From the NCBI RefSeq assembly GCF_036250675.1, contig NZ_CP109592.1:3720001-3784000 (forward strand): a DNA stretch of 64,000 nucleotides, given 5' to 3'. The translations under genes were made by a program, and so were the position numbers. Shown here one piece after another: positions 1 to 64,000 of this stretch. Numbering within the stretch: the stretch's first letter is position 1; each line of letters begins with the position of its first letter. The notes under the pieces were generated by a model. That model saw only the letters and a list, made by a program, of their open reading frames with translations, ran no database searches and was not told where the DNA came from. This DNA comes from Streptomyces sp. NBC_01689 (GTDB taxonomy: Bacteria > Actinomycetota > Actinomycetes > Streptomycetales > Streptomycetaceae).

Positions 1-747
1 GTGTAGATGTTTCCGGTGGCGTGGAGCAGGATGTCGACGCCGGTCAGATCGGCCGTGGCGAGCGGACCCATGGCGTGTCCGAAGCCCAGCTTGCAGGCGA
101 GGTCGATGTCCTCGGCGCTCGCCACGCCGGACTCGTACAGCTTGGTGGCCTCGACCACGAGAGCCGAGATCAGACGGGTCGTCACGAAGCCGGCCACATC
201 ACGGTTGACGACGATGCAGGTCTTGCCGACGGACTCTGGCGAACTCCTTCGCGGTGGCGAGGGTCTCGTCGCTCGTCTTGTAACCGCGCACCAGTTCGCA
301 CAGCTGCATCATCGGCACCGGCGAGAAGAAGTGGACACCGACGACCCGCTCCGGGTGCTCGGTGGCCGCCGCGATCTTGGTGATCGGGATCGCGGAGGTG
401 TTGGAGGCGAGGACGGCGTCCGGGCGGACGATCTTGTCCAGGGTCCGGAAGATCTCGTGCTTGACCTCGAGCTTCTCGAAGACCGCCTCGACCACGACGT
501 CCGCGTCGGCGGCGGCGTCGAGGTCGGTCGTCGGGGTGATCCGGGCGAGCGCGGCGTCGGCGTCGTGCGCCTCCAGCTTCCCCTTGCTCACGAACCTGTC
601 GTAGGAGGCCTTGATACCGTCCGTGCCACGCTTCAGCGCCTCGTCGGTGACGTCGCGCAGAACGACGTCCCAGCCCGCCTGCGCGGACACCTGGGCGATG
701 CCGGACCCCATCAGGCCGGCTCCGATGACGGCGAGCTTACGTGCCAC
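1..747 (-). pseudogene. 3-hydroxybutyryl-CoA dehydrogenase, frameshifted, 3' end outside window
   Basis: This is an NAD(P)-dependent 3-hydroxyacyl-CoA dehydrogenase of the HbdA/FadB type, which interconverts acetoacetyl-CoA and 3-hydroxybutyryl-CoA. From the GTG at 747 the protein opens with the Rossmann motif VIGAGLMGSGIAQ (residues 7-19). It reaches the SNTSAI segment and the active-site region VHFFSPV (His139). Near residue 170 the frame breaks. The expected reading continues in another frame (SVGKTCIVVNRD and onward to the window edge) if one base, about the T at 237, is removed. The family is about 280 residues long, so the C-terminal dimerisation domain lies partly in the shifted frame and partly outside. 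It is either a genuine pseudogene or a single-base sequence error. Confidence 0.75.
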
Positions 748-1160
748 TGTGCGACTCCCCTGACGCGCTGTAAATGTCTGCCTCTGGGCGGACCCTAGCG
801 CCCGTGAGGGCCCGTGTGACCGGTAAGTAATGCGCGTCACGTCTCATCTGACGGACATCACACCGGATGGCTCACCCCGCCTCGCGCATCCCGCAGTTGG
901 GCGCCTTCCCGCCCAACAGGTCCCGGCTCCGGCGGGGAAGGACGACCGTCCCGCGGAGCGCTTCGTCCGCATTCCGGCCGGCCTTCACCTCGCCGCCCAC
1001 CGCCCGCCGGACGGTCCGGCGGCGGGTCCGGCGAGCGCCTCCTCGGCCCACCGCGCCGCCCGGTGGCCTCGCGCCCCTCGCCGGCACGGTCCCGCCGCGC
1101 CCTCCGTGACGACGGGCACACCTGCCTTCCCCAGGGCCGGGGCCTAACTACGCTGACCCC
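748..1160. other. Intergenic region between divergent genes
   Basis: This is 413 bp of GC-rich sequence between the dehydrogenase (minus) and the adenosyltransferase (plus), so it must hold both promoters. I see no convincing coding frame, no tRNA and no cobalamin riboswitch core. Several overlapping open frames here lack ribosome sites and look like GC-rich artefacts. Confidence 0.5.
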
Positions 1161-1733
1161 ATGGTCAATCTGACGCGCATCTACACCAGGACCGGCGACC
1201 AGGGCACCACCGCCCTCGGGGACATGAGCCGGGTCCCCAAGACGGATCTGCGGATCTCGGCGTACGCGGACGCCAACGAGGCGAACGCGGTGCTCGGTAC
1301 GGCGATCGCGCTCGGCGGGCTCGGCGAGGACGTCGTCACCGTCCTCACCCGGGTGCAGAACGACCTGTTCGACGTCGGCGCCGACCTGTCGACCCCCGTC
1401 GTCGAGAACCCCGCCTACCCGCCGCTGCGCGTCGAGCAGTTCTACATCGACCGGCTGGAGGCGGACTGCGACCGCTTCAACGACGAACTGGAGAAGCTCC
1501 GCTCCTTCATCCTGCCCGGCGGCTCACCCGGAGCGGCGCTGCTGCACCAGGCGTGCACGGTGGTGCGGCGGGCCGAGCGCTCGACCTGGGCCGCCCTGGA
1601 GGTGCACGGCGACCTCATGAACCCGCTGACGGCCACCTACCTCAACCGCCTCTCCGACCTGCTCTTCATCCTGGCCCGGACCGCCAACAAGGCGACCGGC
1701 GACGTCCTGTGGGTACCCGGCGGGGAGCGCTGA
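1161..1733 (+). CDS. Cob(I)yrinic acid a,c-diamide adenosyltransferase, PduO type
   Basis: It transfers the adenosyl group of ATP to cob(I)alamin to make coenzyme B12. The 190-residue length is normal for the PduO class. The N-terminal signature IYTRTGDQGTTALGD (about residues 7-21) forms the ATP-binding loop. The helical bundle carries the class motif with FILPGGSPGAALLHQACTVVRRAER (about 116-140), and the C-terminal segment LNRLSDLLFILAR is also typical. All are intact. The ATG start follows a short GC-rich leader and directly precedes the motif region. The gene stands alone and is closed by a perfect terminator hairpin 18 bp downstream, so it is probably monocistronic. Confidence 0.93.
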   Translation: MVNLTRIYTRTGDQGTTALGDMSRVPKTDLRISAYADANEANAVLGTAIALGGLGEDVVTVLTRVQNDLFDVGADLSTPVVENPAYPPLRVEQFYIDRLEADCDRFNDELEKLRSFILPGGSPGAALLHQACTVVRRAERSTWAALEVHGDLMNPLTATYLNRLSDLLFILARTANKATGDVLWVPGGER

Positions 1734-1750
1734 CGCGCTCCGGTCCGACG

Positions 1751-1794
1751 AAGCGGCTTGGGCCCGGTGGCTGACCACCGGGCCCAAGCCGCTT
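1751..1794 (+). terminator. Intrinsic terminator after the adenosyltransferase
   Basis: Two perfect 20-bp arms (1751-1770 and 1775-1794) enclose a CTGA loop and are followed by TTCC. Stem length and position 18 bp after the stop codon make a terminator very likely. It also insulates the chitinase promoter. Confidence 0.9.
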
Positions 1795-1834
1795 TTCCGT
1801 GGCGGGAGTTGGGCTCCGGCGCGACACCATGGTC

Positions 1835-1878
1835 ACTGGTCCAGACCTATTGACCTATGGTCCAGACCTTTCTATCCT
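1835..1878 (+). promoter_or_regulatory. Chitinase promoter with two DasR-type operator boxes
   Basis: TGGTCCAGACCT occurs twice, at 1837-1848 and 1858-1869, a 21-bp period (two helical turns). A vegetative promoter fits exactly: -35 TTGACC (1850-1855), a 17-bp spacer, -10 TATCCT (1873-1878). The second box lies inside the spacer. Repeats of this kind overlapping chi promoters in Streptomyces are known to mediate chitin induction and glucose repression and resemble the dre site of the GntR regulator DasR. Control of this gene by DasR is inferred. Confidence 0.85.
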
Positions 1879-1927
1879 CACCGCACTGCGCTCAGTCATG
1901 CCCACGACACCCCCGAGGAGAGGCATC

Positions 1928-3766
<1,839 letters not shown>

Positions 3767-3781
3767 ACCCTTACGAAGGAC

Positions 3782-4228
3782 TCAGGCGACGTTGACGCGC
3801 TGACCGGGCGGGGCTGCCTCCAGCCACGCGAGGAAACCGGTCAGCGCGTCCTCGCTCATCGCCAGTTCCAGCCGGGTGCCGCGGTGCACACAGGCCAGGA
3901 TGATCGCGTCGGAGAGCAGCGCGAGCTCCTCCTCACCGTCCGGAGCGCGCCGGCCCGCCACCTCGATCGCCGAACGCTCCAGCGTCCGGCGCGGGCGGGG
4001 TGAGTACGAGAAGACCCGGTACCACTCGATGCGGTCGCCGTTGTAGCGGGCGACGCCGTAGCCCCAGCCCTTGCCGCTGGTGTCGCTCTTCTCGGGCACG
4101 TCCCAGCGCAGGCTGCAGTCGAAGGTGCCGCCGGAACGCTGGATGAGCCGGCGGCGGAGGCCGAAGACGAACAGCCCCACCACCACGAGGGCCACTACCA
4201 ATCCGCACACAGTCAGAGCGAGGACCAT
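3782..4228 (-). CDS. DUF2550 family membrane protein
   Basis: This is a small protein with one N-terminal membrane helix (about residues 3-23), then RRRLIQRSGGTFDCSLRW and a cytoplasmic domain rich in short strands. That matches the actinobacterial DUF2550 family, usually found right after atpC, as here. No biochemical role is known to me. ATG 4228 is chosen because GAGGAGG lies 9 nt upstream; an in-frame GTG at 4234 is too close to that site. It lies beyond the atp operon terminator, so it probably has its own promoter or depends on read-through. It converges with the chitinase gene, only 15 bp separating the stop codons. Confidence 0.85.
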   Translation of the reverse strand: MVLALTVCGLVVALVVVGLFVFGLRRRLIQRSGGTFDCSLRWDVPEKSDTSGKGWGYGVARYNGDRIEWYRVFSYSPRPRRTLERSAIEVAGRRAPDGEEELALLSDAIILACVHRGTRLELAMSEDALTGFLAWLEAAPPGQRVNVA

Positions 4229-4282
4229 CGACACCGACCTCCTCGTCTCCTAGGTAACGGAAAAGAAAAAACCTCCGCATTC

Positions 4283-4334
4283 GCCTCAGCCGCGGCCGGG
4301 GCCGGAAGATTCCGGTCCCAGCCGCGGCTGAGGC
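4283..4334 (-). terminator. Rho-independent terminator of the atp operon
   Basis: Arms 4283-4306 and 4311-4334 pair over 24 bp with only two G-U type mismatches around a 4-nt loop. On the minus strand a T-rich run (TTTTTTCTTTT) follows within 15 nt. It lies 56 bp after the atpC stop codon. Confidence 0.92.
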
Positions 4335-4389
4335 AAAGCATCACACGACACTCCCCCAGTACCCTAAGGGCCCGGGAGGTGCCGCCAGG

Positions 4390-4764
4390 TCAGCGCGCCG
4401 ACACCGCCCGGAGTCGGACATCCGCCCGACGCTCGGCGGAGGCATCACCCTCCGCCTTGGCGCGCTCGAGCTCCCGCTCCACGCGCTGGACGTCGATCTC
4501 GTCCGACAGCTCGGCGATCTCGGCCAGCAGCGACAGCTTGTTGTCCGCGAACGAGATGAAACCGCCGTGCACCGCGGCGACGACCGTTCCACCCTCACTC
4601 GTACGGATGGTCACCGGGCCCGACTCCAGCACACCGAGAAGCGGCTGGTGACCGGGCATGACGCCGATGTCGCCGGACGTGGTACGCGCGACGACCAGGG
4701 TGGCCTCGCCGGACCAGACACTGCGGTCCGCGGCGACGAGCTCGACATGCAGCTCAGCAGCCAA
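4390..4764 (-). CDS. atpC: F1Fo ATP synthase subunit epsilon
   Basis: This is the epsilon subunit of the F1 central stalk, which couples to gamma and can inhibit ATP hydrolysis. The 124 residues show the beta-sandwich signature SGDIGVMPGHQPLLGVL (about 31-47) and a C-terminal helical hairpin (about 85-124, rich in Glu, Arg and Ala). The start is TTG 4764, set by GAGGAG 6 nt upstream. It is the last gene of the operon; the strong terminator lies just downstream. A 130-bp gap separates it from atpD. Confidence 0.95.
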   Translation of the reverse strand: MAAELHVELVAADRSVWSGEATLVVARTTSGDIGVMPGHQPLLGVLESGPVTIRTSEGGTVVAAVHGGFISFADNKLSLLAEIAELSDEIDVQRVERELERAKAEGDASAERRADVRLRAVSAR

Positions 4765-4894
4765 GGTGGGCTCCTCGGGTCACCACCCGGCCGTTGCCGC
4801 CGGGTGTTGGGTCAAAGTCTAATGGGCGTACGGAGGGGGACGGGACACACCCCGCGAGGTGCGGCCCCGCCCCCCTCACTCATGAACACGAGGT

Positions 4895-7248
<2,354 letters not shown>

Positions 7249-7269
7249 GAGTCAGGTCCCTTCCTTACG

Positions 7270-8859
7270 TCACTTGGCGGCGGCCGGAGCGTCCTCGCCG
7301 AGAAGCTTCCCGTCCGAGGTCTCGAACTGCTTCTTGAAGTCCGCGATGGCGTCGGCGACGGCGGTGAGCGTGTCGTCCGACATCTTGCCGCCCTCCTTGA
7401 TGGAGGTCATGAGGCCCTGCTCCTTGCGGTGCAGGAACTCCAGGAGCTCCTTCTCGAAGCGGCGGACGTCGGTGACCGGCACGTCGTCCATCTTGCCGGT
7501 GGTACCGGCCCACACGGAGACGACCTGGTCCTCGGTCGGCATCGGCTGGTACTGCGGCTGCTTGAGCAGCTCGACCAGACGCTGACCGCGCTCCAGCTGC
7601 GACTTCGACGCGGCGTCCAGGTCGGAACCGAAGGCGGCGAACGCCTCCAGCTCGCGGTACTGGGCGAGGTCGAGACGGAGCCGGCCTGAGACCTGCTTCA
7701 TCGCCTTGTGCTGGGCGGAGCCACCGACGCGGGAGACCGAGATACCGACGTTCAGGGCCGGACGCTGACCGGCGTTGAACAGGTCGGACTCCAGGAAGCA
7801 CTGGCCGTCGGTGATGGAGATGACGTTGGTCGGGATGAACGCCGACACGTCGTTCGCCTTGGTCTCGACGATCGGCAGGCCCGTCATCGAACCGGCGCCC
7901 ATCTCGTCGGAGAGCTTCGCGCAGCGCTCCAGGAGACGGGAGTGCAGGTAGAAGACGTCGCCGGGGTAGGCCTCGCGCCCCGGCGGGCGGCGCAGCAGCA
8001 GGGACACGGCGCGGTAGGCGTCGGCCTGCTTCGAGAGGTCGTCGAAGATGATGAGGACGTGCTTGCCGTCGTACATCCAGTGCTGGCCGATGGCCGAACC
8101 GGTGTACGGCGCCAGGTACTTGAAGCCGGCCGGGTCGGACGCCGGGGCGGCGACGATGGTCGTGTACTCGAGCGCGCCGGCCTCTTCCAGGGCACCTCGC
8201 ACGGAGGCGATGGTGGAGCCCTTCTGACCGATGGCGACGTAGATGCAGCGGACCTGCTTCTTCGGGTCGCCCGAGCGCCAGTTGTCGCGCTGGTTGATGA
8301 TCGTGTCGACGGCCAGGGCGGTCTTGCCGGTCTGGCGGTCGCCGATGATCAGCTGACGCTGGCCGCGGCCGACCGGGGTCATCGCGTCGACGGCCTTGTA
8401 GCCGGTCTCCATCGGCTCGTGGACCGACTTGCGGTCCATGACCGTGGGGGCCTGCAGCTCGAGGGCGCGGCGGCCGACGGTCTCGATCTCGCCGAGGCCG
8501 TCGATCGGGTTGCCGAGCGGGTCGACGACGCGGCCGAGGTAGCCCTCGCCCACGGCGACGGACAGCACCTCACCGGTGCGGTGCACCGGCTGGCCCTCTT
8601 CGATGCCGCTGAACTCGCCGAGGACGACCGCACCGATCTCGCGCTCTTCCAGGTTCAGCGCGAGACCGAGGGTCCCGTCCTCGAACTTCAGCAGCTCGTT
8701 CGCCATGGCCGAGGGAAGACCCTCGATCTTGGCGATACCGTCGCCGGCGACGGTGACCGTACCGACCTCCTCGCGCGAGGCCGCGTCCGGCTGGTACGAC
8801 TGGACAAAGTTCTCCAGCGCGTCCCGGATCTCCTCCGGCCGGATCGTGAGCTCCGCCAT
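7270..8859 (-). CDS. atpA: F1Fo ATP synthase subunit alpha
   Basis: This is the non-catalytic, nucleotide-binding alpha subunit, which alternates with beta in the F1 hexamer. In 529 residues the P-loop GDRQTGKT is at 173-180, followed by the alpha-specific DTIINQ. The signature with [21 protein letters not shown] is present, as are the arginine-finger region [11 protein letters not shown] and a C-terminal helical domain. The length and the Ala-rich tail are typical of Streptomyces. It is 21 bp upstream of atpG. Confidence 0.98.
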
Positions 8860-8984
8860 CTGGGTTCCCTGCTCTCCTTGTTGGGCCCGAAGTGTTCTTG
8901 GGGGTCTGGGGTCAGCCCCCAGGAATCCTCTGCACGGCCCAACCAGGGCCGTAAGTACAACGTGTTGCGTATATGGAGTTGCTG

Positions 8985-9806
8985 CTAGCCGGCCATGCGG
9001 CGGCCGGCGTCGTCGAGCCGGTCCGCGATCGCGCCGTTGATGATCTCGTCACCGACCTGCACCCGGATCCCGCCGAGGACCTCGGGGTCCACGTCGAGGT
9101 TGAGGTGCATCGAGTGCCCGTAGAGCCTCGCCAGCGCGGCGCCGAGGCGCTGCTTCTGGCCGTCGCTCAGCGGGACCGCCGAGGTGACGACGGCGACCAT
9201 GCGGTCCCGGCGCTCGGCGGCGAGCTTGGACAGGGACTCGAGTCCCGCCTCCAGGCTACGTCCACGCGGCGCGGTCACAAGGCGCGTCACCAGACGCTCG
9301 GTGGTCGCGTCCGCACGGCCGCCGAGCAGGCTGCGCAGCAGCTCGCTCTTGGCCGCCTTCGACGCGGCGCGGTCGGTCAGCGCGGCACGAAGCCCGGTGT
9401 TGGAGGAGACGATCCGGCCGAACCGGAACAGCTCGTCCTCGACGTCGTCGAGCCTGTTCGCCCGCTGGGCAGCCGTGAGGTCGGCGATGTTCGCCAGCTC
9501 CTCCAGCGTGTCCACCAGGTTGCGCGACTGCGACCAGCGCGAGCGCACCAGGCCGGCCACCAGGTCCGCGGCGGGGCCGCCGACCTGCCCGCCCAGCAGG
9601 CGCTGGGCCAGCTCGGCCTTGGCCTCACCGGGCTGCGCCGGGTCGGTCAGGACCCGACGCAGCGACACCTCGCGGTCGAGCAGTGCGGTGACACCGGCCA
9701 GCTCGTCGCCGAGCCGGGCCGCGTCCACGGACGTCGAGTCCGTCAGCGCGTCGAGACGCTCACGGGCTGCAGCGAATGCCTCGCGGCTCGCTCCGTGCGC
9801 TGTCAT
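8985..9806 (-). CDS. atpH: F1Fo ATP synthase subunit delta
   Basis: This is the peripheral-stalk delta (OSCP) subunit, linking subunit b to the top of F1. At 273 residues it is about 95 longer than the E. coli subunit. Two similar OSCP-like segments are visible, with [16 protein letters not shown] and [16 protein letters not shown] as repeated elements, and the C-terminal signature [28 protein letters not shown] is intact. This long form is normal in actinobacteria. Its ATG overlaps the end of atpF by 4 bp (ATGA). The 125-bp gap before atpA contains no gene. Confidence 0.95.
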
Positions 9807-10354
9807 CGAGTCGCCTCGGCCTTCGCAGCGGCCTCGTCGAGGCCGTCGAGGAAGCGGTCGATGACGCGGCTCTGCCGGGCGTGGTCCTCGAGGGACTCGC
9901 CGACGAGCTTGCCGGCCAGGTCGGTGGCGAGCTTGCCCACGTCCTGACGCAGCGCCTGCGACGCGGCCTTGCGGTCCGCCTCGATCTGCGAGTGACCGGC
10001 GGCGATGATCTCCTCACGCTGCCGCTGGCCTTCCGCACGCATCTCGGCGATGAGCGTGGCGCCCTGCTCCTGCGCCTCCTGGCGCAGCCGCGCGGCCTCG
10101 TGCCGGGCTTCGGCGAGCTGGGCCTTGTACTGCTCCAGCACGCTCTGGGCCTCGGTCTGAGCGGCCTCGGCCTTCTCGATACCGCCCTCGATGGCCTCGC
10201 GGCGCTCGTCCAGAACCTTGTTGATGTTCGGAAGGAGCTTCTTGGCGAGGAAGCCGAAGACGATGACGAAGGCGATCAGGCCGATGACAAGCTCAGGGAT
10301 CGGCGGGATGAGCGGGTTCTCCTGCTCGGCCGCCAGAATGAGCAGCTGGCTCAT
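9803..10354 (-). CDS. atpF: F1Fo ATP synthase subunit b
   Basis: This is the Fo peripheral stalk. One N-terminal membrane helix (about residues 21-41, LVIGLIAFVIVFGFLAKKLL) is followed by a long Glu/Ala/Gln/Arg coiled coil to residue 183, the right-handed stalk that dimerises and contacts delta. The length is within the family range. It sits between atpE and atpH and overlaps atpH by 4 bp. Confidence 0.96.
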   Translation of the reverse strand: MSQLLILAAEQENPLIPPIPELVIGLIAFVIVFGFLAKKLLPNINKVLDERREAIEGGIEKAEAAQTEAQSVLEQYKAQLAEARHEAARLRQEAQEQGATLIAEMRAEGQRQREEIIAAGHSQIEADRKAASQALRQDVGKLATDLAGKLVGESLEDHARQSRVIDRFLDGLDEAAAKAEATR

Positions 10355-10394
10355 ATCAGTGCCTTTCGTCTAGTGGGCTGACGTGAATCCGACG

Positions 10395-10643
<249 letters not shown>

Positions 10644-10699
10644 TTACGGACCGGTGGGGGTTGGCCACCGGACGACTGCGGGGTCGAGAGGGGAGGCGC

Positions 10700-11521
10700 T
10701 CAGTGGTGCTCGGCCAGCGCGCCCTGGATGAAGGAGCAGGTCAGCAGCACGAACACGTACGCCTGCAGGGCCTGGATGAACAGCTCGAAGGCCGTCATGA
10801 CGAGGACCATGATGAACGAGACGCCCGCGTAGGCGATCCCGATGCCGTTGAGCAGGTACCAGCTCGCGATCGTGAACAGCAGCAGCAGCGTGTGGCCGGC
10901 GAACATGTTCGCGAAGAGTCGCACCGCGTGCGTGAAGGGCCTGACGATCAGGTTCGAGAAGAACTCGATGAGCATGGCCAGCGGCAGCACGGGGCCGAGC
11001 GACTTGTCGTATCCCGTGAAGTTCTTGAAGGCGCCGACGAAGCCGTGCCGCTTGAAGGTCAGCGAGACCCACAGGACGTAGACGATCAGGGCGAGTACCA
11101 AGGGGTACGAGATGATCGACGTGACCGGGAACTGGGCGATCGGCACGATCGACCAGAGGTTCATCATCCAGACGAAGAAGAAGAGCGAGACGACGAGCGG
11201 TACGTACTTCTCGCCTTCCTTCTTGCCGAGGGTCTCGTAGACGATGCCGCGCCGGACGAAGTCGTACCCCGTCTCGGCGACCATCTGGAGCTTGCCCGGG
11301 ACGACCTTCGGCTTGCGGAAGGCCGCCCAGAAGAAGCCGACGATGATGATCGAGCCGAGCAGCGCCAGCAGCATCGTCTTGTTGAAGTACAAGTTGCTGT
11401 CCCCGTCGCCCAAGAGGGGCTTGAACAGGAACGAGTGCAGGCCGGGAGCCGGGAAGCCACAGCCGTCGAAGATGTGGCAGTCGGTCTCGAAGGCGAGCAC
11501 CTGCGTCGGGTCAGCACTCAC
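10700..11521 (-). CDS. atpB: F1Fo ATP synthase subunit a
   Basis: This is the membrane stator subunit that forms the two proton half-channels next to the c ring. GTG 11521 is chosen, with AAGGAG 7 nt upstream, giving 273 residues; a longer frame back to 11581 would add an unconserved leader. Five to six hydrophobic helices are visible. The essential arginine lies in RPFTHAVRLFANMFAGH, followed by the conserved C-terminal ALQAYVFVLLTCSFIQGAL. It is 225 bp after atpI. Confidence 0.95.
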   Translation of the reverse strand: MSADPTQVLAFETDCHIFDGCGFPAPGLHSFLFKPLLGDGDSNLYFNKTMLLALLGSIIIVGFFWAAFRKPKVVPGKLQMVAETGYDFVRRGIVYETLGKKEGEKYVPLVVSLFFFVWMMNLWSIVPIAQFPVTSIISYPLVLALIVYVLWVSLTFKRHGFVGAFKNFTGYDKSLGPVLPLAMLIEFFSNLIVRPFTHAVRLFANMFAGHTLLLLFTIASWYLLNGIGIAYAGVSFIMVLVMTAFELFIQALQAYVFVLLTCSFIQGALAEHH

Positions 11522-11746
11522 CGCGGGCTCCTTCAGCGTGGCGCATAGGTACGGCAACCTCGTTGTGTCGGCGCGGCGCACAGCCGCGGTTCGGCACTGG
11601 ACTGGTGTTACGGATGGGGGGGCGGCTGTGGGGCATCAAGCCTCGCGATTGAGCAGGCGTCAGCTCAGATGCCCGCGCCCGCGATGCCGCAGTTGGCACC
11701 GGACGATAGCAGGATCTCCTACAGGCACTTTTCCCGGCCCTACCCC

Positions 11747-12184
11747 TCACGACGAGTGCCCCGTTTTTTCGGGCTTGTCGCCCTTCGCGGAGTCGGGTTC
11801 GACGTAGAGGATCCTGGCCTTCATCTGGGCACGGGCCTGTGCGCCGATCCACGCGAGCGTGGCGGCGACCAGGGTGATCGCGAAGGCCTTGGGGTTGAAC
11901 AGCGTCGTGTTCTTGAACGCGGCGACGAAGATGAACAGCAGAAGAATCTGTGCCGTGTAGAGCAGCAGGCCCATCGCCTGGAACAGGTGCGGAAGCGATT
12001 TCGCGGTGCGCTGCAGAACGTAGAGCCCGATCCCCATGAACAGGATCACGACCAGCGTCGCGACGACCGCCCCGAGCGCTCCCTTGCCACCCGCGACCAC
12101 GCCGCTGACCACGGCGGCGATCGCGCCGACGGCAACGGTGGGCACGGCGGCCTGAAGGAGGATCCGGGCGTCATTGGACGGCAT
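11747..12184 (-). CDS. atpI: ATP synthase protein I-like membrane protein
   Basis: This is the first gene of the atp operon. The 145 residues have four predicted membrane helices (about 14-31, 36-57, 70-92 and 97-115) and a charged C-terminal tail. Proteins at this position (AtpI) are thought to help c-ring assembly or magnesium supply; similarity between families is low, so the name rests mainly on position and topology. The redox operator 123 bp upstream suggests transcription of the whole operon starts ahead of it. Confidence 0.85.
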   Translation of the reverse strand: MPSNDARILLQAAVPTVAVGAIAAVVSGVVAGGKGALGAVVATLVVILFMGIGLYVLQRTAKSLPHLFQAMGLLLYTAQILLLFIFVAAFKNTTLFNPKAFAITLVAATLAWIGAQARAQMKARILYVEPDSAKGDKPEKTGHSS

Positions 12185-12306
12185 GGCGGCAGCTCCGCTG
12201 GCTCAGGGGGCAGGGTGTCGTCATGGACGAGCGTAGTCCCGGGTCGAGAGAGATCCTCACGCCAAGGGGCCGTCTCAATGCGGCCCTTCAGCTCCAGCCC
12301 GGGTTC

Positions 12307-12324
12307 TCGTGAACCGTATCACAA
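12307..12324 (-). promoter_or_regulatory. Putative Rex operator upstream of atpI
   Basis: On the minus strand this reads TTGTGATACGGTTCACGA, which fits the Rex operator pattern TTGTGA-n6-TTCACA with one change at the outer 3' end. Rex is the NADH/NAD+-sensing repressor that controls respiratory genes in Streptomyces. It lies 123 bp before the atpI start in the only intergenic space ahead of the operon. Match seen; function inferred. Confidence 0.7.
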
Positions 12325-12468
12325 ACTATTTGATGCGGTCTTTACCTAGATGGTGTGCTCGCTGTCACACATGAGAGTGAAACTGCGCGTCTGTGCAAAA
12401 ACAAGGGCAACTTGTCTGGTATTGCCGCGGTTTGCCATTGGCGGCTCTTGCCGAATTCTTACTTTGCG

Positions 12469-13839
12469 TCAGCGTGAACTTTCGGCTCCGGGCCGGTCCA
12501 GGACCCGCGCGCGGGTGCCAATTGCGGTCGCCCCGTTGACTCCTGAGACTCCGACGACGACCGGGGCGCGCTGCGTCCGGTCGATGTCCTCCCGCGCGGC
12601 CTCGGTGCCGGGCGCCGCGGGCTCGCCGACCCCGTCCGCCCCCTCGGCCGCGAGTGCCGAGGCGGCGGCGCGACGACGCCGGTAGCGCGGCGGCACGAGG
12701 TGCTCGGCCCAGCGCGGCGCGCGCGGGGTGAAGCGCGGCAGCAGGAGCAGCACCAGCCCGACCGCGCTGAGCGCGGCGATCCCCAGCACGCTCCACATGG
12801 CTCCCGAGTTCACCGAGTAGGCGAGGGCGCCGAAGGCGATGAGGGCCGACCAGAAGTACATGATCAGCACGGCCCTGCTGTGCGAGTGGCCGACCTCCAG
12901 CAGACGGTGGTGCAGGTGCCCCCGGTCGGCGGCGAACGGCGACTGTCCGCGCCAGGTGCGCCGCACGATGGCGAGCACGAGGTCCGCGGCCGGGATGGCG
13001 ATGATCGTCAGCGGCAGCAGCAGCGGGATGAAGACGGGCACCGTCTGGTGCACGGTGTTGCGCGGTGAGCCGGTGAAGAGGTTCATCACGTCGGGGTCGA
13101 TCTGCCCGGTGATGGAGATCGCGCCGGCCGCCAGCACCAGGCCGATCAGCATCGAGCCGGAGTCCCCCATGAAGATCCGCGCCGGGTGCATGTTGTGCGG
13201 CAGGAAGCCCAGGCACATGCCCATCAGGATCGCCGCGAACAGCGTGGCCGGGGCCGCGGCCTCGATGCCGTAGCTGTACCAGATCCGGTAGGCGTACAGG
13301 AAGAACGCGGCGGAGGCGATGCAGACCATGCCGGCGGCGAGACCGTCGAGGCCGTCGACGAAGTTCACGGCGTTGATCGTGATGACCACCAGCGCCACCG
13401 TCAGCAGGGTGCCCTGCCACTGGGTGAGCGCCACCAGGCCGACACCCGGGATCGGCAGCCACAGGATCGTCAGACCCTGCATGACCATCACGCCCGCGGC
13501 GATCATCTGACCGCCCAGCTTGATCAGGGCGTCGATCTCGAACTTGTCGTCCAGTACGCCGATCAGCCAGATCAGCGCCGCTCCGGAGAGCAGCGCCCGC
13601 GGTTCGTTGGAGTTCGAGAAGACCGCGTTGAGGTTCGTCAGATGGTCGGCGACCAGCAGACCGGCGCACAGACCGAAGAACATCGCGATGCCGCCGAGCC
13701 GCGGCGTGGGTTCCCGGTGCACGTCCCGCGCCCGGATCTGCGGCATGGCTCCGGCCACGATCGCGAACTTCCGTACCGGCCCGGTCAGCAGATACGTCAC
13801 CGCGGCCGTGACACAGAGCGTCAGCAGATATTCACGCAC
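12469..13839 (-). CDS. Polyprenyl-phosphate GlcNAc-1-phosphate transferase (WecA/TagO/MraY family)
   Basis: This integral membrane enzyme transfers a sugar-1-phosphate from a UDP-sugar to undecaprenyl/decaprenyl phosphate, the first step of a wall-linked glycopolymer. About ten hydrophobic helices are present. Family signatures are HREPTPRLGG (cytoplasmic loop 1), VLDDKFEID, NFVDGLDGLAAG and GDSGSMLIG. The histidine-rich loop near RGHLHHRLLEVGHSH is typical of the WecA branch rather than MraY. A low-complexity cytoplasmic tail follows. GTG 13839 is preferred (456 residues), immediately before the first helix; a longer frame runs to 13878. Confidence 0.88.
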   Translation of the reverse strand: MREYLLTLCVTAAVTYLLTGPVRKFAIVAGAMPQIRARDVHREPTPRLGGIAMFFGLCAGLLVADHLTNLNAVFSNSNEPRALLSGAALIWLIGVLDDKFEIDALIKLGGQMIAAGVMVMQGLTILWLPIPGVGLVALTQWQGTLLTVALVVITINAVNFVDGLDGLAAGMVCIASAAFFLYAYRIWYSYGIEAAAPATLFAAILMGMCLGFLPHNMHPARIFMGDSGSMLIGLVLAAGAISITGQIDPDVMNLFTGSPRNTVHQTVPVFIPLLLPLTIIAIPAADLVLAIVRRTWRGQSPFAADRGHLHHRLLEVGHSHSRAVLIMYFWSALIAFGALAYSVNSGAMWSVLGIAALSAVGLVLLLLPRFTPRAPRWAEHLVPPRYRRRRAAASALAAEGADGVGEPAAPGTEAAREDIDRTQRAPVVVGVSGVNGATAIGTRARVLDRPGAESSR

Positions 13840-13965
13840 GGGCTTCCCCACAGGTCTCGCAGGCCATCTCAGCCCCACACCCTAGCGATGCGCGCATACG
13901 GTTGGGGACTTCCGGGTAGCGACGATGGTTGCACGAACGGCTGTGCACACGAGTGCGTGTACCCC

Positions 13966-15207
13966 TCAGAGGTCCGGATAGGGCGGAAATCTTCCGGCGA
14001 GCTCCCGTACTTCTTCACGTGCGGTCCTGCTGTCCTTCCCACCCCTCAGCACCGCCGCGAGCACCGCCGCGACCTGCGCCATCTCCACCTCGCCCATGCC
14101 CTGCGTGGTCATCGCCGCGGTGCCGAGCCGCAGACCGCGCGTCTCCCCGTAGGGCAGCGCGCAGGTGTCGAGGACCATTCCGGCGGCGGCGAGCCTGCCG
14201 CGCGCGGTGCGTCCGTCGAGGCCGAACGGCGCAGGGTCGGCGGTCAGCATGTGCGTGTCGGTGCCGCCCGTGGTCAGGGCGAGACCCTCCGCGGCCAGCC
14301 GCCCGGCCAGGGCCCGCGCGTTGGCGACCACCTGATGGGCGTAGGCCGTGAACGCGGGCGTCCCGGCCTCGCCGAACGCGACGGCCTTGGCCGCGATCGT
14401 GTGCATCTGCGCGCCGCCCTGGGTGAACGGGAACACGGCACGGTCGACGCGCTCGGCCAGTTCCGCGCCGCACAGGATCATGCCGCCGCGCGGCCCCCGC
14501 AGCACCTTGTGCGTCGTCGCGCAGACCACGTCGGCGTACGGCACGGGGCTCGGCGCCGCTCCCCCGGCGACCAGCCCGATGGGATGGGCCGCGTCGGCGA
14601 TGAGATAGGCGCCCACCTCGTCGGCGATCTCCCGGAAGAGCGCGTAGTCGATGTGCCGCGGATACGAGATGGAGCCGCAGACGACGGCCTTGGGCCGGTG
14701 CGCCCGCGCCAGCGCCCGCACCTGCGCGTAGTCGATCCGCCCGGACTCCGGCTCCACTCCGTAGCCGACGAAGTCGAACCAGCGGCCGGAGAAGTTCGCG
14801 GGCGACCCGTGCGTGAGATGGCCGCCGAAGGGCAGCCCCATGGCGAGCACGGTGTCCCCGGGGCGCAGCAGGGCGGCGTACGCGGCCAGCACCGCGGACG
14901 ATCCGGAGTGGGACTGCACGTTCGCGTGATCGGCGCCGAAAAGCGCCCTGGCACGCTCTACGGCCACCCGTTCGGCGACGTCCACGATCTCGCACCCGCC
15001 GTGGTGCCGGGCGCCGGGATACCCCTCGGCGTACTTGTTGGCGAGCGGCGACCCGAGGGCGGCCAGCACGGCCGGCGAGGTGAAGTTCTCGGCCGCGATC
15101 AGCTGCAGCGACGTCGACTGCCGCACCAGCTCCCCGTGCAGGATCTCGGCGAGCTCCGGGTCCTGGCGCCGCAGGACATCCGCTTCCAGCGTGTGTGTGA
15201 CCGGCAT
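13966..15207 (-). CDS. glyA: Serine hydroxymethyltransferase (second, GlyA2-type)
   Basis: This PLP enzyme interconverts serine and glycine with tetrahydrofolate and supplies one-carbon units. It has 413 residues from ATG 15207. The N-terminal LIAAENFTSPAVLAALGSPLANKYAEGYPGARHHGG block is conserved. The PLP-lysine motif is VVCATTHKVLRGPRGGMIL, and the C-terminal GTAAMTTQGM loop is intact. Streptomyces usually carry more than one glyA; this copy sits next to the wecA-like gene as in related genomes, as I recall. Confidence 0.93.
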   Translation of the reverse strand: MPVTHTLEADVLRRQDPELAEILHGELVRQSTSLQLIAAENFTSPAVLAALGSPLANKYAEGYPGARHHGGCEIVDVAERVAVERARALFGADHANVQSHSGSSAVLAAYAALLRPGDTVLAMGLPFGGHLTHGSPANFSGRWFDFVGYGVEPESGRIDYAQVRALARAHRPKAVVCGSISYPRHIDYALFREIADEVGAYLIADAAHPIGLVAGGAAPSPVPYADVVCATTHKVLRGPRGGMILCGAELAERVDRAVFPFTQGGAQMHTIAAKAVAFGEAGTPAFTAYAHQVVANARALAGRLAAEGLALTTGGTDTHMLTADPAPFGLDGRTARGRLAAAGMVLDTCALPYGETRGLRLGTAAMTTQGMGEVEMAQVAAVLAAVLRGGKDSRTAREEVRELAGRFPPYPDL

Positions 15208-15380
15208 GGTGGTCTCCGGACCTCGGCAGGGGTGCGCCACGTCCTGGGCGGCGAGATGCGCTACGTCCAATGTAGAACCGCGATCCGGGGACCGCCCGGT
15301 CTCGGCCCGTCCCCGCCTCCGCGGCCCCCGCGCGGGCCGGGCGGCCGGCCGTGTGCCGGGCCCGTGTCCCGCACCCGTCG

Positions 15381-16028
15381 TCAGGCGCTCGCCCGTACGC
15401 CCGTCAGCGCCGTCACGACCGGGTCGAGCGCCTCGTTGATCTCGTCCCCGATGGACCGGAAGAACGGCAGCGGCGCGCCGTAGGGGTCGTACACCTCGTC
15501 CGCCTCCGCCGTGGGGGCCAGCAGCCAGCCGCGCAGGGCCGCGGCGGCCCGCACCAGGGCGCGGGCGCGTTCGACCACGCCGTCCTCCAGCGGGGGCAGC
15601 GTCGCGGGGTCTATGGCCCGCACGAGCCGGGTGAACTCCTTCAGCGTGAAGGTGCGCAGTCCGGCCGAGTGGCCCATCGAGATGACCTGGGCGCGGTGGT
15701 CGCGGGTGGCCGTCAGGACCAGGTCGGCCCTGATGACGTGGTCGTCGAGGAGCTCGCGGCCGACGAAGCCGGTGGCGTCCGCGCCGAAGTCCGCGAGGAC
15801 CGTCTCGGCGTTGGCCTCCATGGGCGCGCCCTCGTGCCCCCAGGTGCCCGCGCTCTCCACGATCAGGCCGCCCCACAGGGGGTCGCCGAGGCGGTGCGCG
15901 AGGGCATGGCGGGTCAGCCGCTCGGTGATCGGCGAGCGGCACACGTTGCCGGTGCTGACGTGGAGGATGCGGAAGGACCCCCCGGGCACACCGTTGGACC
16001 CCGCGCTCCCCATGCCTATGCCACGCAT
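15381..16028 (-). CDS. Low-molecular-weight protein tyrosine phosphatase-like protein, nucleophile replaced by Ser
   Basis: The fold is that of low-Mr phosphatases: the N-terminal P-loop, the FVGRELLDDHVIRADLVLTATRDHRAQV block and the C-terminal acid segment DEVYDPYGAPLPFF, the family's Asp-Pro proton-donor loop. The P-loop reads HVSTGNVCRSP where active enzymes have V-C-x-G-N-x-C-R-S-P, so the first, catalytic Cys is Ser (codon AGC). The second Cys and the Arg are kept. It may be a pseudophosphatase or a binding protein. The start is uncertain: ATG 16028 follows a G-rich stretch, ATG 16013 has none. The gene lies 52 bp after the TsaC gene. Confidence 0.8.
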   Translation of the reverse strand: MRGIGMGSAGSNGVPGGSFRILHVSTGNVCRSPITERLTRHALAHRLGDPLWGGLIVESAGTWGHEGAPMEANAETVLADFGADATGFVGRELLDDHVIRADLVLTATRDHRAQVISMGHSAGLRTFTLKEFTRLVRAIDPATLPPLEDGVVERARALVRAAAALRGWLLAPTAEADEVYDPYGAPLPFFRSIGDEINEALDPVVTALTGVRASA

Positions 16029-16080
16029 GGGGGTGCCCCCTGGTCGAGGGGGGCCGGGGGCCGGGAGGAGGCGGGGGCGG

Positions 16081-16728
16081 TCAATTCGCCACCTCGAGGT
16101 CGGGTACGACCTTCCGCAACTCCTCGGCCGACAGCGCCCCGGCGCGCAGCAGCAGGGGCACCTTGCCGGTCACGTCCACGATCGAGGAGGGCACGTTGCC
16201 GGGGGTCGGGCCGCCGTCCAGGTAGACGGAGACGGAGTCGCCGAGCATGTCCTGCGCGGCGTCGCACGTCTCCGGCGCCGGGTGGCCGGTGAGGTTCGCG
16301 GAGGACACGGCCATCGGGCCGACCTCGGTGAGCAGTTCGATGGCGACCGGGTGCAGCGGCATGCGGACGGCCACCGTGCCCCGGGTGTCCCCCAGGTCCC
16401 ACTGGAGGGACGGCTGGTGACGGGCGACCAGCGTCAGGGCGCCGGGCCAGAACGCGTCGACGAGCTCCCAGGCCATCTCGGAGAAGTCCGTGACGAGCCC
16501 GTGCAGGGTGTTCGGGGAGCCGATGAGGACAGGGGTGGGCATGTTGCGGCCGCGGCCCTTGGCGTCGAGCAGATCGGCGACGGCCTCCGAGGTGAACGCG
16601 TCGGCACCGATCCCGTAGACCGTGTCCGTCGGGAGGACCACCAGCTCGCCACGGCGGACGGCGGACGCGGCCTCACGCAGACCGGTCGTGCGGTCGGTCG
16701 CGTCGTTGGTGTCGTATCGCCGTGCCAT
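16081..16728 (-). CDS. L-threonylcarbamoyladenylate synthase (Sua5/YciO/YrdC/TsaC)
   Basis: It makes threonylcarbamoyl-AMP from threonine, bicarbonate and ATP for the t6A modification at position 37 of ANN-decoding tRNAs. The 215 residues form one YrdC domain with GELVVLPTDTVYGIGADA (the KxR/STN-type substrate pocket), PVAIELLTEVGPMAVSSANLTGHPAP and the DGG loop. It lacks the extra C-terminal Sua5 domain. It is followed by the phosphatase-like gene and preceded at 53 bp by prmC, forming a likely translation-quality operon prfA-prmC-tsaC. Confidence 0.92.
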   Translation of the reverse strand: MARRYDTNDATDRTTGLREAASAVRRGELVVLPTDTVYGIGADAFTSEAVADLLDAKGRGRNMPTPVLIGSPNTLHGLVTDFSEMAWELVDAFWPGALTLVARHQPSLQWDLGDTRGTVAVRMPLHPVAIELLTEVGPMAVSSANLTGHPAPETCDAAQDMLGDSVSVYLDGGPTPGNVPSSIVDVTGKVPLLLRAGALSAEELRKVVPDLEVAN

Positions 16729-16781
16729 TTAGCGGGCCTCCTCGTACACGTACTGCTGGCTGGGGGACGGGATGCGCGTCA

Positions 16782-17663
16782 TCACGGCATCGCCTTGCGG
16801 GCGGTCGCGAACCGCGGCCGGTTGTTGAGGTCCGGGTGGTCGGCCGCGTCGGCCCAGCCCCGCTCCTCGGTGAAGATCCACGGCACCTGTCCGCCCTGGG
16901 TGTCCGCGTGCTCGACGACGACGACGCCGCCGGGACGCAGCAGCCGGTGCGCGGTGCGCTCGATGCCGCGGATGAGGTCGAGTCCGTCCTCGCCGGAGAA
17001 CAGGGCGAGTTCGGGATCGTGGTCCCGGGCCTCCGGTGCCACGTACTCCCACTCGGTGAGGGGGATGTACGGCGGGTTGGAGATCACCAGGTCGACCTGT
17101 CCGTCGAGGTCGCGGAAGGCCTCCAGGGCGTCTCCCTGGCGCAGGTCGACCCTGGACCCCTCGACGTTCTTGCGCGTCCACCGCAGGGCGTCCTCGGACA
17201 GCTCCACGGCGTGCACGCGGGAGCGCGGCACCTCCTGCGCGAGGGCCAGCGCGATCGCGCCCGAGCCGGTGCAGAGGTCGACGATCAGCGGTTCGACGAC
17301 ATCCATGGCGCGTACGGCGTCTATGGCCCAGCCGACCACGGACTCGGTCTCCGGGCGGGGCACGAAGACGCCGGGGCCGACCTGGAGCTCCAGGTAGCGG
17401 AAGTAGGCGTGCCCGGTGATGTGCTGGAGCGGCTCGCGGGCCTCCCGGCGCGCGATCACCTCCCAGTAGCGGGCGTCGAAGTCCGCGTCCTTGACGGTGT
17501 GCAGCTCGCCCCGCTTCACGCCGTGCACGAAGGCGGCGAGCTCCTCCGCGTCGTTGCGCGGTGAGGGCACGCCGGCGTCGGCCAGCCGCTGGGTGGCCTG
17601 GGCCACTTCCGCGAGCAGCACGCCGCGGGGGTTTGGGGGTCGCCCCCCAAGATGTTGCTGCAC
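16782..17663 (-). CDS. prmC: Peptide chain release factor N5-glutamine methyltransferase
   Basis: It methylates the glutamine of the GGQ motif in release factors using S-adenosylmethionine. The SAM-binding motif I is IVDLCTGSGAIALALA and the catalytic NPPY motif is in VISNPPYIPLTEWEYV. The N-terminal helical substrate-binding domain covers about residues 15-90. GTG 17663 has GGAGG at good spacing. Its substrate gene prfA lies immediately upstream (37 bp), the classic pairing. Confidence 0.94.
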   Translation of the reverse strand: MQQHLGGRPPNPRGVLLAEVAQATQRLADAGVPSPRNDAEELAAFVHGVKRGELHTVKDADFDARYWEVIARREAREPLQHITGHAYFRYLELQVGPGVFVPRPETESVVGWAIDAVRAMDVVEPLIVDLCTGSGAIALALAQEVPRSRVHAVELSEDALRWTRKNVEGSRVDLRQGDALEAFRDLDGQVDLVISNPPYIPLTEWEYVAPEARDHDPELALFSGEDGLDLIRGIERTAHRLLRPGGVVVVEHADTQGGQVPWIFTEERGWADAADHPDLNNRPRFATARKAMP

Positions 17664-17700
17664 GCTGGTCCTCCGGGGCTGAGCTGGTGTCGTGAGCTTC

Positions 17701-18777
17701 TTACGCGGCGGCGAGTTTGGCCGCCGAGTCCGCGTCGACGCAGGCCTGGATCATCGCGTCGAGGTCGCCGTCGAGGACCTGGTCCAAGTTGTACGCCTTG
17801 AATCCGACGCGGTGGTCCGAGATGCGGTTCTCCGGGAAGTTGTACGTACGGATCTTCTCGGAGCGGTCGACGGTGCGGACCTGGCTGCGGCGGGCGTCCG
17901 CGGCCTCCCGTTCCGCTTCCTCCTGCGCCGCCGCGAGGAGCCTGGAGCGCAGGATACGCATCGCCTGCTCCTTGTTCTGCAGCTGGCTCTTCTCGTTCTG
18001 GCAGGAGGCGACGACTCCGGTGGGAATGTGCGTGATGCGCACCGCGGAGTCGGTCGTGTTCACGGACTGGCCGCCGGGTCCCGAGGAGCGGTAGACGTCG
18101 ATGCGCAGGTCGTTCGCGTGGATCTCGACGTCGACCTCCTCGGCCTCCGGGGTGACCAGCACGCCGGCCGCGGAGGTGTGGATGCGGCCCTGCGACTCGG
18201 TGGACGGCACGCGCTGCACGCGGTGCACGCCTCCCTCGTACTTCAGGCGCGCCCAGACGCCCTGCCCGGGCTCGGTGGCACCCTGGCCGCCCTTGGTCTT
18301 CACCGCGACCTGGACGTCCTTGTAGCCGCCGAGCTCGGACTCGGTGGAGTCGATGATCTCGGTCTTCCAGCCGACGCGCTCCGCGTAGCGCAGGTACATG
18401 CGCAGCAGGTCGCCGGCGAAGAGGGCGGACTCGTCGCCGCCGGCGCCCGCCTTGATCTCCAGGATGACGTCCTTGTCGTCGCTGGGGTCGCGCGGGACCA
18501 GCAGCAGCCGGAGCTTCTCGGTGAGCTCCTCGCGCTGCTTCTCCAGCTCCTTGACCTCGGCGGCGAAGTCGGGGTCGTCGGCCGCGAACTCCTTCGCGGT
18601 CCCGATGTCGTCCCCGGTCTGCTTCCAGGAGCGGTACGTCGCGACGATCGGGGTCAGCTCGGCGTAGCGCTTGTTCAGCTTGCGCGCGTTGGCCTGGTCG
18701 GCGTGGACCGACGGGTCAGCGAGCTTCTTCTCCAGATCGGCGTGCTCACCGATGAGTTCCTCGACCGCCTCGAACAT
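17701..18777 (-). CDS. prfA: Peptide chain release factor 1
   Basis: RF1 reads UAA and UAG and triggers peptide release. The 358 residues from ATG 18777 contain the codon-recognition PxT tripeptide (Pro191-Ser-Thr193, in [15 protein letters not shown]) and the universal GGQ motif at 235-237 ([15 protein letters not shown]). The long N-terminal helical domain is complete. A longer frame to 18894 adds a low-complexity leader and is not supported. Confidence 0.97.
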
Positions 18778-18951
18778 CTCCGGCTCCAATGGGCTGTCCC
18801 CCGCTCCGTGACGGGCTCGGGGACGTAGGTACGGCGTGGGGGTCTCCCGGGTCCGGACGGGGCCGGGAGACCGGGGGAAGGGGCTGCACCGCAAAGCGCC
18901 GGTCCCGGCGCCCCCGTGCCGGGGACGCCGGAGACCGGCGCTGTGGGCTCG

Positions 18952-19173
18952 CTACTTCTTGGCAGCGGCGGCCTTGCCGAAGCGGGCCTCGAAGCGGGCC
19001 ACGCGGCCACCGGTGTCGAGGATCTTCTGCTTGCCCGTGTAGAACGGGTGGCACTCGGAGCAGACCTCGGCCCGGATGGTGCCGGACTCGATCGTGCTGC
19101 GGGTGGTGAACGACGCGCCACAGGTGCAGCTGACCTGCGTCTCGACGTACTCGGGGTGGATCTCGCGCTTCAA
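18952..19173 (-). CDS. rpmE: 50S ribosomal protein L31, zinc-binding form
   Basis: This is ribosomal protein L31, 73 residues. Four cysteines are arranged C-T-C near residue 16 and C-S-E-C near residue 37, the zinc-ribbon (C+) form, which in Streptomyces is replaced by a Cys-free paralogue under zinc limitation. The start is TTG 19173 with AGGAG 5 nt upstream. Longer in-frame readings run through GC-rich non-coding sequence. It lies between prfA and the LCP gene. Confidence 0.94.
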
Positions 19174-19400
19174 GGTGTCTCCTAGTTTCGGGAGGGCGCC
19201 GGGTCGCCGCCGCGGGATGCGGGAGCGTGAACCGGAGCCGACGTACCAGTCTGCCAGGACTGGGCGCATCCCCCAAAACCGGGGGGACGGGCTGTCTATT
19301 CCCGGGCGTGTGTACGGGCCGCCCGGTGCCCTCGTGCAGGGTTGCGCTCGGGCTCGCGCAGGGGAGCTGCGACGCCGGCCGCGGGGGCCGCGTACGGGGC

Positions 19401-20540
19401 TCAGGAGCCGTTCACGACGCCTTTCGCGGTGCCCGTGGCGGTGCCCTGGGTGGCCGCCCGCGGGATCGCCCGGTCGGCCTTGAGGGCGTTCCAGACCTGT
19501 GCGGACCTGGCCTCGTCGACCAGCACGCGGTTGGCGTCCGCGGTGTCGTACTGGACCGGCATCGTCACCATGTTCATGTGCGACGAGCCGATACCCTTGA
19601 GGCCGCTCGCGAAGGACGCGAGGTCCTTGACCGATCCGATGTCGGAGTCGGTGGTCACGGTCTTGGTGGCGGTGTCGGCGAGCCGGTAGAGCTTCGCGGG
19701 GCTGGTCAGCACGCCGAGGTGCTTGACCTGGTCGACCAGGGCCTTGATGAACGCCTGCTGGAGCTGGATGCGGCCGAGGTCGGAGCCGTCGCCGACGCCG
19801 TGCCGGGTACGGACCAGGCCGAGCGCCTGCCGTCCGTCGAGCTTGTGCGGGCCGGCCGTGAGGTCCAGATGGCTGTCGGGGTCCTTGATGTCCTTGGTCG
19901 TGGTGACCGAGACGCCGCCCAGATCGTCGATGAGCTTCTGGAAGCCGCTGAAGTCGACCTCGACGTAGTGGTCCATGCGGATGCCGGACAGGGACTCGAC
20001 GGTCTTCACGGCGCAGGTGGCGCCGCCGGTGGAGTACGCGGAGTTGAACATCACGCCGGTCGCGGCGTCGTGGGTGACACCCTTGTCGTCGGTGCAGGAG
20101 GGGCGCCGGACGAGGGTGTCGCGGGGTATGGAGACCACGCTGGCCTTCTTGTGGCCCTTGTACACGTGCACGACCATCGCCGTGTCCGAGCGGGCGCTGC
20201 CGTCGTCGACGCCCCCACCTAGCTTCTTGTTGCCGCCGGACCGCGTGTCGGACCCCAGTACCAGGATGTTCTCGGAACCGTTGTCGGTCTTCATGGGCCG
20301 GTCCGAACCGAGGGCCTGGTTGATGTCGACGGTCTTGAGGTTGTCGTTGAGCTTGAAGTACAGGATCCCGACGCCGGTGCCCCCCAGCACGACGATGCCC
20401 GCGGCGGTCCACGCCGTGATGAGCAGGGCCTTGCGACGCGTGCCCCGGGCCTTGCGACGCGTGCCCTTCGCGCGGTGGCGTCGGCGGCTCGTGCCGGACT
20501 CGTCCGGTGTCCCGGGTCCCGGCGTGCTCTCGGCAGGCAT
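19401..20540 (-). CDS. LytR-CpsA-Psr (LCP) family wall-polymer transferase
   Basis: LCP proteins attach lipid-linked glycopolymers such as teichoic acids to peptidoglycan. The 379 residues comprise a Lys/Arg-rich cytoplasmic N-terminus, one membrane helix (about 38-60) and an extracellular LCP domain. Motifs seen are [34 protein letters not shown] (the pyrophosphate-binding Arg region) and [33 protein letters not shown]. The WecA-like transferase nearby could supply the lipid-linked precursor, though that link is inference. Confidence 0.92.
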
Positions 20541-21264
20541 GTGCTCCCTCAGTCCTCGTGCTGTCGCTTACCCCTGTCTGTCAGGGCCAGGCCCGTCCGC
20601 GGTCGTGACACGTACTTCTCCATGGTCACTCCCTACCGTCAGACGGGGAAACTCGGGAAAGGGTTGCACAGCGCGGCGCGCCCCCCACCTGCCACGACGC
20701 CCGCCCGGGACGCCCGGCGCGGGCCCGGCGGAACCGCGCTCACCTGCTCTTTCGGCCGAGGACGCGGCACCGCTCGAAACCGGCACGGACCGTGATCCTT
20801 GTGGCGAAGGTCTCGCCGCGGGCCTTGGCCGCTACACCGGGTACGAAGCCCGTGCCCCGCCCGTGCCCCGCCCGTGCCCCGGGAAGGAGGGCGGTGCTCC
20901 GCCGGGCGGCCTCACGGGGCCGGAAGCCGTACGCCCGCCCTATGTGTACGCCCAGTGCGTACGCACGCACGCACCCGGTGCCCGCGCCGGTGTCCCCGCG
21001 CATCCGGTCGCTCGCCGCCCGTCCGCCCTCGCTCTCGTGTCACGTGCTCCGGCGCTCCCCCGTACGCGTTGCGCCTCGCCCACGTCCGAGCGTGCTCCGG
21101 GAGCTCCCGTGCCCATGAGGGTGTGCGCGCCGCCCAGGACACCCTGCCGACCGCTCAAGTCGCCGCCTCGCGGGCCGTGTTGGCCGTACGCGCGCGATCG
21201 CACGCATCCGTTCGCGAACCGCCGGGCCGGACGCCGGTGACCGATCCGGAGCCGGACGGCACGA
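20541..21264. other. Long GC-rich intergenic region
   Basis: About 720 bp lie between the LCP start and the rho terminator. I find no gene with a ribosome site. A short tandem repeat GTGCCCCGCCC occurs three times near 20850-20881. The segment presumably holds the LCP promoter at its left end. Several long open frames on both strands are Arg/Pro-rich artefacts. Confidence 0.5.
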
Positions 21265-21293
21265 AGGGCCGCCCCCGGATCGGGGGCGGCCCT
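21265..21293 (-). terminator. Terminator after rho
   Basis: A perfect 13-bp stem (21265-21277 with 21281-21293) has a 3-nt loop and lies 30 bp after the rho stop codon. There is no T tract, which is common for Streptomyces terminators. Confidence 0.8.
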
Positions 21294-21322
21294 CAGTCGT
21301 GCGTGAACCGTTCGTGCGGGGC

Positions 21323-23401
21323 TCAGTCGTTGCCGTTGCCCGGCGACGGCGTCGTCTTCTGGATCTGCAGAAGGAACTCCGCGTTCGACTTCGTCTGCTT
21401 CATCTTGTCGAGCAGCAGCTCGATCGCCTGCTGCTGGTCGAGCGCGTGCAGCACGCGACGCAGCTTCCAGGTGATCGCGAGCTCGTCGCTGCCGAGCAGG
21501 ATCTCTTCCTTACGGGTACCGGACGCGTCGACGTCCACCGCCGGGAAGATGCGCTTGTCGGCGAGCTTCCGGTCGAGCTTGAGCTCGGCGTTGCCGGTGC
21601 CCTTGAACTCCTCGAAGATGACCTCGTCCATGCGCGAGCCGGTGTCGACGAGCGCGGTGGCCAGGATCGTCAGCGAACCGCCGTCCTCGATGTTGCGCGC
21701 CGCGCCGAAGAACCGCTTCGGCGGGTACAGCGCGGTCGAGTCGACACCACCGGACAGGATGCGGCCGGAGGCGGGGGCGGCGAGGTTGTACGCACGGCCC
21801 AGACGCGTGATCGAGTCGAGCAGCACGACGACGTCGTGACCCAGCTCCACGAGACGCTTGGCGCGCTCGATGGCGAGCTCGGCGACCGTGGTGTGGTCCT
21901 CGGCCGGACGGTCGAAGGTCGAGGAGATGACCTCGCCCTTCACCGACCGCTGCATGTCGGTGACCTCTTCCGGACGCTCGTCGACCAGGACGACCATCAG
22001 GTGGCACTCGGGGTTGTTGTGCGTGATCGCGTTGGCGATCGCCTGCATGATCATGGTCTTGCCGGTCTTCGGCGGGGCCACGATCAGACCGCGCTGGCCC
22101 TTGCCGATCGGCGCGACGAGGTCGATGATCCGGGTCGTCAGCACCCCCGGGTCGGTCTCCAGGCGGAGCCGGTCCTGCGGGTACAGCGGCGTCAGCTTGT
22201 TGAACTCCGGCCGGCCGCGGCCCGAGTCGGGCGCCATGCCGTTGGTGGAGTCCAGGCGGACGAGCGCGTTGAACTTCTCGCGGCGCTCGCCGTCCTTGGG
22301 CTGACGCACCGCGCCGGTGACGTGGTCACCCTTGCGCAGGCCGTTCTTGCGGACCTGGGCCAGCGACACGTACACGTCGTTCGGACCCGGCAGGTAGCCC
22401 GAGGTGCGGATGAACGCGTAGTTGTCGAGGATGTCCAGGATGCCCGCGACGGGGATCAGGACGTCGTCGTCCGCGAGCTGCGGCTCGTTGGTCGCGAACT
22501 CGTCGCGGCCCCGGCGGCCACGGCGGTCGCGGTACCGGCCACGTCGACCGCGGCGCCCGCCGTCGAAGTCGTCGTCGTCCTGCGGGCCGTTGTCGCGCTG
22601 TTGGCGGTCCTGACGGCCGCCGCCCTGCTGCTGACGGTCCTGCCGGTCCTGACGGTCCTGGCGCTCGGGGCGCTGCTGTCCGCCGCCGGCCTGGCCCTGC
22701 TGCTGCTCGTCGCCCTTGCCGCCGCGGCGGTCGCGCTCGCGCCCGCCACGCTCGCGGTCACCGCGGTCACCGCGGTCACCGCGCTCGCCGCGGTCCCGGC
22801 GGTCCCGGCGGCCCTGACGGCCGTCGGCGCCCTCACCGGCGTCGCCCTTGGCCTCGCCGGCCGTCTCGGTCCTCGGCTCGCTCTTCGCCTCGACGGCGAC
22901 CGTCTCGGGGCTGCCCGCCTCGGCGACGGCGCGACGGCGGCGGCGCTCCGCGGGGGCGTCCTCCCGCTCGGCCTCGCTCGTGCGGGAGGGGCCGCCGGCG
23001 GGCTGGCCGGGGATCTCGATCTGCTGCTGCGCCACGGCCTTCTCGGCGGCCTTCTCGGCCTTCTTCTCGGCCGGAGCGGCCTCGTCGCCGGTGCGGGCCT
23101 TGGACGTGGCCCGGCGCTTCGGCTTGGCCTCGGTGGCGGTGTCGGCGGCCTGGGCCGGGGCACCGCCCGCCTGCGCCTCCTTGATGACCTCGATCAGCTG
23201 GCTCTTGCGCATCCGCGCCGTGCCCCTGATCCCGAGGCCGGACGCGACCTGCTGAAGCTCGGCCAGCACCATGCCGTCGAGGCCGGTACCGCGGCGCCGC
23301 CGGGAGCCGGCACCCGAGGCAGGCGCGGCAGAGGCGTCCGTGGCGGGCGCGGCAGCGGTCTCCTCGACACGCGCGCCCATCAGATCGGTGGTGTCGCTCA
23401 C
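21323..23401 (-). CDS. rho: Transcription termination factor Rho
   Basis: This is a hexameric RNA helicase that ends transcription. The protein has 692 residues from GTG 23401 (AAGGA upstream). A Rho N-terminal helical segment (about 35-80, [17 protein letters not shown]) is followed by a long insertion of Ala, Glu and then Arg/Asp/Gly/Gln (about 85-310). That insertion includes runs such as [14 protein letters not shown] and [15 protein letters not shown]. Then come the RNA-binding cold-shock-like domain ([27 protein letters not shown]) and the ATPase core with Walker A APPKTGKT and [15 protein letters not shown]. The insertion is typical of high-GC Gram-positives and may bind RNA. Confidence 0.97.
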
Positions 23402-23789
23402 GAAGGGTCCTTCCCTGGAGCGGACGTCGGCCTGTCTGGCTCGGCGACCGGTTGTGCTGTCCGGCTTTGGTCCTTGTGGTGTGGACCGCGCCGGGGCGGT
23501 GGTCCGCCAAAGCGGCGGAAGACATATCTGGTGATGACGATTCCGGAGCCGCGGCACTGAATTGCGGTGTCATCGGCACGGTCACGCCGGTTCCGGAGCG
23601 TGCTCAGCACTGCTCAGCGCATAGCACCCAATGCATGGCACAAAGCAGTTTGGGAGGCTCCCGGAAGAAAGGTTGTCCCGGACGGGGACACGATGCACCT
23701 CGCCATGGTGGGGTCGGGTGCAGACTTGAGGTTAACACTACCGGATCCAACAAACATTCCCCCTCTCGAAATCCGGCAACCGTGCGCTT
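23402..23789. other. rho leader / thrB-rho intergenic region
   Basis: This is 388 bp between the end of thrB and the start of rho, both on the minus strand. It must contain the rho promoter and leader. The thrB-proximal half (about 23725-23780) is unusually AT-rich for this genome, a plausible promoter. I see no gene and no clear thrB terminator. Confidence 0.45.
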
Positions 23790-24719
23790 TCAATGGACGC
23801 CCGACGACGCGAGCGGCAGCACGCTCGCCCCCGTGGCGTCGAGGTCCAGTCGATTGGCGGCCCAGCCCTGACCTGCGAGGTCGGCGACTTTGTCGGCCGA
23901 TTCCGCGTCGGCGAGCGCGAGGACCGTGGGGCCCGCGCCGGAGATCACCGCGGGAATGCCGTCGGCCCGCAGCCGCTCCACCAGTGCGGCGCTCTCCGGC
24001 ATCGCCGGGGCCCGGTACTCCTGATGCAGACGGTCCTCGGTCGCGGGCAGCAGCAGCTCGGGGCGCCTGGTGAGGGCCTCGACGAGCAGTGCCGCGCGGC
24101 CGGCGTTGGTGGCGGCGTCGACGTGCGGGACGGTGCGCGGCAGCAGACCGCGCGCGGTCTCGGTGAGCACCGGCTTTCCCGGTACGAAAACCACCGGAAC
24201 GATGGAATCGGCGGGTTCCATCCGGATCGCCCGCGCGGCTCCGGCCTCCATCCAGGAGAGCGTGAATCCACCGAGAAGACAGGCCGCGACATTGTCGGGG
24301 TGCCCTTCGATCTCGGTGGCGAGTTCCAGCAGCGCGGAGTCGTCGAGCCTGCTGTCGCCGCCTATGGTCACGGCGCGCGCGGCGACGATTCCGGCGCAGA
24401 TGGCGGCCGAGGAGGACCCGAGTCCCCGGCCGTGCGGAATGCGGTTGGCGCAGACGATCTCGAGGCCGCGCGGCTGCCCGCCGAGCAGGTCGAAGGCGGT
24501 GCGCAGGGAGCGTACGAGGAGATGGTTCTCGTCGCGCGGCAGCGTCTCGCTGCCCTCACCCGCGATGTCGATGTGCAGCCCGGAGTCGGCCACCCGGACG
24601 ACCACGTCGTCGTACAGCCCCAGTGACAGACCGAAGGCGTCGAAGCCTGGCCCGAGGTTGGCGCTGGTGGCGGGGACGCGCACCCGGACGGCGGCGGCGC
24701 GGAACGCTGGACCGGCCAT
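23790..24719 (-). CDS. thrB: Homoserine kinase
   Basis: It phosphorylates homoserine to O-phosphohomoserine, the substrate of ThrC. It belongs to the GHMP kinase family and has 309 residues from ATG 24719. The N-terminal VPATSANLGPGFDAFGLSL and the ATP loop IPHGRGLGSSSAAICAGI are intact, followed by EGHPDNVAACLLGGF and the C-terminal GAGPTVLAL motif. It is third in the hom-thrC-thrB series but separated from thrC by 390 bp containing a hairpin, so it may have a separate promoter. Confidence 0.95.
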   Translation of the reverse strand: MAGPAFRAAAVRVRVPATSANLGPGFDAFGLSLGLYDDVVVRVADSGLHIDIAGEGSETLPRDENHLLVRSLRTAFDLLGGQPRGLEIVCANRIPHGRGLGSSSAAICAGIVAARAVTIGGDSRLDDSALLELATEIEGHPDNVAACLLGGFTLSWMEAGAARAIRMEPADSIVPVVFVPGKPVLTETARGLLPRTVPHVDAATNAGRAALLVEALTRRPELLLPATEDRLHQEYRAPAMPESAALVERLRADGIPAVISGAGPTVLALADAESADKVADLAGQGWAANRLDLDATGASVLPLASSGVH

Positions 24720-25049
24720 CGCTCGATGACTCTCCTTGAGCTGCGTGATGTGCGAGATTCTCGATGAACTGCGGTGAACTGCTGCGGTGGCTGCTGCGAG
24801 GAACTGCGACGGTTGCGAGGCCTGCGGAGGACCCTGAGGCCGCGAGGACGACGCGGCACCGCGGCATATGCGGCGGGCGGGTTCGGTACAGCCTATCGAA
24901 GGAAGGTTCTGTGGCGACATAGGGCGCACAGGAGGCGCACGATGCGTGTCGTAAGCCCCCCGTGCACCCCCGGCCGGATCACCCGGGGGCCGGCCCGGAC
25001 GGGGGACGCTTTTCGCCGCTTTCCGACGCTCTCCCCGCCTCGAAGGCGA

Positions 25050-25075
25050 CCCCGGGGGCCGACGCGCCCCCGGGG
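25050..25075 (-). terminator. Hairpin after thrC
   Basis: A 10-bp GC stem (25050-25059 with 25066-25075) lies inside a longer imperfect inverted repeat (GACCCCGG near 25048 with CCGGGGTC near 25088). It is 35 bp after the thrC stop, within the 390-bp thrC-thrB gap. It is a probable terminator or attenuating structure without a T run; the rest of the gap shows no gene. Confidence 0.6.
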
Positions 25076-25109
25076 GCCCGTCGGCCGCCGGGGTCCGCGC
25101 CCGGCGGTC

Positions 25110-26168
25110 CTACGCCAGGCCGAGCCGCTCCGCCGCCGTGACCGCGTCCACCGGGACGGTGACGGGCTGCGGCGCGCCGGCGACGGCCCAGTCGGGGTCC
25201 TTGAGCCCGTTCCCGGTCACCGTGCAGACGATCCGCTGGCCGGGGTCGACCTTGCCCTGCTCGGCGGCCTTCAGCAGACCGGCGACCGACGCGGCGGACG
25301 CCGGCTCGACGAAGACGCCCTCCTGCGCGGCCAACAGCCGGTACGCGCGCAGGATCTCACGGTCCGTCACCTCGTCGATGAGGCCGCCCGACTCGTCCCG
25401 CGCGGCCAGCGCGAACTGCCACGAGGCCGGGTTGCCGATACGGATCGCGGTCGCGATGGTCGAGGGGTCCTTGACCACCTCGCCGCGCACGATGGGCGCG
25501 GAACCGGAGGCCTGGAAGCCCCACATGCGCGGGGTCCGCGCGGCGACGCCGTCGGTGGCGTACTCGGTGTAGCCCTTCCAGTACGCGGTGATGTTGCCCG
25601 CGTTGCCCACCGGCAGGACATGGATGTCGGGCGCGTCGCCGAGCATGTCCACGATCTCGAAGGCCGCGGTCTTCTGCCCCTCGATGCGCACCGGGTTGAC
25701 CGAATTGACCAGCGCCACCGGATAGTTGTCGGACAGGGAGCGCGCCAGCGTGAGGCAGTCGTCGAAGTTCCCGTCGACCTGGAGGATCTTCGCGCCGTGG
25801 ACGAGGGCCTGCCCCATCTTGCCCAGCGCGATCTTCCCCTGCGGCACGAGGACCGCGCAGACCATCCCGGCCCGCACCGCGTAGGCCGCGGCGGAGGCGG
25901 AGGTGTTGCCGGTGGAGGCGCAGATGACCGCCTTGGCGCCCTCCTCCTTCGCCCGGGTGATGGCCATCGTCATACCGCGGTCCTTGAAGGAACCGGTCGG
26001 GTTCGCGCCCTCCACCTTGAGGTGGACCTCGCAGCCCGTGCGCTCGGAGAGCACCTGCGCGGGCACGAGCGGCGTACCGCCCTCACGGAGCGTCACGACC
26101 GGCGTGTCCCCGGACACCGGAAGCCGGTCCCGGTACTCCTCGATGATTCCGCGCCACTGGTGGGTCAT
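25110..26168 (-). CDS. thrC: Threonine synthase
   Basis: This PLP enzyme converts O-phosphohomoserine to threonine. The 352 residues match the short class of fold-type II enzymes. The PLP lysine is in [15 protein letters not shown], and the phosphate-binding [14 protein letters not shown] and [14 protein letters not shown] loops are intact. The ATG at 26168 is 6 bp after the hom stop, indicating a hom-thrC transcription unit. Confidence 0.96.
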
Positions 26169-26174
26169 TGCTGG

Positions 26175-27476
26175 TTACTCTCCTTCAACCCGCATGATGC
26201 TGGCGACACCCCGCACGGTGTCGAGGCTGCGCAGCGCCTCGACGGTCCCGTTCAGGGACGCGTCGGACGCACGGTGGGTGACCACGACGAGGGAGGCCTC
26301 GCCGCCTCCGTCCTGCCGGCCCTGCTGGCGGACGGTGTCGATAGAGACGCCGTGCTCGGCGAAGACCGTGGCCACCTGGGCGAGAACACCCGGTTTGTCG
26401 GCCACGTCGAGGCTGATGTGGTAGCGCGTGACGACCTCGCCCATGGAGCTCACGGGCAGCTGGGTGTACGCGGAGTCGCCGGGGCCGGTCGCGCCGCCGA
26501 GCTTGTTGCGGCAGACGGCGACGAGGTCGCCGAGGACCGCGGAGGCGGTCGGGGCGCCGCCCGCCCCCGGTCCGTAGAACATGAGCTGCCCGGCCGCGTC
26601 CGACTCGACGAACACGGCGTTGTACGCGCCGCGCACGGAGGCGAGCGGGTGGCTCAGCGGGATCATCGCCGGGTGCACGCGCGCGGTCACCGAGCCGCCG
26701 TCCGCGGCCCGCTCGCAGATGGCGAGCAGTTTGATGGTGCAGCCCATCGCCTTCGCCGAGGCGAAGTCCGCGGAGGTGACCTCGTTCATGCCCTCGCGGT
26801 AGACGTCGTCGAGGCGGACCCGTGTGTGGAAGGCGATCCCGGCGAGGATGGCGGCCTTGGCGGCGGCGTCGAAGCCCTCGACGTCGGCGGTCGGGTCGGC
26901 CTCCGCGTACCCGAGCGCGGTGGCCTCGTCGAGAGCCTCCTGGTAACCCGCTCCCGTGGAGTCCATCTTGTCGAGGATGAAGTTCGTGGTCCCGTTGACG
27001 ATCCCCATCACGCGGTTGATCTTGTCGCCGGCGAGGGACTCGCGCAGCGGGCGGATCAGCGGGATGGCGCCGGCGACGGCGGCCTCGTAGTAGAGGTCCC
27101 TGCCGTGCTCCTCGGCGGCGGCGTGCAGCGCGGCACCGTCCTGGGCCAGCAGCGCCTTGTTGGCGGACACGACGGAGGCGCCGTGCTCGAAGGCGGTCGT
27201 GATGAGTGAGCGGGCGGGCTCGATCCCCCCGATGACCTCTACGACGACGTCGATGTCCCCGCGTTTGACGAGGGCGGTGGCGTCGGTCGTGACCAGGGCG
27301 GGGTCGATGCCCTCGCGGACCTTGGAGGGCCGGCGCACCGCGACGCCGGACAGCTCGACCGGGGCGCCGATGCGCGCGGCGAGGTCGTCGGCGTGCGTCG
27401 TCATGATGCGCGCCACCTCTGAGCCGACAACCCCACAGCCCAGCAGCGCCACCTTCAGCGGACGCGTACGCATCAT
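26175..27476 (-). CDS. hom: Homoserine dehydrogenase
   Basis: It reduces aspartate semialdehyde to homoserine. The 433 residues include the NAD(P) motif VALLGCGVVGSEVARI and the dehydrogenase core with NGTTNFILDKM and the catalytic segment EADPTADVEGFDAAAKAAILAGIAF. A C-terminal ACT domain (about 350-430, YHISLDVADKPGVLAQVATVFAEHGVSI) normally mediates threonine feedback. ATG 27476 or 27473 is chosen because GAGG lies just upstream; the farther ATG 27494 lacks a ribosome site. Confidence 0.95.
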   Translation of the reverse strand: MMRTRPLKVALLGCGVVGSEVARIMTTHADDLAARIGAPVELSGVAVRRPSKVREGIDPALVTTDATALVKRGDIDVVVEVIGGIEPARSLITTAFEHGASVVSANKALLAQDGAALHAAAEEHGRDLYYEAAVAGAIPLIRPLRESLAGDKINRVMGIVNGTTNFILDKMDSTGAGYQEALDEATALGYAEADPTADVEGFDAAAKAAILAGIAFHTRVRLDDVYREGMNEVTSADFASAKAMGCTIKLLAICERAADGGSVTARVHPAMIPLSHPLASVRGAYNAVFVESDAAGQLMFYGPGAGGAPTASAVLGDLVAVCRNKLGGATGPGDSAYTQLPVSSMGEVVTRYHISLDVADKPGVLAQVATVFAEHGVSIDTVRQQGRQDGGGEASLVVVTHRASDASLNGTVEALRSLDTVRGVASIMRVEGE

Positions 27477-27881
27477 CCGACCTCGTTTCCTCATACCGTC
27501 GACGGTGGGTCCAGTCTCACTCACCGGACGGGGCTTTCTGTCCCTCGTCCGGATCGTGAGATGTCTATTTCATTCTCGCCGGGCCGACGGACCGAAGATC
27601 TTCCGCCGCCCGCCGGAGCACCGCCGGTGACACCGGGAACGCGGTTCCGCGCCGGCCCGAGGACCGACTCCGGGCGGCTTTCCCGAGACCTTCGGACGGT
27701 TCTCCGGACGACCACTGTTCCCGCAGTCGCCGCCCGCCGCCACCGACTTCCTTCCGCCGTCACCCGTACGGAATCCGGCGCACGGGCCCCCGGCGGGCAC
27801 CGGGCGCCCGCCAGCCCTCGTCGTTGCCGGCGGCCGCCCCTCGTCCGCCGCCGGTGACCGCCGCCGACCGATGTCCGCCGG
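27477..27881. other. hom leader region
   Basis: This 405-bp gap between lysA and hom (both minus) probably contains the hom promoter. I looked for a Thr/Ile-rich leader peptide and for a riboswitch and saw neither. The lysA-proximal 130 bp are repetitive GC-rich sequence with CCGCCGG motifs. Confidence 0.4.
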
Positions 27882-29273
27882 TCATCCCACGTCGAGCCGG
27901 AGCAGGTCCTCCTCCGTCTCGCGGCGGACGATGACCCGGGCCTCGCCGTCGTGGACCGCGACGACCGGCGGCCGCAGGGCGTGGTTGTAGTTGCTGGCCA
28001 TGGACCGGCAGTAGGCGCCGGTGGCCGGAACGGCGATCAGGTCGCCGGGGGCCAGGTCGGAGGGGAGGAACGCGTCCTTCACCACGATGTCGCCGCTCTC
28101 GCAGTGCTTGCCGACCACCCGTACGAGCATGGGTTCGGCGTCGGAGGTCCGGGAGACCAGGGCGACGCTGTACTCGGCGTCGTACAGCGCGGTGCGGATG
28201 TTGTCGGACATGCCGCCGTCCACGGAGACGTACGTCCGCAGTCCTTCGAGCGGCTTGATCGTGCCGACCTCGTAGAGCGTGAACGCGGTCGGCCCGACGA
28301 TGGCGCGGCCGGGCTCCACCGAGATCCGGGGCGTGCGCAGCTTCGCGGCCTCGCACTCCCGGGTGACGATCTCGCTGAGGGCCTTGGCGATCTCGTGCGG
28401 CTCGCGGGGGTCGTCGTCACTGGTGTACGCGATGCCGAGACCGCCGCCGAGGTCGATCTCGGGCAGTTCGACGCCGTGCTCGTCCCGGACGGCGGCGAGC
28501 AGCGCCACGACGCGCCGGGCGGCGACCTCGAACCCGGCCATGTCGAAGATCTGCGAGCCGATGTGCGAGTGGATGCCGACCAGGTCGAGGCCGTCGAGGG
28601 AGAGCGCGCGGCGGACGGCCTCCGCGGCCTGCCCGTCCGCGAGGGCGATCCCGAACTTCTGGTCCTCGTGGGCGGTGGCGATGAACTCGTGGGTGTGCGC
28701 CTCCACGCCGACCGTCACCCGGATCTGCACGCGCTGCCGCGTGCCGAGGGACTGGGCGATGTGCGCGACCCGCACGATCTCCTGGAAGGAGTCGAGCACG
28801 ATCCGTCCGACGCCGGCGCGGACGGCGGCGGTGATCTCCTCGGCGGACTTGTTGTTGCCGTGGAAGGCGATGCGGTCGGCGGGCATGCCCGCGGAGAGCG
28901 CGGTGACCAGTTCACCGCCCGAACAGACGTCGAGGTTCAGCCCCTCCTCGTACAGCCACCGCACGACGGCGCGCGAGAGGAAGGCCTTGCCCGCGTAGAA
29001 GACGTCGGCGTCGTGTCCGAAGGCGGTGCGCCAGGCGCGGGCGCGCGAACGGAAGTCCGACTCGTCGAGGAAGTAGGCGGGGGTGCCGAACTCCTCGGCG
29101 AGCGTGGTGACTTCGACACCGCCGACGCTCACGACCCCGTCGTCGCCGCGGGTGACGGTGTGGGCCCAGACCTTGGGGTCGAGGGCGTTGAGGTCGGCGG
29201 GCGGGGCGCTGTAGTGGCCCTCGGGCAGGACATCGGCGTGACGGGGCCCGGCGGGGTGTGCGGAACGGCTCAT
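27882..29273 (-). CDS. lysA: Diaminopimelate decarboxylase
   Basis: It decarboxylates meso-diaminopimelate to lysine and is a fold-type III PLP enzyme. In 463 residues the PLP lysine lies in [13 protein letters not shown]. Other motifs are [36 protein letters not shown] and the catalytic cysteine in [15 protein letters not shown] 29273 lies 7 bp after the nrtL stop, so the two are co-transcribed. A longer frame extending to 30197 is an artefact of the overlapping nrtL sequence. Confidence 0.96.
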
Positions 29274-29280
29274 TCTTCTC

Positions 29281-30423
29281 TCACAGATAGTCAGGGGCGC
29301 TGATGCCGAGCAGGGACAGGCCGCCGGCCAGCACCGTCCCGGTGGCTTCGGCGAGCGCGAGCCGGGCGCGGTGGGCGGCCGAGGGTTTCTCGTCGCCGAG
29401 CGGCAGCACCAGGTGCTGGAGGGCGAGCAGGGCGTCGGCGGTGGTGACGAGGTGCCGGGCGAGGCGGTCGGGAGCGCGATGGGTCGCGGCGACGCGCAGG
29501 ACACGGGGGTACTCGGCGAGGGCGCCGAGCAGGTCGTCGGCCTCCGGGACGTCACCAGGGGTGCCGGTGAAGCCGAGGGCGGCGGCGTTGCGGGTGAGAG
29601 CCCGGGTGCGGGCGTGCGCGTACCGGACGCGGAAGAGCGGGTTGCTCTCCCGCTGAAGAAGGTGCGCGTCACCGATCCGGGGCCGGTCGTGCCCGGCGGG
29701 CCGCAGCAGCGCCCAGCGAGCGGCGTCGGCGCCGAGGGGGGTGGGATCTTCGGGGGCGGGGACGGGGCGGAGGGGGGTGGTGGGGGTGGGTGTGACGGGG
29801 GTGGGGGTGGCGGGGAGGCCGGTGTGCGAGGGGCCTGTGGGCGGGGGGTCGGCGGGTGAGGGGTCGGCGGGGCGGGGGCCTGTGGACGGGGGGTCCATGA
29901 GCGCGAGGTCCATGGGCGCGGGGTCCATGGGCGCGGGGTCCATGGGCGGCCGCGGCCCGTCGTGCTGGACGAGGGCCTGCCCACCCTGCGTGGCGATGAT
30001 CCGTACGAGGGTGTCGGCGACGACCTCGGCCCGGATGTCGTACGGGATCCGGAGCGGGAGGACCTGCCCGGCGAGGGCGTCGCCATGGCCGTACGAACCG
30101 CGCTCGATCTCCCGTACGAGGGAGGCGACGGCCGGCTCCCCGCCACCGAGTCGAATATTGAGGAAGCCGGGCCCGGTGATCGTGACGTCGGCGACACCGT
30201 CGGCGCCGGCGAGATGGGGCCGCAGGATCTCGGCGACCTGCGCCGCGGAGCGCCCGGCGGGCCGGGCCAGCTGCAGCGCGATGTTCGTGGCGTAGTCCCC
30301 GCAGCCGCCGGGCCCCGGCGGCGCCACCTGCGCCCGCACCGGTACGGCCACGCTCAGCTCCCCCGCGTCCACGGCACGGCGCACCGCGCTCAGCACGGTA
30401 CGGGAGAGCTCGAGGGGGGTCAC
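29281..30423 (-). CDS. nrtL: ArgS-related anticodon-binding protein NrtL
   Basis: It resembles arginyl-tRNA synthetase with the catalytic centre removed. An Add1-type N-terminal domain ([28 protein letters not shown], then GPGFLNIRL) and a C-terminal DALR-like anticodon domain ([21 protein letters not shown]) remain. The HIGH and KMSKS motifs are absent. Between them, residues about 155-235 are a Pro/Thr/Met/Asp low-complexity linker. It cannot aminoacylate tRNA by itself. The gene next to lysA recalls genomes where argS precedes lysA, so it may be a relic put to a regulatory or RNA-binding use. Confidence 0.85.
29892..29951 (-). repeat. 15-bp tandem repeat inside nrtL
   Basis: Four in-frame 15-bp units of the form GGTCCATGGGCGCGG (29892, 29907, 29922, 29937) encode PMDPA-like pentapeptides. 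Units 2 and 3 are identical, unit 1 differs at two bases and unit 4 at its last three positions. Copy number is likely to vary between strains by slippage. Confidence 0.85.
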
Positions 30424-30860
30424 GTGACCAGCGTAGGGGAGGAGGGGGGTGGGTATGCGAGTCGGTTCGGCCGGGGGTCCGGGATGTGGACGGGGTGGGG
30501 GCGTGAGACCGACGGGCGCCGGCGCTGGGCGGGTGGGCGGGCGGGCGGGCCAGGAATCGAGGAGGGGCGGGGAACGGGGAGCGGGGTGAGCGGGATGCCC
30601 TGAACGGCCGAACCGGGACCGGCGGGCGGGCGAGCGGGCCGACCCCTGGCCGGGGCCGACCGGCTGATCACTGGCGCCTCAGCGATCCGGACCGCGCCCG
30701 ACCGAACATGACTGTGGGTGATCAGGGAATGCCCGTGGTCGTGATCGTGATCGTGATCGTTGCAGGGGCTCTGGCGATGGTTCTGGCAGTGGTCCTGGCG
30801 GCGGTTCCGGCAGTGGTCCTGGCGACGGTTCCGGCGCTGAGCGGGCGGCTGTCGGTCCGG

Positions 30861-31520
30861 TCAGTGACCGGAGCGGCCTGCGCGCTCGGCTTCGCCGGCT
30901 CCGAAGTCGTCGGAGCCGAACCCATGGGTGCGAAGACGCTCCGTACCGAACCCTCCGGAGCCGAAGCCCCCACTCTCGCCCGCACCCTCGAAGGCGCCCT
31001 GCTCGAAGGAGGTCCGCCCGAAGGAACCCTGCTCGAAGGCGCCCTGCTCGAAGGAGGTCCGCCCGAAGGAACCCTGCTCGAAGGCGCCTTGGAAGGGCGA
31101 CCCGGGGTCGTCGTCACCACCGCCTCCGTCGCTCCGGCTCCCTCGCCGCTCCATCAACTGCCGTACGAGTCGTACGAGTTCGGCAGGCTCGAAGGGCTTG
31201 GCGAGAAACGCGTCGACGCCCACGTCGAGACCGCTCTCGACCTCGTACTGGGTGCAGGCGCTGACGATGGCGAGGGGAAGGTGCCGCGTCCGCGGATCCG
31301 CACGGAGGCGAGCGGCGGTCCGCAATCCGTCGAGCCGGGGCATGACCACGTCGAGCGTCACGACATCGGGCTGGACGTGATGCACCACGTCCAGGCACTC
31401 GGCACCGTCGGCCGCGGTCACGACCTCGATGCCCTCCAGCTCGAGATTGACCCTGATCAGCTGCCGGATGACCTTGTTGTCGTCCACAACAAGCACCCGA
31501 CCCGACGCGCCTGACACCAC
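30861..31520 (-). CDS. Response regulator receiver protein with repetitive C-terminal tail
   Basis: An N-terminal CheY-like receiver (about residues 6-125) has the acidic pair in VLVVDDNK, the phospho-acceptor Asp in PDVVTLDVVMPRLDG, the IVSA Thr/Ser position and the switch Lys in AFLAKPFEP. No DNA-binding domain follows. Instead the tail is Gly, Phe, Glu and Ser rich, containing 15-residue repeats FEQGAFEQGSFGRTS. No partner kinase is adjacent. GTG 31520 or 31517 begins the conserved part; neither has a strong ribosome site. It precedes tRNA-Arg in the opposite orientation. Confidence 0.85.
   Translation of the reverse strand: MVSGASGRVLVVDDNKVIRQLIRVNLELEGIEVVTAADGAECLDVVHHVQPDVVTLDVVMPRLDGLRTAARLRADPRTRHLPLAIVSACTQYEVESGLDVGVDAFLAKPFEPAELVRLVRQLMERRGSRSDGGGGDDDPGSPFQGAFEQGSFGRTSFEQGAFEQGSFGRTSFEQGAFEGAGESGGFGSGGFGTERLRTHGFGSDDFGAGEAERAGRSGH
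30987..31088 (-). repeat. 45-bp tandem repeat in the response-regulator tail
   Basis: Two identical 45-bp units (30987-31031 and 31032-31076) plus a 12-bp partial third (31077-31088) are seen, each itself built of three related 15-bp blocks beginning with CTCGAAGG or CCCGAAGG. All are in frame. Confidence 0.9.
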
Positions 31521-31798
31521 TCGAGAGTAGGTCCGCCCCCGCCGTCGCGTCCGGGTTTTCCCCACTTCCACCCCGGACGGGTCGGGAAGCCGACGCCCCC
31601 TGGCGCCGGCCGCTCACCCAGGACTCCGACGGCCGGGCCCGGCCGCACCCGGCCGACACCCCCGAACCGCCCCGACCTCCTCCGAAGCCCCTCCCCCCTC
31701 CTCCCCAACACACCGCCCTTCCCCCACATAAACCCATGCCGGCCACCCCCGAAAGAGCTGGTAGGGTTCTACCCGTCGCCGCACACCACGGCGGACAC

Positions 31799-31870
31799 GC
31801 CCCCGTAGCTCAGGGGATAGAGCAACGGCCTCCGGAGCCGTGTGCGCAGGTTCGAATCCTGCCGGGGGCA
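31799..31870 (+). tRNA. tRNA-Arg (CCG)
   Basis: The acceptor strand GCCCCCG (31799-31805) pairs with CGGGGGC (31863-31869), with discriminator A at 31870. The anticodon stem ACGGC/GCCGT encloses the loop CTCCGGA, giving anticodon CCG for arginine. The T arm GCAGG-TTCGAAT-CCTGC is intact. CCA is not encoded. Its 3' half is the integration target of the downstream island, which restores the sequence. Confidence 0.95.
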
Positions 31871-31871
31871 C
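31826..31871 (+). repeat. attL: 46-bp direct repeat within tRNA-Arg
   Basis: The segment from the anticodon stem to the 3' end of the tRNA is repeated base for base at 47431-47476, with different bases on both flanks. This defines the core att site used by the island's tyrosine recombinase. A shorter, mutated third copy is at 50207-50246. Confidence 0.92.
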
Positions 31872-31888
31872 CCCTTATGAGGTGCCCA

Positions 31889-31928
31889 AAGACCCCGTCA
31901 CCAGCGGAAACGCTGAGGCCGGGGTCTT
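31889..31928 (+). terminator. Terminator after tRNA-Arg / attL
   Basis: The outer stem AGACCCCG/CGGGGTCT (31890-31897 with 31920-31927) and the inner stem CAGCG-GAAA-CGCTG form a GNRA-capped hairpin followed by TCTTCG. Nearly the same hairpin follows the third att copy at about 50267. Confidence 0.75.
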
Positions 31929-32089
31929 CGCGTATGTGCAGCCAGATGCCGCCCGAAGCGGCCGTATGTCGGGGTCTGTGGACGAGGCGTGGACGGGATC
32001 TTGGGGCATCACACCAGGTGAGGCCCCCAAATCGACGTACCCCCGGAACAGGTGCGGGGGCCGCATCGCCAGGCGCTACTGATCCCCTG

Positions 32090-32512
32090 CTAGTCGGTGG
32101 TGACGCCCCAGTACCCGATGTGCACGGGCCTGCCGTCGCGGTAGAGCACTGTGCAATTCCCTTGGCTGCGGCCCGGGAACTCCAACCGCCCGGAGTCGAG
32201 AGCCGCGTCCCACTCCTCGTAGGTGGGCCGGCCGTGAGGAGCCCACGCGCACACCTCGCCATCGGTGAGCGGCCGCATGAACGGACCGTCGTCCGTGTCC
32301 TCCGCTTCGATCATCAGAGGGAAGTCCAGCACGGTTCCCGTGCCACCGGTGAAGATGTACTCCTGCCAGTCCGGGTCGCGCCAGAGTTGTTCAACGGACC
32401 GTCCCTCGAAGCCGCGGCTGTCCCGCGCCAGCTCGTCTTCCTGGGCCTGCCGGAACGCGGCCGACAGATCACGCTGATACGGGCCCGTGCGGGCCCATTC
32501 GTCGCCGCCCAT
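32090..32512 (-). CDS. Hypothetical protein, element-borne
   Basis: This 140-residue acidic, soluble protein belongs to no family I recognise. Notable stretches are RDPDWQEYIFTGGTGTVLDFPLMIEAED and a C-terminal RPVHIGYWGVTTD. There is no signal peptide or membrane helix. ATG 32512 is chosen because GAGGGG lies 7 nt upstream; ATG 32536 is possible. It is the gene nearest attL, between the att site and the NERD gene, a position often used for cargo. Codon use matches the chromosome. Confidence 0.7.
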   Translation of the reverse strand: MGGDEWARTGPYQRDLSAAFRQAQEDELARDSRGFEGRSVEQLWRDPDWQEYIFTGGTGTVLDFPLMIEAEDTDDGPFMRPLTDGEVCAWAPHGRPTYEEWDAALDSGRLEFPGRSQGNCTVLYRDGRPVHIGYWGVTTD

Positions 32513-32646
32513 CCGTGTCCCCTCTCCGTTCGACATGCTTGATCGAAAGCGGAGTGTAGGAGATGGCACTGACAGGTCATCTCGCCCAGCCGGTGGTCAC
32601 CCACAGATCACGCAGGGAGGCCGGCACCTCGCTGGGACGCACCGGC

Positions 32647-33507
32647 TCATGCCCGGATCCAAGCCTGCCGATGGCGAGCGACGCCGTACACCCGCTCGAC
32701 CTGCTCGGCCGTCAGCACCCCGGAAAGCGGCGCCAGTGCCGCCACTTCACGCTCCCTGTACACGCGTACGCTGAGCTGCGTGGCGACCACGTTCAAATCG
32801 GTCACACCGACGAAGACGAGCACGGGTTCCACCGGTACGGGGAAGCCGCAATAATGCTCAAGCACGCGAGCTACCCGCTTGGCCTCAGCCCGGCTTTTGC
32901 GCGCATAGGGTGCCGGCTTTCCGTGATCGACCTTGACTGAGTCATCGCCGACCCATACCGACCTTTTTTGATGCTTCTTCGTATTAATGCTGAATACGCC
33001 GCCAGGCCCGATCAGTAGGTGATCCACATCCACCTTGTCTGCCAAGGGGATGGAATGCAGGACACGCCAGCCGTGCCGCTCCAATCGGTTCAGTTCGGCT
33101 CCCACCCGCCGCTCCCCCGCAAGGCCCTTGCGCCAGGAGTCCCATTCGGCGGGGCGCCGCAGGAGTTGCGAGACGACCCGCTTGATCAGGCCCGGCCCGG
33201 ATTTATCGAGCAGAGACTCGCCGGGACGGTTGGCCGACAGGTCATCGGCCGCCGTCAGGGGCGGCAGCAACGGGGGAACCTCAGCCTCAGCCTGGGGTGT
33301 CCCGAGTGTCTTCTGCGGCTGGGCCGGTTCGGGGTTGTTCCGTAAGTGGTCTGTCAGGATGGCGATCACGTCGTCGCGATACTCGGCCACCAGGACCGTG
33401 ATGTCCCCCGTCTTCACATCTGCCCAGCCGACCGCCCTGCCATCAGGCAGGTTCGCGTACAGGCGATCATGTCCGTACCGCTTCCAACGCGTGACCTTCA
33501 GCTCCAC
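32647..33507 (-). CDS. NERD-domain nuclease-like protein (element copy)
   Basis: The 286 residues start at GTG 33507 with a GGGGGG-rich ribosome site. The N-terminal part (1-60) contains YGHDRLYANLPDGRAVGWAD and is probably a small sensor or adaptor domain. The NERD domain (about 128-245) begins GLAGERRVGAELNRLERHGW and has the metal-site pattern VDVDHLLIGPGGVFSINTKKH, the Asp and x-x-Lys of a restriction-like fold. Function unknown; NERD proteins are suspected DNases. A paralogue with the same architecture is at 56996-57799. Confidence 0.82.
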   Translation of the reverse strand: MELKVTRWKRYGHDRLYANLPDGRAVGWADVKTGDITVLVAEYRDDVIAILTDHLRNNPEPAQPQKTLGTPQAEAEVPPLLPPLTAADDLSANRPGESLLDKSGPGLIKRVVSQLLRRPAEWDSWRKGLAGERRVGAELNRLERHGWRVLHSIPLADKVDVDHLLIGPGGVFSINTKKHQKRSVWVGDDSVKVDHGKPAPYARKSRAEAKRVARVLEHYCGFPVPVEPVLVFVGVTDLNVVATQLSVRVYREREVAALAPLSGVLTAEQVERVYGVARHRQAWIRA

Positions 33508-33567
33508 GAGTCCCCCCTCGTTCGCTCTCAGCTCGAAGCGTCGCAACAGGTAGGGCTCATGACGAGA

Positions 33568-33596
33568 GAGGCCCCGGACAAGTTGCCCGGGGCCTC
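33568..33596 (-). terminator. Terminator after int
   Basis: A 10-bp perfect stem GAGGCCCCGG/CCGGGGCCTC (33568-33577, 33587-33596) with a 9-nt loop lies 20 bp after the integrase stop codon. Confidence 0.8.
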
Positions 33597-33616
33597 GGTG
33601 GGGTGTGCAGGGTCTC

Positions 33617-34990
33617 TCACTCGTATTCGCGGAGCAGATCCTCGATACGCCGGTTGGCGACGTCCTGCCGTCCGTCGAGACACTTCGCGTAGCGGGTCAG
33701 CAGGACCTCAACGCTGTTGCCGGCGCGCTCGGCCACCTCTGTGGGGTCGACCCCCGCGTTGAGCCACGTCGACAGCGCCGAGTGCCGCAGGTCGTACGGC
33801 CGACTCGCGAGCGGCGAGGCCGCGACGGACGGCGGGAGCGCGAGGAGACGGGCCTCCTGCCAAACCCGGTAGTAGGTCGAGGACGGGACTACCGAACCCT
33901 TCTCGCTGAAGAAGAGGCGCCCGTCGTCCGCAGTGCCGAAGGTAGCCAGGTGCTCGCGAAGCGCGACCACGAGATGGGGCGGGATCGGCACCCGCCTGAC
34001 GTCCTCAACCGGCCGGTTCTTCAGACCGCGGTCGTCGTGAGTCTCCCCCGAGTCGGTCCACTGCTTGCCGACCGACGGACGAGTCCGGTGAAGCAGCGCC
34101 ACTCCCCAGCCCTGTTCGGGAAGGCTCAGGTCCGTCTCGACGAGGCCGATCGCTTCAGCCGGACGGAGACCACCGAAGTACATCGCAGCGAAGAGACCCA
34201 CCAGGCGCCGACCACGGGCCCGCCGATAGCCGCCCACGTAGGAGACGGCCGCCAGGAGATTCCGAGCCTGCTCGGGGTTCGCGACAACTCGAGGATCGAC
34301 CTGGTTGGAAACCTTCGGCTTCTGCCATCGGACGGCCGTGATCGGGTTCTCGCGCAGCTCCCCCAGGTCGACCGCATAGTTGGCAGCGTTGACAAGGGTC
34401 CGCCGCTTACGCCGCACGGTCTCGGCTGCCGCGGCCGTGCCGTCGAGCTTGAGTTTCAGCGCGTCCAGCACCGCGCGGGCCGTGGCAGGTTCAGCGAGAT
34501 CGGCGAGCGGTCGCGACGCCTTCGACACCCAGTGAAGGACGTTCTGCACGCCGTCCGGAACGTCTCGGTCATCAGGCCCCGGCAGGACGAAGGCCCAGTT
34601 GCGGAGCGCCTGGCGAATGGCCTGATCGGACGGCCGTCCAGCCCGCTCGTCGAGGAGCTCCACGGTCACACTGGTGAGCGATTCGTTGATGCCGTCGCGC
34701 GTATTGGGAGCGGCGTGTGGCCATTTCATGGCGAGGTACCGGAGGGCGAAGTCGTACCAGGACACAGCCGACTTCTTCGGTTCCATCGAGTCCGGAAGCC
34801 CGGACGCCTGGTCGAACTCCTCGCCGTCGCGCATCGCCCGCATCAGCTTCGAGCGGTAGTGATCGGCGAGTGCCTTCGTCCGGAACGAGTCGGAGAAGAC
34901 ATTGCCCGCCACGAACCACCGAACGCCGTAAGAGGGCGTCTTCGTGTCACGCTTCCGAACGGCCCAGACCTTCACGTCAAGAGACTTCAC
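33617..34990 (-). CDS. int: Tyrosine recombinase (site-specific integrase)
   Basis: It integrates and excises the element at tRNA-Arg. The 457 residues start at GTG 34990. An N-terminal arm-binding/SAM-like region spans about 75-165 and the catalytic domain about 225-450. Catalytic residues are Arg276 in GGLRPAEA, Arg402-His403 in YDLRHSALSTWLNAG, and the nucleophile Tyr434 in LLTRYAKCLDG. The start overlaps the xis stop by 4 bp (GTGA), indicating coupling. The gene reads toward attL, and a dead relative is at 48484. Confidence 0.95.
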   Translation of the reverse strand: MKSLDVKVWAVRKRDTKTPSYGVRWFVAGNVFSDSFRTKALADHYRSKLMRAMRDGEEFDQASGLPDSMEPKKSAVSWYDFALRYLAMKWPHAAPNTRDGINESLTSVTVELLDERAGRPSDQAIRQALRNWAFVLPGPDDRDVPDGVQNVLHWVSKASRPLADLAEPATARAVLDALKLKLDGTAAAAETVRRKRRTLVNAANYAVDLGELRENPITAVRWQKPKVSNQVDPRVVANPEQARNLLAAVSYVGGYRRARGRRLVGLFAAMYFGGLRPAEAIGLVETDLSLPEQGWGVALLHRTRPSVGKQWTDSGETHDDRGLKNRPVEDVRRVPIPPHLVVALREHLATFGTADDGRLFFSEKGSVVPSSTYYRVWQEARLLALPPSVAASPLASRPYDLRHSALSTWLNAGVDPTEVAERAGNSVEVLLTRYAKCLDGRQDVANRRIEDLLREYE

Positions 34991-35181
34991 GCCGCGGCCT
35001 CCAGCTCTCGCAACCACGTGGAGAAATCACTTCGCCACACCCGGAGCTCCCCGTTGGGCAGCTTGAATGCGGCCGGCCCATGCCCCAGCTCACGCCAGCG
35101 ATAGAACGTCCGGCGAGAAACCCCACCCAGCTCATCCAGCACCTGCCGCACGGTCATCAGCTCGTCGTGCTGCGAGTTCAT
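34987..35181 (-). CDS. xis: Excisionase-like helix-turn-helix protein
   Basis: The 64-residue MerR/AlpA-type DNA-binding protein has MTVRQVLDELGGVSRRTFYRWRELGHGPAAFKLPNGELRVWRSDFSTWL, the winged helix typical of AICE Xis proteins, which direct the integrase to excision. The ATG overlaps the rep stop codon (ATGA) and the stop overlaps the int start, so rep-xis-int are translationally coupled. Confidence 0.9.
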   Translation of the reverse strand: MNSQHDELMTVRQVLDELGGVSRRTFYRWRELGHGPAAFKLPNGELRVWRSDFSTWLRELEAAA

Positions 35182-36602
35182 GTCGGTTCTCCTTCCGTAC
35201 CGAGGGCGGGTTCGAGCGACGCGGACAGCCAGGCTTCGGCGGCCGAGAGACCGGTTCCGGCGAAGGCCCAGTGCGCGAGGATGTACGTCGTCTCGGGCTC
35301 GCGCTCGGGCTGTGCGGACGCCGCTTGAGCACGGCGCCAGTCCGCGCGGGCCGTGCGGAGGGCGCCGAGGGTGGTGGAGTATCGGCGGGACTTGGTGGAG
35401 AAGTGGCCGCGGAAGCCGAGCATGTGAGCCCAGGCCCGCAGCCGGAGCTCTTCTAACTCCTTGCGGGCTCCGAGCGTCCAGGCCGTTCGGATCAGCCGGC
35501 GGGCATGCTCGCTGATGTCGAGCTGGGCCAGCTCGGCGAGGAACTTCAGCGGGCGGTCGAGAGCTCCCGTCGCAGTCTCGGCGCCCTTGGTCGCGTACTT
35601 GGCGATGTAGGAGGCGACAGCCCGCTCGGTCAGCTCCCGGCCGCCGTCGAAGTCCGCGGATCGGATGGTGCGTACGTCGAGCTGACGACCGAAGGTGAAG
35701 GTGTGCGGGCGCCCGTCGATGACCGGGCCGTCCACGCGCACGTGAGCAGCGGCGGCACCGATGGCGTCGGTGAGCAGTTCGGCGGTGGCCCAAGCCGGCG
35801 GCGCAATGTCGCCGCCCTCGGGGCCATCAATGCGGATGACGGCGTGAAAGTGGACGGCGCCGCGCTTCTGGTACTCGGCGACCTTGGCAAAGGACACCCG
35901 GGCGTACTGCCGGAACGCGCGCTGTGACAGTCTGGCCCGCTTGGCGACCTCCCGGCGGAGGTAGGTGGAAAAGCGCCGCCAGAGCGGACCGGCGTGCGCG
36001 TTCCAGAGCACAGCGGCTTCGTAGTCGTAGGTGTCCGGATCGAGCGGGGTACCGAGTGCGGCATCGGCCTGGTCGTGGAGGACGCCGCAGCGACAGCGGC
36101 GGACCGAACCGGCCGGGCCGGTGGGGCGGTTATGGACCGGGCCGAAGCTCGGTGCGGTGAAGGTGGCGAAGACACGGGGGTGCGCGGCGACGCGCTCCGG
36201 GATGCCCTTGCCTCCACGCAGTCCTGAGGTGATCAGGTGGAAGGTGTCGCGGCGGTAGACCTCGGCGCAGGCAGCACAGCGCGTCGTGCGGCGGTTGTTG
36301 CAGCGGACCAGGAGGTGACCCGCCGGGAGCTCAGTGGAGTCGAGGCGGTGGAGGAGTTTGCCGACCTCTCCCGTACGGGTGTTCACGTCGTATTCGGTGC
36401 GGTGGCCGTCGAGGCGGATGGGGTTCGTGCAACCGCCGAGGCTGGAGAGCTGGCGCAGGAGTGCGGGCATGGTGCCGAGCGCGGCCAGCTCTCCGAGTTC
36501 GGTGAGCGGGGGCGGGGTGGCGCGGGTGATGATGGGTTTCTCCTTCTGGCTTCGGTCAGGAGGGGTAGGGCCCCCGGGGCGGCGGATGCTTGGCGGTATC
36601 AA
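35178..36602 (-). CDS. rep: Rolling-circle replication initiator (RepSA type)
   Basis: It starts replication of the excised circle. The 474-residue frame contains a Cys cluster (C101, C109 and C112, plus CRC at 170-172) typical of a metal-binding region. The HUH motif is AVHFHAVI (251-253), and the candidate nicking tyrosines lie in SYIAKYATKG (332, 336). The start is unclear. The frame opens at TTG 36602 with a weak site. The best ribosome site, AGAAGGAG, instead faces ATC codons at 36533-36528 just before the conserved TRATPPPLTELGELAALGTM. It ends overlapping xis. Confidence 0.9.
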   Translation of the reverse strand: MIPPSIRRPGGPTPPDRSQKEKPIITRATPPPLTELGELAALGTMPALLRQLSSLGGCTNPIRLDGHRTEYDVNTRTGEVGKLLHRLDSTELPAGHLLVRCNNRRTTRCAACAEVYRRDTFHLITSGLRGGKGIPERVAAHPRVFATFTAPSFGPVHNRPTGPAGSVRRCRCGVLHDQADAALGTPLDPDTYDYEAAVLWNAHAGPLWRRFSTYLRREVAKRARLSQRAFRQYARVSFAKVAEYQKRGAVHFHAVIRIDGPEGGDIAPPAWATAELLTDAIGAAAAHVRVDGPVIDGRPHTFTFGRQLDVRTIRSADFDGGRELTERAVASYIAKYATKGAETATGALDRPLKFLAELAQLDISEHARRLIRTAWTLGARKELEELRLRAWAHMLGFRGHFSTKSRRYSTTLGALRTARADWRRAQAASAQPEREPETTYILAHWAFAGTGLSAAEAWLSASLEPALGTEGEPT

Positions 36603-36632
36603 GGCCGTCCCGGGGGTCTGGCGTGCAGCGGC

Positions 36633-36878
36633 TCAGCGGCGGTGCTGGTCGCGGAGCATCGAGCGCAGGACCACGGCGGCGATGGCCACGGAGATGGCTG
36701 TGACGGCGACGGCGGCCAGGAGCGCGGTCAGTACGACTCCGCCGGCGAGGACGGCCGCGACCGCTCCCGTGCTGATGGAGATCTGCGGTGCCGCAGGACG
36801 TACGGGTACCGGGTCGGCCGGAGTGTGGGTGTGAGCGGGCGGCGGGGTCGGGTTGTCGGGGTACTTGGGCAGGAACAC
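36633..36878 (-). CDS. SpdD-like plasmid spread protein
   Basis: This 81-residue small membrane protein has a Pro-rich N-terminus (FLPKYPDNPTPPPAHTHTP), then a long hydrophobic stretch (about 40-72) with Ala/Val/Leu, and an Arg-rich end. That is the pattern of SpdD/SpdB proteins that help spread conjugated plasmids along the mycelium through septa. GTG 36878 has AAGGAG 9 nt upstream. A KorSA-type operator lies 20 bp before the start. Confidence 0.8.
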   Translation of the reverse strand: MFLPKYPDNPTPPPAHTHTPADPVPVRPAAPQISISTGAVAAVLAGGVVLTALLAAVAVTAISVAIAAVVLRSMLRDQHRR

Positions 36879-36897
36879 AGCGAAGGTCTCCTTATCT

Positions 36898-36907
36898 ACT
36901 CGTCTAG
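36898..36907 (-). promoter_or_regulatory. KorSA-type operator half-site upstream of spdD
   Basis: ACTCGTCTAG matches the left half of the palindrome at 39846. It overlaps the end of the preceding gene and lies 20 bp upstream of the SpdD-like start. Confidence 0.6.
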
Positions 36908-37098
36908 TTATGTGAGCCGTTTATGACGTCCACGCCGGAGCGCGTGCCGGAGTCGATGGCCGGGGCCATGAAGGTGCGCGAGAGCAGGAAGCCGAACAGA
37001 GCGATCACGACGACGATCCAGGTGCGGACGCCGAGGAACTTGACCGCTCCCCAGGCGATTAGGCCGAGCACGAGAACGAGTGGCAGGCTGACGGTCAC
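36904..37098 (-). CDS. Small two-helix membrane protein, transfer region
   Basis: The 64 residues form two adjacent hydrophobic segments (about 5-22 and 27-44) and a short polar tail ending SGVDVINGSHN. Small membrane genes at this place in AICEs are counted among the spread functions, but the exact role is unknown. GTG or ATG 37098 follows AAAGGACCT. It is spaced 15 bp after the next gene upstream and sits in the same operon. Confidence 0.75.
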   Translation of the reverse strand: MTVSLPLVLVLGLIAWGAVKFLGVRTWIVVVIALFGFLLSRTFMAPAIDSGTRSGVDVINGSHN

Positions 37099-37113
37099 GG
37101 AGGTCAGGTCCTT

Positions 37114-37305
37114 TCAGCGGACAGGGCAGCGGTGGGTGCGGGCGGCGAGTTCGGCGGCGGCGCGGCTGTCGTAGTCCGCGGAGAATCCGCAGCGCGGCGC
37201 TGTGCAGGCGGCGGTGTGCTTCTCACGGCCCCGGCCGTCGTAGGACGTGCCGACCTGAACGGGGCCGATGCGGGTGACGGAGCGGAAGCGGCGGTTGGCG
37301 GTCAC
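37114..37305 (-). CDS. Mobile element transfer protein (small, Cys/His)
   Basis: This 63-residue basic protein has IGPVQVGTSYDGRGREKHTAACTAPRCGFSADYDSRAAAELAARTHRC. Its three Cys and two His could form a zinc finger. This family is found in Streptomyces AICEs and is annotated as a transfer protein; its biochemical action is not known to me. AAAGGAG-type ribosome site upstream; 12 bp after the DUF2637 gene. Confidence 0.82.
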   Translation of the reverse strand: MTANRRFRSVTRIGPVQVGTSYDGRGREKHTAACTAPRCGFSADYDSRAAAELAARTHRCPVR

Positions 37306-37317
37306 GCGGATCTCCTT

Positions 37318-37938
37318 TCAGAGCTGAGCGGCGATGGCGTCGGCCATGGGTGCGGGGACGCCGAGTCGGGCGCGGAGGGTCGGGGTGTCGATGGCCTCTC
37401 CGGTCCGCGTCCGGTGTTCCGCGGCGACCTTTCGGGCGTGCTCGACCAAGGCGGCCGGGACGGACACGACGGGCGGAGCGGGGGTCGGTTCGGGCACCGG
37501 TTGCGCGGGGAGCGCCGGAACGAGTTCGGACGCGTCCACCTGGGCCTCGATGGTCTCGGTGTCCTCGTGCGGTGACGGTGCCGAGTGGGCGAGGAGCGTT
37601 CCGCCGAGGAAGGCGACCGCGGGCCAGCCCGCGACGAGGATGCGGAGCCAGGCCGGGACCTGGTCCAGGTCGAGGAGCCCGGCAGTGGCGACGTTCGCGC
37701 CGAGGGAGGCGACCAGCGCGATGACGAACCAGCACCACCCGGCCGCCTTCGCGTCACCGGCCCGCAGTCGGCGCCATGCGGCGACGAGCAGTAGGTCGAC
37801 CGAGATGGGATACGCCCATGCCTTCCACCCGTCCTGACCAGCCGCCGAGGCGACGTCGTGCAGGTGGGCGAAGGACAGCGCGGCAGCGATGACCGCTTGG
37901 ACGAGCACCGCGTCGACACGGGCCAGTTGGGCGCGCAT
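37318..37938 (-). CDS. DUF2637 membrane protein (SpdB-like)
   Basis: The 206 residues start at ATG 37938 with AAGGAG 7 nt upstream; an ATG at 37965 has no site. Four hydrophobic segments cover about residues 10-115, with the family motif FAHLHDVASAAGQDGWKAWAYPISVDLLLVAAWRR. A Pro-rich linker and a C-terminal helical domain (EHRTRTGEAIDTPTLRARLGVP) resembling a small DNA-binding helix bundle follow. DUF2637 proteins accompany the TraB translocase in AICEs and are thought to take part in intramycelial spread. Confidence 0.85.
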   Translation of the reverse strand: MRAQLARVDAVLVQAVIAAALSFAHLHDVASAAGQDGWKAWAYPISVDLLLVAAWRRLRAGDAKAAGWCWFVIALVASLGANVATAGLLDLDQVPAWLRILVAGWPAVAFLGGTLLAHSAPSPHEDTETIEAQVDASELVPALPAQPVPEPTPAPPVVSVPAALVEHARKVAAEHRTRTGEAIDTPTLRARLGVPAPMADAIAAQL

Positions 37939-38022
37939 GCTGCGGCTCCTTCCGGATTCAGGCATGGCAGGGGTAGGGACGTGGCGCGAGAGGTCACGCC
38001 GGCCGGAGTGGAGGGAAAGGAA

Positions 38023-39399
38023 TCAGTCGGTCACAGGGCGAGGCTGGACAACCGGGGCCGCAGACTCGACGGGCCGTACGGGCACGTCGGGTCGAAAGGG
38101 CTTGAGCGCGGGCAGGTCAGGCACCATGTGCGCCGACTCCCGGCAGATCTCCGCGGCATCGCCGAGGGAGAGGTACGGCGTGCGGATGCGGGACCAGCCG
38201 CCGGATGAATCGCCCGCGACGGCGAGACCGGGCCGCTCGGGTGCGATGGCGCAGGCGGCGGAGACCGCTTCAGGGGCGATGTCACCGAGAGCCATTTTGG
38301 CCGAGGCTTCATCGTTGACGCGGTGGCAGACGCGGCCGGTCAGCTGGGCCCGGAGCATGGTCGCTCCCTTGCCGAGTTCGGCGCCGAAGCGCTGCCCGCA
38401 CACCTCCAGGTAGATACCGGCAGCACGGCCGAGCTGGGCGAGCCGGATGAGCTGGGTGACCATCTCATCCCGCCGGTCCTCGTCCTTGCGCGTGGCCACG
38501 AGGAAGAGTTCGGCCACCTCGTCGACGAACAAGACGATGGGGACGGGGCGTTCGTCCTCGGGAAGCCCCCAGACGTCCGAGGTGATCTCCTCGTCGGGCG
38601 TGCCCGGGGCAAGACCTTGGCGTGCCTTGATCAGTTCGTACCGGTCCTCCATCTCTTGGATGAGTGCGGGCAGCAGTTCGGCCGCCTGCTCGGGGTCGGT
38701 GGCGAGGGCGGAGAGTCTCGCCGCGAAGGGGGACAGTTCCACGCCGCGCTTGCAGTCGATGCCGACCAGGGCGACGGGTTGCGGGGCGAGTCCGGCAACG
38801 AGGTGACGCAGATACATGGACTTGCCGGAGAGCGTTGCTCCGAGGGTGAGTTGATGGGGAACGGTGCGGTAGTCGCGTACGAACGGGGTGGCGTCCTCCC
38901 GCAGGGCCACGGGCACTTCGAGAAGCCCGGACGCGACCTTGCGAGGCATACGCACACGCCGCAGTACGTCGAAGCCGACGAGCCGCAGTTCGACCACGCC
39001 CGGCTTGACGGTCGTGACGTACACGGCGTGAACCCCCCAGGCGTGCCGGAGCCGTTCCGCCGAGGCGGCGACGTCTGCCGGCTCCTGACCGGGCGCGAGC
39101 CGAAGGCGAATGCGTAACCCGGTCGAGGTTGGCCGGATGATGCCCCGCCGCGGTGGTACGGGCCGAACTTCACGGCGGGTGGTGGCCTTGACCGCCAAGA
39201 CCCGCAGCCGGGACGGAGCCACAGTCAGGCCGCACGCCTCCATGACCGAGCTGTACGAGCCGAGGAGCCGGGCCGTGGATATCGGGAGGCCGACCGTGGA
39301 CCAGTAGACGCCGGGATGCCTGGCCCGGGTGTAGGCAGCCCCGCCGCCGAGTGCGGCGACAGGACCACCCACCTCCAGGAGCGTTGTCAGGTCGGTCAT
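38023..39399 (-). CDS. FtsK/SpoIIIE-type DNA translocase (TraB/TraSA)
   Basis: It is the single protein needed for conjugative transfer of double-stranded DNA in Streptomyces elements. The 458 residues start at ATG 39399. An N-terminal variable region is followed by the motor domain, with Walker A GATLSGKS (187-194) and Walker B PIVLFVDEVAELF, then QLIRLAQLGRAAGIYLEVCGQRFGAE typical of FtsK. No clear membrane helix is seen beyond a short N-terminal hydrophobic patch. The start codon overlaps the upstream gene's stop (TGATG). The C-terminal 60 residues probably include the DNA-recognition winged helix. Confidence 0.93.
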   Translation of the reverse strand: MTDLTTLLEVGGPVAALGGGAAYTRARHPGVYWSTVGLPISTARLLGSYSSVMEACGLTVAPSRLRVLAVKATTRREVRPVPPRRGIIRPTSTGLRIRLRLAPGQEPADVAASAERLRHAWGVHAVYVTTVKPGVVELRLVGFDVLRRVRMPRKVASGLLEVPVALREDATPFVRDYRTVPHQLTLGATLSGKSMYLRHLVAGLAPQPVALVGIDCKRGVELSPFAARLSALATDPEQAAELLPALIQEMEDRYELIKARQGLAPGTPDEEITSDVWGLPEDERPVPIVLFVDEVAELFLVATRKDEDRRDEMVTQLIRLAQLGRAAGIYLEVCGQRFGAELGKGATMLRAQLTGRVCHRVNDEASAKMALGDIAPEAVSAACAIAPERPGLAVAGDSSGGWSRIRTPYLSLGDAAEICRESAHMVPDLPALKPFRPDVPVRPVESAAPVVQPRPVTD

Positions 39400-39755
39400 C
39401 AGGCCGTGGCCCCCATGGCGGCCGGGAACATGGCCGGGGTGACGGCGGCGGAGCGGTAGGCGATGCCGTGCCGCTGCTGGCCGTTGAACACGCTCTCCCA
39501 CGGCCGGGCCACGAGACCCGGCAGCGAGATCGGTGCGCCGAGCGCGAGTCCCTCGGACACCCCGCTCTCGGGCACAGTGACCTTGATCAGAGAGGACTCC
39601 CCTTCCTCGATGTAGACGACGCCGATCGTCATCAGTGCCTCACCGGTGTTGACGTCCTTGGCGATCTCGCCGGTCTGACGGTCACGGACCTTGGGCTCGG
39701 GTGCCTCGGTCAGCAGGATCGTCGCGGCCGAGGTCTCCACACGGATGGTGCGCAA
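39399..39755 (-). CDS. SCO3933-family regulatory protein
   Basis: This 118-residue, beta-rich soluble protein belongs to a family regularly placed just before traB in Streptomyces elements: VETSAATILLTEAPEPKVRDRQTGEIAKD, then LPGLVARPWESVFNGQQRHGIAYRSAAV. The start is TTG 39755 behind AGGAAGAA. Its role is presumed regulatory. It heads the transfer operon, directly downstream of two KorSA-type operators, and is coupled to traB by a one-base overlap. Confidence 0.82.
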   Translation of the reverse strand: MRTIRVETSAATILLTEAPEPKVRDRQTGEIAKDVNTGEALMTIGVVYIEEGESSLIKVTVPESGVSEGLALGAPISLPGLVARPWESVFNGQQRHGIAYRSAAVTPAMFPAAMGATA

Positions 39756-39770
39756 GAGTTCTTCCTATCT

Positions 39771-39861
39771 ACTCGTCTATACAAGATGCGGCCTTCGAAC
39801 CCGATCTCTCCGGGAACGCGGACCACCCTGCCACACAACTTGCCCACTCGTCTATACGAGT
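39771..39861 (-). promoter_or_regulatory. Paired KorSA-type operators before the transfer operon
   Basis: ACTCGTCTATACGAGT (39846-39861) is a 16-bp palindrome with perfect 6-bp arms. ACTCGTCTATACAAGA (39771-39786) is a second, degenerate copy. They lie between the end of the GntR gene and the start of the SCO3933-family gene, so they probably repress the traB-spd-rep operon. Confidence 0.75.
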
Positions 39862-39911
39862 ATGCCTGTTGGCGTGTACGAGTCCGAAGAAGTGGCCTCG
39901 CGCACCGCCTG

Positions 39912-40697
39912 TCAGGTCGCCGGGAGCTGGTAGGAGAGGACGTACGCGTCCGCCGCCATGACGGTGTCGCAGACCTCGACGGCCCGTCCCTCCGTGTCGT
40001 ACGCGGTGCGGATCAGGTGAATCACCGGCACACCAGAAGCCAGCCGGAGTGTCTTGACCTCGGACGGCGCGGGCATCCGGGCGCGGATCTCCTCCTCGAA
40101 GTGGTCGAGGTGGTGTCCCAGCTCCTCAAGTCGGGCGTAGATGCCGCCGGGGCCGGGGTTGGGTTCGGCGATCTGCGTGCCGCGCGCGATGTCGAGCGGG
40201 AGGTACGACGTGGCGAACTCGACCGGTCGGCCGTCGAGCAGGTACCGGCGCCGGCGGGCGAGCACGCGCCGTACGGAGCCGAGCCGAGTGGAGATGTCCT
40301 GACTGGCCTTCTCCTCCTTGACCTCAAGGCTGTCGACCTGGGGGTGACTGCCCGCAGCGTCCGCCTCGACGATGAACGCGGACTTCCCCTGTTCGCGGTG
40401 GCGTCGGGCGAACCGGTCGGAGGCCAGCCGGCGGACGGGCGGACGCGGCCGGACGAAGACGCCCTTCCCATGTTCGGCGGCGACCAGGCCCTCACCCTGG
40501 AGGATGGAGAAGGAGTTGCGGACGGTCATCCGGGATACGCCGTAGTGCTCGACGAGCTCAGCTTCCGAGGGGAGTTTCTCGCCCTCCTTGAATCGCCCAC
40601 GGTCGATGGCCTCGCGCAGCTGGTCAGCGATCTGCCGGAACACCGCACGATCGCTCGTGGGGTCCAGATCGCCGAGCAGGGACGGAAGTGAGGTCAC
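39912..40697 (-). CDS. GntR/HutC-family transcriptional repressor (KorSA-like)
   Basis: The 261 residues contain an N-terminal winged helix (about 20-80: AVFRQIADQLREAIDRGRFKEGEKLPSEAELVEHYGVSRMTVRNSFSILQGEGLV) and a C-terminal UTRA ligand-binding domain (about 95-255). In pSAM2 the corresponding KorSA represses pra and its own gene, keeping the element integrated. GTG 40697 has AAAGGAG upstream. It is divergent from the Nudix gene with a shared 83-bp control region holding a TCTAGACGAGT operator. Confidence 0.92.
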   Translation of the reverse strand: MTSLPSLLGDLDPTSDRAVFRQIADQLREAIDRGRFKEGEKLPSEAELVEHYGVSRMTVRNSFSILQGEGLVAAEHGKGVFVRPRPPVRRLASDRFARRHREQGKSAFIVEADAAGSHPQVDSLEVKEEKASQDISTRLGSVRRVLARRRRYLLDGRPVEFATSYLPLDIARGTQIAEPNPGPGGIYARLEELGHHLDHFEEEIRARMPAPSEVKTLRLASGVPVIHLIRTAYDTEGRAVEVCDTVMAADAYVLSYQLPAT

Positions 40698-40714
40698 GAG
40701 TACTCCTTTAGGTA

Positions 40715-40725
40715 TCTAGACGAGT
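40715..40725. promoter_or_regulatory. KorSA-type operator between korSA-like and Nudix genes
   Basis: TCTAGACGAGT repeats the right half of the palindrome at 39846. Its position 18 bp before the repressor start suggests autoregulation and perhaps joint control of the Nudix gene. A similar ACGAGTATACGAG lies at 41263-41275, over the start of the next plus-strand gene. Confidence 0.65.
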
Positions 40726-40780
40726 GGGCGAGTGTTGTTGCTACGGTGGAGAGCCTAGCGATCTGAGAGGGCCGAGGAAC

Positions 40781-41212
40781 GTGAGCACTGACCGTCCCCA
40801 CTCCGTGAGCGTTGCCGGAGTCATCGTCGACGACCAGGGCCGGGCCCTCTTGATCCAGCGGCGCGACAACGGCCAGTGGGAACCTCCGGGTGGCGTTGTC
40901 GAGCGGGAGGAAACCCTCCCCGAGGCACTCCAACGCGAAGTCCTCGAAGAAACCGGCATCAAGATCGCGCTTCCCGCGACCCTCACCGGCGTCTACAAGA
41001 ACATGACGGGCTTGATCGTCTCTCTTGTCTTCCGCTGTGAAGCCGCCGATGGCTCGCCCACCACCGGGGACGAGACCCGCGCACTGCGTTGGGCCACCCG
41101 CGAAGAAGTCACCGACCTCGCCGATGAGGCGTACGCGATCCGCGTCCTGGACGCTCTCGACGCGGCATCCCCGCCGGCTGTCCGCGCCCATGATGGCGTG
41201 AAACTCGTCTAG
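40781..41212 (+). CDS. Nudix hydrolase, Pif-like
   Basis: The 143 residues have a complete Nudix box at 38-60 (GGVVEREETLPEALQREVLEETGI: G-x5-E-x7-REVLEETGI), so a nucleoside-diphosphate-linked substrate is hydrolysed. In pSAM2 a Nudix protein, Pif, blocks redundant transfer between cells already carrying the element. The shared motif and place beside the repressor support the same role here. GTG 40781 is chosen with GAGGAAC upstream; a longer frame to 40727 would cover the operator region. Confidence 0.88.
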   Translation: MSTDRPHSVSVAGVIVDDQGRALLIQRRDNGQWEPPGGVVEREETLPEALQREVLEETGIKIALPATLTGVYKNMTGLIVSLVFRCEAADGSPTTGDETRALRWATREEVTDLADEAYAIRVLDALDAASPPAVRAHDGVKLV

Positions 41213-41258
41213 CCCGAACCCGCTGCACATGGCGGCCTACCAGCACGAAGGAACTTGT

Positions 41259-41687
41259 ATGCACGAGTATACGAGCACTGCGCGGGTCTGGGGCCTCACT
41301 TGCCCAGGATTTCCGGAAGAGGTGAGCAGGGCCCGCCGCTGGACACGGGACATCCTGCGTGGGTCGCCGTTGGCCGAGGACGCCGAGTTGATCGTGAGCG
41401 AGCTGAGCGCCAACGCGATCCTCCACACCGCCAGCGGACGGCGGTCGGGCAGCTTCCATCTGGCTCTCGCGGTCTCTTCCCAGGTGGTCGCTCTATCGGT
41501 CACAGACGACGGCGGCACCGGGACAGCGCCGAAGGCCGAGCACGCCGACCAGGACGCCACACACGGGCGGGGCCTGGGCATGGTCAGCTTGATCGCCCAC
41601 CGGGTCGTGATCCACGACAGCCAGGCCGGCCACACGGTCACCGTGGAACTCTTCACGGGTGCCCAACCGGGAGGTCACCGGTGCTGA
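41259..41687 (+). CDS. HATPase_c-type ATP-binding protein (anti-sigma-factor-like)
   Basis: This 142-residue single-domain GHKL kinase resembles the RsbW/SpoIIAB proteins abundant in Streptomyces: ELIVSELSANAILHTASG (N box), VTDDGGTG (G1 box), GRGLGMVSLIAHRV (G2 box). It probably binds ATP and phosphorylates or sequesters a partner; target unknown. ATG 41259 has AAGGA 7 nt upstream. An operator-like ACGAGTATACGAG overlaps the first codons, so it may belong to the KorSA regulon. It overlaps the next gene by 7 bp. Confidence 0.88.
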   Translation: MHEYTSTARVWGLTCPGFPEEVSRARRWTRDILRGSPLAEDAELIVSELSANAILHTASGRRSGSFHLALAVSSQVVALSVTDDGGTGTAPKAEHADQDATHGRGLGMVSLIAHRVVIHDSQAGHTVTVELFTGAQPGGHRC

Positions 41688-42034
41688 CGTCGACAACTCC
41701 CGAGGAATTAGCCGAAGCGGGGCCGGGACAGGGTGGCACCTACCGCTGCTGGGCCGTGGCATACCCGCTGCACGAGACCAGCTCGATCCTCCTGGGATCG
41801 CACGATGCGACGAGTCCCCGCCTGGCCCTGCGGTGGCTACGTGAACGCACGAGGAACGTCACGGACCAGCTCGACACGGCATACGCCCAGCCGGGCCGCT
41901 ACTGGCTAAGGGACGAGCGCGAACACGAACGAGCCCTTAGCTACCTGATCACGGGCACGGCCTACCAACTCACCCTGCACGACGAGAACACGCGCTACGT
42001 CCTCGTGACCTACCCGCCCGGAGCGACCTCGTGA
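41681..42034 (+). CDS. Hypothetical AICE protein
   Basis: This 117-residue soluble protein belongs to no family I can name. It is rich in Arg, Leu and aromatic residues, with GTYRCWAVAYPLHETSSILLGSHD and YLITGTAYQLTLHDENTRYVLVTYPPGA. GTG 41681 has GGGAGG 6 nt upstream and overlaps the HATPase stop by 7 bp, so it is translated with its neighbours and may work with the ATP-binding protein. Confidence 0.75.
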   Translation: MLTSTTPEELAEAGPGQGGTYRCWAVAYPLHETSSILLGSHDATSPRLALRWLRERTRNVTDQLDTAYAQPGRYWLRDEREHERALSYLITGTAYQLTLHDENTRYVLVTYPPGATS

Positions 42035-42408
42035 ACGGATACATCCGCGGCTTCTGGTGCGAATGCTGGACCGAAGACCTCACCAGGGCAGAGCAGCCGG
42101 CCCTTCACAGTTCGTTCGACGCGTACTCGGCCAGCCAGGCAGACCGCTGGATAGCGATCGCACTCCGCACCATCACGCCAGCGCTGGACTCCAGGGCGTC
42201 CGACGAGGCCTGGGAGTGGCTGTACGAGGGCCGCATCCAGACGAGGAGAGCTCTCCTGCGCTCGGAGCTCTGTACAGTCACGATCAACCAGGGCGGCATA
42301 CGCATCTCTTGGACGGCCCGACCAGCGCTCTTCCTGCCCCTGGCACACAGGCGGGGCCTTGAACTTCCGTCCTGCGCATATGACTTCAAGCCCCATGCGA
42401 CCGACTGA
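42031..42408 (+). CDS. Hypothetical AICE protein
   Basis: This 125-residue protein contains paired Trp/Cys near the N-terminus (GYIRGFWCECWTEDL) and ends in the polar segment ELPSCAYDFKPHATD. No known domain. GTG 42031 overlaps the previous stop by 4 bp (GTGA), so the three genes from 41259 form one coupled operon on the plus strand, opposite to the transfer operon. The gene marks the end of the conserved element core before the cargo. Confidence 0.72.
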   Translation: MNGYIRGFWCECWTEDLTRAEQPALHSSFDAYSASQADRWIAIALRTITPALDSRASDEAWEWLYEGRIQTRRALLRSELCTVTINQGGIRISWTARPALFLPLAHRRGLELPSCAYDFKPHATD

Positions 42409-42791
42409 GTTACAACTTTCTCTACTGGTTCAAGGCGGCTCGCTCCGCTCCCCGCGCGCGGTACGGCCCCCGGCCGGGCCTGCGCTCCTGTCTCCGCCCC
42501 GCTCCAGCCCGGCCGGCGCCCGTACCGCGCTCGGAACAATCAGGCCGCTTGAGGCAAGAGGAGGGGTACGTCGTGGCTGGGGCGGTCGGCTCCACGGCTT
42601 TACGGAGCCACTTTGGCGCGAGCCTCGAAGATCATGGCCCCCAACGTCGTGCTTTACCGGGCAGGTCCACAGACTGCCCGACGCGCCGGAAGCTTACGGG
42701 GCCATGATCACTCGCACCAAAGCAGCGCCACCCCAAAGCCGCTCCGCCGACCTCGGCAGCACTCGCCACCAATCCACCGACGACACATTCG
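42409..42791. other. Non-coding segment with large inverted repeat; candidate ori/clt DNA
   Basis: There is no convincing gene in 383 bp. A 23-bp inverted repeat with two mismatches (42456-42478 against 42508-42530, 29-nt loop) contains GCGCGGTACGG. Weaker outer pairing links CAAGGCGGC at 42431 with GCCGCTTGAG at 42545. Position between element core and cargo, and a large hairpin, are what one expects for a replication origin or the cis-acting transfer locus read by TraB. Function not proven. Base composition turns AT-richer after about 42600. Confidence 0.55.
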
Positions 42792-43682
42792 TCAATCGAA
42801 GAGAGTCAAGCTCTGCTGCTGTTCATTCAATCCACCATCGGGGATCTCGTATGACGTGAAAACGAGATCTTGACTGCCGCGCTTCTGTGACTTCAGATTA
42901 ATGTCACGGCGCGTAGCCATTGACGTGACGTGAAAACTCTTGAAGATCTCCCTGGTGAGCGGAGTCTCGCTGTTCGACATGGTTACAAAAACACCGCGAT
43001 CCGCGGCCTCTAGCATCCCTGTCGCCAACCGGTGCTGATCTTCTTCCCCGAATTGTTCGGGAGTATACCGCTTAAAGTCGGCCCAGCCCCCAAGGGGGAC
43101 ATATGGAGGGTCAAGGTAGACCCAATCCCCAGCTTGCGCCTCCCTCAATGCATTGGCGAAATCTCGATGCTGAATCTCTACACCTTGAAGCGCTTCAGCG
43201 GCAGCAAGCAGGGTCTTTCGATTGTAATATGGGCGGTCATACTCGCCATAAGGGACGTTGAATTGACCCTTCTTATTGACCCGCCAGAGCCCACGAAATC
43301 CGGTCTTATTTAGAAAGACTACGCGCGCTGCACGATCGACATCAGACATCTCACGGACGTCCTTCGATCGAAGCTCATTATAGAACTCCCGGTTATTTGG
43401 CATTTCATCGAGCAGCGCCATGACCTTCTCTGGGTCATGCGCAACCTGCTGAAAGCAGATAACCAACTCAGGGTTCGCATCTGAGAGAGATGCCTCACTC
43501 GGACCCAGCTCGAAGAAAACTGCAGCACTCCCCATAAAGGGTTCAAAATACCGCCCTTCGAACGCAGGCGCGAGGGCTACGAGCTGATCCGCATACCGCG
43601 TCTTCCCGCCGACCCACTTCAGGAATGAACGCCCCTCAGCGAGGCGACTGCTACTCATAGTCTGTAGACCCATCGTCGTCAC
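42792..43682 (-). CDS. Dam-family DNA N6-adenine methyltransferase (D12 class)
   Basis: It methylates adenine using SAM, presumably as the protective partner of the nuclease at 43933. The 296 residues contain motif I FLKWVGGKTRYADQL (20-34), FEPFMGSAAVFFEL (47-59), the Dam-family stretch NKTGFRGLWRVNKKGQFNVPYG (125-146) and the catalytic DPPY (191-194). The start is GTG 43682 if leaderless, else ATG 43673 or 43658. Codon use and GC are distinctly lower than in the core genes. The specificity cannot be read from sequence; GATC-like sites are common in this group. Confidence 0.92.
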   Translation of the reverse strand: MTTMGLQTMSSSRLAEGRSFLKWVGGKTRYADQLVALAPAFEGRYFEPFMGSAAVFFELGPSEASLSDANPELVICFQQVAHDPEKVMALLDEMPNNREFYNELRSKDVREMSDVDRAARVVFLNKTGFRGLWRVNKKGQFNVPYGEYDRPYYNRKTLLAAAEALQGVEIQHRDFANALREAQAGDWVYLDPPYVPLGGWADFKRYTPEQFGEEDQHRLATGMLEAADRGVFVTMSNSETPLTREIFKSFHVTSMATRRDINLKSQKRGSQDLVFTSYEIPDGGLNEQQQSLTLFD

Positions 43683-43688
43683 TCGGGC

Positions 43689-43696
43689 AGTATACA
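43689..43696. promoter_or_regulatory. Symmetric overlapping -10 boxes for divergent methylase and controller genes
   Basis: The sequence AGTATACA contains TATACA for the plus strand (43691-43696) and TATACT for the minus strand (43694-43689). In each direction exactly 6 nt separate the box from a GTG start (43703 plus, 43682 minus). Transcripts would therefore begin at or next to the start codons, i.e. be leaderless, and the two polymerases could not bind together. Inference from geometry. Confidence 0.65.
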
Positions 43697-43702
43697 GCCC
43701 TT

Positions 43703-43927
43703 GTGGATGATCGTTCGGTCTTGGTCAGGTTTGGCCAAAACGTTAGGAAGCTCCGCGTCGAGGCCGGGCTATCGCAAGAGCAATTGGCAGACATTGCACG
43801 CCTTCACCGCACCTACATCGGGAGCGTGGAACGTGGTGAGCGCAATATTAGTCTGGTGAATATTTACCGACTCGCGGAAGCGCTTGGTGTCAGCTCAAGG
43901 CATTTGCTACCTGACGACGAGGGATAG
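43703..43927 (+). CDS. XRE-family helix-turn-helix protein, probable R-M controller
   Basis: The 74 residues are essentially one Cro/C1-type domain: FGQNVRKLRVEAGLSQEQLADIARLHRTYIGSVERGERNISLVNIYRLAEALGVSSRHLL. This size and placement between a methylase and a nuclease fit the C-protein class that times restriction gene expression. GTG 43703 has no ribosome site and lies 6 nt after a -10 box, consistent with leaderless translation, common for C proteins. It is 5 bp upstream of the nuclease gene. Confidence 0.88.
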   Translation: MDDRSVLVRFGQNVRKLRVEAGLSQEQLADIARLHRTYIGSVERGERNISLVNIYRLAEALGVSSRHLLPDDEG

Positions 43928-43932
43928 ACGAA

Positions 43933-44826
43933 GTGAGACGCCAAGACGGTTTCGCCGCTCCACGCTGGGATGATCCATTCTGGCACGTTGTGCGAATGCT
44001 CGCCGATCAGCCGGCGGCACAGCGTAGATACGCCGATGCAATTTCGCCAAGCCAAATCATGGATCTCCTTCGTTCGGCAGGCACGCCCGCAGCAGACGCA
44101 TTGGCTCTGTACCTCCAGAAGCGGGAGGACGCATTGCAGCGCCTGTCTTCATATTGGAGCAAGCGGCGCGAAGTGTCTGAAACGGCTTTCAGCCTCATGC
44201 GGACTGAGGAGGAAGCCAAGAGAGACTACGCAACCGTCTCCGATCAGGTCCTGCAAAGCTACGGCGTACAACTCGCCGGCTATCACGCATCACCGAAGGT
44301 TCTCGTCAACACTGTAGACGCGGTTATTTACCGGGAATGCAAAAAGGCAAATGTTCCCGTAAATACCAATCCGCAGAGTCGCGCCGCCCTTTTGTCCGAT
44401 GAGCATATCTGGGTTTCCCCAAGACGCCTTGACGGCGCTCTCCCTGACCTTCTGAACCCAGTTGCGCTATGGGAGATTAAAGAGTACTGGGGAAAGACAG
44501 GCGGCGGTTCAAAGATGTCTGATGCCATCTATGAACTGCACCTGGTCGGACTCGAGTTGCGCATGTTCGAGGCCGAGTTCGGAGTTCACGTAAACCACTA
44601 CGCCATCCTCGATGGTCTGGAACAGTGGCGCGCAAGGAAATCCGACGTCCGGCGTACGGTTGACCTTCTATACATGGGGTTGCTCGATGAAGTCGTTGTG
44701 GGTAGCGAAGTAATATCCGAGTGGCCGCGAATTGTTATGGAGAACATCCGTCGCGCTGAGCGTGCCGACACACCTAGGGTGCCGAGGCAGGCTGTCGCTG
44801 ACTCTCTGTTCCCAGAACTCGGTTAA
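43933..44826 (+). CDS. Probable type II restriction endonuclease (PD-ExK motif)
   Basis: The 297 residues have no family I can name with certainty. The assignment rests on context (methylase and controller adjacent) and on a catalytic pattern P171-D172 followed after 8 residues by E181-I-K183, within GALPDLLNPVALWEIKEYWGK. The N-terminal half is helical with many charged residues (KREDALQRLSSYWSKRREVSETAF), possibly for DNA recognition or dimerisation. GTG 43933 has AGGG about 10 nt upstream. Base composition matches the methylase rather than the element core. Confidence 0.75.
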   Translation: MRRQDGFAAPRWDDPFWHVVRMLADQPAAQRRYADAISPSQIMDLLRSAGTPAADALALYLQKREDALQRLSSYWSKRREVSETAFSLMRTEEEAKRDYATVSDQVLQSYGVQLAGYHASPKVLVNTVDAVIYRECKKANVPVNTNPQSRAALLSDEHIWVSPRRLDGALPDLLNPVALWEIKEYWGKTGGGSKMSDAIYELHLVGLELRMFEAEFGVHVNHYAILDGLEQWRARKSDVRRTVDLLYMGLLDEVVVGSEVISEWPRIVMENIRRAERADTPRVPRQAVADSLFPELG

Positions 44827-44973
44827 GTCAGACTCGCTTCTCGGCAGAGAAGAATCGACTGAACTCGGGTCCCCAATTGTAAGCGCCCTGATTACAGGGT
44901 ACCGAATAGTCGACATGTGCTCACATGGCACGCAGTGTCCTCGGTCAGCCGGCTGCGCCAAGGCACAGGTCTG

Positions 44974-45010
44974 AAAGTATCGCTCGTCACACCGTGACGA
45001 GCGATACTTT
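44974..45010 (+). terminator. Strong terminator after the endonuclease gene
   Basis: A perfect 17-bp stem (44974-44990 with 44994-45010), 3-nt loop, followed by TT and preceded by AA, so it could act both ways. It lies about 150 bp after the endonuclease stop. Confidence 0.88.
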
Positions 45011-45080
45011 TTCAGCACACTCCACGGCCCTCCGCATGCCCGATAAGGTGTGACTTCAGCTAAGTGGCGTGTAGATCATA

Positions 45081-45117
45081 TGGAACTGGAGGAGCCAGCT
45101 CAGCTCCTCCAGTTCCA
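45081..45117 (-). terminator. Hairpin after the AIPR gene
   Basis: A perfect 15-bp stem (45081-45095 with 45103-45117) with a 7-nt loop lies downstream of the minus-strand AIPR gene. There is no T tract on either side, so it may terminate weakly or protect the 3' end of the mRNA. Confidence 0.6.
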
Positions 45118-45255
45118 GCAGCAGTATCAACAAGCTGCTCAACGCTCAACACGATCAGTCAAGGCTGACCTGCGGCTCGGCCGGGCATTCTGCGATCAGT
45201 CCCAGTCGCCAATGGGAAGCTGTCGCTCGGTGGTCTGAGCGCAGGCCCACCTGCT

Positions 45256-46941
45256 CTAGCTATCGCGCAGCTTCGTCAGGGCGCTTCGTGCAAGCCCTGC
45301 ACACTTAGTTGCATTCTTGAAAAGGCTAGCGGGGTATCCTGGATAGTCGGCATCAGCCACATCAGTTACCACTGTCAGCGTCTTGGCCACTAGTCCCGGA
45401 ACTTGACGAGCCTGGCTATTCCAGTCGAAGCGAGGGTCATCAATACTCTTCGTGTCTAGCTGGCGGAAAACCAGATGCAGGATGAAGCGGTTTCCGTGGA
45501 CAGCCATTCCGCGAGCACGCCCCTCGAGAGACTGCAGGGTGTCCCCTAGCAACTCTTCAACTTGTCGCATGACACGAACTGATCGCCAAATACGCTGATA
45601 GGTTATCGAGGGGTTGAAGAGCTTTTTATACGCGCCCCGGTCCCCGGTATCCCACAACCGGCTGATCTCACGCTTAGCTTGCGTTGACAGGCTTACGTCA
45701 GGATTCGCGCATGAGAGAGCGATTGTAGCTTCAGTGACACTGCATCCGGTTTCTGGGGCGGGGTCCGCCTCTCCGGACTTATAGATGTATGTCAGACCCT
45801 CCACGAGAAACTCGTTCTTGATACGAGATTGTTCCGGATCGAGAGCCAAAAAATCTCGCCCGGTGATTCTGTTTTGAGTATTCGTAGCTCGCGTAACACT
45901 ATTCGCGAATTCGGACTCTGCTCCTTCGAGGGAAATGAAGCGTACGGTCACTTTCGCTTTACCGAGATCGACACCTAGTCGCGCGGCCTTTGCGATCGAA
46001 CCTACTGTCTGTGCTCCATTTACGACATCCGCCCCGGAAAATGTGAATGCGCCGATCCTTCGATCCGCTCCATAGGCAGGCGACTTAGAGATTTTCTCGC
46101 AGAGGATCGTAATTCCGTTATTGTAGTACCAGAATTCTGCGGGACTCTCGCGGAGAGTATCGATCAGCGTTTCGTTGACTTCCGAATTATTTAGCACGAC
46201 ACGAACATTCTTGCTAAAAAGAGCAGTGCCGTGCTCCCTGTGCCACTCTGCAACTTGCGCCGCGGAGACTTGACCGTAATAGGCTACCGGCTCTCCCGCG
46301 AACTGCCCCCAGTCTGCCAGCTCAACCGAGAGATCAATCTTCGGCAATTGGTGATCGTCCAGGAGTAGCTTGTGAATCCCCGACTGGCCTAGGTAGTTGA
46401 AAGATGCTACTTCATCCGGCGTGTTGAACGTCTCATCAAGAAACGTTTCCATGCGGTCACGTATATCCGAAGAGCAATCGCTTACGCCACTATGAGCCAC
46501 GATGATCTCGATCTGCATCTTGGGATCTAGTAGCGCCTTTTCGATTTCCTTCTGGCGAACGCGAACCTTCTCGTTAAACCTCTCCCACCTAAGTTGCACT
46601 AGGTCTGAGATACCCTCGCGAAACTTGATGAAGTCGTCAAGTGCAAGACTTCCTCGACCGTCCTGCGACCACTTGGACTGGACAACCAATAGTCGATCTT
46701 GCTCCAAGTTGAGCGCAATGGCATCAATCCCATTATCCCCAGATCCGTCAGTCACTGTTGCAGAAGCCGACTCCCAGTCCAATCCTCCTCGCTTAGCAAT
46801 TACGAAGGCGGCCAGCGCGCGACTCAGGTGATTTACGTATACGTGCGCGGGTTCGTGAGCCGCGAGGTCGCTTACATCAACAAAGGGGAAGGTTGTCTCC
46901 TCAACACGGCGCTGAATTTGAGTGAGTTGCAGCAGTCCCAT
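45256..46941 (-). CDS. AIPR (abortive infection phage resistance) family protein
   Basis: The 561 residues carry an N-terminal region with a restriction-like pattern GSGDNGIDAIAL...LLVVQSKW (Asp73, Gln88-x-Lys90), like Mrr-type nucleases. The AIPR core is recognised by VRVVLNNSEVNETLIDTL, EFWYYNNGITILCEKI, VVNGAQTVGSIAKA and TRATNTQNRITGRDFLALD. AIPR proteins, first linked to the lactococcal AbiR system, act in phage defence, probably by nucleic-acid damage on infection. ATG 46941 has GAGGAC closely upstream. Base composition is low-GC like the adjacent restriction genes, and it reads toward them. Confidence 0.88.
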   Translation of the reverse strand: MGLLQLTQIQRRVEETTFPFVDVSDLAAHEPAHVYVNHLSRALAAFVIAKRGGLDWESASATVTDGSGDNGIDAIALNLEQDRLLVVQSKWSQDGRGSLALDDFIKFREGISDLVQLRWERFNEKVRVRQKEIEKALLDPKMQIEIIVAHSGVSDCSSDIRDRMETFLDETFNTPDEVASFNYLGQSGIHKLLLDDHQLPKIDLSVELADWGQFAGEPVAYYGQVSAAQVAEWHREHGTALFSKNVRVVLNNSEVNETLIDTLRESPAEFWYYNNGITILCEKISKSPAYGADRRIGAFTFSGADVVNGAQTVGSIAKAARLGVDLGKAKVTVRFISLEGAESEFANSVTRATNTQNRITGRDFLALDPEQSRIKNEFLVEGLTYIYKSGEADPAPETGCSVTEATIALSCANPDVSLSTQAKREISRLWDTGDRGAYKKLFNPSITYQRIWRSVRVMRQVEELLGDTLQSLEGRARGMAVHGNRFILHLVFRQLDTKSIDDPRFDWNSQARQVPGLVAKTLTVVTDVADADYPGYPASLFKNATKCAGLARSALTKLRDS

Positions 46942-47430
46942 GTGTCCTCGGCCTCAATCGATCGCCTACCAGGGGAGGCTAAGAGTAGTAGCAGTTGCGG
47001 CATCCAGGGGTGGTCGTACGAAGATTCGTGCCGCAGCGGACTTGTTCGAACCCTACGGACCAGCCTCAGCTACGGGCGCGTGAACAAACCATGGCGGTTG
47101 AAGGAGGTAGGGGTCGTTACCGCAGCGATCGCCGGCTGCCTATGACGCTCGATCCTCAGCTACAGCCCTGCCCTCGTGTAGGTAGCCATCGAGTGTCATG
47201 GGATCCTCGTCGAGCGCGCGGGCTCACCAACATGGCGGTTGACTGCTGCCAGCGACTGTTGTCGTCTATCTGACGGCTTGCTTTGTCCCAGATGCGGTCC
47301 AGACTTTACAGCCGTTGCAGTTCCCCGATGCCAGCGGTCGGGGAGTCTGAGTCGTGGACCACCTGTGGACAAGTCCGGCTCTCCAGCACGGTGAAGAGGC
47401 TCAGACCTGCACCGACCCAGTGCATCGCAT
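46942..47430. other. Non-coding right end of the element (attR arm)
   Basis: There is no supported gene. CATGGCGGTTGA occurs twice (near 47090 and 47231), each preceded some 20-70 bp upstream by CTCAGCTAC-type sequence, a diverged duplication. These could be integrase arm-binding repeats next to attR or a decayed gene copy. Confidence 0.45.
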
Positions 47431-47476
47431 CGGCCTCCGGAGCCGTGTGCGCAGGTTCGAATCCTGCCGGGGGCAC
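47431..47476 (+). repeat. attR: second copy of the 46-bp att repeat
   Basis: It is identical to 31826-31871 over 46 bp, covering the tRNA-Arg 3' half; the 5' half of the tRNA is absent. It marks the right end of the intact element and the left end of the remnant that follows. Confidence 0.92.
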
Positions 47477-47527
47477 TCGCCGTAGATCAGCAAGAATAAA
47501 GCGCTGACCAGGGCGGATGCCGAGAGA

Positions 47528-47564
47528 AGAGGGCGGGAGTCAGTCTCACTGACTCCCGCCCTCT
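47528..47564 (+). terminator. Terminator after the second att copy
   Basis: A perfect 17-bp stem (47528-47544 with 47548-47564), 3-nt loop, followed by TGTCGTCTCT, lies 52 bp after attR. It would terminate read-through into or out of the element. Confidence 0.85.
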
Positions 47565-47767
47565 CTTGTCGTCTCTCACTGTCCGCGCACCATCCGCGGT
47601 ACATGCGACACACCTCCGACACGCTCACGCGGTCCTCACGAACAGGGCACCCCTGCCGACGTCGGAGGACTCTGCGGAAGCATGTGGACATGCCCAAACC
47701 GAAGAGCTTCACAGCGTGGTTGAGGTTTTCTCAATGACCTAAACCGATCGAAAGAGTGGCATCGGCG

Positions 47768-47917
47768 ATGGCGCTAATCATCCCGACCGGACCTCACGGA
47801 AGGAGCGGTCGGGCAGCACGCCTCGAAGAGTGCGGTGCCATCCCAGCCGCGATCGAGATGTTCGATAACGCCCGGGTTCGATACGAGGCGTACCGGGCGG
47901 CGCTAGGCGATACCTGA
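47768..47917 (+). CDS. Possible 49-residue protein or gene remnant
   Basis: An ATG-to-TGA frame encodes RLEECGAIPAAIEMFDNARVRYEAYRAALGDT at its C-terminal end. That helical, charged sequence looks like real coding material, though GGCGATG upstream is no ribosome site. It may be the tail of a lost gene in the older element. Nothing else is seen in 47565-48107. Confidence 0.3.
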   Translation: MALIIPTGPHGRSGRAARLEECGAIPAAIEMFDNARVRYEAYRAALGDT

Positions 47918-48107
47918 GCCGATAGCGCGGGCCAACAGGGCTTTTGGACACTGTTGCACCTCTAGCGACCGGTCCGGCGGGTCGCGTCACCGACTCCGCT
48001 CCCGACAGGGATGTCACCCGAACGGCCTAACATGACGTGTCACCCACATGGATGAACATCAAGCTGAGTGGTGTCCCAACCGAGGTATTCCGTGAAAGGC
48101 GAACCAA

Positions 48108-48344
48108 ATGCGCATTCGACGAATCCTCGCCGCCGTCATCGCGACGGCAGCCCTCTCCGGACTCGGCATCACAGGCGCCGCCACCGCCACCGCCACGACC
48201 ACAACCGCCACAACCGCCACCCCCGCCAGCCTCACCCCGGGTGAGTGCGAGCAGGGCGGCGGAATGGTCGATCGGTCGCGCACGTCCGCGGCCAAGCTCC
48301 CGATCTGCAAGGGCGGCAAGTTCGACGGGCAGGATGTCGACTAA
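48108..48344 (+). CDS. Small secreted protein of unknown function
   Basis: The 78 residues begin MRIRRILAAVIATAALSGLG, a clear signal peptide with Arg-rich start and an ATA-type cleavage site around residue 27. A Thr/Ala stretch follows, then a mature part of about 35 residues with two cysteines (TPGECEQGGG, LPICKGGKFDGQD) that may form one disulphide. GAAAGG lies 8 nt before the ATG. A hairpin terminator closes it 11 bp downstream. Role unknown; it could be an exported peptide or antimicrobial-like factor. Confidence 0.7.
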   Translation: MRIRRILAAVIATAALSGLGITGAATATATTTTATTATPASLTPGECEQGGGMVDRSRTSAAKLPICKGGKFDGQDVD

Positions 48345-48354
48345 CCCCCACCAG

Positions 48355-48383
48355 GCGCCCCGCAGCCACGCGCTGCGGGGCGC
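48355..48383 (+). terminator. Terminator after the small secreted protein gene
   Basis: A perfect 12-bp stem GCGCCCCGCAGC/GCTGCGGGGCGC (48355-48366, 48372-48383) with a 5-nt loop. Confidence 0.8.
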
Positions 48384-48432
48384 TCCCAGGCGAGCCGTGG
48401 CCGGGAGAGCCGCAGGTAGGTGCCGACCCATA

Positions 48433-48461
48433 AGGGCGGTCCGAATCTCCCGGACCGCCCT
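48433..48461 (-). terminator. Terminator after the integrase relic
   Basis: An 11-bp perfect stem AGGGCGGTCCG/CGGACCGCCCT (48433-48443, 48451-48461), 7-nt loop, 23 bp beyond the pseudogene stop on the minus strand. Confidence 0.75.
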
Positions 48462-48483
48462 CGCGGCGCGATGACACGGAGCG

Positions 48484-49083
48484 CTATGCAGCGCCTCCGT
48501 CCTCTTCCAATGCGCTTGTGATCTTCGCGTTGGCGGCTTCCTCGTGGCCGTCGATGCAGCCGTGACAGCGCCGGTGGATCACCTCGGGAGAGTTGCCGGC
48601 CCGCCGGGCAACCTCAGCGATCGGCACCCCCGCGTTCAACCACCGCGTGACGCATGCGTGCCACAGGTCGTAGGGGCGCCCGGCCAACCGTGAGTCGACG
48701 CGCTCGGGCGGGAGCGCATATTCCCGCGTCTCCTCCCACACCCGCCAGTAGGCAGAAGAGCCGACCGCTCCCCCACGCTCGTTGCCGAACGCGCGCCCCT
48801 CCTTGGCCGTGCCGTACCCGTCCAGGTGCGCCCGCAGGATCGCCACCAGGACGGGCGGAATGGGGACCGGCCGGTCGCTCTTGGCCTCCCGTGCTGTCAG
48901 CCCGCGGCGGTCGTGCCGTTCCCCGGAATCGGTCCACTGCTCACCAGAGACGGGACGCGTGTCCCGGAGCGTCGGTGTGCCCCGGTCTGTGTCCGTGAGA
49001 TGAAGACGGGCCCGGTCTCCCCCGCACTCCCGCTCCGGTGGCGCGACTTCGAGGCCCCGGCAGGCATGACGGACGACCGTCAC
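48484..49083 (-). pseudogene. Truncated, catalytically dead tyrosine recombinase
   Basis: Only the C-terminal half of an integrase remains (199 residues in frame). It aligns with the intact one from TRPVSGEQWTDSGERHDRRGLTAREAKSDRPVPIPP onward. The catalytic YDLRH box reads YDLWHACVTRWLNAG (Arg to Trp, CGG to TGG). The nucleophile region LLTRYAKCLDG reads VIHRRCHGCIDG (Tyr to Cys). The N-terminal domain and first catalytic Arg are missing. It is a relic of an older element at the same tRNA. Confidence 0.88.
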
Positions 49084-49216
49084 GTGGTCACGCCCAAGGC
49101 GAAGTACCGCGAACTCTGAGCCCGGCCGGTGAGCGGTTCCGTGGGCTGGGCGAGGGCCGGTCCGTACGCGTGGCTACCGTGGACCCGGCATCCACCGGCC
49201 CTACTCCTGGAGACCC

Positions 49217-49618
49217 GTGCCCGTATCCCTCGGCGAGAACGTGCTGGCGATGCTGCGGCGCCCCAGCACCTGCTACATCGCCACGACGATGCCCGACGGT
49301 TCGCCCCAGCTCACCCAGACATGGGTCGACACCGACGGCGAACACGTCCTGATCAACAGCGTGGAGTCGCATCAGAAGACCCGGAACATCGCACGCGACC
49401 CGCGGGTGGCCCTAGCGGTCTCCGACCCCTCGGAACCGTCCTCCTACGTCCAGATCCGCGGCCGTGTGGTGCGGGTGACCACCGAGGGAGCGGTCGAGCA
49501 CATCGAGGCGCTCGCGCAGAAGTACCTCGGCCGGCCCTACCCATGGTTCGGCGGTCGCGACCAGGTCCGGGTGATCTACGTGATCCTGCCCGAGCGGATC
49601 ACCAGCCCCCGCGGCTGA
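49217..49618 (+). CDS. PPOX-class F420-dependent oxidoreductase
   Basis: This 133-residue split-barrel flavin/deazaflavin-binding protein has FATLRRP-like LAMLRRPSTCYIATTMPDGSPQLTQTWVD, INSVESHQKTRNIARDPRVALAVSDP and a C-terminal PEVRVIYVILPERITS-like segment (DQVRVIYVILPERITSPRG). The family reduces substrates such as quinones or biliverdin with F420H2. GTG 49217 has CTGGAG 5 nt upstream. It lies inside the older element remnant but has normal Streptomyces codon use; it may be cargo or chromosomal. Confidence 0.88.
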   Translation: MPVSLGENVLAMLRRPSTCYIATTMPDGSPQLTQTWVDTDGEHVLINSVESHQKTRNIARDPRVALAVSDPSEPSSYVQIRGRVVRVTTEGAVEHIEALAQKYLGRPYPWFGGRDQVRVIYVILPERITSPRG

Positions 49619-50206
49619 GCTCGTGTCACGAGGCCGGGGTCCGCGGCGCGGCGGGGAACCGCCGCGCCGCGCGGCCTCACACCTGGACCGGCTCCGTTCC
49701 GGCGGCCGCCGGAACGGCGGCGCCCGCGGCGCGGCGGCGGACGGGGACGACCGGAGTACCAGTAGCCGGCGACCATCAGTGCGATGACGACGACGGTCTC
49801 GGTGGCCCACACCCAGGCCGCGGCGGTGGCCGTCTTGGGCGGCACCCTGCAGGCCGGTGGAACCGCTCCTGAGCGGATCGCTGCCGCTGTGACTGCGCCG
49901 GGGAAGACGCAGCCCACTTGTCGCAACCGGCCCGACTCGATCCTCCCGCCGCCGTAGGGTGCGGCGGCGCGGGCACCCCCGCATAGGTTGGCCGTCTGAT
50001 CCAACGCCCCGCGACGAGGATCAGCCGATGCGCGGCAGGACCACCATCCGCCTGTCGAGCCCGCCGACGTCGCCCCGACAGCCGCGCAGCGGGTGGTCCG
50101 CCGCTGTCTGCCTCCTGCGCACCGCGATACAGGAGGACAGCCCACAGCTCCCGGGATCAAGGAAACGGCTGACCAGAGCCCATCTGCAAGCCGAACTCCG
50201 ATGGTG
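49619..50206. other. Gap with possible decayed small membrane ORF
   Basis: I see no intact gene. On the minus strand near 49850-49760 a stretch reads PPKTATAAAWVWATETVVVIALMVAGYWY, a single membrane helix. A plausible ending (PVVPVRRRAAGAAVPAAAGTE... stop at about 49679) lies in a different frame, suggesting a frameshifted small gene. The rest (49980-50200) shows nothing. Confidence 0.35.
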
Positions 50207-50323
50207 CTCCGTAGCCGTGTGCGCAGGTTCGAATCCTGCCGGGGCACCCCTTATGAGGTGCACAGAGACCCCGTCACCAGCGGAAACGCGGCGGCCGGGG
50301 TCTTCGCGTATGTGCAGGCGGAT
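50207..50323 (+). repeat. Third, diverged att copy with tRNA terminator flank
   Basis: 50207-50246 matches the tRNA-Arg 3' half with one substitution (CTCCGTAG for CTCCGGAG) and one lost G in the acceptor strand. The match continues through the TTATGAGGTGC hairpin and the GACCCCG...CGGGGTC terminator to about 50323. That is nearly the same 117 bp as follows attL at 31871. It probably marks the original chromosomal right junction. Confidence 0.85.
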
Positions 50324-51114
50324 CGCGCTCGGGCCGTCGCGTGCCTGGATCGTCCGGATGAGCGGAGGGACGTAGTTCCACCTCCCGTACCGCTACGGCA
50401 GAAGGTGGCCCGGGGCTGCTGGGCGCCGTGGGGCCGCGTGGCTCGGGATCCCTGCTGGGGCGGTTCCTCGTCCCGGCTGCGGTCGTCAAGGCGCTGTCCG
50501 TTCGGCGCCGTTGTGGCTCCTTGCCCGGGTCGGGAACGAGGTCTCCCGCTGTGAGCCGTTGGGTATGGGGCGGCGGATGCCGCTGACTGGTCGATTCCAT
50601 CAGGGTCCGTACGCGTCGGCCCTACGGCGTCGGGTATCTCCAAGTGGTCTGCGCTGAACAGGTGTCCCGCCCTGTTCGGCTCACCGGCGAAGACCCTCAG
50701 GGCCTTGCACCCATCGATCGCCCCACGCGGCCTGCGCCCACCTCCTGGGCTCGTTGACGGGCCTCGAGTGGGCCTGCCCCGTGTTCTGGCCCTCTCCCGG
50801 CGCCGAGTGGTCCGTCGTCCTTGGTGAGTGCGACTGCCTCTCCGGCGGCGGCCGTGTGCGTGTACTTCCGACGTCTTCCGCGTGCTCTCCGACCCTCGGC
50901 CGGGCCGGCCCCGACCCCGGACGGTGCGCCCCCGCGTGGGAGCCGGCGTTCTTTCGGGCCCGGCGTGCGCCGGCGCGGGGGCGGGAAGGGTGGGGCTCTT
51001 TTCCGCTTCGGGGAATGCAGGGTGTCGGCAGGTGAATGGTGCGGGCATCTATGCAATGGGGGTTTTCTCGTCGAGAGTTGAAGAGGGAAAGCACCAGAGA
51101 AAGTAATCGCTCGT
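50324..51114. other. Non-coding region before the ketosynthase gene
   Basis: In 791 bp I find no gene with codon structure or ribosome site; several frames on both strands are Arg/Pro artefacts. The last 130 bp before 51115 are AT-richer and likely contain the promoter of the ketosynthase gene. Confidence 0.45.
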
Positions 51115-52878
51115 ATGCGCTATTCGTTCGACGTTCCCCTGGAACCCCACGCCCTCGTCGTCGCCGAAGTCGCTGCCGGTGATCTTCTCGCTCTCTCCGA
51201 GCAGGATCTGGCGGAGAACGCCTGGTACGTGGTGATGCGCACCCTGGCGGAAGCTCCGGGTGCCGTTCGGCTCACGTTGCGGCCGCCGCTCGGCGGGAGA
51301 GACCGTGACGTGGTTCTCGAACGCGGGATTCGGGTGAGCGTCAGCTGTCGTCGGGTGGACCTCTCGGGCATTCCCGAGCTCGACTCGTCCGATCTCGGCG
51401 CCGTCGAATTCCGGGACGGAGACCGGGTCGGTTCACTGCGTGTGGTGGATCCCCGGGCCGTCGAGGAGTCGTACACCCGTAAGTGGGGGCGGTGGTACCG
51501 GGATCCGGACTGCGGGGAACAGGAATCCCTCTCCGACGGGGAGTTGCGGGAGCGGGGCGCCCGAGACCTCCGTCGGGAGCACCTCGTACGGCATCGTCCT
51601 CGTCCGCGGCGGTCCGCCGAGGTCCGTGCGGCGCGGCGGGTCGTCGTCACCGGGCTCGGCGCCGTGACGCCCCTCGGCGTCGGAGTCGGGGAACTGTGGC
51701 GGGGGCTGCTGGAAGGACGGTGTGGGATAAGGGAGTTGGAGGGCGAGGAGTTCGCCGGGTTGCCCGTGCGGATCGCGGGGACCGTGCCCGTCGACCCCGC
51801 CCGACTGCTGCCCCGGCCGCAGGCCCGTCGCATGAACCGGGCCGCCCGGTTCGCCGTGCTCGCCGCCCGCGAGGCCTGGGAGGACGCCGGGCTCGACCCG
51901 GCCGGCACGGAGGAGAGCGGTCTCTCACCCGAGCGGGTCGGGGTCTCGGTCGGCTCCATCCTCGGTGACGCCTCCGTCCTCGTCGGCGGCGACCGCGCGC
52001 TGCGCGAGCGCGGGCCCCGCGCCGTCTCCCCGCTGACCACGCCGATGACCGTGCCCTCGCAGGCCGCGTCGCAGGTGTCGCTCGCCCTGCACATCACCGG
52101 TGAGGCCCGTACCGTCACGAGCGCGTGCGCCTCCGGCACCGAGGCCGTCGGGCAGGCCGTCGACCGCATCCGCCACGGGCGGGTCGACGTCGCCCTCGCC
52201 GGCGGCGCCGAGGCGGTGGTCACCCCGGCGATCATGGCCTCCTTCGCCGCGATGCGCGCGCTCTCGGCCCACCCGGTCGGGCTCACCAGCCCCTCCCGGC
52301 CGTTCGCCGGCGACCGCGACGGCTTCGTGAACGGTGAGGGCGCCGGGTTCCTGCTCCTCGAGGCCGAGGACCACGCACGGGCCCGCGGGGCGCGCGTCTA
52401 CTGCGAGGCCGCGGGCTGGGGTCTGTCCGCGGACGCCCACCACATGGCCGCGCCCGACCCGTCCGGCCGGGGTATCGCCCTGGCGCTGCGCCGCGCCGTC
52501 GAGGACGCGGGCGCCCATGTCGTCGACGTCGTCCATGTCAACGCGCACGCCACCGCCACCGTCGACGGCGATCTCGCCGAAGCGGGCGCGCTGCGGGCCG
52601 TGTTCGGCGCGCGGGTGCCGGTCACCGCGCTCAAGGGGCACCTCGGCCATCTCCAGGGGGCGGCGGGCGGTGTGGAGGCCGTCGCCACGGTGCTCACCCT
52701 CCATCACGGCCTGATCCCGCCCACCATCGGCTGCGACGTCCCGGACGACGCCATCGGCCTGGACGTGGTGACCAAGAGCCCCCGCCCCCTCCCCTCCTCC
52801 GGAGACCTCGCCCTCAGCAACTCGTTCGGGTTCGGGGGGCACAACGCGGTGGTGGCCTTCCGCCGCCGACCGGCGTGA
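51115..52878 (+). CDS. Beta-ketoacyl-ACP synthase (KAS II-like) with unassigned N-terminal domain
   Basis: The C-terminal 415 residues (about 173-587) are a FabF-type ketosynthase: VVVTGLGAVTPLGVG, the active-site Cys338 in TSACASGTEAVGQAVD, His478 in VNAHATATVDGD and His512 in KGHLGHLQGAAGG. NSFGFGGHNAVVAF closes the fold. Residues 1-165 are extra and unlike any domain I know: a beta-rich segment (RYSFDVPLEPHALVVAEV, then VRLTLRPPLGGRDRDVVLERGIRVSVSC) and a charged linker. The ATG at 51115 has a weak site. No ACP, chain-length factor or other PKS gene is adjacent, so the product is unknown. Confidence 0.85.
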   Translation: MRYSFDVPLEPHALVVAEVAAGDLLALSEQDLAENAWYVVMRTLAEAPGAVRLTLRPPLGGRDRDVVLERGIRVSVSCRRVDLSGIPELDSSDLGAVEFRDGDRVGSLRVVDPRAVEESYTRKWGRWYRDPDCGEQESLSDGELRERGARDLRREHLVRHRPRPRRSAEVRAARRVVVTGLGAVTPLGVGVGELWRGLLEGRCGIRELEGEEFAGLPVRIAGTVPVDPARLLPRPQARRMNRAARFAVLAAREAWEDAGLDPAGTEESGLSPERVGVSVGSILGDASVLVGGDRALRERGPRAVSPLTTPMTVPSQAASQVSLALHITGEARTVTSACASGTEAVGQAVDRIRHGRVDVALAGGAEAVVTPAIMASFAAMRALSAHPVGLTSPSRPFAGDRDGFVNGEGAGFLLLEAEDHARARGARVYCEAAGWGLSADAHHMAAPDPSGRGIALALRRAVEDAGAHVVDVVHVNAHATATVDGDLAEAGALRAVFGARVPVTALKGHLGHLQGAAGGVEAVATVLTLHHGLIPPTIGCDVPDDAIGLDVVTKSPRPLPSSGDLALSNSFGFGGHNAVVAFRRRPA

Positions 52879-52966
52879 CCACGGACATCGGGGGCGGGGC
52901 GGGAAGGTGGCCGGGGGACGGCTCCTGGTGGTGCGGCCCCCGTGACGGGCGATCCGGTACGTACGT

Positions 52967-54139
52967 TCACGCCGAGGCGCGCTTGCGCGGGGCCTGTTTC
53001 TTCGCCGTCGCCGTGTCCTTCTTGGCGGTCGTCCTCTTCGCCGCGCTCTTGGCGGTCCCCTGGGCCGTCGACTTCGCGGTCGTCCGCGCGGTGGACCCGG
53101 AGGGCGACTTTCCCGTGCCCCTCTTCGCCGCCGCCGTCTTCGTCGTCTTCGTCGCCTTCGTGGTCCTCGTCGCCTTCGCCGCCGTACTGGCGGTCGTCTT
53201 CCTCGTCGTGTCCGACGCCGTCCTCTTCGTGGCCGACGTGGACTTCTTCCCGCCGACCGCCTTCGGTGCCGTACGCGCCGGTCCGCGCGCCGGAAGCGGG
53301 GTGACCTCGGCCCTCCCGGCGTTCTCGGACTCCGCGCCCGTCGCCCCGTCCGTCCCCTCGCCCCGGGACTCCTTGGCCGCGCGCACGCTCTTCTCCAGGG
53401 CGGCCATCAGGTCGAGGACCTTGCCGCCCGGTTTCTCCCCGGCGGGCGCGGCCGGCACCCGTTCGCCGGAGGCCTTGGCGGCGATCAGTTCCTCCACGGC
53501 GTCCCGGTAGTCGTCGTGCAGGTCCGCGAGGTCGACCTCGCCGAGGGTGTCCATCAGGGCGTCCGCCAGGTCGAGCTCCTGGTCGCGGACGGTCACGCCC
53601 GCGTCCGGCGCCACCTCGTCCGTACCGCGGATCTCGTCCGGCCACAGCAGCCCGTGCATCGCGATCACGTCGTCCACCACCCGCAGCATCCCGAGCCGCT
53701 CCCGGCCGCGCAGCGCGAACTTCGCGATGGCGACCTTCCGGCTGCGCTTGAGGGCCTCGCGCAGCAGGACGTACGGCTTGGTGGCGGGGACGCCGTTCGC
53801 GGACAGGTAGTAGGCCGTGTCCATCTGGAGCGGGTCGATCCGCTCGGCCGGCACGAAGGCCACGATCTCGATCGTCCGGGCGGTCGGGATCGGCAGCGAG
53901 GCCAGGTCCTCGTCCGTGACCGGGATCAGCGAGCCGTCGCCGTCCTCGTACGCCTTGCCGATCTCGGCGCCGGTGACCTCGCGGTCCTCCAGTTCGCAGA
54001 CCTTCCGGTACCGGATGCGGCCCCCGTCGTCGAGGTGGATCTGCCGGAAGGAGATCGAGTGGCTCTCCGTGGCGTTCACGAGCTTGATCGGGATGCTGAC
54101 CAGCCCGAAGGAGATGGCGCCGTTCCAGATGGATCGCAC
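52967..54139 (-). CDS. ku: Ku DNA end-binding protein
   Basis: It forms the homodimeric ring that threads on double-strand ends and recruits LigD in bacterial non-homologous end joining. The Ku core (1-255) has RSIWNGAISFGLVSIPIKLVNATE, RYRKVCELEDREV and ADLHDDYRDAVEELIAAK. The C-terminal 110 residues are a Lys/Thr/Ala tail (repeated KATRTTKATKTTKTAAAKRG), an extended DNA-binding tail typical of Streptomyces Ku. The start is GTG 54139 with GGAAGG 8 nt upstream. It is divergent from the ligD-polymerase gene, with a 156-bp shared promoter region. Confidence 0.95.
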   Translation of the reverse strand: MRSIWNGAISFGLVSIPIKLVNATESHSISFRQIHLDDGGRIRYRKVCELEDREVTGAEIGKAYEDGDGSLIPVTDEDLASLPIPTARTIEIVAFVPAERIDPLQMDTAYYLSANGVPATKPYVLLREALKRSRKVAIAKFALRGRERLGMLRVVDDVIAMHGLLWPDEIRGTDEVAPDAGVTVRDQELDLADALMDTLGEVDLADLHDDYRDAVEELIAAKASGERVPAAPAGEKPGGKVLDLMAALEKSVRAAKESRGEGTDGATGAESENAGRAEVTPLPARGPARTAPKAVGGKKSTSATKRTASDTTRKTTASTAAKATRTTKATKTTKTAAAKRGTGKSPSGSTARTTAKSTAQGTAKSAAKRTTAKKDTATAKKQAPRKRASA

Positions 54140-54295
54140 GTGCAGCACCTTCCTGACACGGATTCGAAGGGCGAGGGGTCCGACACGGTTTTCGAGAGGT
54201 GCGGTCGGAAGCAAGGCTAGACGCGCGTTCGCGACAGCACATCCGCAGACGGGCCGACGAGCGCCCCGCCCGCGGTTCCGTGCGAGGCTCGACCC

Positions 54296-55177
54296 ATGAC
54301 GCCGATCACCGAGGTGGAGGGCCGGCGGCTCACGCTCACCCGTCTGGAGAAGGTCGTCTACCCGGCGACCGGCTTCACCAAGGGCGAGGTCCTGCACTAC
54401 TGCGCGACGGCCGCCGCCCCGCTGCTGGCGCACCTGCGCGACCGGCCCGTCTCCTTCCTCCGCTATCCCGACGGACCGGACGGCCAGGTCTTCTTCACCA
54501 AGAACGTGCCGCCCGGCACACCCGACTGGGTCGGGACCGCCGAGGTCCCCCGGTCGGCGGGGCCCGCCCGGATGGTCCTCGTCCAGGACCTCCCCTCGCT
54601 CATGTGGGCTGCGAACCTCGTCACCGAGTTCCACACACCGCAGTGGCGGGCGGACCGGCCCGGTGAGGCGGACCGGCTGGTCCTCGACCTCGATCCCGGC
54701 GCGCCCGCGACGGTGGTCGAGTGCTGCCGGGTCGCGCTGTGGCTGCGGGAGCGGCTGGCCGCGGACGGGATCACGGCGTTCGCCAAGACGTCCGGCGCGA
54801 AGGGGCTGCATCTGCTGGCGGCACTGGTGCCGGTGGCGTCCGAGGACGCCGGGGCGTACGCGAAGGAGCTCGCCGTGGAGGCGGAGCGCGCCCTGCCGGG
54901 ACTCGTCACGCACCGGATGACCAAGAGCCTGCGGCCGGGGAAGGTCTTCGTCGACCACAGTCAGAACGCGGCACGCAAGACGACGGCGACCCCGTACACG
55001 CTGCGCGCCCGGGCCACACCCACCGTCTCGACCCCCGTCACCTGGGACGAGGTCGCCGGCTGCGCCGATCCGGAGCGGCTCGTCTTCCGCGCCGAGGACA
55101 TCGCGCCGCGGCTGGAGCGGTACGGCGATCTGCTGGCCCCCCTCCTCGACCCGGACCGCGCGCACGTCCTGCCCTGA
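54296..55177 (+). CDS. LigD-type polymerase/primase domain protein (stand-alone)
   Basis: This archaeo-eukaryotic primase-family polymerase fills gaps and adds ribonucleotides during end joining. The 293 residues show LTRLEKVVYPATGFTKGEVLHYC, the metal-binding acidic motif LVLDLDPG, KTSGAKGLHLLAALVP and RMTKSLRPGKVFVDHSQNAARKTTATPYTLRARATPTVSTPVTWDEV. No ligase or phosphoesterase domain is fused, as is usual in actinobacteria where these are split. Its partner ku is divergent next door. Confidence 0.95.
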   Translation: MTPITEVEGRRLTLTRLEKVVYPATGFTKGEVLHYCATAAAPLLAHLRDRPVSFLRYPDGPDGQVFFTKNVPPGTPDWVGTAEVPRSAGPARMVLVQDLPSLMWAANLVTEFHTPQWRADRPGEADRLVLDLDPGAPATVVECCRVALWLRERLAADGITAFAKTSGAKGLHLLAALVPVASEDAGAYAKELAVEAERALPGLVTHRMTKSLRPGKVFVDHSQNAARKTTATPYTLRARATPTVSTPVTWDEVAGCADPERLVFRAEDIAPRLERYGDLLAPLLDPDRAHVLP

Positions 55178-55659
55178 GCGGGCGGTCTCCGGCGACGACC
55201 GGCGGACAGCGGGTACGTCGTGGGCCACGGCCCTTGGGCAGCGGGCGGGGGCAACGCCCCGGCCCTTGACCGGCGGGCGCGGTGCGGACGATCCGTGAGC
55301 GGAAGTACGTGAGCGGCGGGCGCGGTACGGATACGGGCGCCTGCCGCGGGCGTCGCTCACGGGCCGCGCCTTCTCCCCAACCACCCGGCACCCGGATCAT
55401 CGCGTCCCCGGCCACCCCGCCCCGCATCGCAGGTCGCCTCCCACCCCACCCAGGTCGCCCCGCGTCCCGCCCGCGCGGACAATGGGCAGGACCGGGTCGA
55501 CGGACGGGGCCCGGGGCGCGGCCGGGGACGACGGCGGGCCCGGAGTACGTACGGGTACGGCGGGACGGGGCCGGGCCACACGCGACGGGACGAAGGCGGC
55601 GCAAGGTGGTGGCCGGGCGCCACCCGGGGTGGCGGCGGCCCGCCGGCGAGGTGGCGACG
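55178..55659. other. Intergenic region
   Basis: This is 482 bp of very GC-rich sequence between the polymerase and the GNAT-AAA gene. No supported gene, no terminator with a T tract; small GC repeats only. It presumably contains the promoter of the downstream gene. Confidence 0.4.
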
Positions 55660-56937
55660 ATGCCGACGTGGCGACTGCGGGACTTCCACGACGATGATCT
55701 CGACCAGGCGATCCAGATGTGGGACCAGAACCGGCAGGCGGACGACGCCGTCGCCGTGTTCCCGGTCTCCGAGGTCATGGCCGCGGCCCGGGGCGACGGC
55801 ACCGCGGTGGTCGCCGCGGCCGGGGACGACATGGTGGGCATGGCGGTGGCGCAGGCCCGCGGCGAACGGGCCTGGATCACCTTGGTGGCGCTCTCCGCCG
55901 CGTGGCGCGACCGGGGTATCGGCAGCGCCCTGATCGGCGAACTCGAACGGCGGCTGCGGACCCAGGACGTACGCCGGATCGGGGCGCTGCTCGCACCGGG
56001 GGCCACCGGGACGAGGGCTCTGGAGAACTCCGGCTACCGGGCGCGCGCCGGGCTGGTCCTCTACGAGAAGGTCGAGCATCTCGGCGCGGGCGAGGCGGGC
56101 CTGCTCGCGGAGCTCGGCGGGAGGCTGCAGCCGCAGGGGCTCTGGCGCGCGCTCGCCGGCATGGAACGGGAGAAGGACGCCATCGAGCGGCGGATCGTGC
56201 TGCCGCTGGCCGAGCCCGCGCTGGCCGACCGGTACGGGGTGGCGCCGCCGAAGGCGGTCATCCTCTTCGGTCCCCCGGGCACCGGGAAGACCAGTTTCGC
56301 CAAGGCGGTCGCCTCCCGGCTGGAGTGGCCCTTCGTGGAGCTCTTCCCGTCCCGGCTGGCGGCCGGCGCCGACGGGCTCGCCGCGTCGCTGCGGGACACC
56401 TTCGCCGAGCTGGCGGAGCTGGAGACGGTGGTCCTGTTCATCGACGAGGTCGAGGAGATCGCGGGCGCCCGCTCCGGGCCGGCCGCCGCTCCCGGTCACG
56501 GTGTCACCAACGAGCTGCTGAAACTGATCCCGGGGTTCCGCGACCACGACGAACGGCTGCTGATCTGCGCGACCAACTCCGTGCGCTCGCTGGACCAGGC
56601 GTTCCTGCGGCCCGGGCGGTTCGACTACGTCATCCCGGTCGGGCCACCCGATCCGGCCGCCCGGGAGGCCATCTGGAGGCGCTATCTCGGGCCCGCCGCC
56701 GACCGGGTCGAGCTGCACCGGCTGGTCGCGGCCAGTGAGATGTTCACCCCCGCCGACATCGAGTTCGCCGCCCGCAAGGGTGCCCAGGCCGCGTTCGAGC
56801 GCGAGATCGCCGAGCGGCGGGGCACGCCCGCCGGTACCGAGGACTATCTGGCGGCCGTGGCCGACACCCGCCCGACGCTCACCGCGCAGGCGCTCACCGA
56901 GTTCGAGGAGGACATCGAGCGTCACGTACGGATGTGA
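55660..56937 (+). CDS. GNAT acetyltransferase - AAA+ ATPase fusion
   Basis: Two enzymes are joined in 425 residues. The N-terminal GNAT domain (about 1-138) has the acetyl-CoA motif A (WITLVALSAAWRDRGIGSALI) and motif B (ALENSGYRARAGLVLYEK). A helical linker is followed by an AAA+ module: Walker A GPPGTGKT (204-211), Walker B VVLFIDE (257-263), sensor ATNSVRSLD and arginine-finger region LRPGRFD (317-320). The AAA part resembles FtsH/VCP-type domains without protease. ATP-driven remodelling of an acetylated partner is possible but speculative. ATG 55660 has GAGGTGG 6 nt upstream; GTG 55651 is an alternative. Confidence 0.88.
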   Translation: MPTWRLRDFHDDDLDQAIQMWDQNRQADDAVAVFPVSEVMAAARGDGTAVVAAAGDDMVGMAVAQARGERAWITLVALSAAWRDRGIGSALIGELERRLRTQDVRRIGALLAPGATGTRALENSGYRARAGLVLYEKVEHLGAGEAGLLAELGGRLQPQGLWRALAGMEREKDAIERRIVLPLAEPALADRYGVAPPKAVILFGPPGTGKTSFAKAVASRLEWPFVELFPSRLAAGADGLAASLRDTFAELAELETVVLFIDEVEEIAGARSGPAAAPGHGVTNELLKLIPGFRDHDERLLICATNSVRSLDQAFLRPGRFDYVIPVGPPDPAAREAIWRRYLGPAADRVELHRLVAASEMFTPADIEFAARKGAQAAFEREIAERRGTPAGTEDYLAAVADTRPTLTAQALTEFEEDIERHVRM

Positions 56938-56995
56938 CGGCGGTCGGCCCGGCCGGCCGGGGTCCCCGGCGGCGGACGGCGCGCGGCGGGGGTCC

Positions 56996-57799
56996 TCACA
57001 CCTTCCGCCAGGTGTGCCGGTCGCGGGCCATCGCGTGCAGAGCCGCCACGTCCGCCGGTTTCAGGACCCCGCCCAGCCGGGCCAGGGAGGACAGTTCGGT
57101 GTCCTGGAGCACGCGCAGTTCACGGAGCGGGGAGAGGACGTCCAGGCCCGCGGGACCGGCCAGGGCCAGGACGGGACGGACCTCGGCGGTCAGGGCGTAC
57201 GAGGCCCGGTCGGCGTCGGCGCGGACCTGCCGGAGCAGGGGACGGGACTCGCGGCGGCCGACCGTGACCATGGGATCGGTGACGTGGACCCGCTGTTTAC
57301 GGGCGTACAGCGCACGGATCGCGAAGAGGCCCCCGGGGCCGATGAACAGGTGGTGGATACGGTCCGCGCCGGACAGCGGGACCGAGTGCACGGTGTGCCA
57401 GCCGGCCCCTTCCAGCCGGTCGAGGGCGTCACCGACGGCCTGTTCGGCGGCGAGCGCGCGGCGGCGCGGGTCGGGCCGCAGCCGGTGGGCCGGCCCGGGG
57501 TCGCGGTCGAGGTCGACGAGCAGTGCCTCGCCGGGCCGGTTGGGCGCGAGGTCGTCGTCCGGATGGAGGGTGAGCCGGGCCAGTTCCGCCGGGGTGGGCA
57601 CCGGGGGCGGCCCCACGGTCACCGGGCCGGTGAGGAAGGGTGCGAGCGTGTCGAGCACGTCCTCCCGGCGGTCCTCGCTGAGCAGGTTGACCCGGGCCGT
57701 GTCACGGTCGTACCAGGCGACGTTCCTCCCGTCGGTCAGGCACACGTAGAGACGCTCCTGTCCGTGGCGCCAGGCCGGTACGACCCGCAGTCCGCTCAT
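56996..57799 (-). CDS. NERD-like protein, chromosomal paralogue with altered active site
   Basis: The 267 residues have the same layout as the element protein at 32647: N-terminal module (QERLYVCLTDGRNVAWYDRDTARVNLL), a linker with DDDLAPNRPGEALLVDLD, and a NERD-like domain. Where the element copy has VDVDHLLIGPGGVFSINTKKH, this one has ADRIHHLFIGPGGLFAIRALYARK, so the Asp and Asn-Thr-Lys catalytic positions appear lost. It may bind DNA or a partner without cutting. It converges with the GNAT-AAA gene and is divergent from the phosphatase gene. Confidence 0.78.
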   Translation of the reverse strand: MSGLRVVPAWRHGQERLYVCLTDGRNVAWYDRDTARVNLLSEDRREDVLDTLAPFLTGPVTVGPPPVPTPAELARLTLHPDDDLAPNRPGEALLVDLDRDPGPAHRLRPDPRRRALAAEQAVGDALDRLEGAGWHTVHSVPLSGADRIHHLFIGPGGLFAIRALYARKQRVHVTDPMVTVGRRESRPLLRQVRADADRASYALTAEVRPVLALAGPAGLDVLSPLRELRVLQDTELSSLARLGGVLKPADVAALHAMARDRHTWRKV

Positions 57800-57896
57800 G
57801 CACCATCACCCCACGACCATGGGAACAGGCGGGGTGCTCCAGGGGCAAGAACCCGGTTACCTTTGTGAGGAGTTGGGGGAGTTGTGGGAGGCGCCG

Positions 57897-58403
57897 TTGC
57901 GGACTCGCAGAGAGCAGCCCGATGTACCCGCTCCGCAGAATCCGTGGAGCGAGATCGTGCCCGGCCTGTGGATGGGCGGGCACGCCTTCGCGGGGCCCTC
58001 CGGGGAACCGGAGTTCGCCGTCGTGCACGATGAGTTCGACCTGGTCCTGACCTTGCTGCGGATGCCGGGGCACGGTCCGGACCCCGGCGTCGAGCACCAT
58101 GTGTGGCCGATCCCGGACGGTCCCCTGGACGGCACGCAGCTGGCGGGCGTGATCCGTCTCGCGCGGGCCGCGGACGACGCGCTGGAGGACGGGCGCCGGG
58201 TCCTGGTCCGCTGCTACCACGGGTACAACCGCTCGGGGCTCGTCGTGGCGCACGCGCTGGTTCTCGCCGGATACGGCGCCGACGAGGCGATCCGGCTGAT
58301 CCGGAGCCGCCGCTCGCCGTGGGCCCTGCACAACGAGTTGTTCGAGGAGTACCTGCGGGCCGGGCTGCCCACCGCCCGGCTCCTGGAGGAACTGGCGGAG
58401 TAG
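57897..58403 (+). CDS. Dual-specificity protein phosphatase
   Basis: It removes phosphate from Tyr and possibly Ser/Thr. The catalytic loop RVLVRCYHGYNRSGLVVAH contains Cys106 and Arg112 (C-x5-R) with the general-acid loop near IPDGPLDG. TTG 57897 is chosen because GGGAGG lies 5 nt upstream and conserved sequence begins at once (RTRREQPDVPAPQNPWSEIVPGLWMGGH); in-frame ATG 57798 would give a 201-residue form without a clear site. The gene is divergent from the NERD-like gene. Confidence 0.85.
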   Translation: MRTRREQPDVPAPQNPWSEIVPGLWMGGHAFAGPSGEPEFAVVHDEFDLVLTLLRMPGHGPDPGVEHHVWPIPDGPLDGTQLAGVIRLARAADDALEDGRRVLVRCYHGYNRSGLVVAHALVLAGYGADEAIRLIRSRRSPWALHNELFEEYLRAGLPTARLLEELAE

Positions 58404-58614
58404 GGCCGGACGGGGCCGAGCGGGGAGAACCGGCAGAGCGGAGCCCAGCGCTCCGGTCGGCCGCGGCCGGTGCCCCGGCGGGCCGTCTCCCCGCAGACAA
58501 AAAGGACTTCCGTACGAATAAGGTGGAGGCGTCGGTTCCACCGGTTGCCCGCCGGCCTCCCGCACCGGGCCCTCCCCCGCCCCGGACCGAGGCCGGCCCG
58601 TACGCAGGAGAGCA

Positions 58615-59436
58615 GTGACCCCCACTCGGCCCAGCCGCCACGCACCCGCCGTCCTCGCCCTCGCGCTGGCGGCGGTCCTGGCCGGCTGTGGCGACTCCGG
58701 CGCCCTGCGCGCCGCGGGTGAGACGCCCACCGCCGTCGGCCCCGCCAGGCTCTGGCCGGAGCTGCCGCCCGCGTCGACGCCCGCCCTCGACTACGGCGAG
58801 GCCGACACCGAGGTCGTCAAGGGCGTCACCGCGCCGGGCGACGACATCCACGAGGTGGACCCGCTCGACGTGGTGCGCGCCGAGGTCGCCGCGCACCCGG
58901 ACGAGTACTCCGGCGCGCACGCCTCGCACGCGGCGACGGCCCGGCAGCTGGCGGACTGCGGGAAGAAGGGCGCGCTCGGCGAGAAGTGCCCGGTCCTGAA
59001 GGCGTACTACCGCGATCTCACCGGCGACCGGAAGGACGACATGGTGCTCGGCATCCGCTTCCCCCGCAACCAGCTCGCCGTGCGCGTGTACGCCTTCCTG
59101 GACCACCGGCTGGTCCAGGTCATGGGCACCTCGGACAGCGTGGTCAGCGTGGAGCTCGCGGGGCGCCAGGTGATCATCCGTTCGCCCTCGACACTGCCGG
59201 GCTACGAGTTCCGTACGGTGTGGACCTGGGACCCGCATCAGAACGCGATGCTGGCGACCCGCGACGAGATCCTCCGGGTGTCCACTCCCTCCCCGGCCTC
59301 CCCGACCGGCACTCCCTCCCCCAGCGGTACCACCGGCCCCGCGCCCGTCCCGCCGCCGTCCGCGTCAGCGCCGCCGTTCACGCCGCCCGCCCCGTCCCGG
59401 TCCCCGTCCGCGCCCCCTTCGGCGAGCGGCTCGTGA
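58615..59436 (+). CDS. Secreted lipoprotein of unknown function
   Basis: The 273-residue precursor has a signal peptide ending in the lipobox VLAGC (Cys25), so it is lipid-anchored outside the membrane. The mature part (about 26-220) has no named domain; DYGEADTEVVKGVTAPGDDIHEVDPLDVV and VLKAYYRDLTGDRKDDMVLGIRFPRNQLAVRVYAFLDHRL stand out. The end is a Pro/Ser/Thr wall-spanning tail. GTG 58615 follows GGAG. The stop overlaps the kinase start by 4 bp, so it probably feeds a signal to that kinase, as CseA does for CseC. Confidence 0.85.
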   Translation: MTPTRPSRHAPAVLALALAAVLAGCGDSGALRAAGETPTAVGPARLWPELPPASTPALDYGEADTEVVKGVTAPGDDIHEVDPLDVVRAEVAAHPDEYSGAHASHAATARQLADCGKKGALGEKCPVLKAYYRDLTGDRKDDMVLGIRFPRNQLAVRVYAFLDHRLVQVMGTSDSVVSVELAGRQVIIRSPSTLPGYEFRTVWTWDPHQNAMLATRDEILRVSTPSPASPTGTPSPSGTTGPAPVPPPSASAPPFTPPAPSRSPSAPPSASGS

Positions 59437-60965
59437 CGCGCCCCCCGCGGCGCCCGCGACCCGCCCGGCGCCTCCGCGCCGCCGCACTCCCCCGCGCCGT
59501 ACGCTCCCTGCGGGCCCTGTGCCGTGTCCCCCACTGGACCGCCACCCTGACCTGGAAGGCGACCGCCTTCCTCGCGGTGATGTGCTGCGGTCTCGCCGCC
59601 CTGCTCGGCATCCTCGTCCATGTGTCGGTGACCGACCAGACCGTCGGCGAGGCCCGCGACCGCGCGCTCGACCGGCTGACCGAGGTGACGACGGCGTACG
59701 AGGACGGCGACCGGCTCCCGCCGGGTGCGGGCGTCGACCTGCCGGGACTCCCGGCCTCACTGCGCGCACTGGCCACCGATGGTGTGCGCGGCACGATGGT
59801 CGGCGACCGGGACACCCACCCGACCATGTGGGCGGCGGGACCCGCCGACCGCGGGCGCGCGCTCGCCGTGCAGTTCGACTACGCGCAGGGAGCCCACGCC
59901 ATCGACGCCCTGGACCGGGCCATCGTGTGGTCCTCGGCGCTGGCGATCGGCGCCACGCTGCTGGTGGGGGCGTTCGCCGTGACCCGGGTGACCAGGCGGC
60001 TGCACGCGACCGCGCGGGTGGCCCGGCGGATCAGCGCCGGCGACCTGGACGCGCGCGTCAACGATCCCCGTACCGTCCAGGACACCCGTGCCGTCCAGGA
60101 CGCCCGCGCCGGCGCCGACCCCCGTGCGCAGCGCCCGCCGCGGCCCCAGGACGAGGTGGCCGCGGTCGCCGGGGCGCTCGACACGATGGCGGCCTCGCTG
60201 CAGGGCAAGCTGCTGAGCGAGCAGCGCTTCACCGCGGACGTGGCGCACGAACTGCGCACCCCGCTCACCGGACTGCACGCGGCGGCCGAGCTGCTGCCAC
60301 CGGGCCGCCCGACCGAGCTGGTGCGCGACCGGGTCGCCACGCTGCGCACGCTCACCGAGGACCTGCTGGAGATCTCCCGCCTGGACGCCGGACGGGAGCG
60401 GCTCGAACTCGACTCGGAACCGCTGGGCCCGCTCGCCGGGCGGGTGGTGTGGGCCTCCGGCACCGGGACCGAGGTCCGCGTCCTGCGCGACACCAGGGTG
60501 GAGACCGACCGCCGCCGGCTGGAGCGGGTGCTCGGGAATCTGGTGGCCAACGCGCACAAGCACGGCAGGGCGCCGGTGGCGCTGACCGTCGACGGCCCGG
60601 TGGTGACCGTGCGGGACCACGGTGACGGCTATCCGGACTATCTGCTGGAGCACGGCCCGCAGCGGTTCCGCACCGAGGGCGGCACCAAAGGGCACGGCCT
60701 CGGTCTGACGATCGCGCTCGGCCAGGCGGAGGTGCTGGGCGCGCGCCTGGTCTTCACCAACGCATCCGACGGCGGTGCGCTCGCCACCTTGACGCTCCCT
60801 CAGGGCGCCACGGAGGAAAGGACCGACGGGATCGGCCCCGAGGCACGGGACGGGCACGCGAAGGAGGACGAGCCAGAGGCGCGGGACGAGCCCGAGGCGC
60901 GGGACGGGCGCGGGGAACGGGACGGGAACGGGGAACAGGACGGGAACAAGGGAAGCGGCTCCTGA
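59433..60965 (+). CDS. Sensor histidine kinase
   Basis: The 510 residues have two membrane helices (about 43-66 and 164-186) flanking an extracellular sensor of about 95 residues, then a HAMP domain (about 185-245) with an inserted DTRAVQDARAGADP repeat. The phospho-acceptor is His272 in FTADVAHELRTPLTGL, and the ATPase domain has NLVANAHKHG and GHGLGLTI. The tail (about 465-510) is Glu/Asp/Arg/Gly repeats. No response regulator is adjacent in the window, so it is an orphan here, coupled to the lipoprotein gene (GTGA overlap). Confidence 0.9.
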   Translation: MTRPPRRPRPARRLRAAALPRAVRSLRALCRVPHWTATLTWKATAFLAVMCCGLAALLGILVHVSVTDQTVGEARDRALDRLTEVTTAYEDGDRLPPGAGVDLPGLPASLRALATDGVRGTMVGDRDTHPTMWAAGPADRGRALAVQFDYAQGAHAIDALDRAIVWSSALAIGATLLVGAFAVTRVTRRLHATARVARRISAGDLDARVNDPRTVQDTRAVQDARAGADPRAQRPPRPQDEVAAVAGALDTMAASLQGKLLSEQRFTADVAHELRTPLTGLHAAAELLPPGRPTELVRDRVATLRTLTEDLLEISRLDAGRERLELDSEPLGPLAGRVVWASGTGTEVRVLRDTRVETDRRRLERVLGNLVANAHKHGRAPVALTVDGPVVTVRDHGDGYPDYLLEHGPQRFRTEGGTKGHGLGLTIALGQAEVLGARLVFTNASDGGALATLTLPQGATEERTDGIGPEARDGHAKEDEPEARDEPEARDGRGERDGNGEQDGNKGSGS

Positions 60966-61073
60966 CCCCTCAGCTCGCTCCCGGACTCGACGAACCCGCG
61001 TGCGGTACACCGAATCGGACCGTTCGTCACCACATGACGGGACATCGCCCGTACCACTTGCTACGTTCCGGAC

Positions 61074-62546
61074 ATGATCCAGCCCGGAATGCCCGGTTCG
61101 GACGGAAAGAGCGGAACGGCCGGACCAACCGGTACGGCCGGTACCACGGGACCCGCGGGACCTACGGGACCCGCGGGACCCACCGGTACGGCGTCGGTGG
61201 CGGACCCGCCCCCGCCGCTCCCCGCCGCACGCCTCGCCCGGCGCCGCGGCATCGAGTTCACCCTCATCGTCGTCGCCGTGCTGCTCTCCGTGTACGGCTA
61301 CTGCGCGGTCGGGCTCGCGCGGCACGGCACCGTCCCGCCCGGTGCCGCCGGTTACGGCGCGGGGCTCGGCGTGCTGGCGCTGCTCGCGCACCTCGCGGTG
61401 CGGCTGCGGGCGCCGTACGCCGATCCGCTGCTGCTGCCCATCGCCGTCCTGCTCAACGGTCTCGGCCTGGTGCTGATCTACCGGCTCGACCTGGAGACGC
61501 CCGACGACCCGGCCGCCCCGATCCAGCTCATCTGGTCGACCCTCGGTGTCGCGCTCTTCATCGTGGTCGTGTTCTTCCTGCGCGACCACCGCGTCCTGCA
61601 GCGCTACACCTACGTCTCGGTCGTCACCGCGCTCGCGCTGCTGCTCCTGCCGATCCTCTTCCCCGCCGTGAACGGCGCCCGGATCTGGATCAGGATCGCC
61701 GGATTCTCCATCCAGCCGGGCGAGTTCGCGAAGGTGCTGCTCGCGGTCTTCTTCGCCGGCTACCTCGCGGCCAACCGCAACGCGCTCACCCACGCGGGCC
61801 GCCCGATCCTCGGCTTCATCCGGCTGCAGCTGCCCACCGGCCGCGTCGTCGGCCCGATCGTCACCGTGTGGCTGCTGAGCGTCCTGGTGCTCGTCCTGGA
61901 ACGGGACCTGGGGACGTCGCTGCTGTTCTTCGGCCTGTTCGTGATCCTGCTGTACATCGCCACCGGCCGCACCGGCTGGATCGCGGTCGGCCTGCTGCTC
62001 GCCTGTGCGGGCGCGACGGCCGTGGGCCGGATGGAACCGCACGTCCACGGGCGGGTGCAGGACTGGCTGCACCCCTTCGCGTCGATCGACGCGGGGCTCG
62101 GACCCAACCAGCTCGCGCAGTCCCTCTTCGCGTTCGCCGCCGGAGGGGTGCTCGGCACCGGTCTCGGTCTCGGCCACTCCATCCTGATCGGCTTCGCCGC
62201 CAAGTCGGACTTCATCCTCGCGACGGCGGGCGAGGAGCTGGGCCTGTCCGGGCTCTCGGCGATCTTCCTCCTCTACGCGCTCCTCGTGGAGCGCGGCTAC
62301 CGGGCCGGCCTCGCCCTGCGCGACCCCTTCGGCCGGCTCCTCGCGATCGGTCTCGCCTCGATCGTGGCGCTCCAGGTCTTCGTGATCGCGGGCGGGGTGA
62401 CCGGGCTGATCCCGCTGACCGGGATGGCGATGCCGTTCCTCGCCCAGGGCGGCTCCTCGGTCGTCACCAACTGGATCATCGTCGCGCTGCTGATCCGGAT
62501 CAGCGACTCGGCCCGCAGTCAGTACGACGGGACGGCCGCGCCGTGA
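61074..62546 (+). CDS. RodA/FtsW-family peptidoglycan polymerase with collagen-like N-terminus
   Basis: This SEDS-family glycosyltransferase polymerises lipid II together with a class B PBP. About ten membrane helices lie after residue 60. Key motifs are NGARIWIRIAGFSIQPGEFAKVLLAVFFAGYL, LERDLGTSLLFFGLF (catalytic Asp region) and GMAMPFLAQGGSSVVTNWI. Residues 8-42 are Gly-x-y repeats (GPTGPAGPTGPAG), an extracytoplasmic- or cytoplasm-exposed collagen-like segment not usual in the family. The next gene, encoding a PBP2, starts 20 bp downstream, the standard functional pair. Confidence 0.92.
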   Translation: MIQPGMPGSDGKSGTAGPTGTAGTTGPAGPTGPAGPTGTASVADPPPPLPAARLARRRGIEFTLIVVAVLLSVYGYCAVGLARHGTVPPGAAGYGAGLGVLALLAHLAVRLRAPYADPLLLPIAVLLNGLGLVLIYRLDLETPDDPAAPIQLIWSTLGVALFIVVVFFLRDHRVLQRYTYVSVVTALALLLLPILFPAVNGARIWIRIAGFSIQPGEFAKVLLAVFFAGYLAANRNALTHAGRPILGFIRLQLPTGRVVGPIVTVWLLSVLVLVLERDLGTSLLFFGLFVILLYIATGRTGWIAVGLLLACAGATAVGRMEPHVHGRVQDWLHPFASIDAGLGPNQLAQSLFAFAAGGVLGTGLGLGHSILIGFAAKSDFILATAGEELGLSGLSAIFLLYALLVERGYRAGLALRDPFGRLLAIGLASIVALQVFVIAGGVTGLIPLTGMAMPFLAQGGSSVVTNWIIVALLIRISDSARSQYDGTAAP

Positions 62547-62565
62547 GCCGCCGGAAGGACGCACC

Positions 62566-64000
62566 ATGACCAAGTACATCCGCAGGGCCGCCGCCCTGTG
62601 TGCCCTGCTGCTCGTCGCCCTCCTCGTGAACGCCGCCCGTGTCCAGGTCGTCCGGGGCGGGACGTACGACGACAACCCGGCCAACCGCCGTCAGTCGATC
62701 GCCCGTTACGGGCAGCCGCGCGGGGACATCCTGGTCGGCGGCCGGCCCGTCACCGGCTCCCGGGACACCGGCGAGCAGCTCCGCTACGAACGCACCTACA
62801 CGGACGGTCCGCTGTACGCGCCCGTGACCGGCTTCGCCTCGCAGGTGTACGGCAGGACATCGCTGGAGAGCACGGAGGACGGCATTCTCTCGGGCACCGA
62901 TCCGCTGCTCTCCCCGCTCCCGCTGTGGAACGACGTCACGCATGCCCGCAACCCCGGCGGCCAGATCGTCACGACCCTGGATCCGGCCGCGCAGCAGGCC
63001 GCCTTCGACGGACTCGGCCGGCGCCGGGGCGCGGTCGCCGCCGTCCAGCCGTCCACCGGCAGGATCCTGGCGCTGGTCTCGACGCCCTCCTACGACCCCG
63101 GACTGCTGTCGGGGACGGGCGAGGCGGTGACGGAGGCGTGGCGGCGGCTGAACGCGGCGCCGGACAAGCCGATGCTCAACCGGGCGATCCGGCAGACCTA
63201 TCCGCCGGGGTCGACGTTCAAGGTGGTGACGGCCGCGGCGGCGCTGGAGGCCGGTGTGGTGACGGACGTCGACGACTTCACCGACTCCCCCGACCCGTAC
63301 CGGCTGCCCGGCACCAGGACCTGGCTGACGAACGAGACCGAGGGCTGCGAGGACGCGTCGCTGCGGTACGCCTTCGAGTGGTCGTGCAACACGGTCTTCG
63401 CGAAGCTCGCCGTGGACGTGGGGCTGCGTGACATGACCCGCACGGCGACCGGCTTCGGCTTCAACGACAAGCGGCTGCGGATCCCGTTCCTGGCCGCGCC
63501 CAGCAACTTCGACACCCGCCTCGACGACTCGCAGCTGGCGCTCTCCTCGATCGGCCAGTTCGACACCCGGGCCACGCCGCTCCAGATGGCGATGGTCGCG
63601 GCGGCGGTGGCGGGCGGCGGGTCCGTCAAGGCGCCCTATCTGGTGGAACGGAGGAAGGGGCTGGACGGCGCCACCGTTTCGCGGACCGGGCCGCGCACGC
63701 TCCGTCAGGCGATGAGCCCGGCGACGGCCGCGCGGATGCGCCGGCTGATGACGGACGTGGTGACGGACGGCACCGGCGGGAACGCGGCGATCCCGGGGGC
63801 GATCGTCGGCGGCAAGACCGGGACCGCCCAGCACGGCATCGACAATCTGGGGCTGCCGTACGCCTGGTTCGTCTCCTGGGCCCAGGCGGACGACGCCCTG
63901 GAGCCCGCGGTGGCGGTCGCGGTCGTCGTGGAGGACGCGGCGGCGGACCGCGGCGACATCAGCGGGGGCGGCGACGCGGCGCCGATCGCGAGGGCGGTGA
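62566..64000 (+). CDS. Penicillin-binding protein 2, class B transpeptidase (3' end cut)
   Basis: It cross-links peptidoglycan with the RodA/FtsW protein encoded just upstream. ATG 62566 follows GGAAGG. One N-terminal membrane helix (about 5-23) is followed by the PBP dimerisation-like domain (to about 140) and the transpeptidase domain. Ser216 lies in YPPGSTFK (SxxK), Ser273 in EWSCN (SxN) and Lys417 in GGKTGTAQH (KTG). The frame is open at the window end at residue 478; the usual length is about 490, so only a few residues are missing. Confidence 0.93.
   Translation, partial: MTKYIRRAAALCALLLVALLVNAARVQVVRGGTYDDNPANRRQSIARYGQPRGDILVGGRPVTGSRDTGEQLRYERTYTDGPLYAPVTGFASQVYGRTSLESTEDGILSGTDPLLSPLPLWNDVTHARNPGGQIVTTLDPAAQQAAFDGLGRRRGAVAAVQPSTGRILALVSTPSYDPGLLSGTGEAVTEAWRRLNAAPDKPMLNRAIRQTYPPGSTFKVVTAAAALEAGVVTDVDDFTDSPDPYRLPGTRTWLTNETEGCEDASLRYAFEWSCNTVFAKLAVDVGLRDMTRTATGFGFNDKRLRIPFLAAPSNFDTRLDDSQLALSSIGQFDTRATPLQMAMVAAAVAGGGSVKAPYLVERRKGLDGATVSRTGPRTLRQAMSPATAARMRRLMTDVVTDGTGGNAAIPGAIVGGKTGTAQHGIDNLGLPYAWFVSWAQADDALEPAVAVAVVVEDAAADRGDISGGGDAAPIARAV

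Follow-up and report, generated by a model that had tools for sequence, protein, structure and literature searches.

Two divergent promoters probably share one -10 element in a Streptomyces restriction-modification locus whose C operator apparently occupies the first methylase codons

Several described restriction-modification (R-M) systems, the accounts of which were available to us in part, come close to the locus reported here. EcoRV has divergent methylase (M) and controller-nuclease (C-R) genes with overlapping promoters, just one of which can be occupied at a time, and its C boxes lie over the C-R promoter; the C transcript is described as not leaderless, and the available parts of the accounts describe no leaderless M (PMC5333194, PMC11736437). 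A direct action of C on the EcoRV M promoter (PM) is given in PMC6237814, whereas the same parts of PMC5333194 and PMC11736437 give promoter overlap only. In PvuII, M and C are divergent, and the methylase initiator lies near that of C and overlaps a C box (PMC3850674); a figure legend in PMC5333194 shows this system as convergent instead. The C-dependent transcript of PvuII is leaderless (PMC2997769), and C.PvuII-like boxes have the form GACT-tat-AGTC, which occurs twice with a GT at the centre (PMC4824078). Kpn2I, too, has divergent M and C promoters that overlap; its R is transcribed separately, and a C box within the coding region of the C gene acts as a roadblock (PMC6237814). The C mRNA of AhdI is leaderless (PMC5333194). 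AhdI and Esp1396I are described as convergent, with separate control regions for M and C-R, and an OL/OR arrangement of C sites has been described for Esp1396I (PMC4041747). The bidirectional promoters of Warman, Grainger and colleagues have a shared -10 with reciprocal -11A and -7T, and 18 bp is the commonest spacing of their transcription starts (PMC10268837; PMC12825309). Promoters of this class are expected to have mapped starts 7-25 bp apart.

The window, i.e. the whole stretch of DNA that was analysed (64,000 nucleotides of the 9.96-Mb genome of Streptomyces sp. NBC_01689, contig NZ_CP109592.1), contains a divergent locus of this kind. Its genes and their surroundings are listed below in window coordinates.

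42792..43682, minus strand: M, Dam/DpnII-like D12 class adenine methyltransferase (PF02086, E 3.3e-53), start GTG at 43682
43703..43927, plus strand: C, controller protein, C.BclI/C.AhdI-like HTH (PADLOC Control_protein, E 2.4e-27)
43933..44826, plus strand: R, restriction endonuclease candidate (DUF7687; PF24736, E 3.3e-59), preceded by GAGG
31799-47476: pSAM2-like integrative element, with the R-M genes near its right end
31799-31872: tRNA-Arg(ccg) of the element
31822-31871 and 47427-47476: 50-bp direct repeat of the element (98%)
33617-35017, minus strand: integrase-like gene of the element (Pfam score below cut-off)
35178-36602, minus strand: RepSA of the element
38023-39501, minus strand: FtsK/SpoIIIE of the element
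39912-40697, minus strand: GntR of the element

The gene identities were established by sequence and comparison. M matched the DpnII methylase in the PDB (2dpm, E 1.5e-58), and through this match it resembles GATC methylases. The best PDB matches of C were C.BclI (2b5a, E 2.6e-18) and C.AhdI (1y7y, E 5.6e-18). Residues 158-269 of R matched PADLOC REase_II (E 5.3e-25), and its D167, E181, and K183 were invariant in an alignment of 30 sequences that included that of the window; no solved structural relative of R was found at E<=1. A small HTH controller of the C.AhdI/C.PvuII kind thus lies upstream of R, the two genes being on the same strand with 5 bp between the C stop (43927) and the R start (43933). 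Judged by these matches, the locus is a C-protein-controlled type II R-M system (M, C, and a candidate R) on a pSAM2-like integrative element. Since the R-M genes lie inside such an element, entry into a naive host is a real event for a switch located here.

Some further features of the element were seen. A NERD nuclease-related gene (32647-33546) lies near its left end. A third copy of the att-like repeat (80%) is found at 50199-50331, followed by 91 bp that are 90% identical to 31865-31955, just past the tRNA; this copy is possibly a tandem or remnant element. Beside R lies an AIPR/AbiU-like gene (45256-46941; PF10592; PADLOC AbiU, E 8.6e-33), relatives of which (34-37% identity) also occur in two loci of the R family (L022 and L031), and this gene may travel with the R-M type of the window. 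When eight element genes were searched around the R-M loci of relatives, only these AIPR relatives were obtained, the window's own copies aside, and a search for element genes at 15 chosen relative loci found nothing.

Relatives of the locus were sought in several collections. Searches with the nuclease hit 4 of 394 genomes of the class and 2 of 392 genomes of the genus, as well as 27 loci in GTDB contigs and 2 in IMG/VR. A further sampling of Streptomyces again gave 2 of 392 genomes, the window's own genome being one of the two in either case. Among 816 and 223 records of plasmids or phages there was no close relative of M, every one being below 60% identity. The M start was compared in eight rows, set side by side and read by eye, which represent seven distinct loci: the window, G057, Kitasatospora, S. 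pilosus, Nocardiopsis, Saccharothrix, and Actinokineospora. These loci are mutually related, so that conservation counts among them are not independent. Between the M start and the C start lie 20 bp in the window, and 21 bp in the five relatives that have a C; in the Actinokineospora locus no C match was found, and 131 bp separate the M start from R.

The features of the region between and within the two divergent genes are as follows.

43649..43681, plus strand: entire C operator including the outer TG and CA, TGCTACTCATAGTCTGTAGACCCATCGTCGTCA; M codons 1-12
43652..43662, plus strand: left C-box OL, TACTCATAGTC, from the conserved columns of 59 non-redundant loci
43667..43677, plus strand: right C-box OR, GACCCATCGTC, from column conservation and the window sequence; degenerate, overlapping the proposed C -35
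43665..43670, plus strand: proposed C -35, TAGACC, 17 bp from CAGTAT, between and over the boxes
43680..43682, minus strand: M start codon, its TG forming the outer CA of the operator, and predicted M transcription start
43688..43693, plus strand: C promoter -10, CAGTAT (-11A at 43689, -7T at 43693), 9 nt from the GTG
43689..43694, minus strand: M promoter -10, TATACT (-11A at 43693, -7T at 43689); TANNNT in 7/7 distinct loci
43700..43703, plus strand: predicted C transcription start, at 43700 if judged by spacing or at the first purine, 43703

The main feature of this region, missed by the first-pass annotation, is that the first codons of M are, as far as comparison can tell, the C operator. 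Its boxes OL and OR occupy M codons 2-11. By sequence match it is a two-site operator with a central GT, lying upstream of C and overlapping the putative C -35, with a degenerate OR; this form agrees with the published C.PvuII-like boxes of the GACT-tat-AGTC type, as given in the part of PMC4824078 available to us. The same kind of element is found far from the window. Twelve further loci with C and M were examined (eleven GTDB contigs from outside the actinobacteria and one IMG/VR contig), and in 11 of them TGATACTYATAG occurs before C within a longer element like TGATACTCATAGTCTGTAGACTGTCAAGTATCAT; among the twelve, it is absent from the IMG/VR locus, L039. By this comparison the window's TGCTACTCATAGTCTGTAGACCCATCGTCGTCA is the same kind of element as that of the distant loci.

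The operator was also scanned for among all C loci. Of 168 C hits, 22 duplicates were dropped, leaving 146 unique loci, and the best match to the 18-mer TACTCATAGTCTGTAGAC was recorded from 220 bp upstream to 30 bp inside each C match. At least 13 of the 18 positions matched in 100 of the 146 unique loci, among which near-identical loci remain, and the 18-mer was composed from some of the loci later scored with it. When four loci that had been fetched by the motif itself were left out, the count was 96/142. One shuffled control per locus gave a maximum of 12; with twenty per locus, 13 of 2840 reached at least 13, the maximum being 16. Of the 89 unique loci that matched at 14/18 or better, a non-redundant set of 59 was kept after removal of truncated loci and of those more than 75% similar; loci with lower matches were left aside.

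Two shorter motifs were tried as well. GTCTGTAGAC alone as a C-box was replaced by OL and OR once distant loci were compared. Matches to CTCATMGTCTGTAGAC in IMG/VR were rejected as stand-alone proof, since their number, 25, is about that expected by chance on a rough estimate from the collection size; eight of these 25 loci have a C relative (L045, L051, L053, L057, L060, L063, L064, and L068). In a separate observation, ten loci of one actinobacterial genus (L078-L087) carry three tandem C-like genes about 300 bp apart, each with its own operator match of at least 13/18, a possible controller cascade; the open reading frames were inspected in L078.

The first-pass annotation had placed the GTG of M at 43682 (minus strand) and that of C at 43703 (plus strand), with 20 bp between them and the palindrome GTATAC, which provides TATACT on the minus strand and TATACA on the plus strand, each 6 nt from its own GTG. 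It had also stated that both genes lack ribosome sites. All this was confirmed in the sequence, where GTATAC lies at 43690-43695 and no piece of AGGAGG of at least 4 nt precedes the M or the C start (R has GAGG). Its proposal that M is leaderless gained support from the relatives. At the position of 43682, five of the seven distinct loci have GTG and two have ATG, so that a start codon stands there in 7/7, and TANNNT lies upstream of it in 7/7 also, 6 nt away in the window and 7 nt in the other six, with varying middle bases (TATACT, TAGACT, TACACT, TACACT, TAGACT, TAAGAT, TAGGAT). Even the Actinokineospora locus, without a C match, keeps its ATG with TAGGAT 7 nt upstream. Such a box, TANNNT 6-7 nt before the codon, precedes just 0.2% of the 3397 ATG or GTG codons in the window; the M box is above chance. 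No -35 for the M promoter was seen in the sequence. A -10 at about 6-7 nt from the start codon and the missing ribosome site are as expected of a leaderless gene, and the conservation among the relatives is good evidence for a leaderless M that starts at 43682. In mycobacteria, a 5' ATG or GTG is necessary and sufficient for leaderless translation, according to the available part of PMC4633059; to carry this rule over to Streptomyces would be an extrapolation.

The leaderless M would be a feature of the window's clade and not of C systems generally, since in just 17 of the 59 non-redundant loci is the M-frame open for at least 60 codons (some of these frames not being methylases), and since L089 has GGG and L090 has ACG where the M start codon would be. 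From the same 17/59 it follows that the operator element is preserved as DNA even in places where it is non-coding.

For the C promoter, an A/T pair corresponding to -11A and -7T stands at a fixed distance from the operator in 43 of the 59 loci (offsets 37/41 in 30 and 38/42 in 13). The background for such a pair at offsets 42 to 79 had a mean of 3.2 and a maximum of 7 loci per offset. The pair was found in 42/55 loci when pattern-fetched loci were left out, and in 38/51 when the window's clade was left out too; 16 of the 59 loci have no C -10 pair at offsets 37/38. The position of the C -10 at CAGTAT, like that of the M -10, is thus established by comparison. The T, G, A, and C of TAGACC are conserved at 1.00, 0.97, 0.93, and 0.76 among the 59 loci; these bases also belong to the operator, and TAGACC is put forward as a putative -35. 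The predicted C leader in the 43 loci is 0 nt in 18, 1 nt in nine, -1 in two, 2-4 nt in nine, and at least 10 nt in five. In the window and its clade it is 3 nt by spacing. In 5/6 clade loci, however, the bases at +1 to +3 are pyrimidines and the first purine at or after them is the G of the GTG, so the real C start may be this G. Of the proposal that C is leaderless, what stands is that comparison predicts either a leaderless C or a leader of about 3 nt, a start at the GTG being possible; the box assigned to it, TATACA, was probably the wrong one.

The two -10 elements are reciprocal. CAGTAT and TATACT share their -11A and -7T, positions 43689 and 43693 serving both directions, and the predicted M and C transcription starts are 18 bp (43682/43700) or 21 bp (43682/43703) apart. 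Any NANNNT is partly symmetric, so that reciprocal -10s alone are no proof of two-way use. The base giving M its -12T is A in 6/6 clade loci (which are related) vs 11/67 others, or 4/41 non-redundant others; this marking points to selection for the M direction.

It had been proposed that GTATAC itself serves both genes as a single symmetric box, with TATACT toward M and TATACA toward C at 6 nt each, and that exclusion between polymerases alone sets the timing. The literal geometry is there in the window, and a C start at the GTG, the first purine in 5/6 clade loci, would suit it. However, the palindrome is found in the window only: in the five loci that have a GTNTAC core, the window among them, it reads GTATAC, GTCTAC, GTGTAC, GTGTAC, and GTCTAC. 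The symmetric 6-nt/6-nt spacing is likewise confined to the window, the M-side spacing being 7 nt in the other six loci. TATACA was rejected as the C -10, since its -11A is present in the window only and its -7T in 0/5 loci (the hexamer becoming TCTACA, TGTACC, TGTACA, or TCTACC), while the conserved C -10, CAGTNT, lies 3 bp to the left, at the CAGTAT position or 1 bp off in the 43/59 loci given above. Neither the palindrome nor the C box TATACA is above chance; the window has 22.5 six-base palindromes per kb. The C operator would, moreover, account for the timing. Of the mutually exclusive initiation claimed earlier, the close overlap stands, the promoters overlapping too closely for two polymerases; exclusion as such is a steric inference, with precedents in EcoRV, Kpn2I, and Escherichia coli bidirectional promoters. 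According to PMC12825309, five tested bidirectional promoters had basal activities too low for competition, and strong activation in one direction could repress the opposite one. These findings favour C-dependent activation as the timer over exclusion alone. A methylase-before-nuclease switch is thus retained from the first-pass annotation with a different cause: polymerase exclusion alone gives way to the operator on the M codons, which explains the timing better. Taken together, we regard the symmetric box with exclusion alone as quite unlikely.

Three other readings concern M itself. M could be translated from ATG 43658 or from ATG 43673, a third in-frame start absent from the first-pass annotation, with a short leader, GTG 43682 being no start. 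Both ATGs are in frame and 43658 lies inside the conserved OL; against this, two relatives, Nocardiopsis and Actinokineospora, have ATA at codon 43673, the latter also has ACG at codon 43658 (while its 43682 codon stays ATG), neither ATG has a ribosome site, and it is 43682 that is GTG or ATG in 7/7 loci. This reading is unlikely, and a conserved start at 43658 with its own ribosome site, which the first-pass annotation had named as counting against its proposal, was not encountered. M might instead be transcribed mainly from a promoter inside the 225-bp C gene that lies upstream of it, the -10 beside GTG 43682 being incidental, which would fit the lack of a visible -35 for the proposed M promoter; yet a ribosome site, which M lacks, would be expected if it had a leader, and TANNNT is kept in all seven loci, even in Actinokineospora where C was not found. 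This, too, is rather improbable. Finally, the methylase N-terminus (..TMGLQTMSS), which is kept in the six methylases compared, could be conserved for the protein and not for the DNA. The conservation, however, sits at synonymous sites: in six methylase genes, same-residue pairs used the same codon in 97/110 cases in codons 2-11, vs 1130/2917 from codon 13 onward, and codons 2-11 rank top of 292 overlapping ten-codon windows for synonymous identity. The same bases also occur upstream of C where the frame closes soon or encodes a different methylase family; PF01555 methylases (L005, L128, and L089) carry the operator in their first codons, reading ..LQTMS or ..RQTLS. Conservation for the protein is therefore very improbable.

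We thus consider it probable that the region is one switch, with a single shared -10 serving two divergent promoters and with the C operator in the first codons of M, through which C-R and M are controlled. In the switch that we infer, the -10 would read TATACT toward M, and the methylase mRNA would start, without a leader, at the G of the methylase GTG. In the C-R direction the -10 would read CAGTAT, a weak box, with the -35 TAGACC embedded in the two-site operator, and the C mRNA would be leaderless or have a 3-nt leader. On entry into a naive cell, M would be made at once and C-R at a basal rate only. Accumulating C would bind OL as a dimer (centre 43657) and activate C-R, and the activated C-R promoter would compete with the M polymerase for the shared -10. 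The operator would correspond to +2 to +34 of the M transcript, so that C bound there would also be expected to block M initiation or elongation, in the manner of a roadblock. C-R would then be limited by a second dimer, bound to OR (centre 43672) on top of the C -35.

A GATC is present at 43709-43712, -27 to -30 of the predicted M start, and one is kept near this place in 5/6 clade loci with C, as read by eye. Given the resemblance of M to GATC methylases, methylation by M at this site might feed back on M.

More widely, there may be an actinobacterial class of R-M systems in which the methylase transcription start, its start codon, and the operator edge coincide, and in which C shuts off a leaderless methylase via its coding sequence while switching on C-R from the same -10. 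An LQTMS-like N-terminus would then be a protein-level scar that marks operator-in-methylase systems, another methylase family included. We put the chances of this generalization at about even. In the window, two start codons, two -10s, and a two-site operator would fit into less than 60 bp (43649-43705, leaving out any M -35). If true, this would show how far R-M timing can be compressed, and it would offer a simple case of a single switch on which competing polymerases, leaderless translation, and roadblocking all act, carried by a mobile element that has to enter naive hosts. A conserved methylase N-terminus would be explained as a DNA-binding constraint, which is useful for correcting the annotation of methylase starts.

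When compared with the systems described at the outset, to the extent that their accounts were available, the window shares with EcoRV the divergent M and C-R, the C boxes over the C-R promoter, and an overlap of the M and C-R core promoters that is visible in the sequence; it differs from EcoRV in its apparently leaderless M and in a C transcript predicted to have no leader or one of about 3 nt. Like PvuII, it has divergent genes, an M initiator near that of C and overlapping a C box, and boxes of the same type with GT at the centre, and its C transcript may be leaderless as well. Unlike PvuII, both boxes are inside the M frame and M itself is apparently leaderless. The overlapping divergent promoters recall Kpn2I, as does, from sequence alone, the position of a box in a coding region; here this region is that of M instead of C, and C and R are 5 bp apart. 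The C protein is C.AhdI-like and the OL/OR arrangement is that described for Esp1396I; the window differs from both systems in being divergent, with a single control region. With the bidirectional promoters it shares the 18-bp spacing of starts, predicted here; unlike in those, each direction leads into a coding gene that would have little or no leader, and one of these genes contains an activator site. In the literature searched, coverage of which was partial, we came across neither a leaderless methylase nor a C operator that takes up methylase codons. Overlapping M and C promoters (EcoRV, Kpn2I), a leaderless C (AhdI, PvuII), and a C box in a coding region (Kpn2I) are each known. A leaderless methylase with the operator as its first codons looks new, being made of known kinds of parts that are unusually tightly packed.
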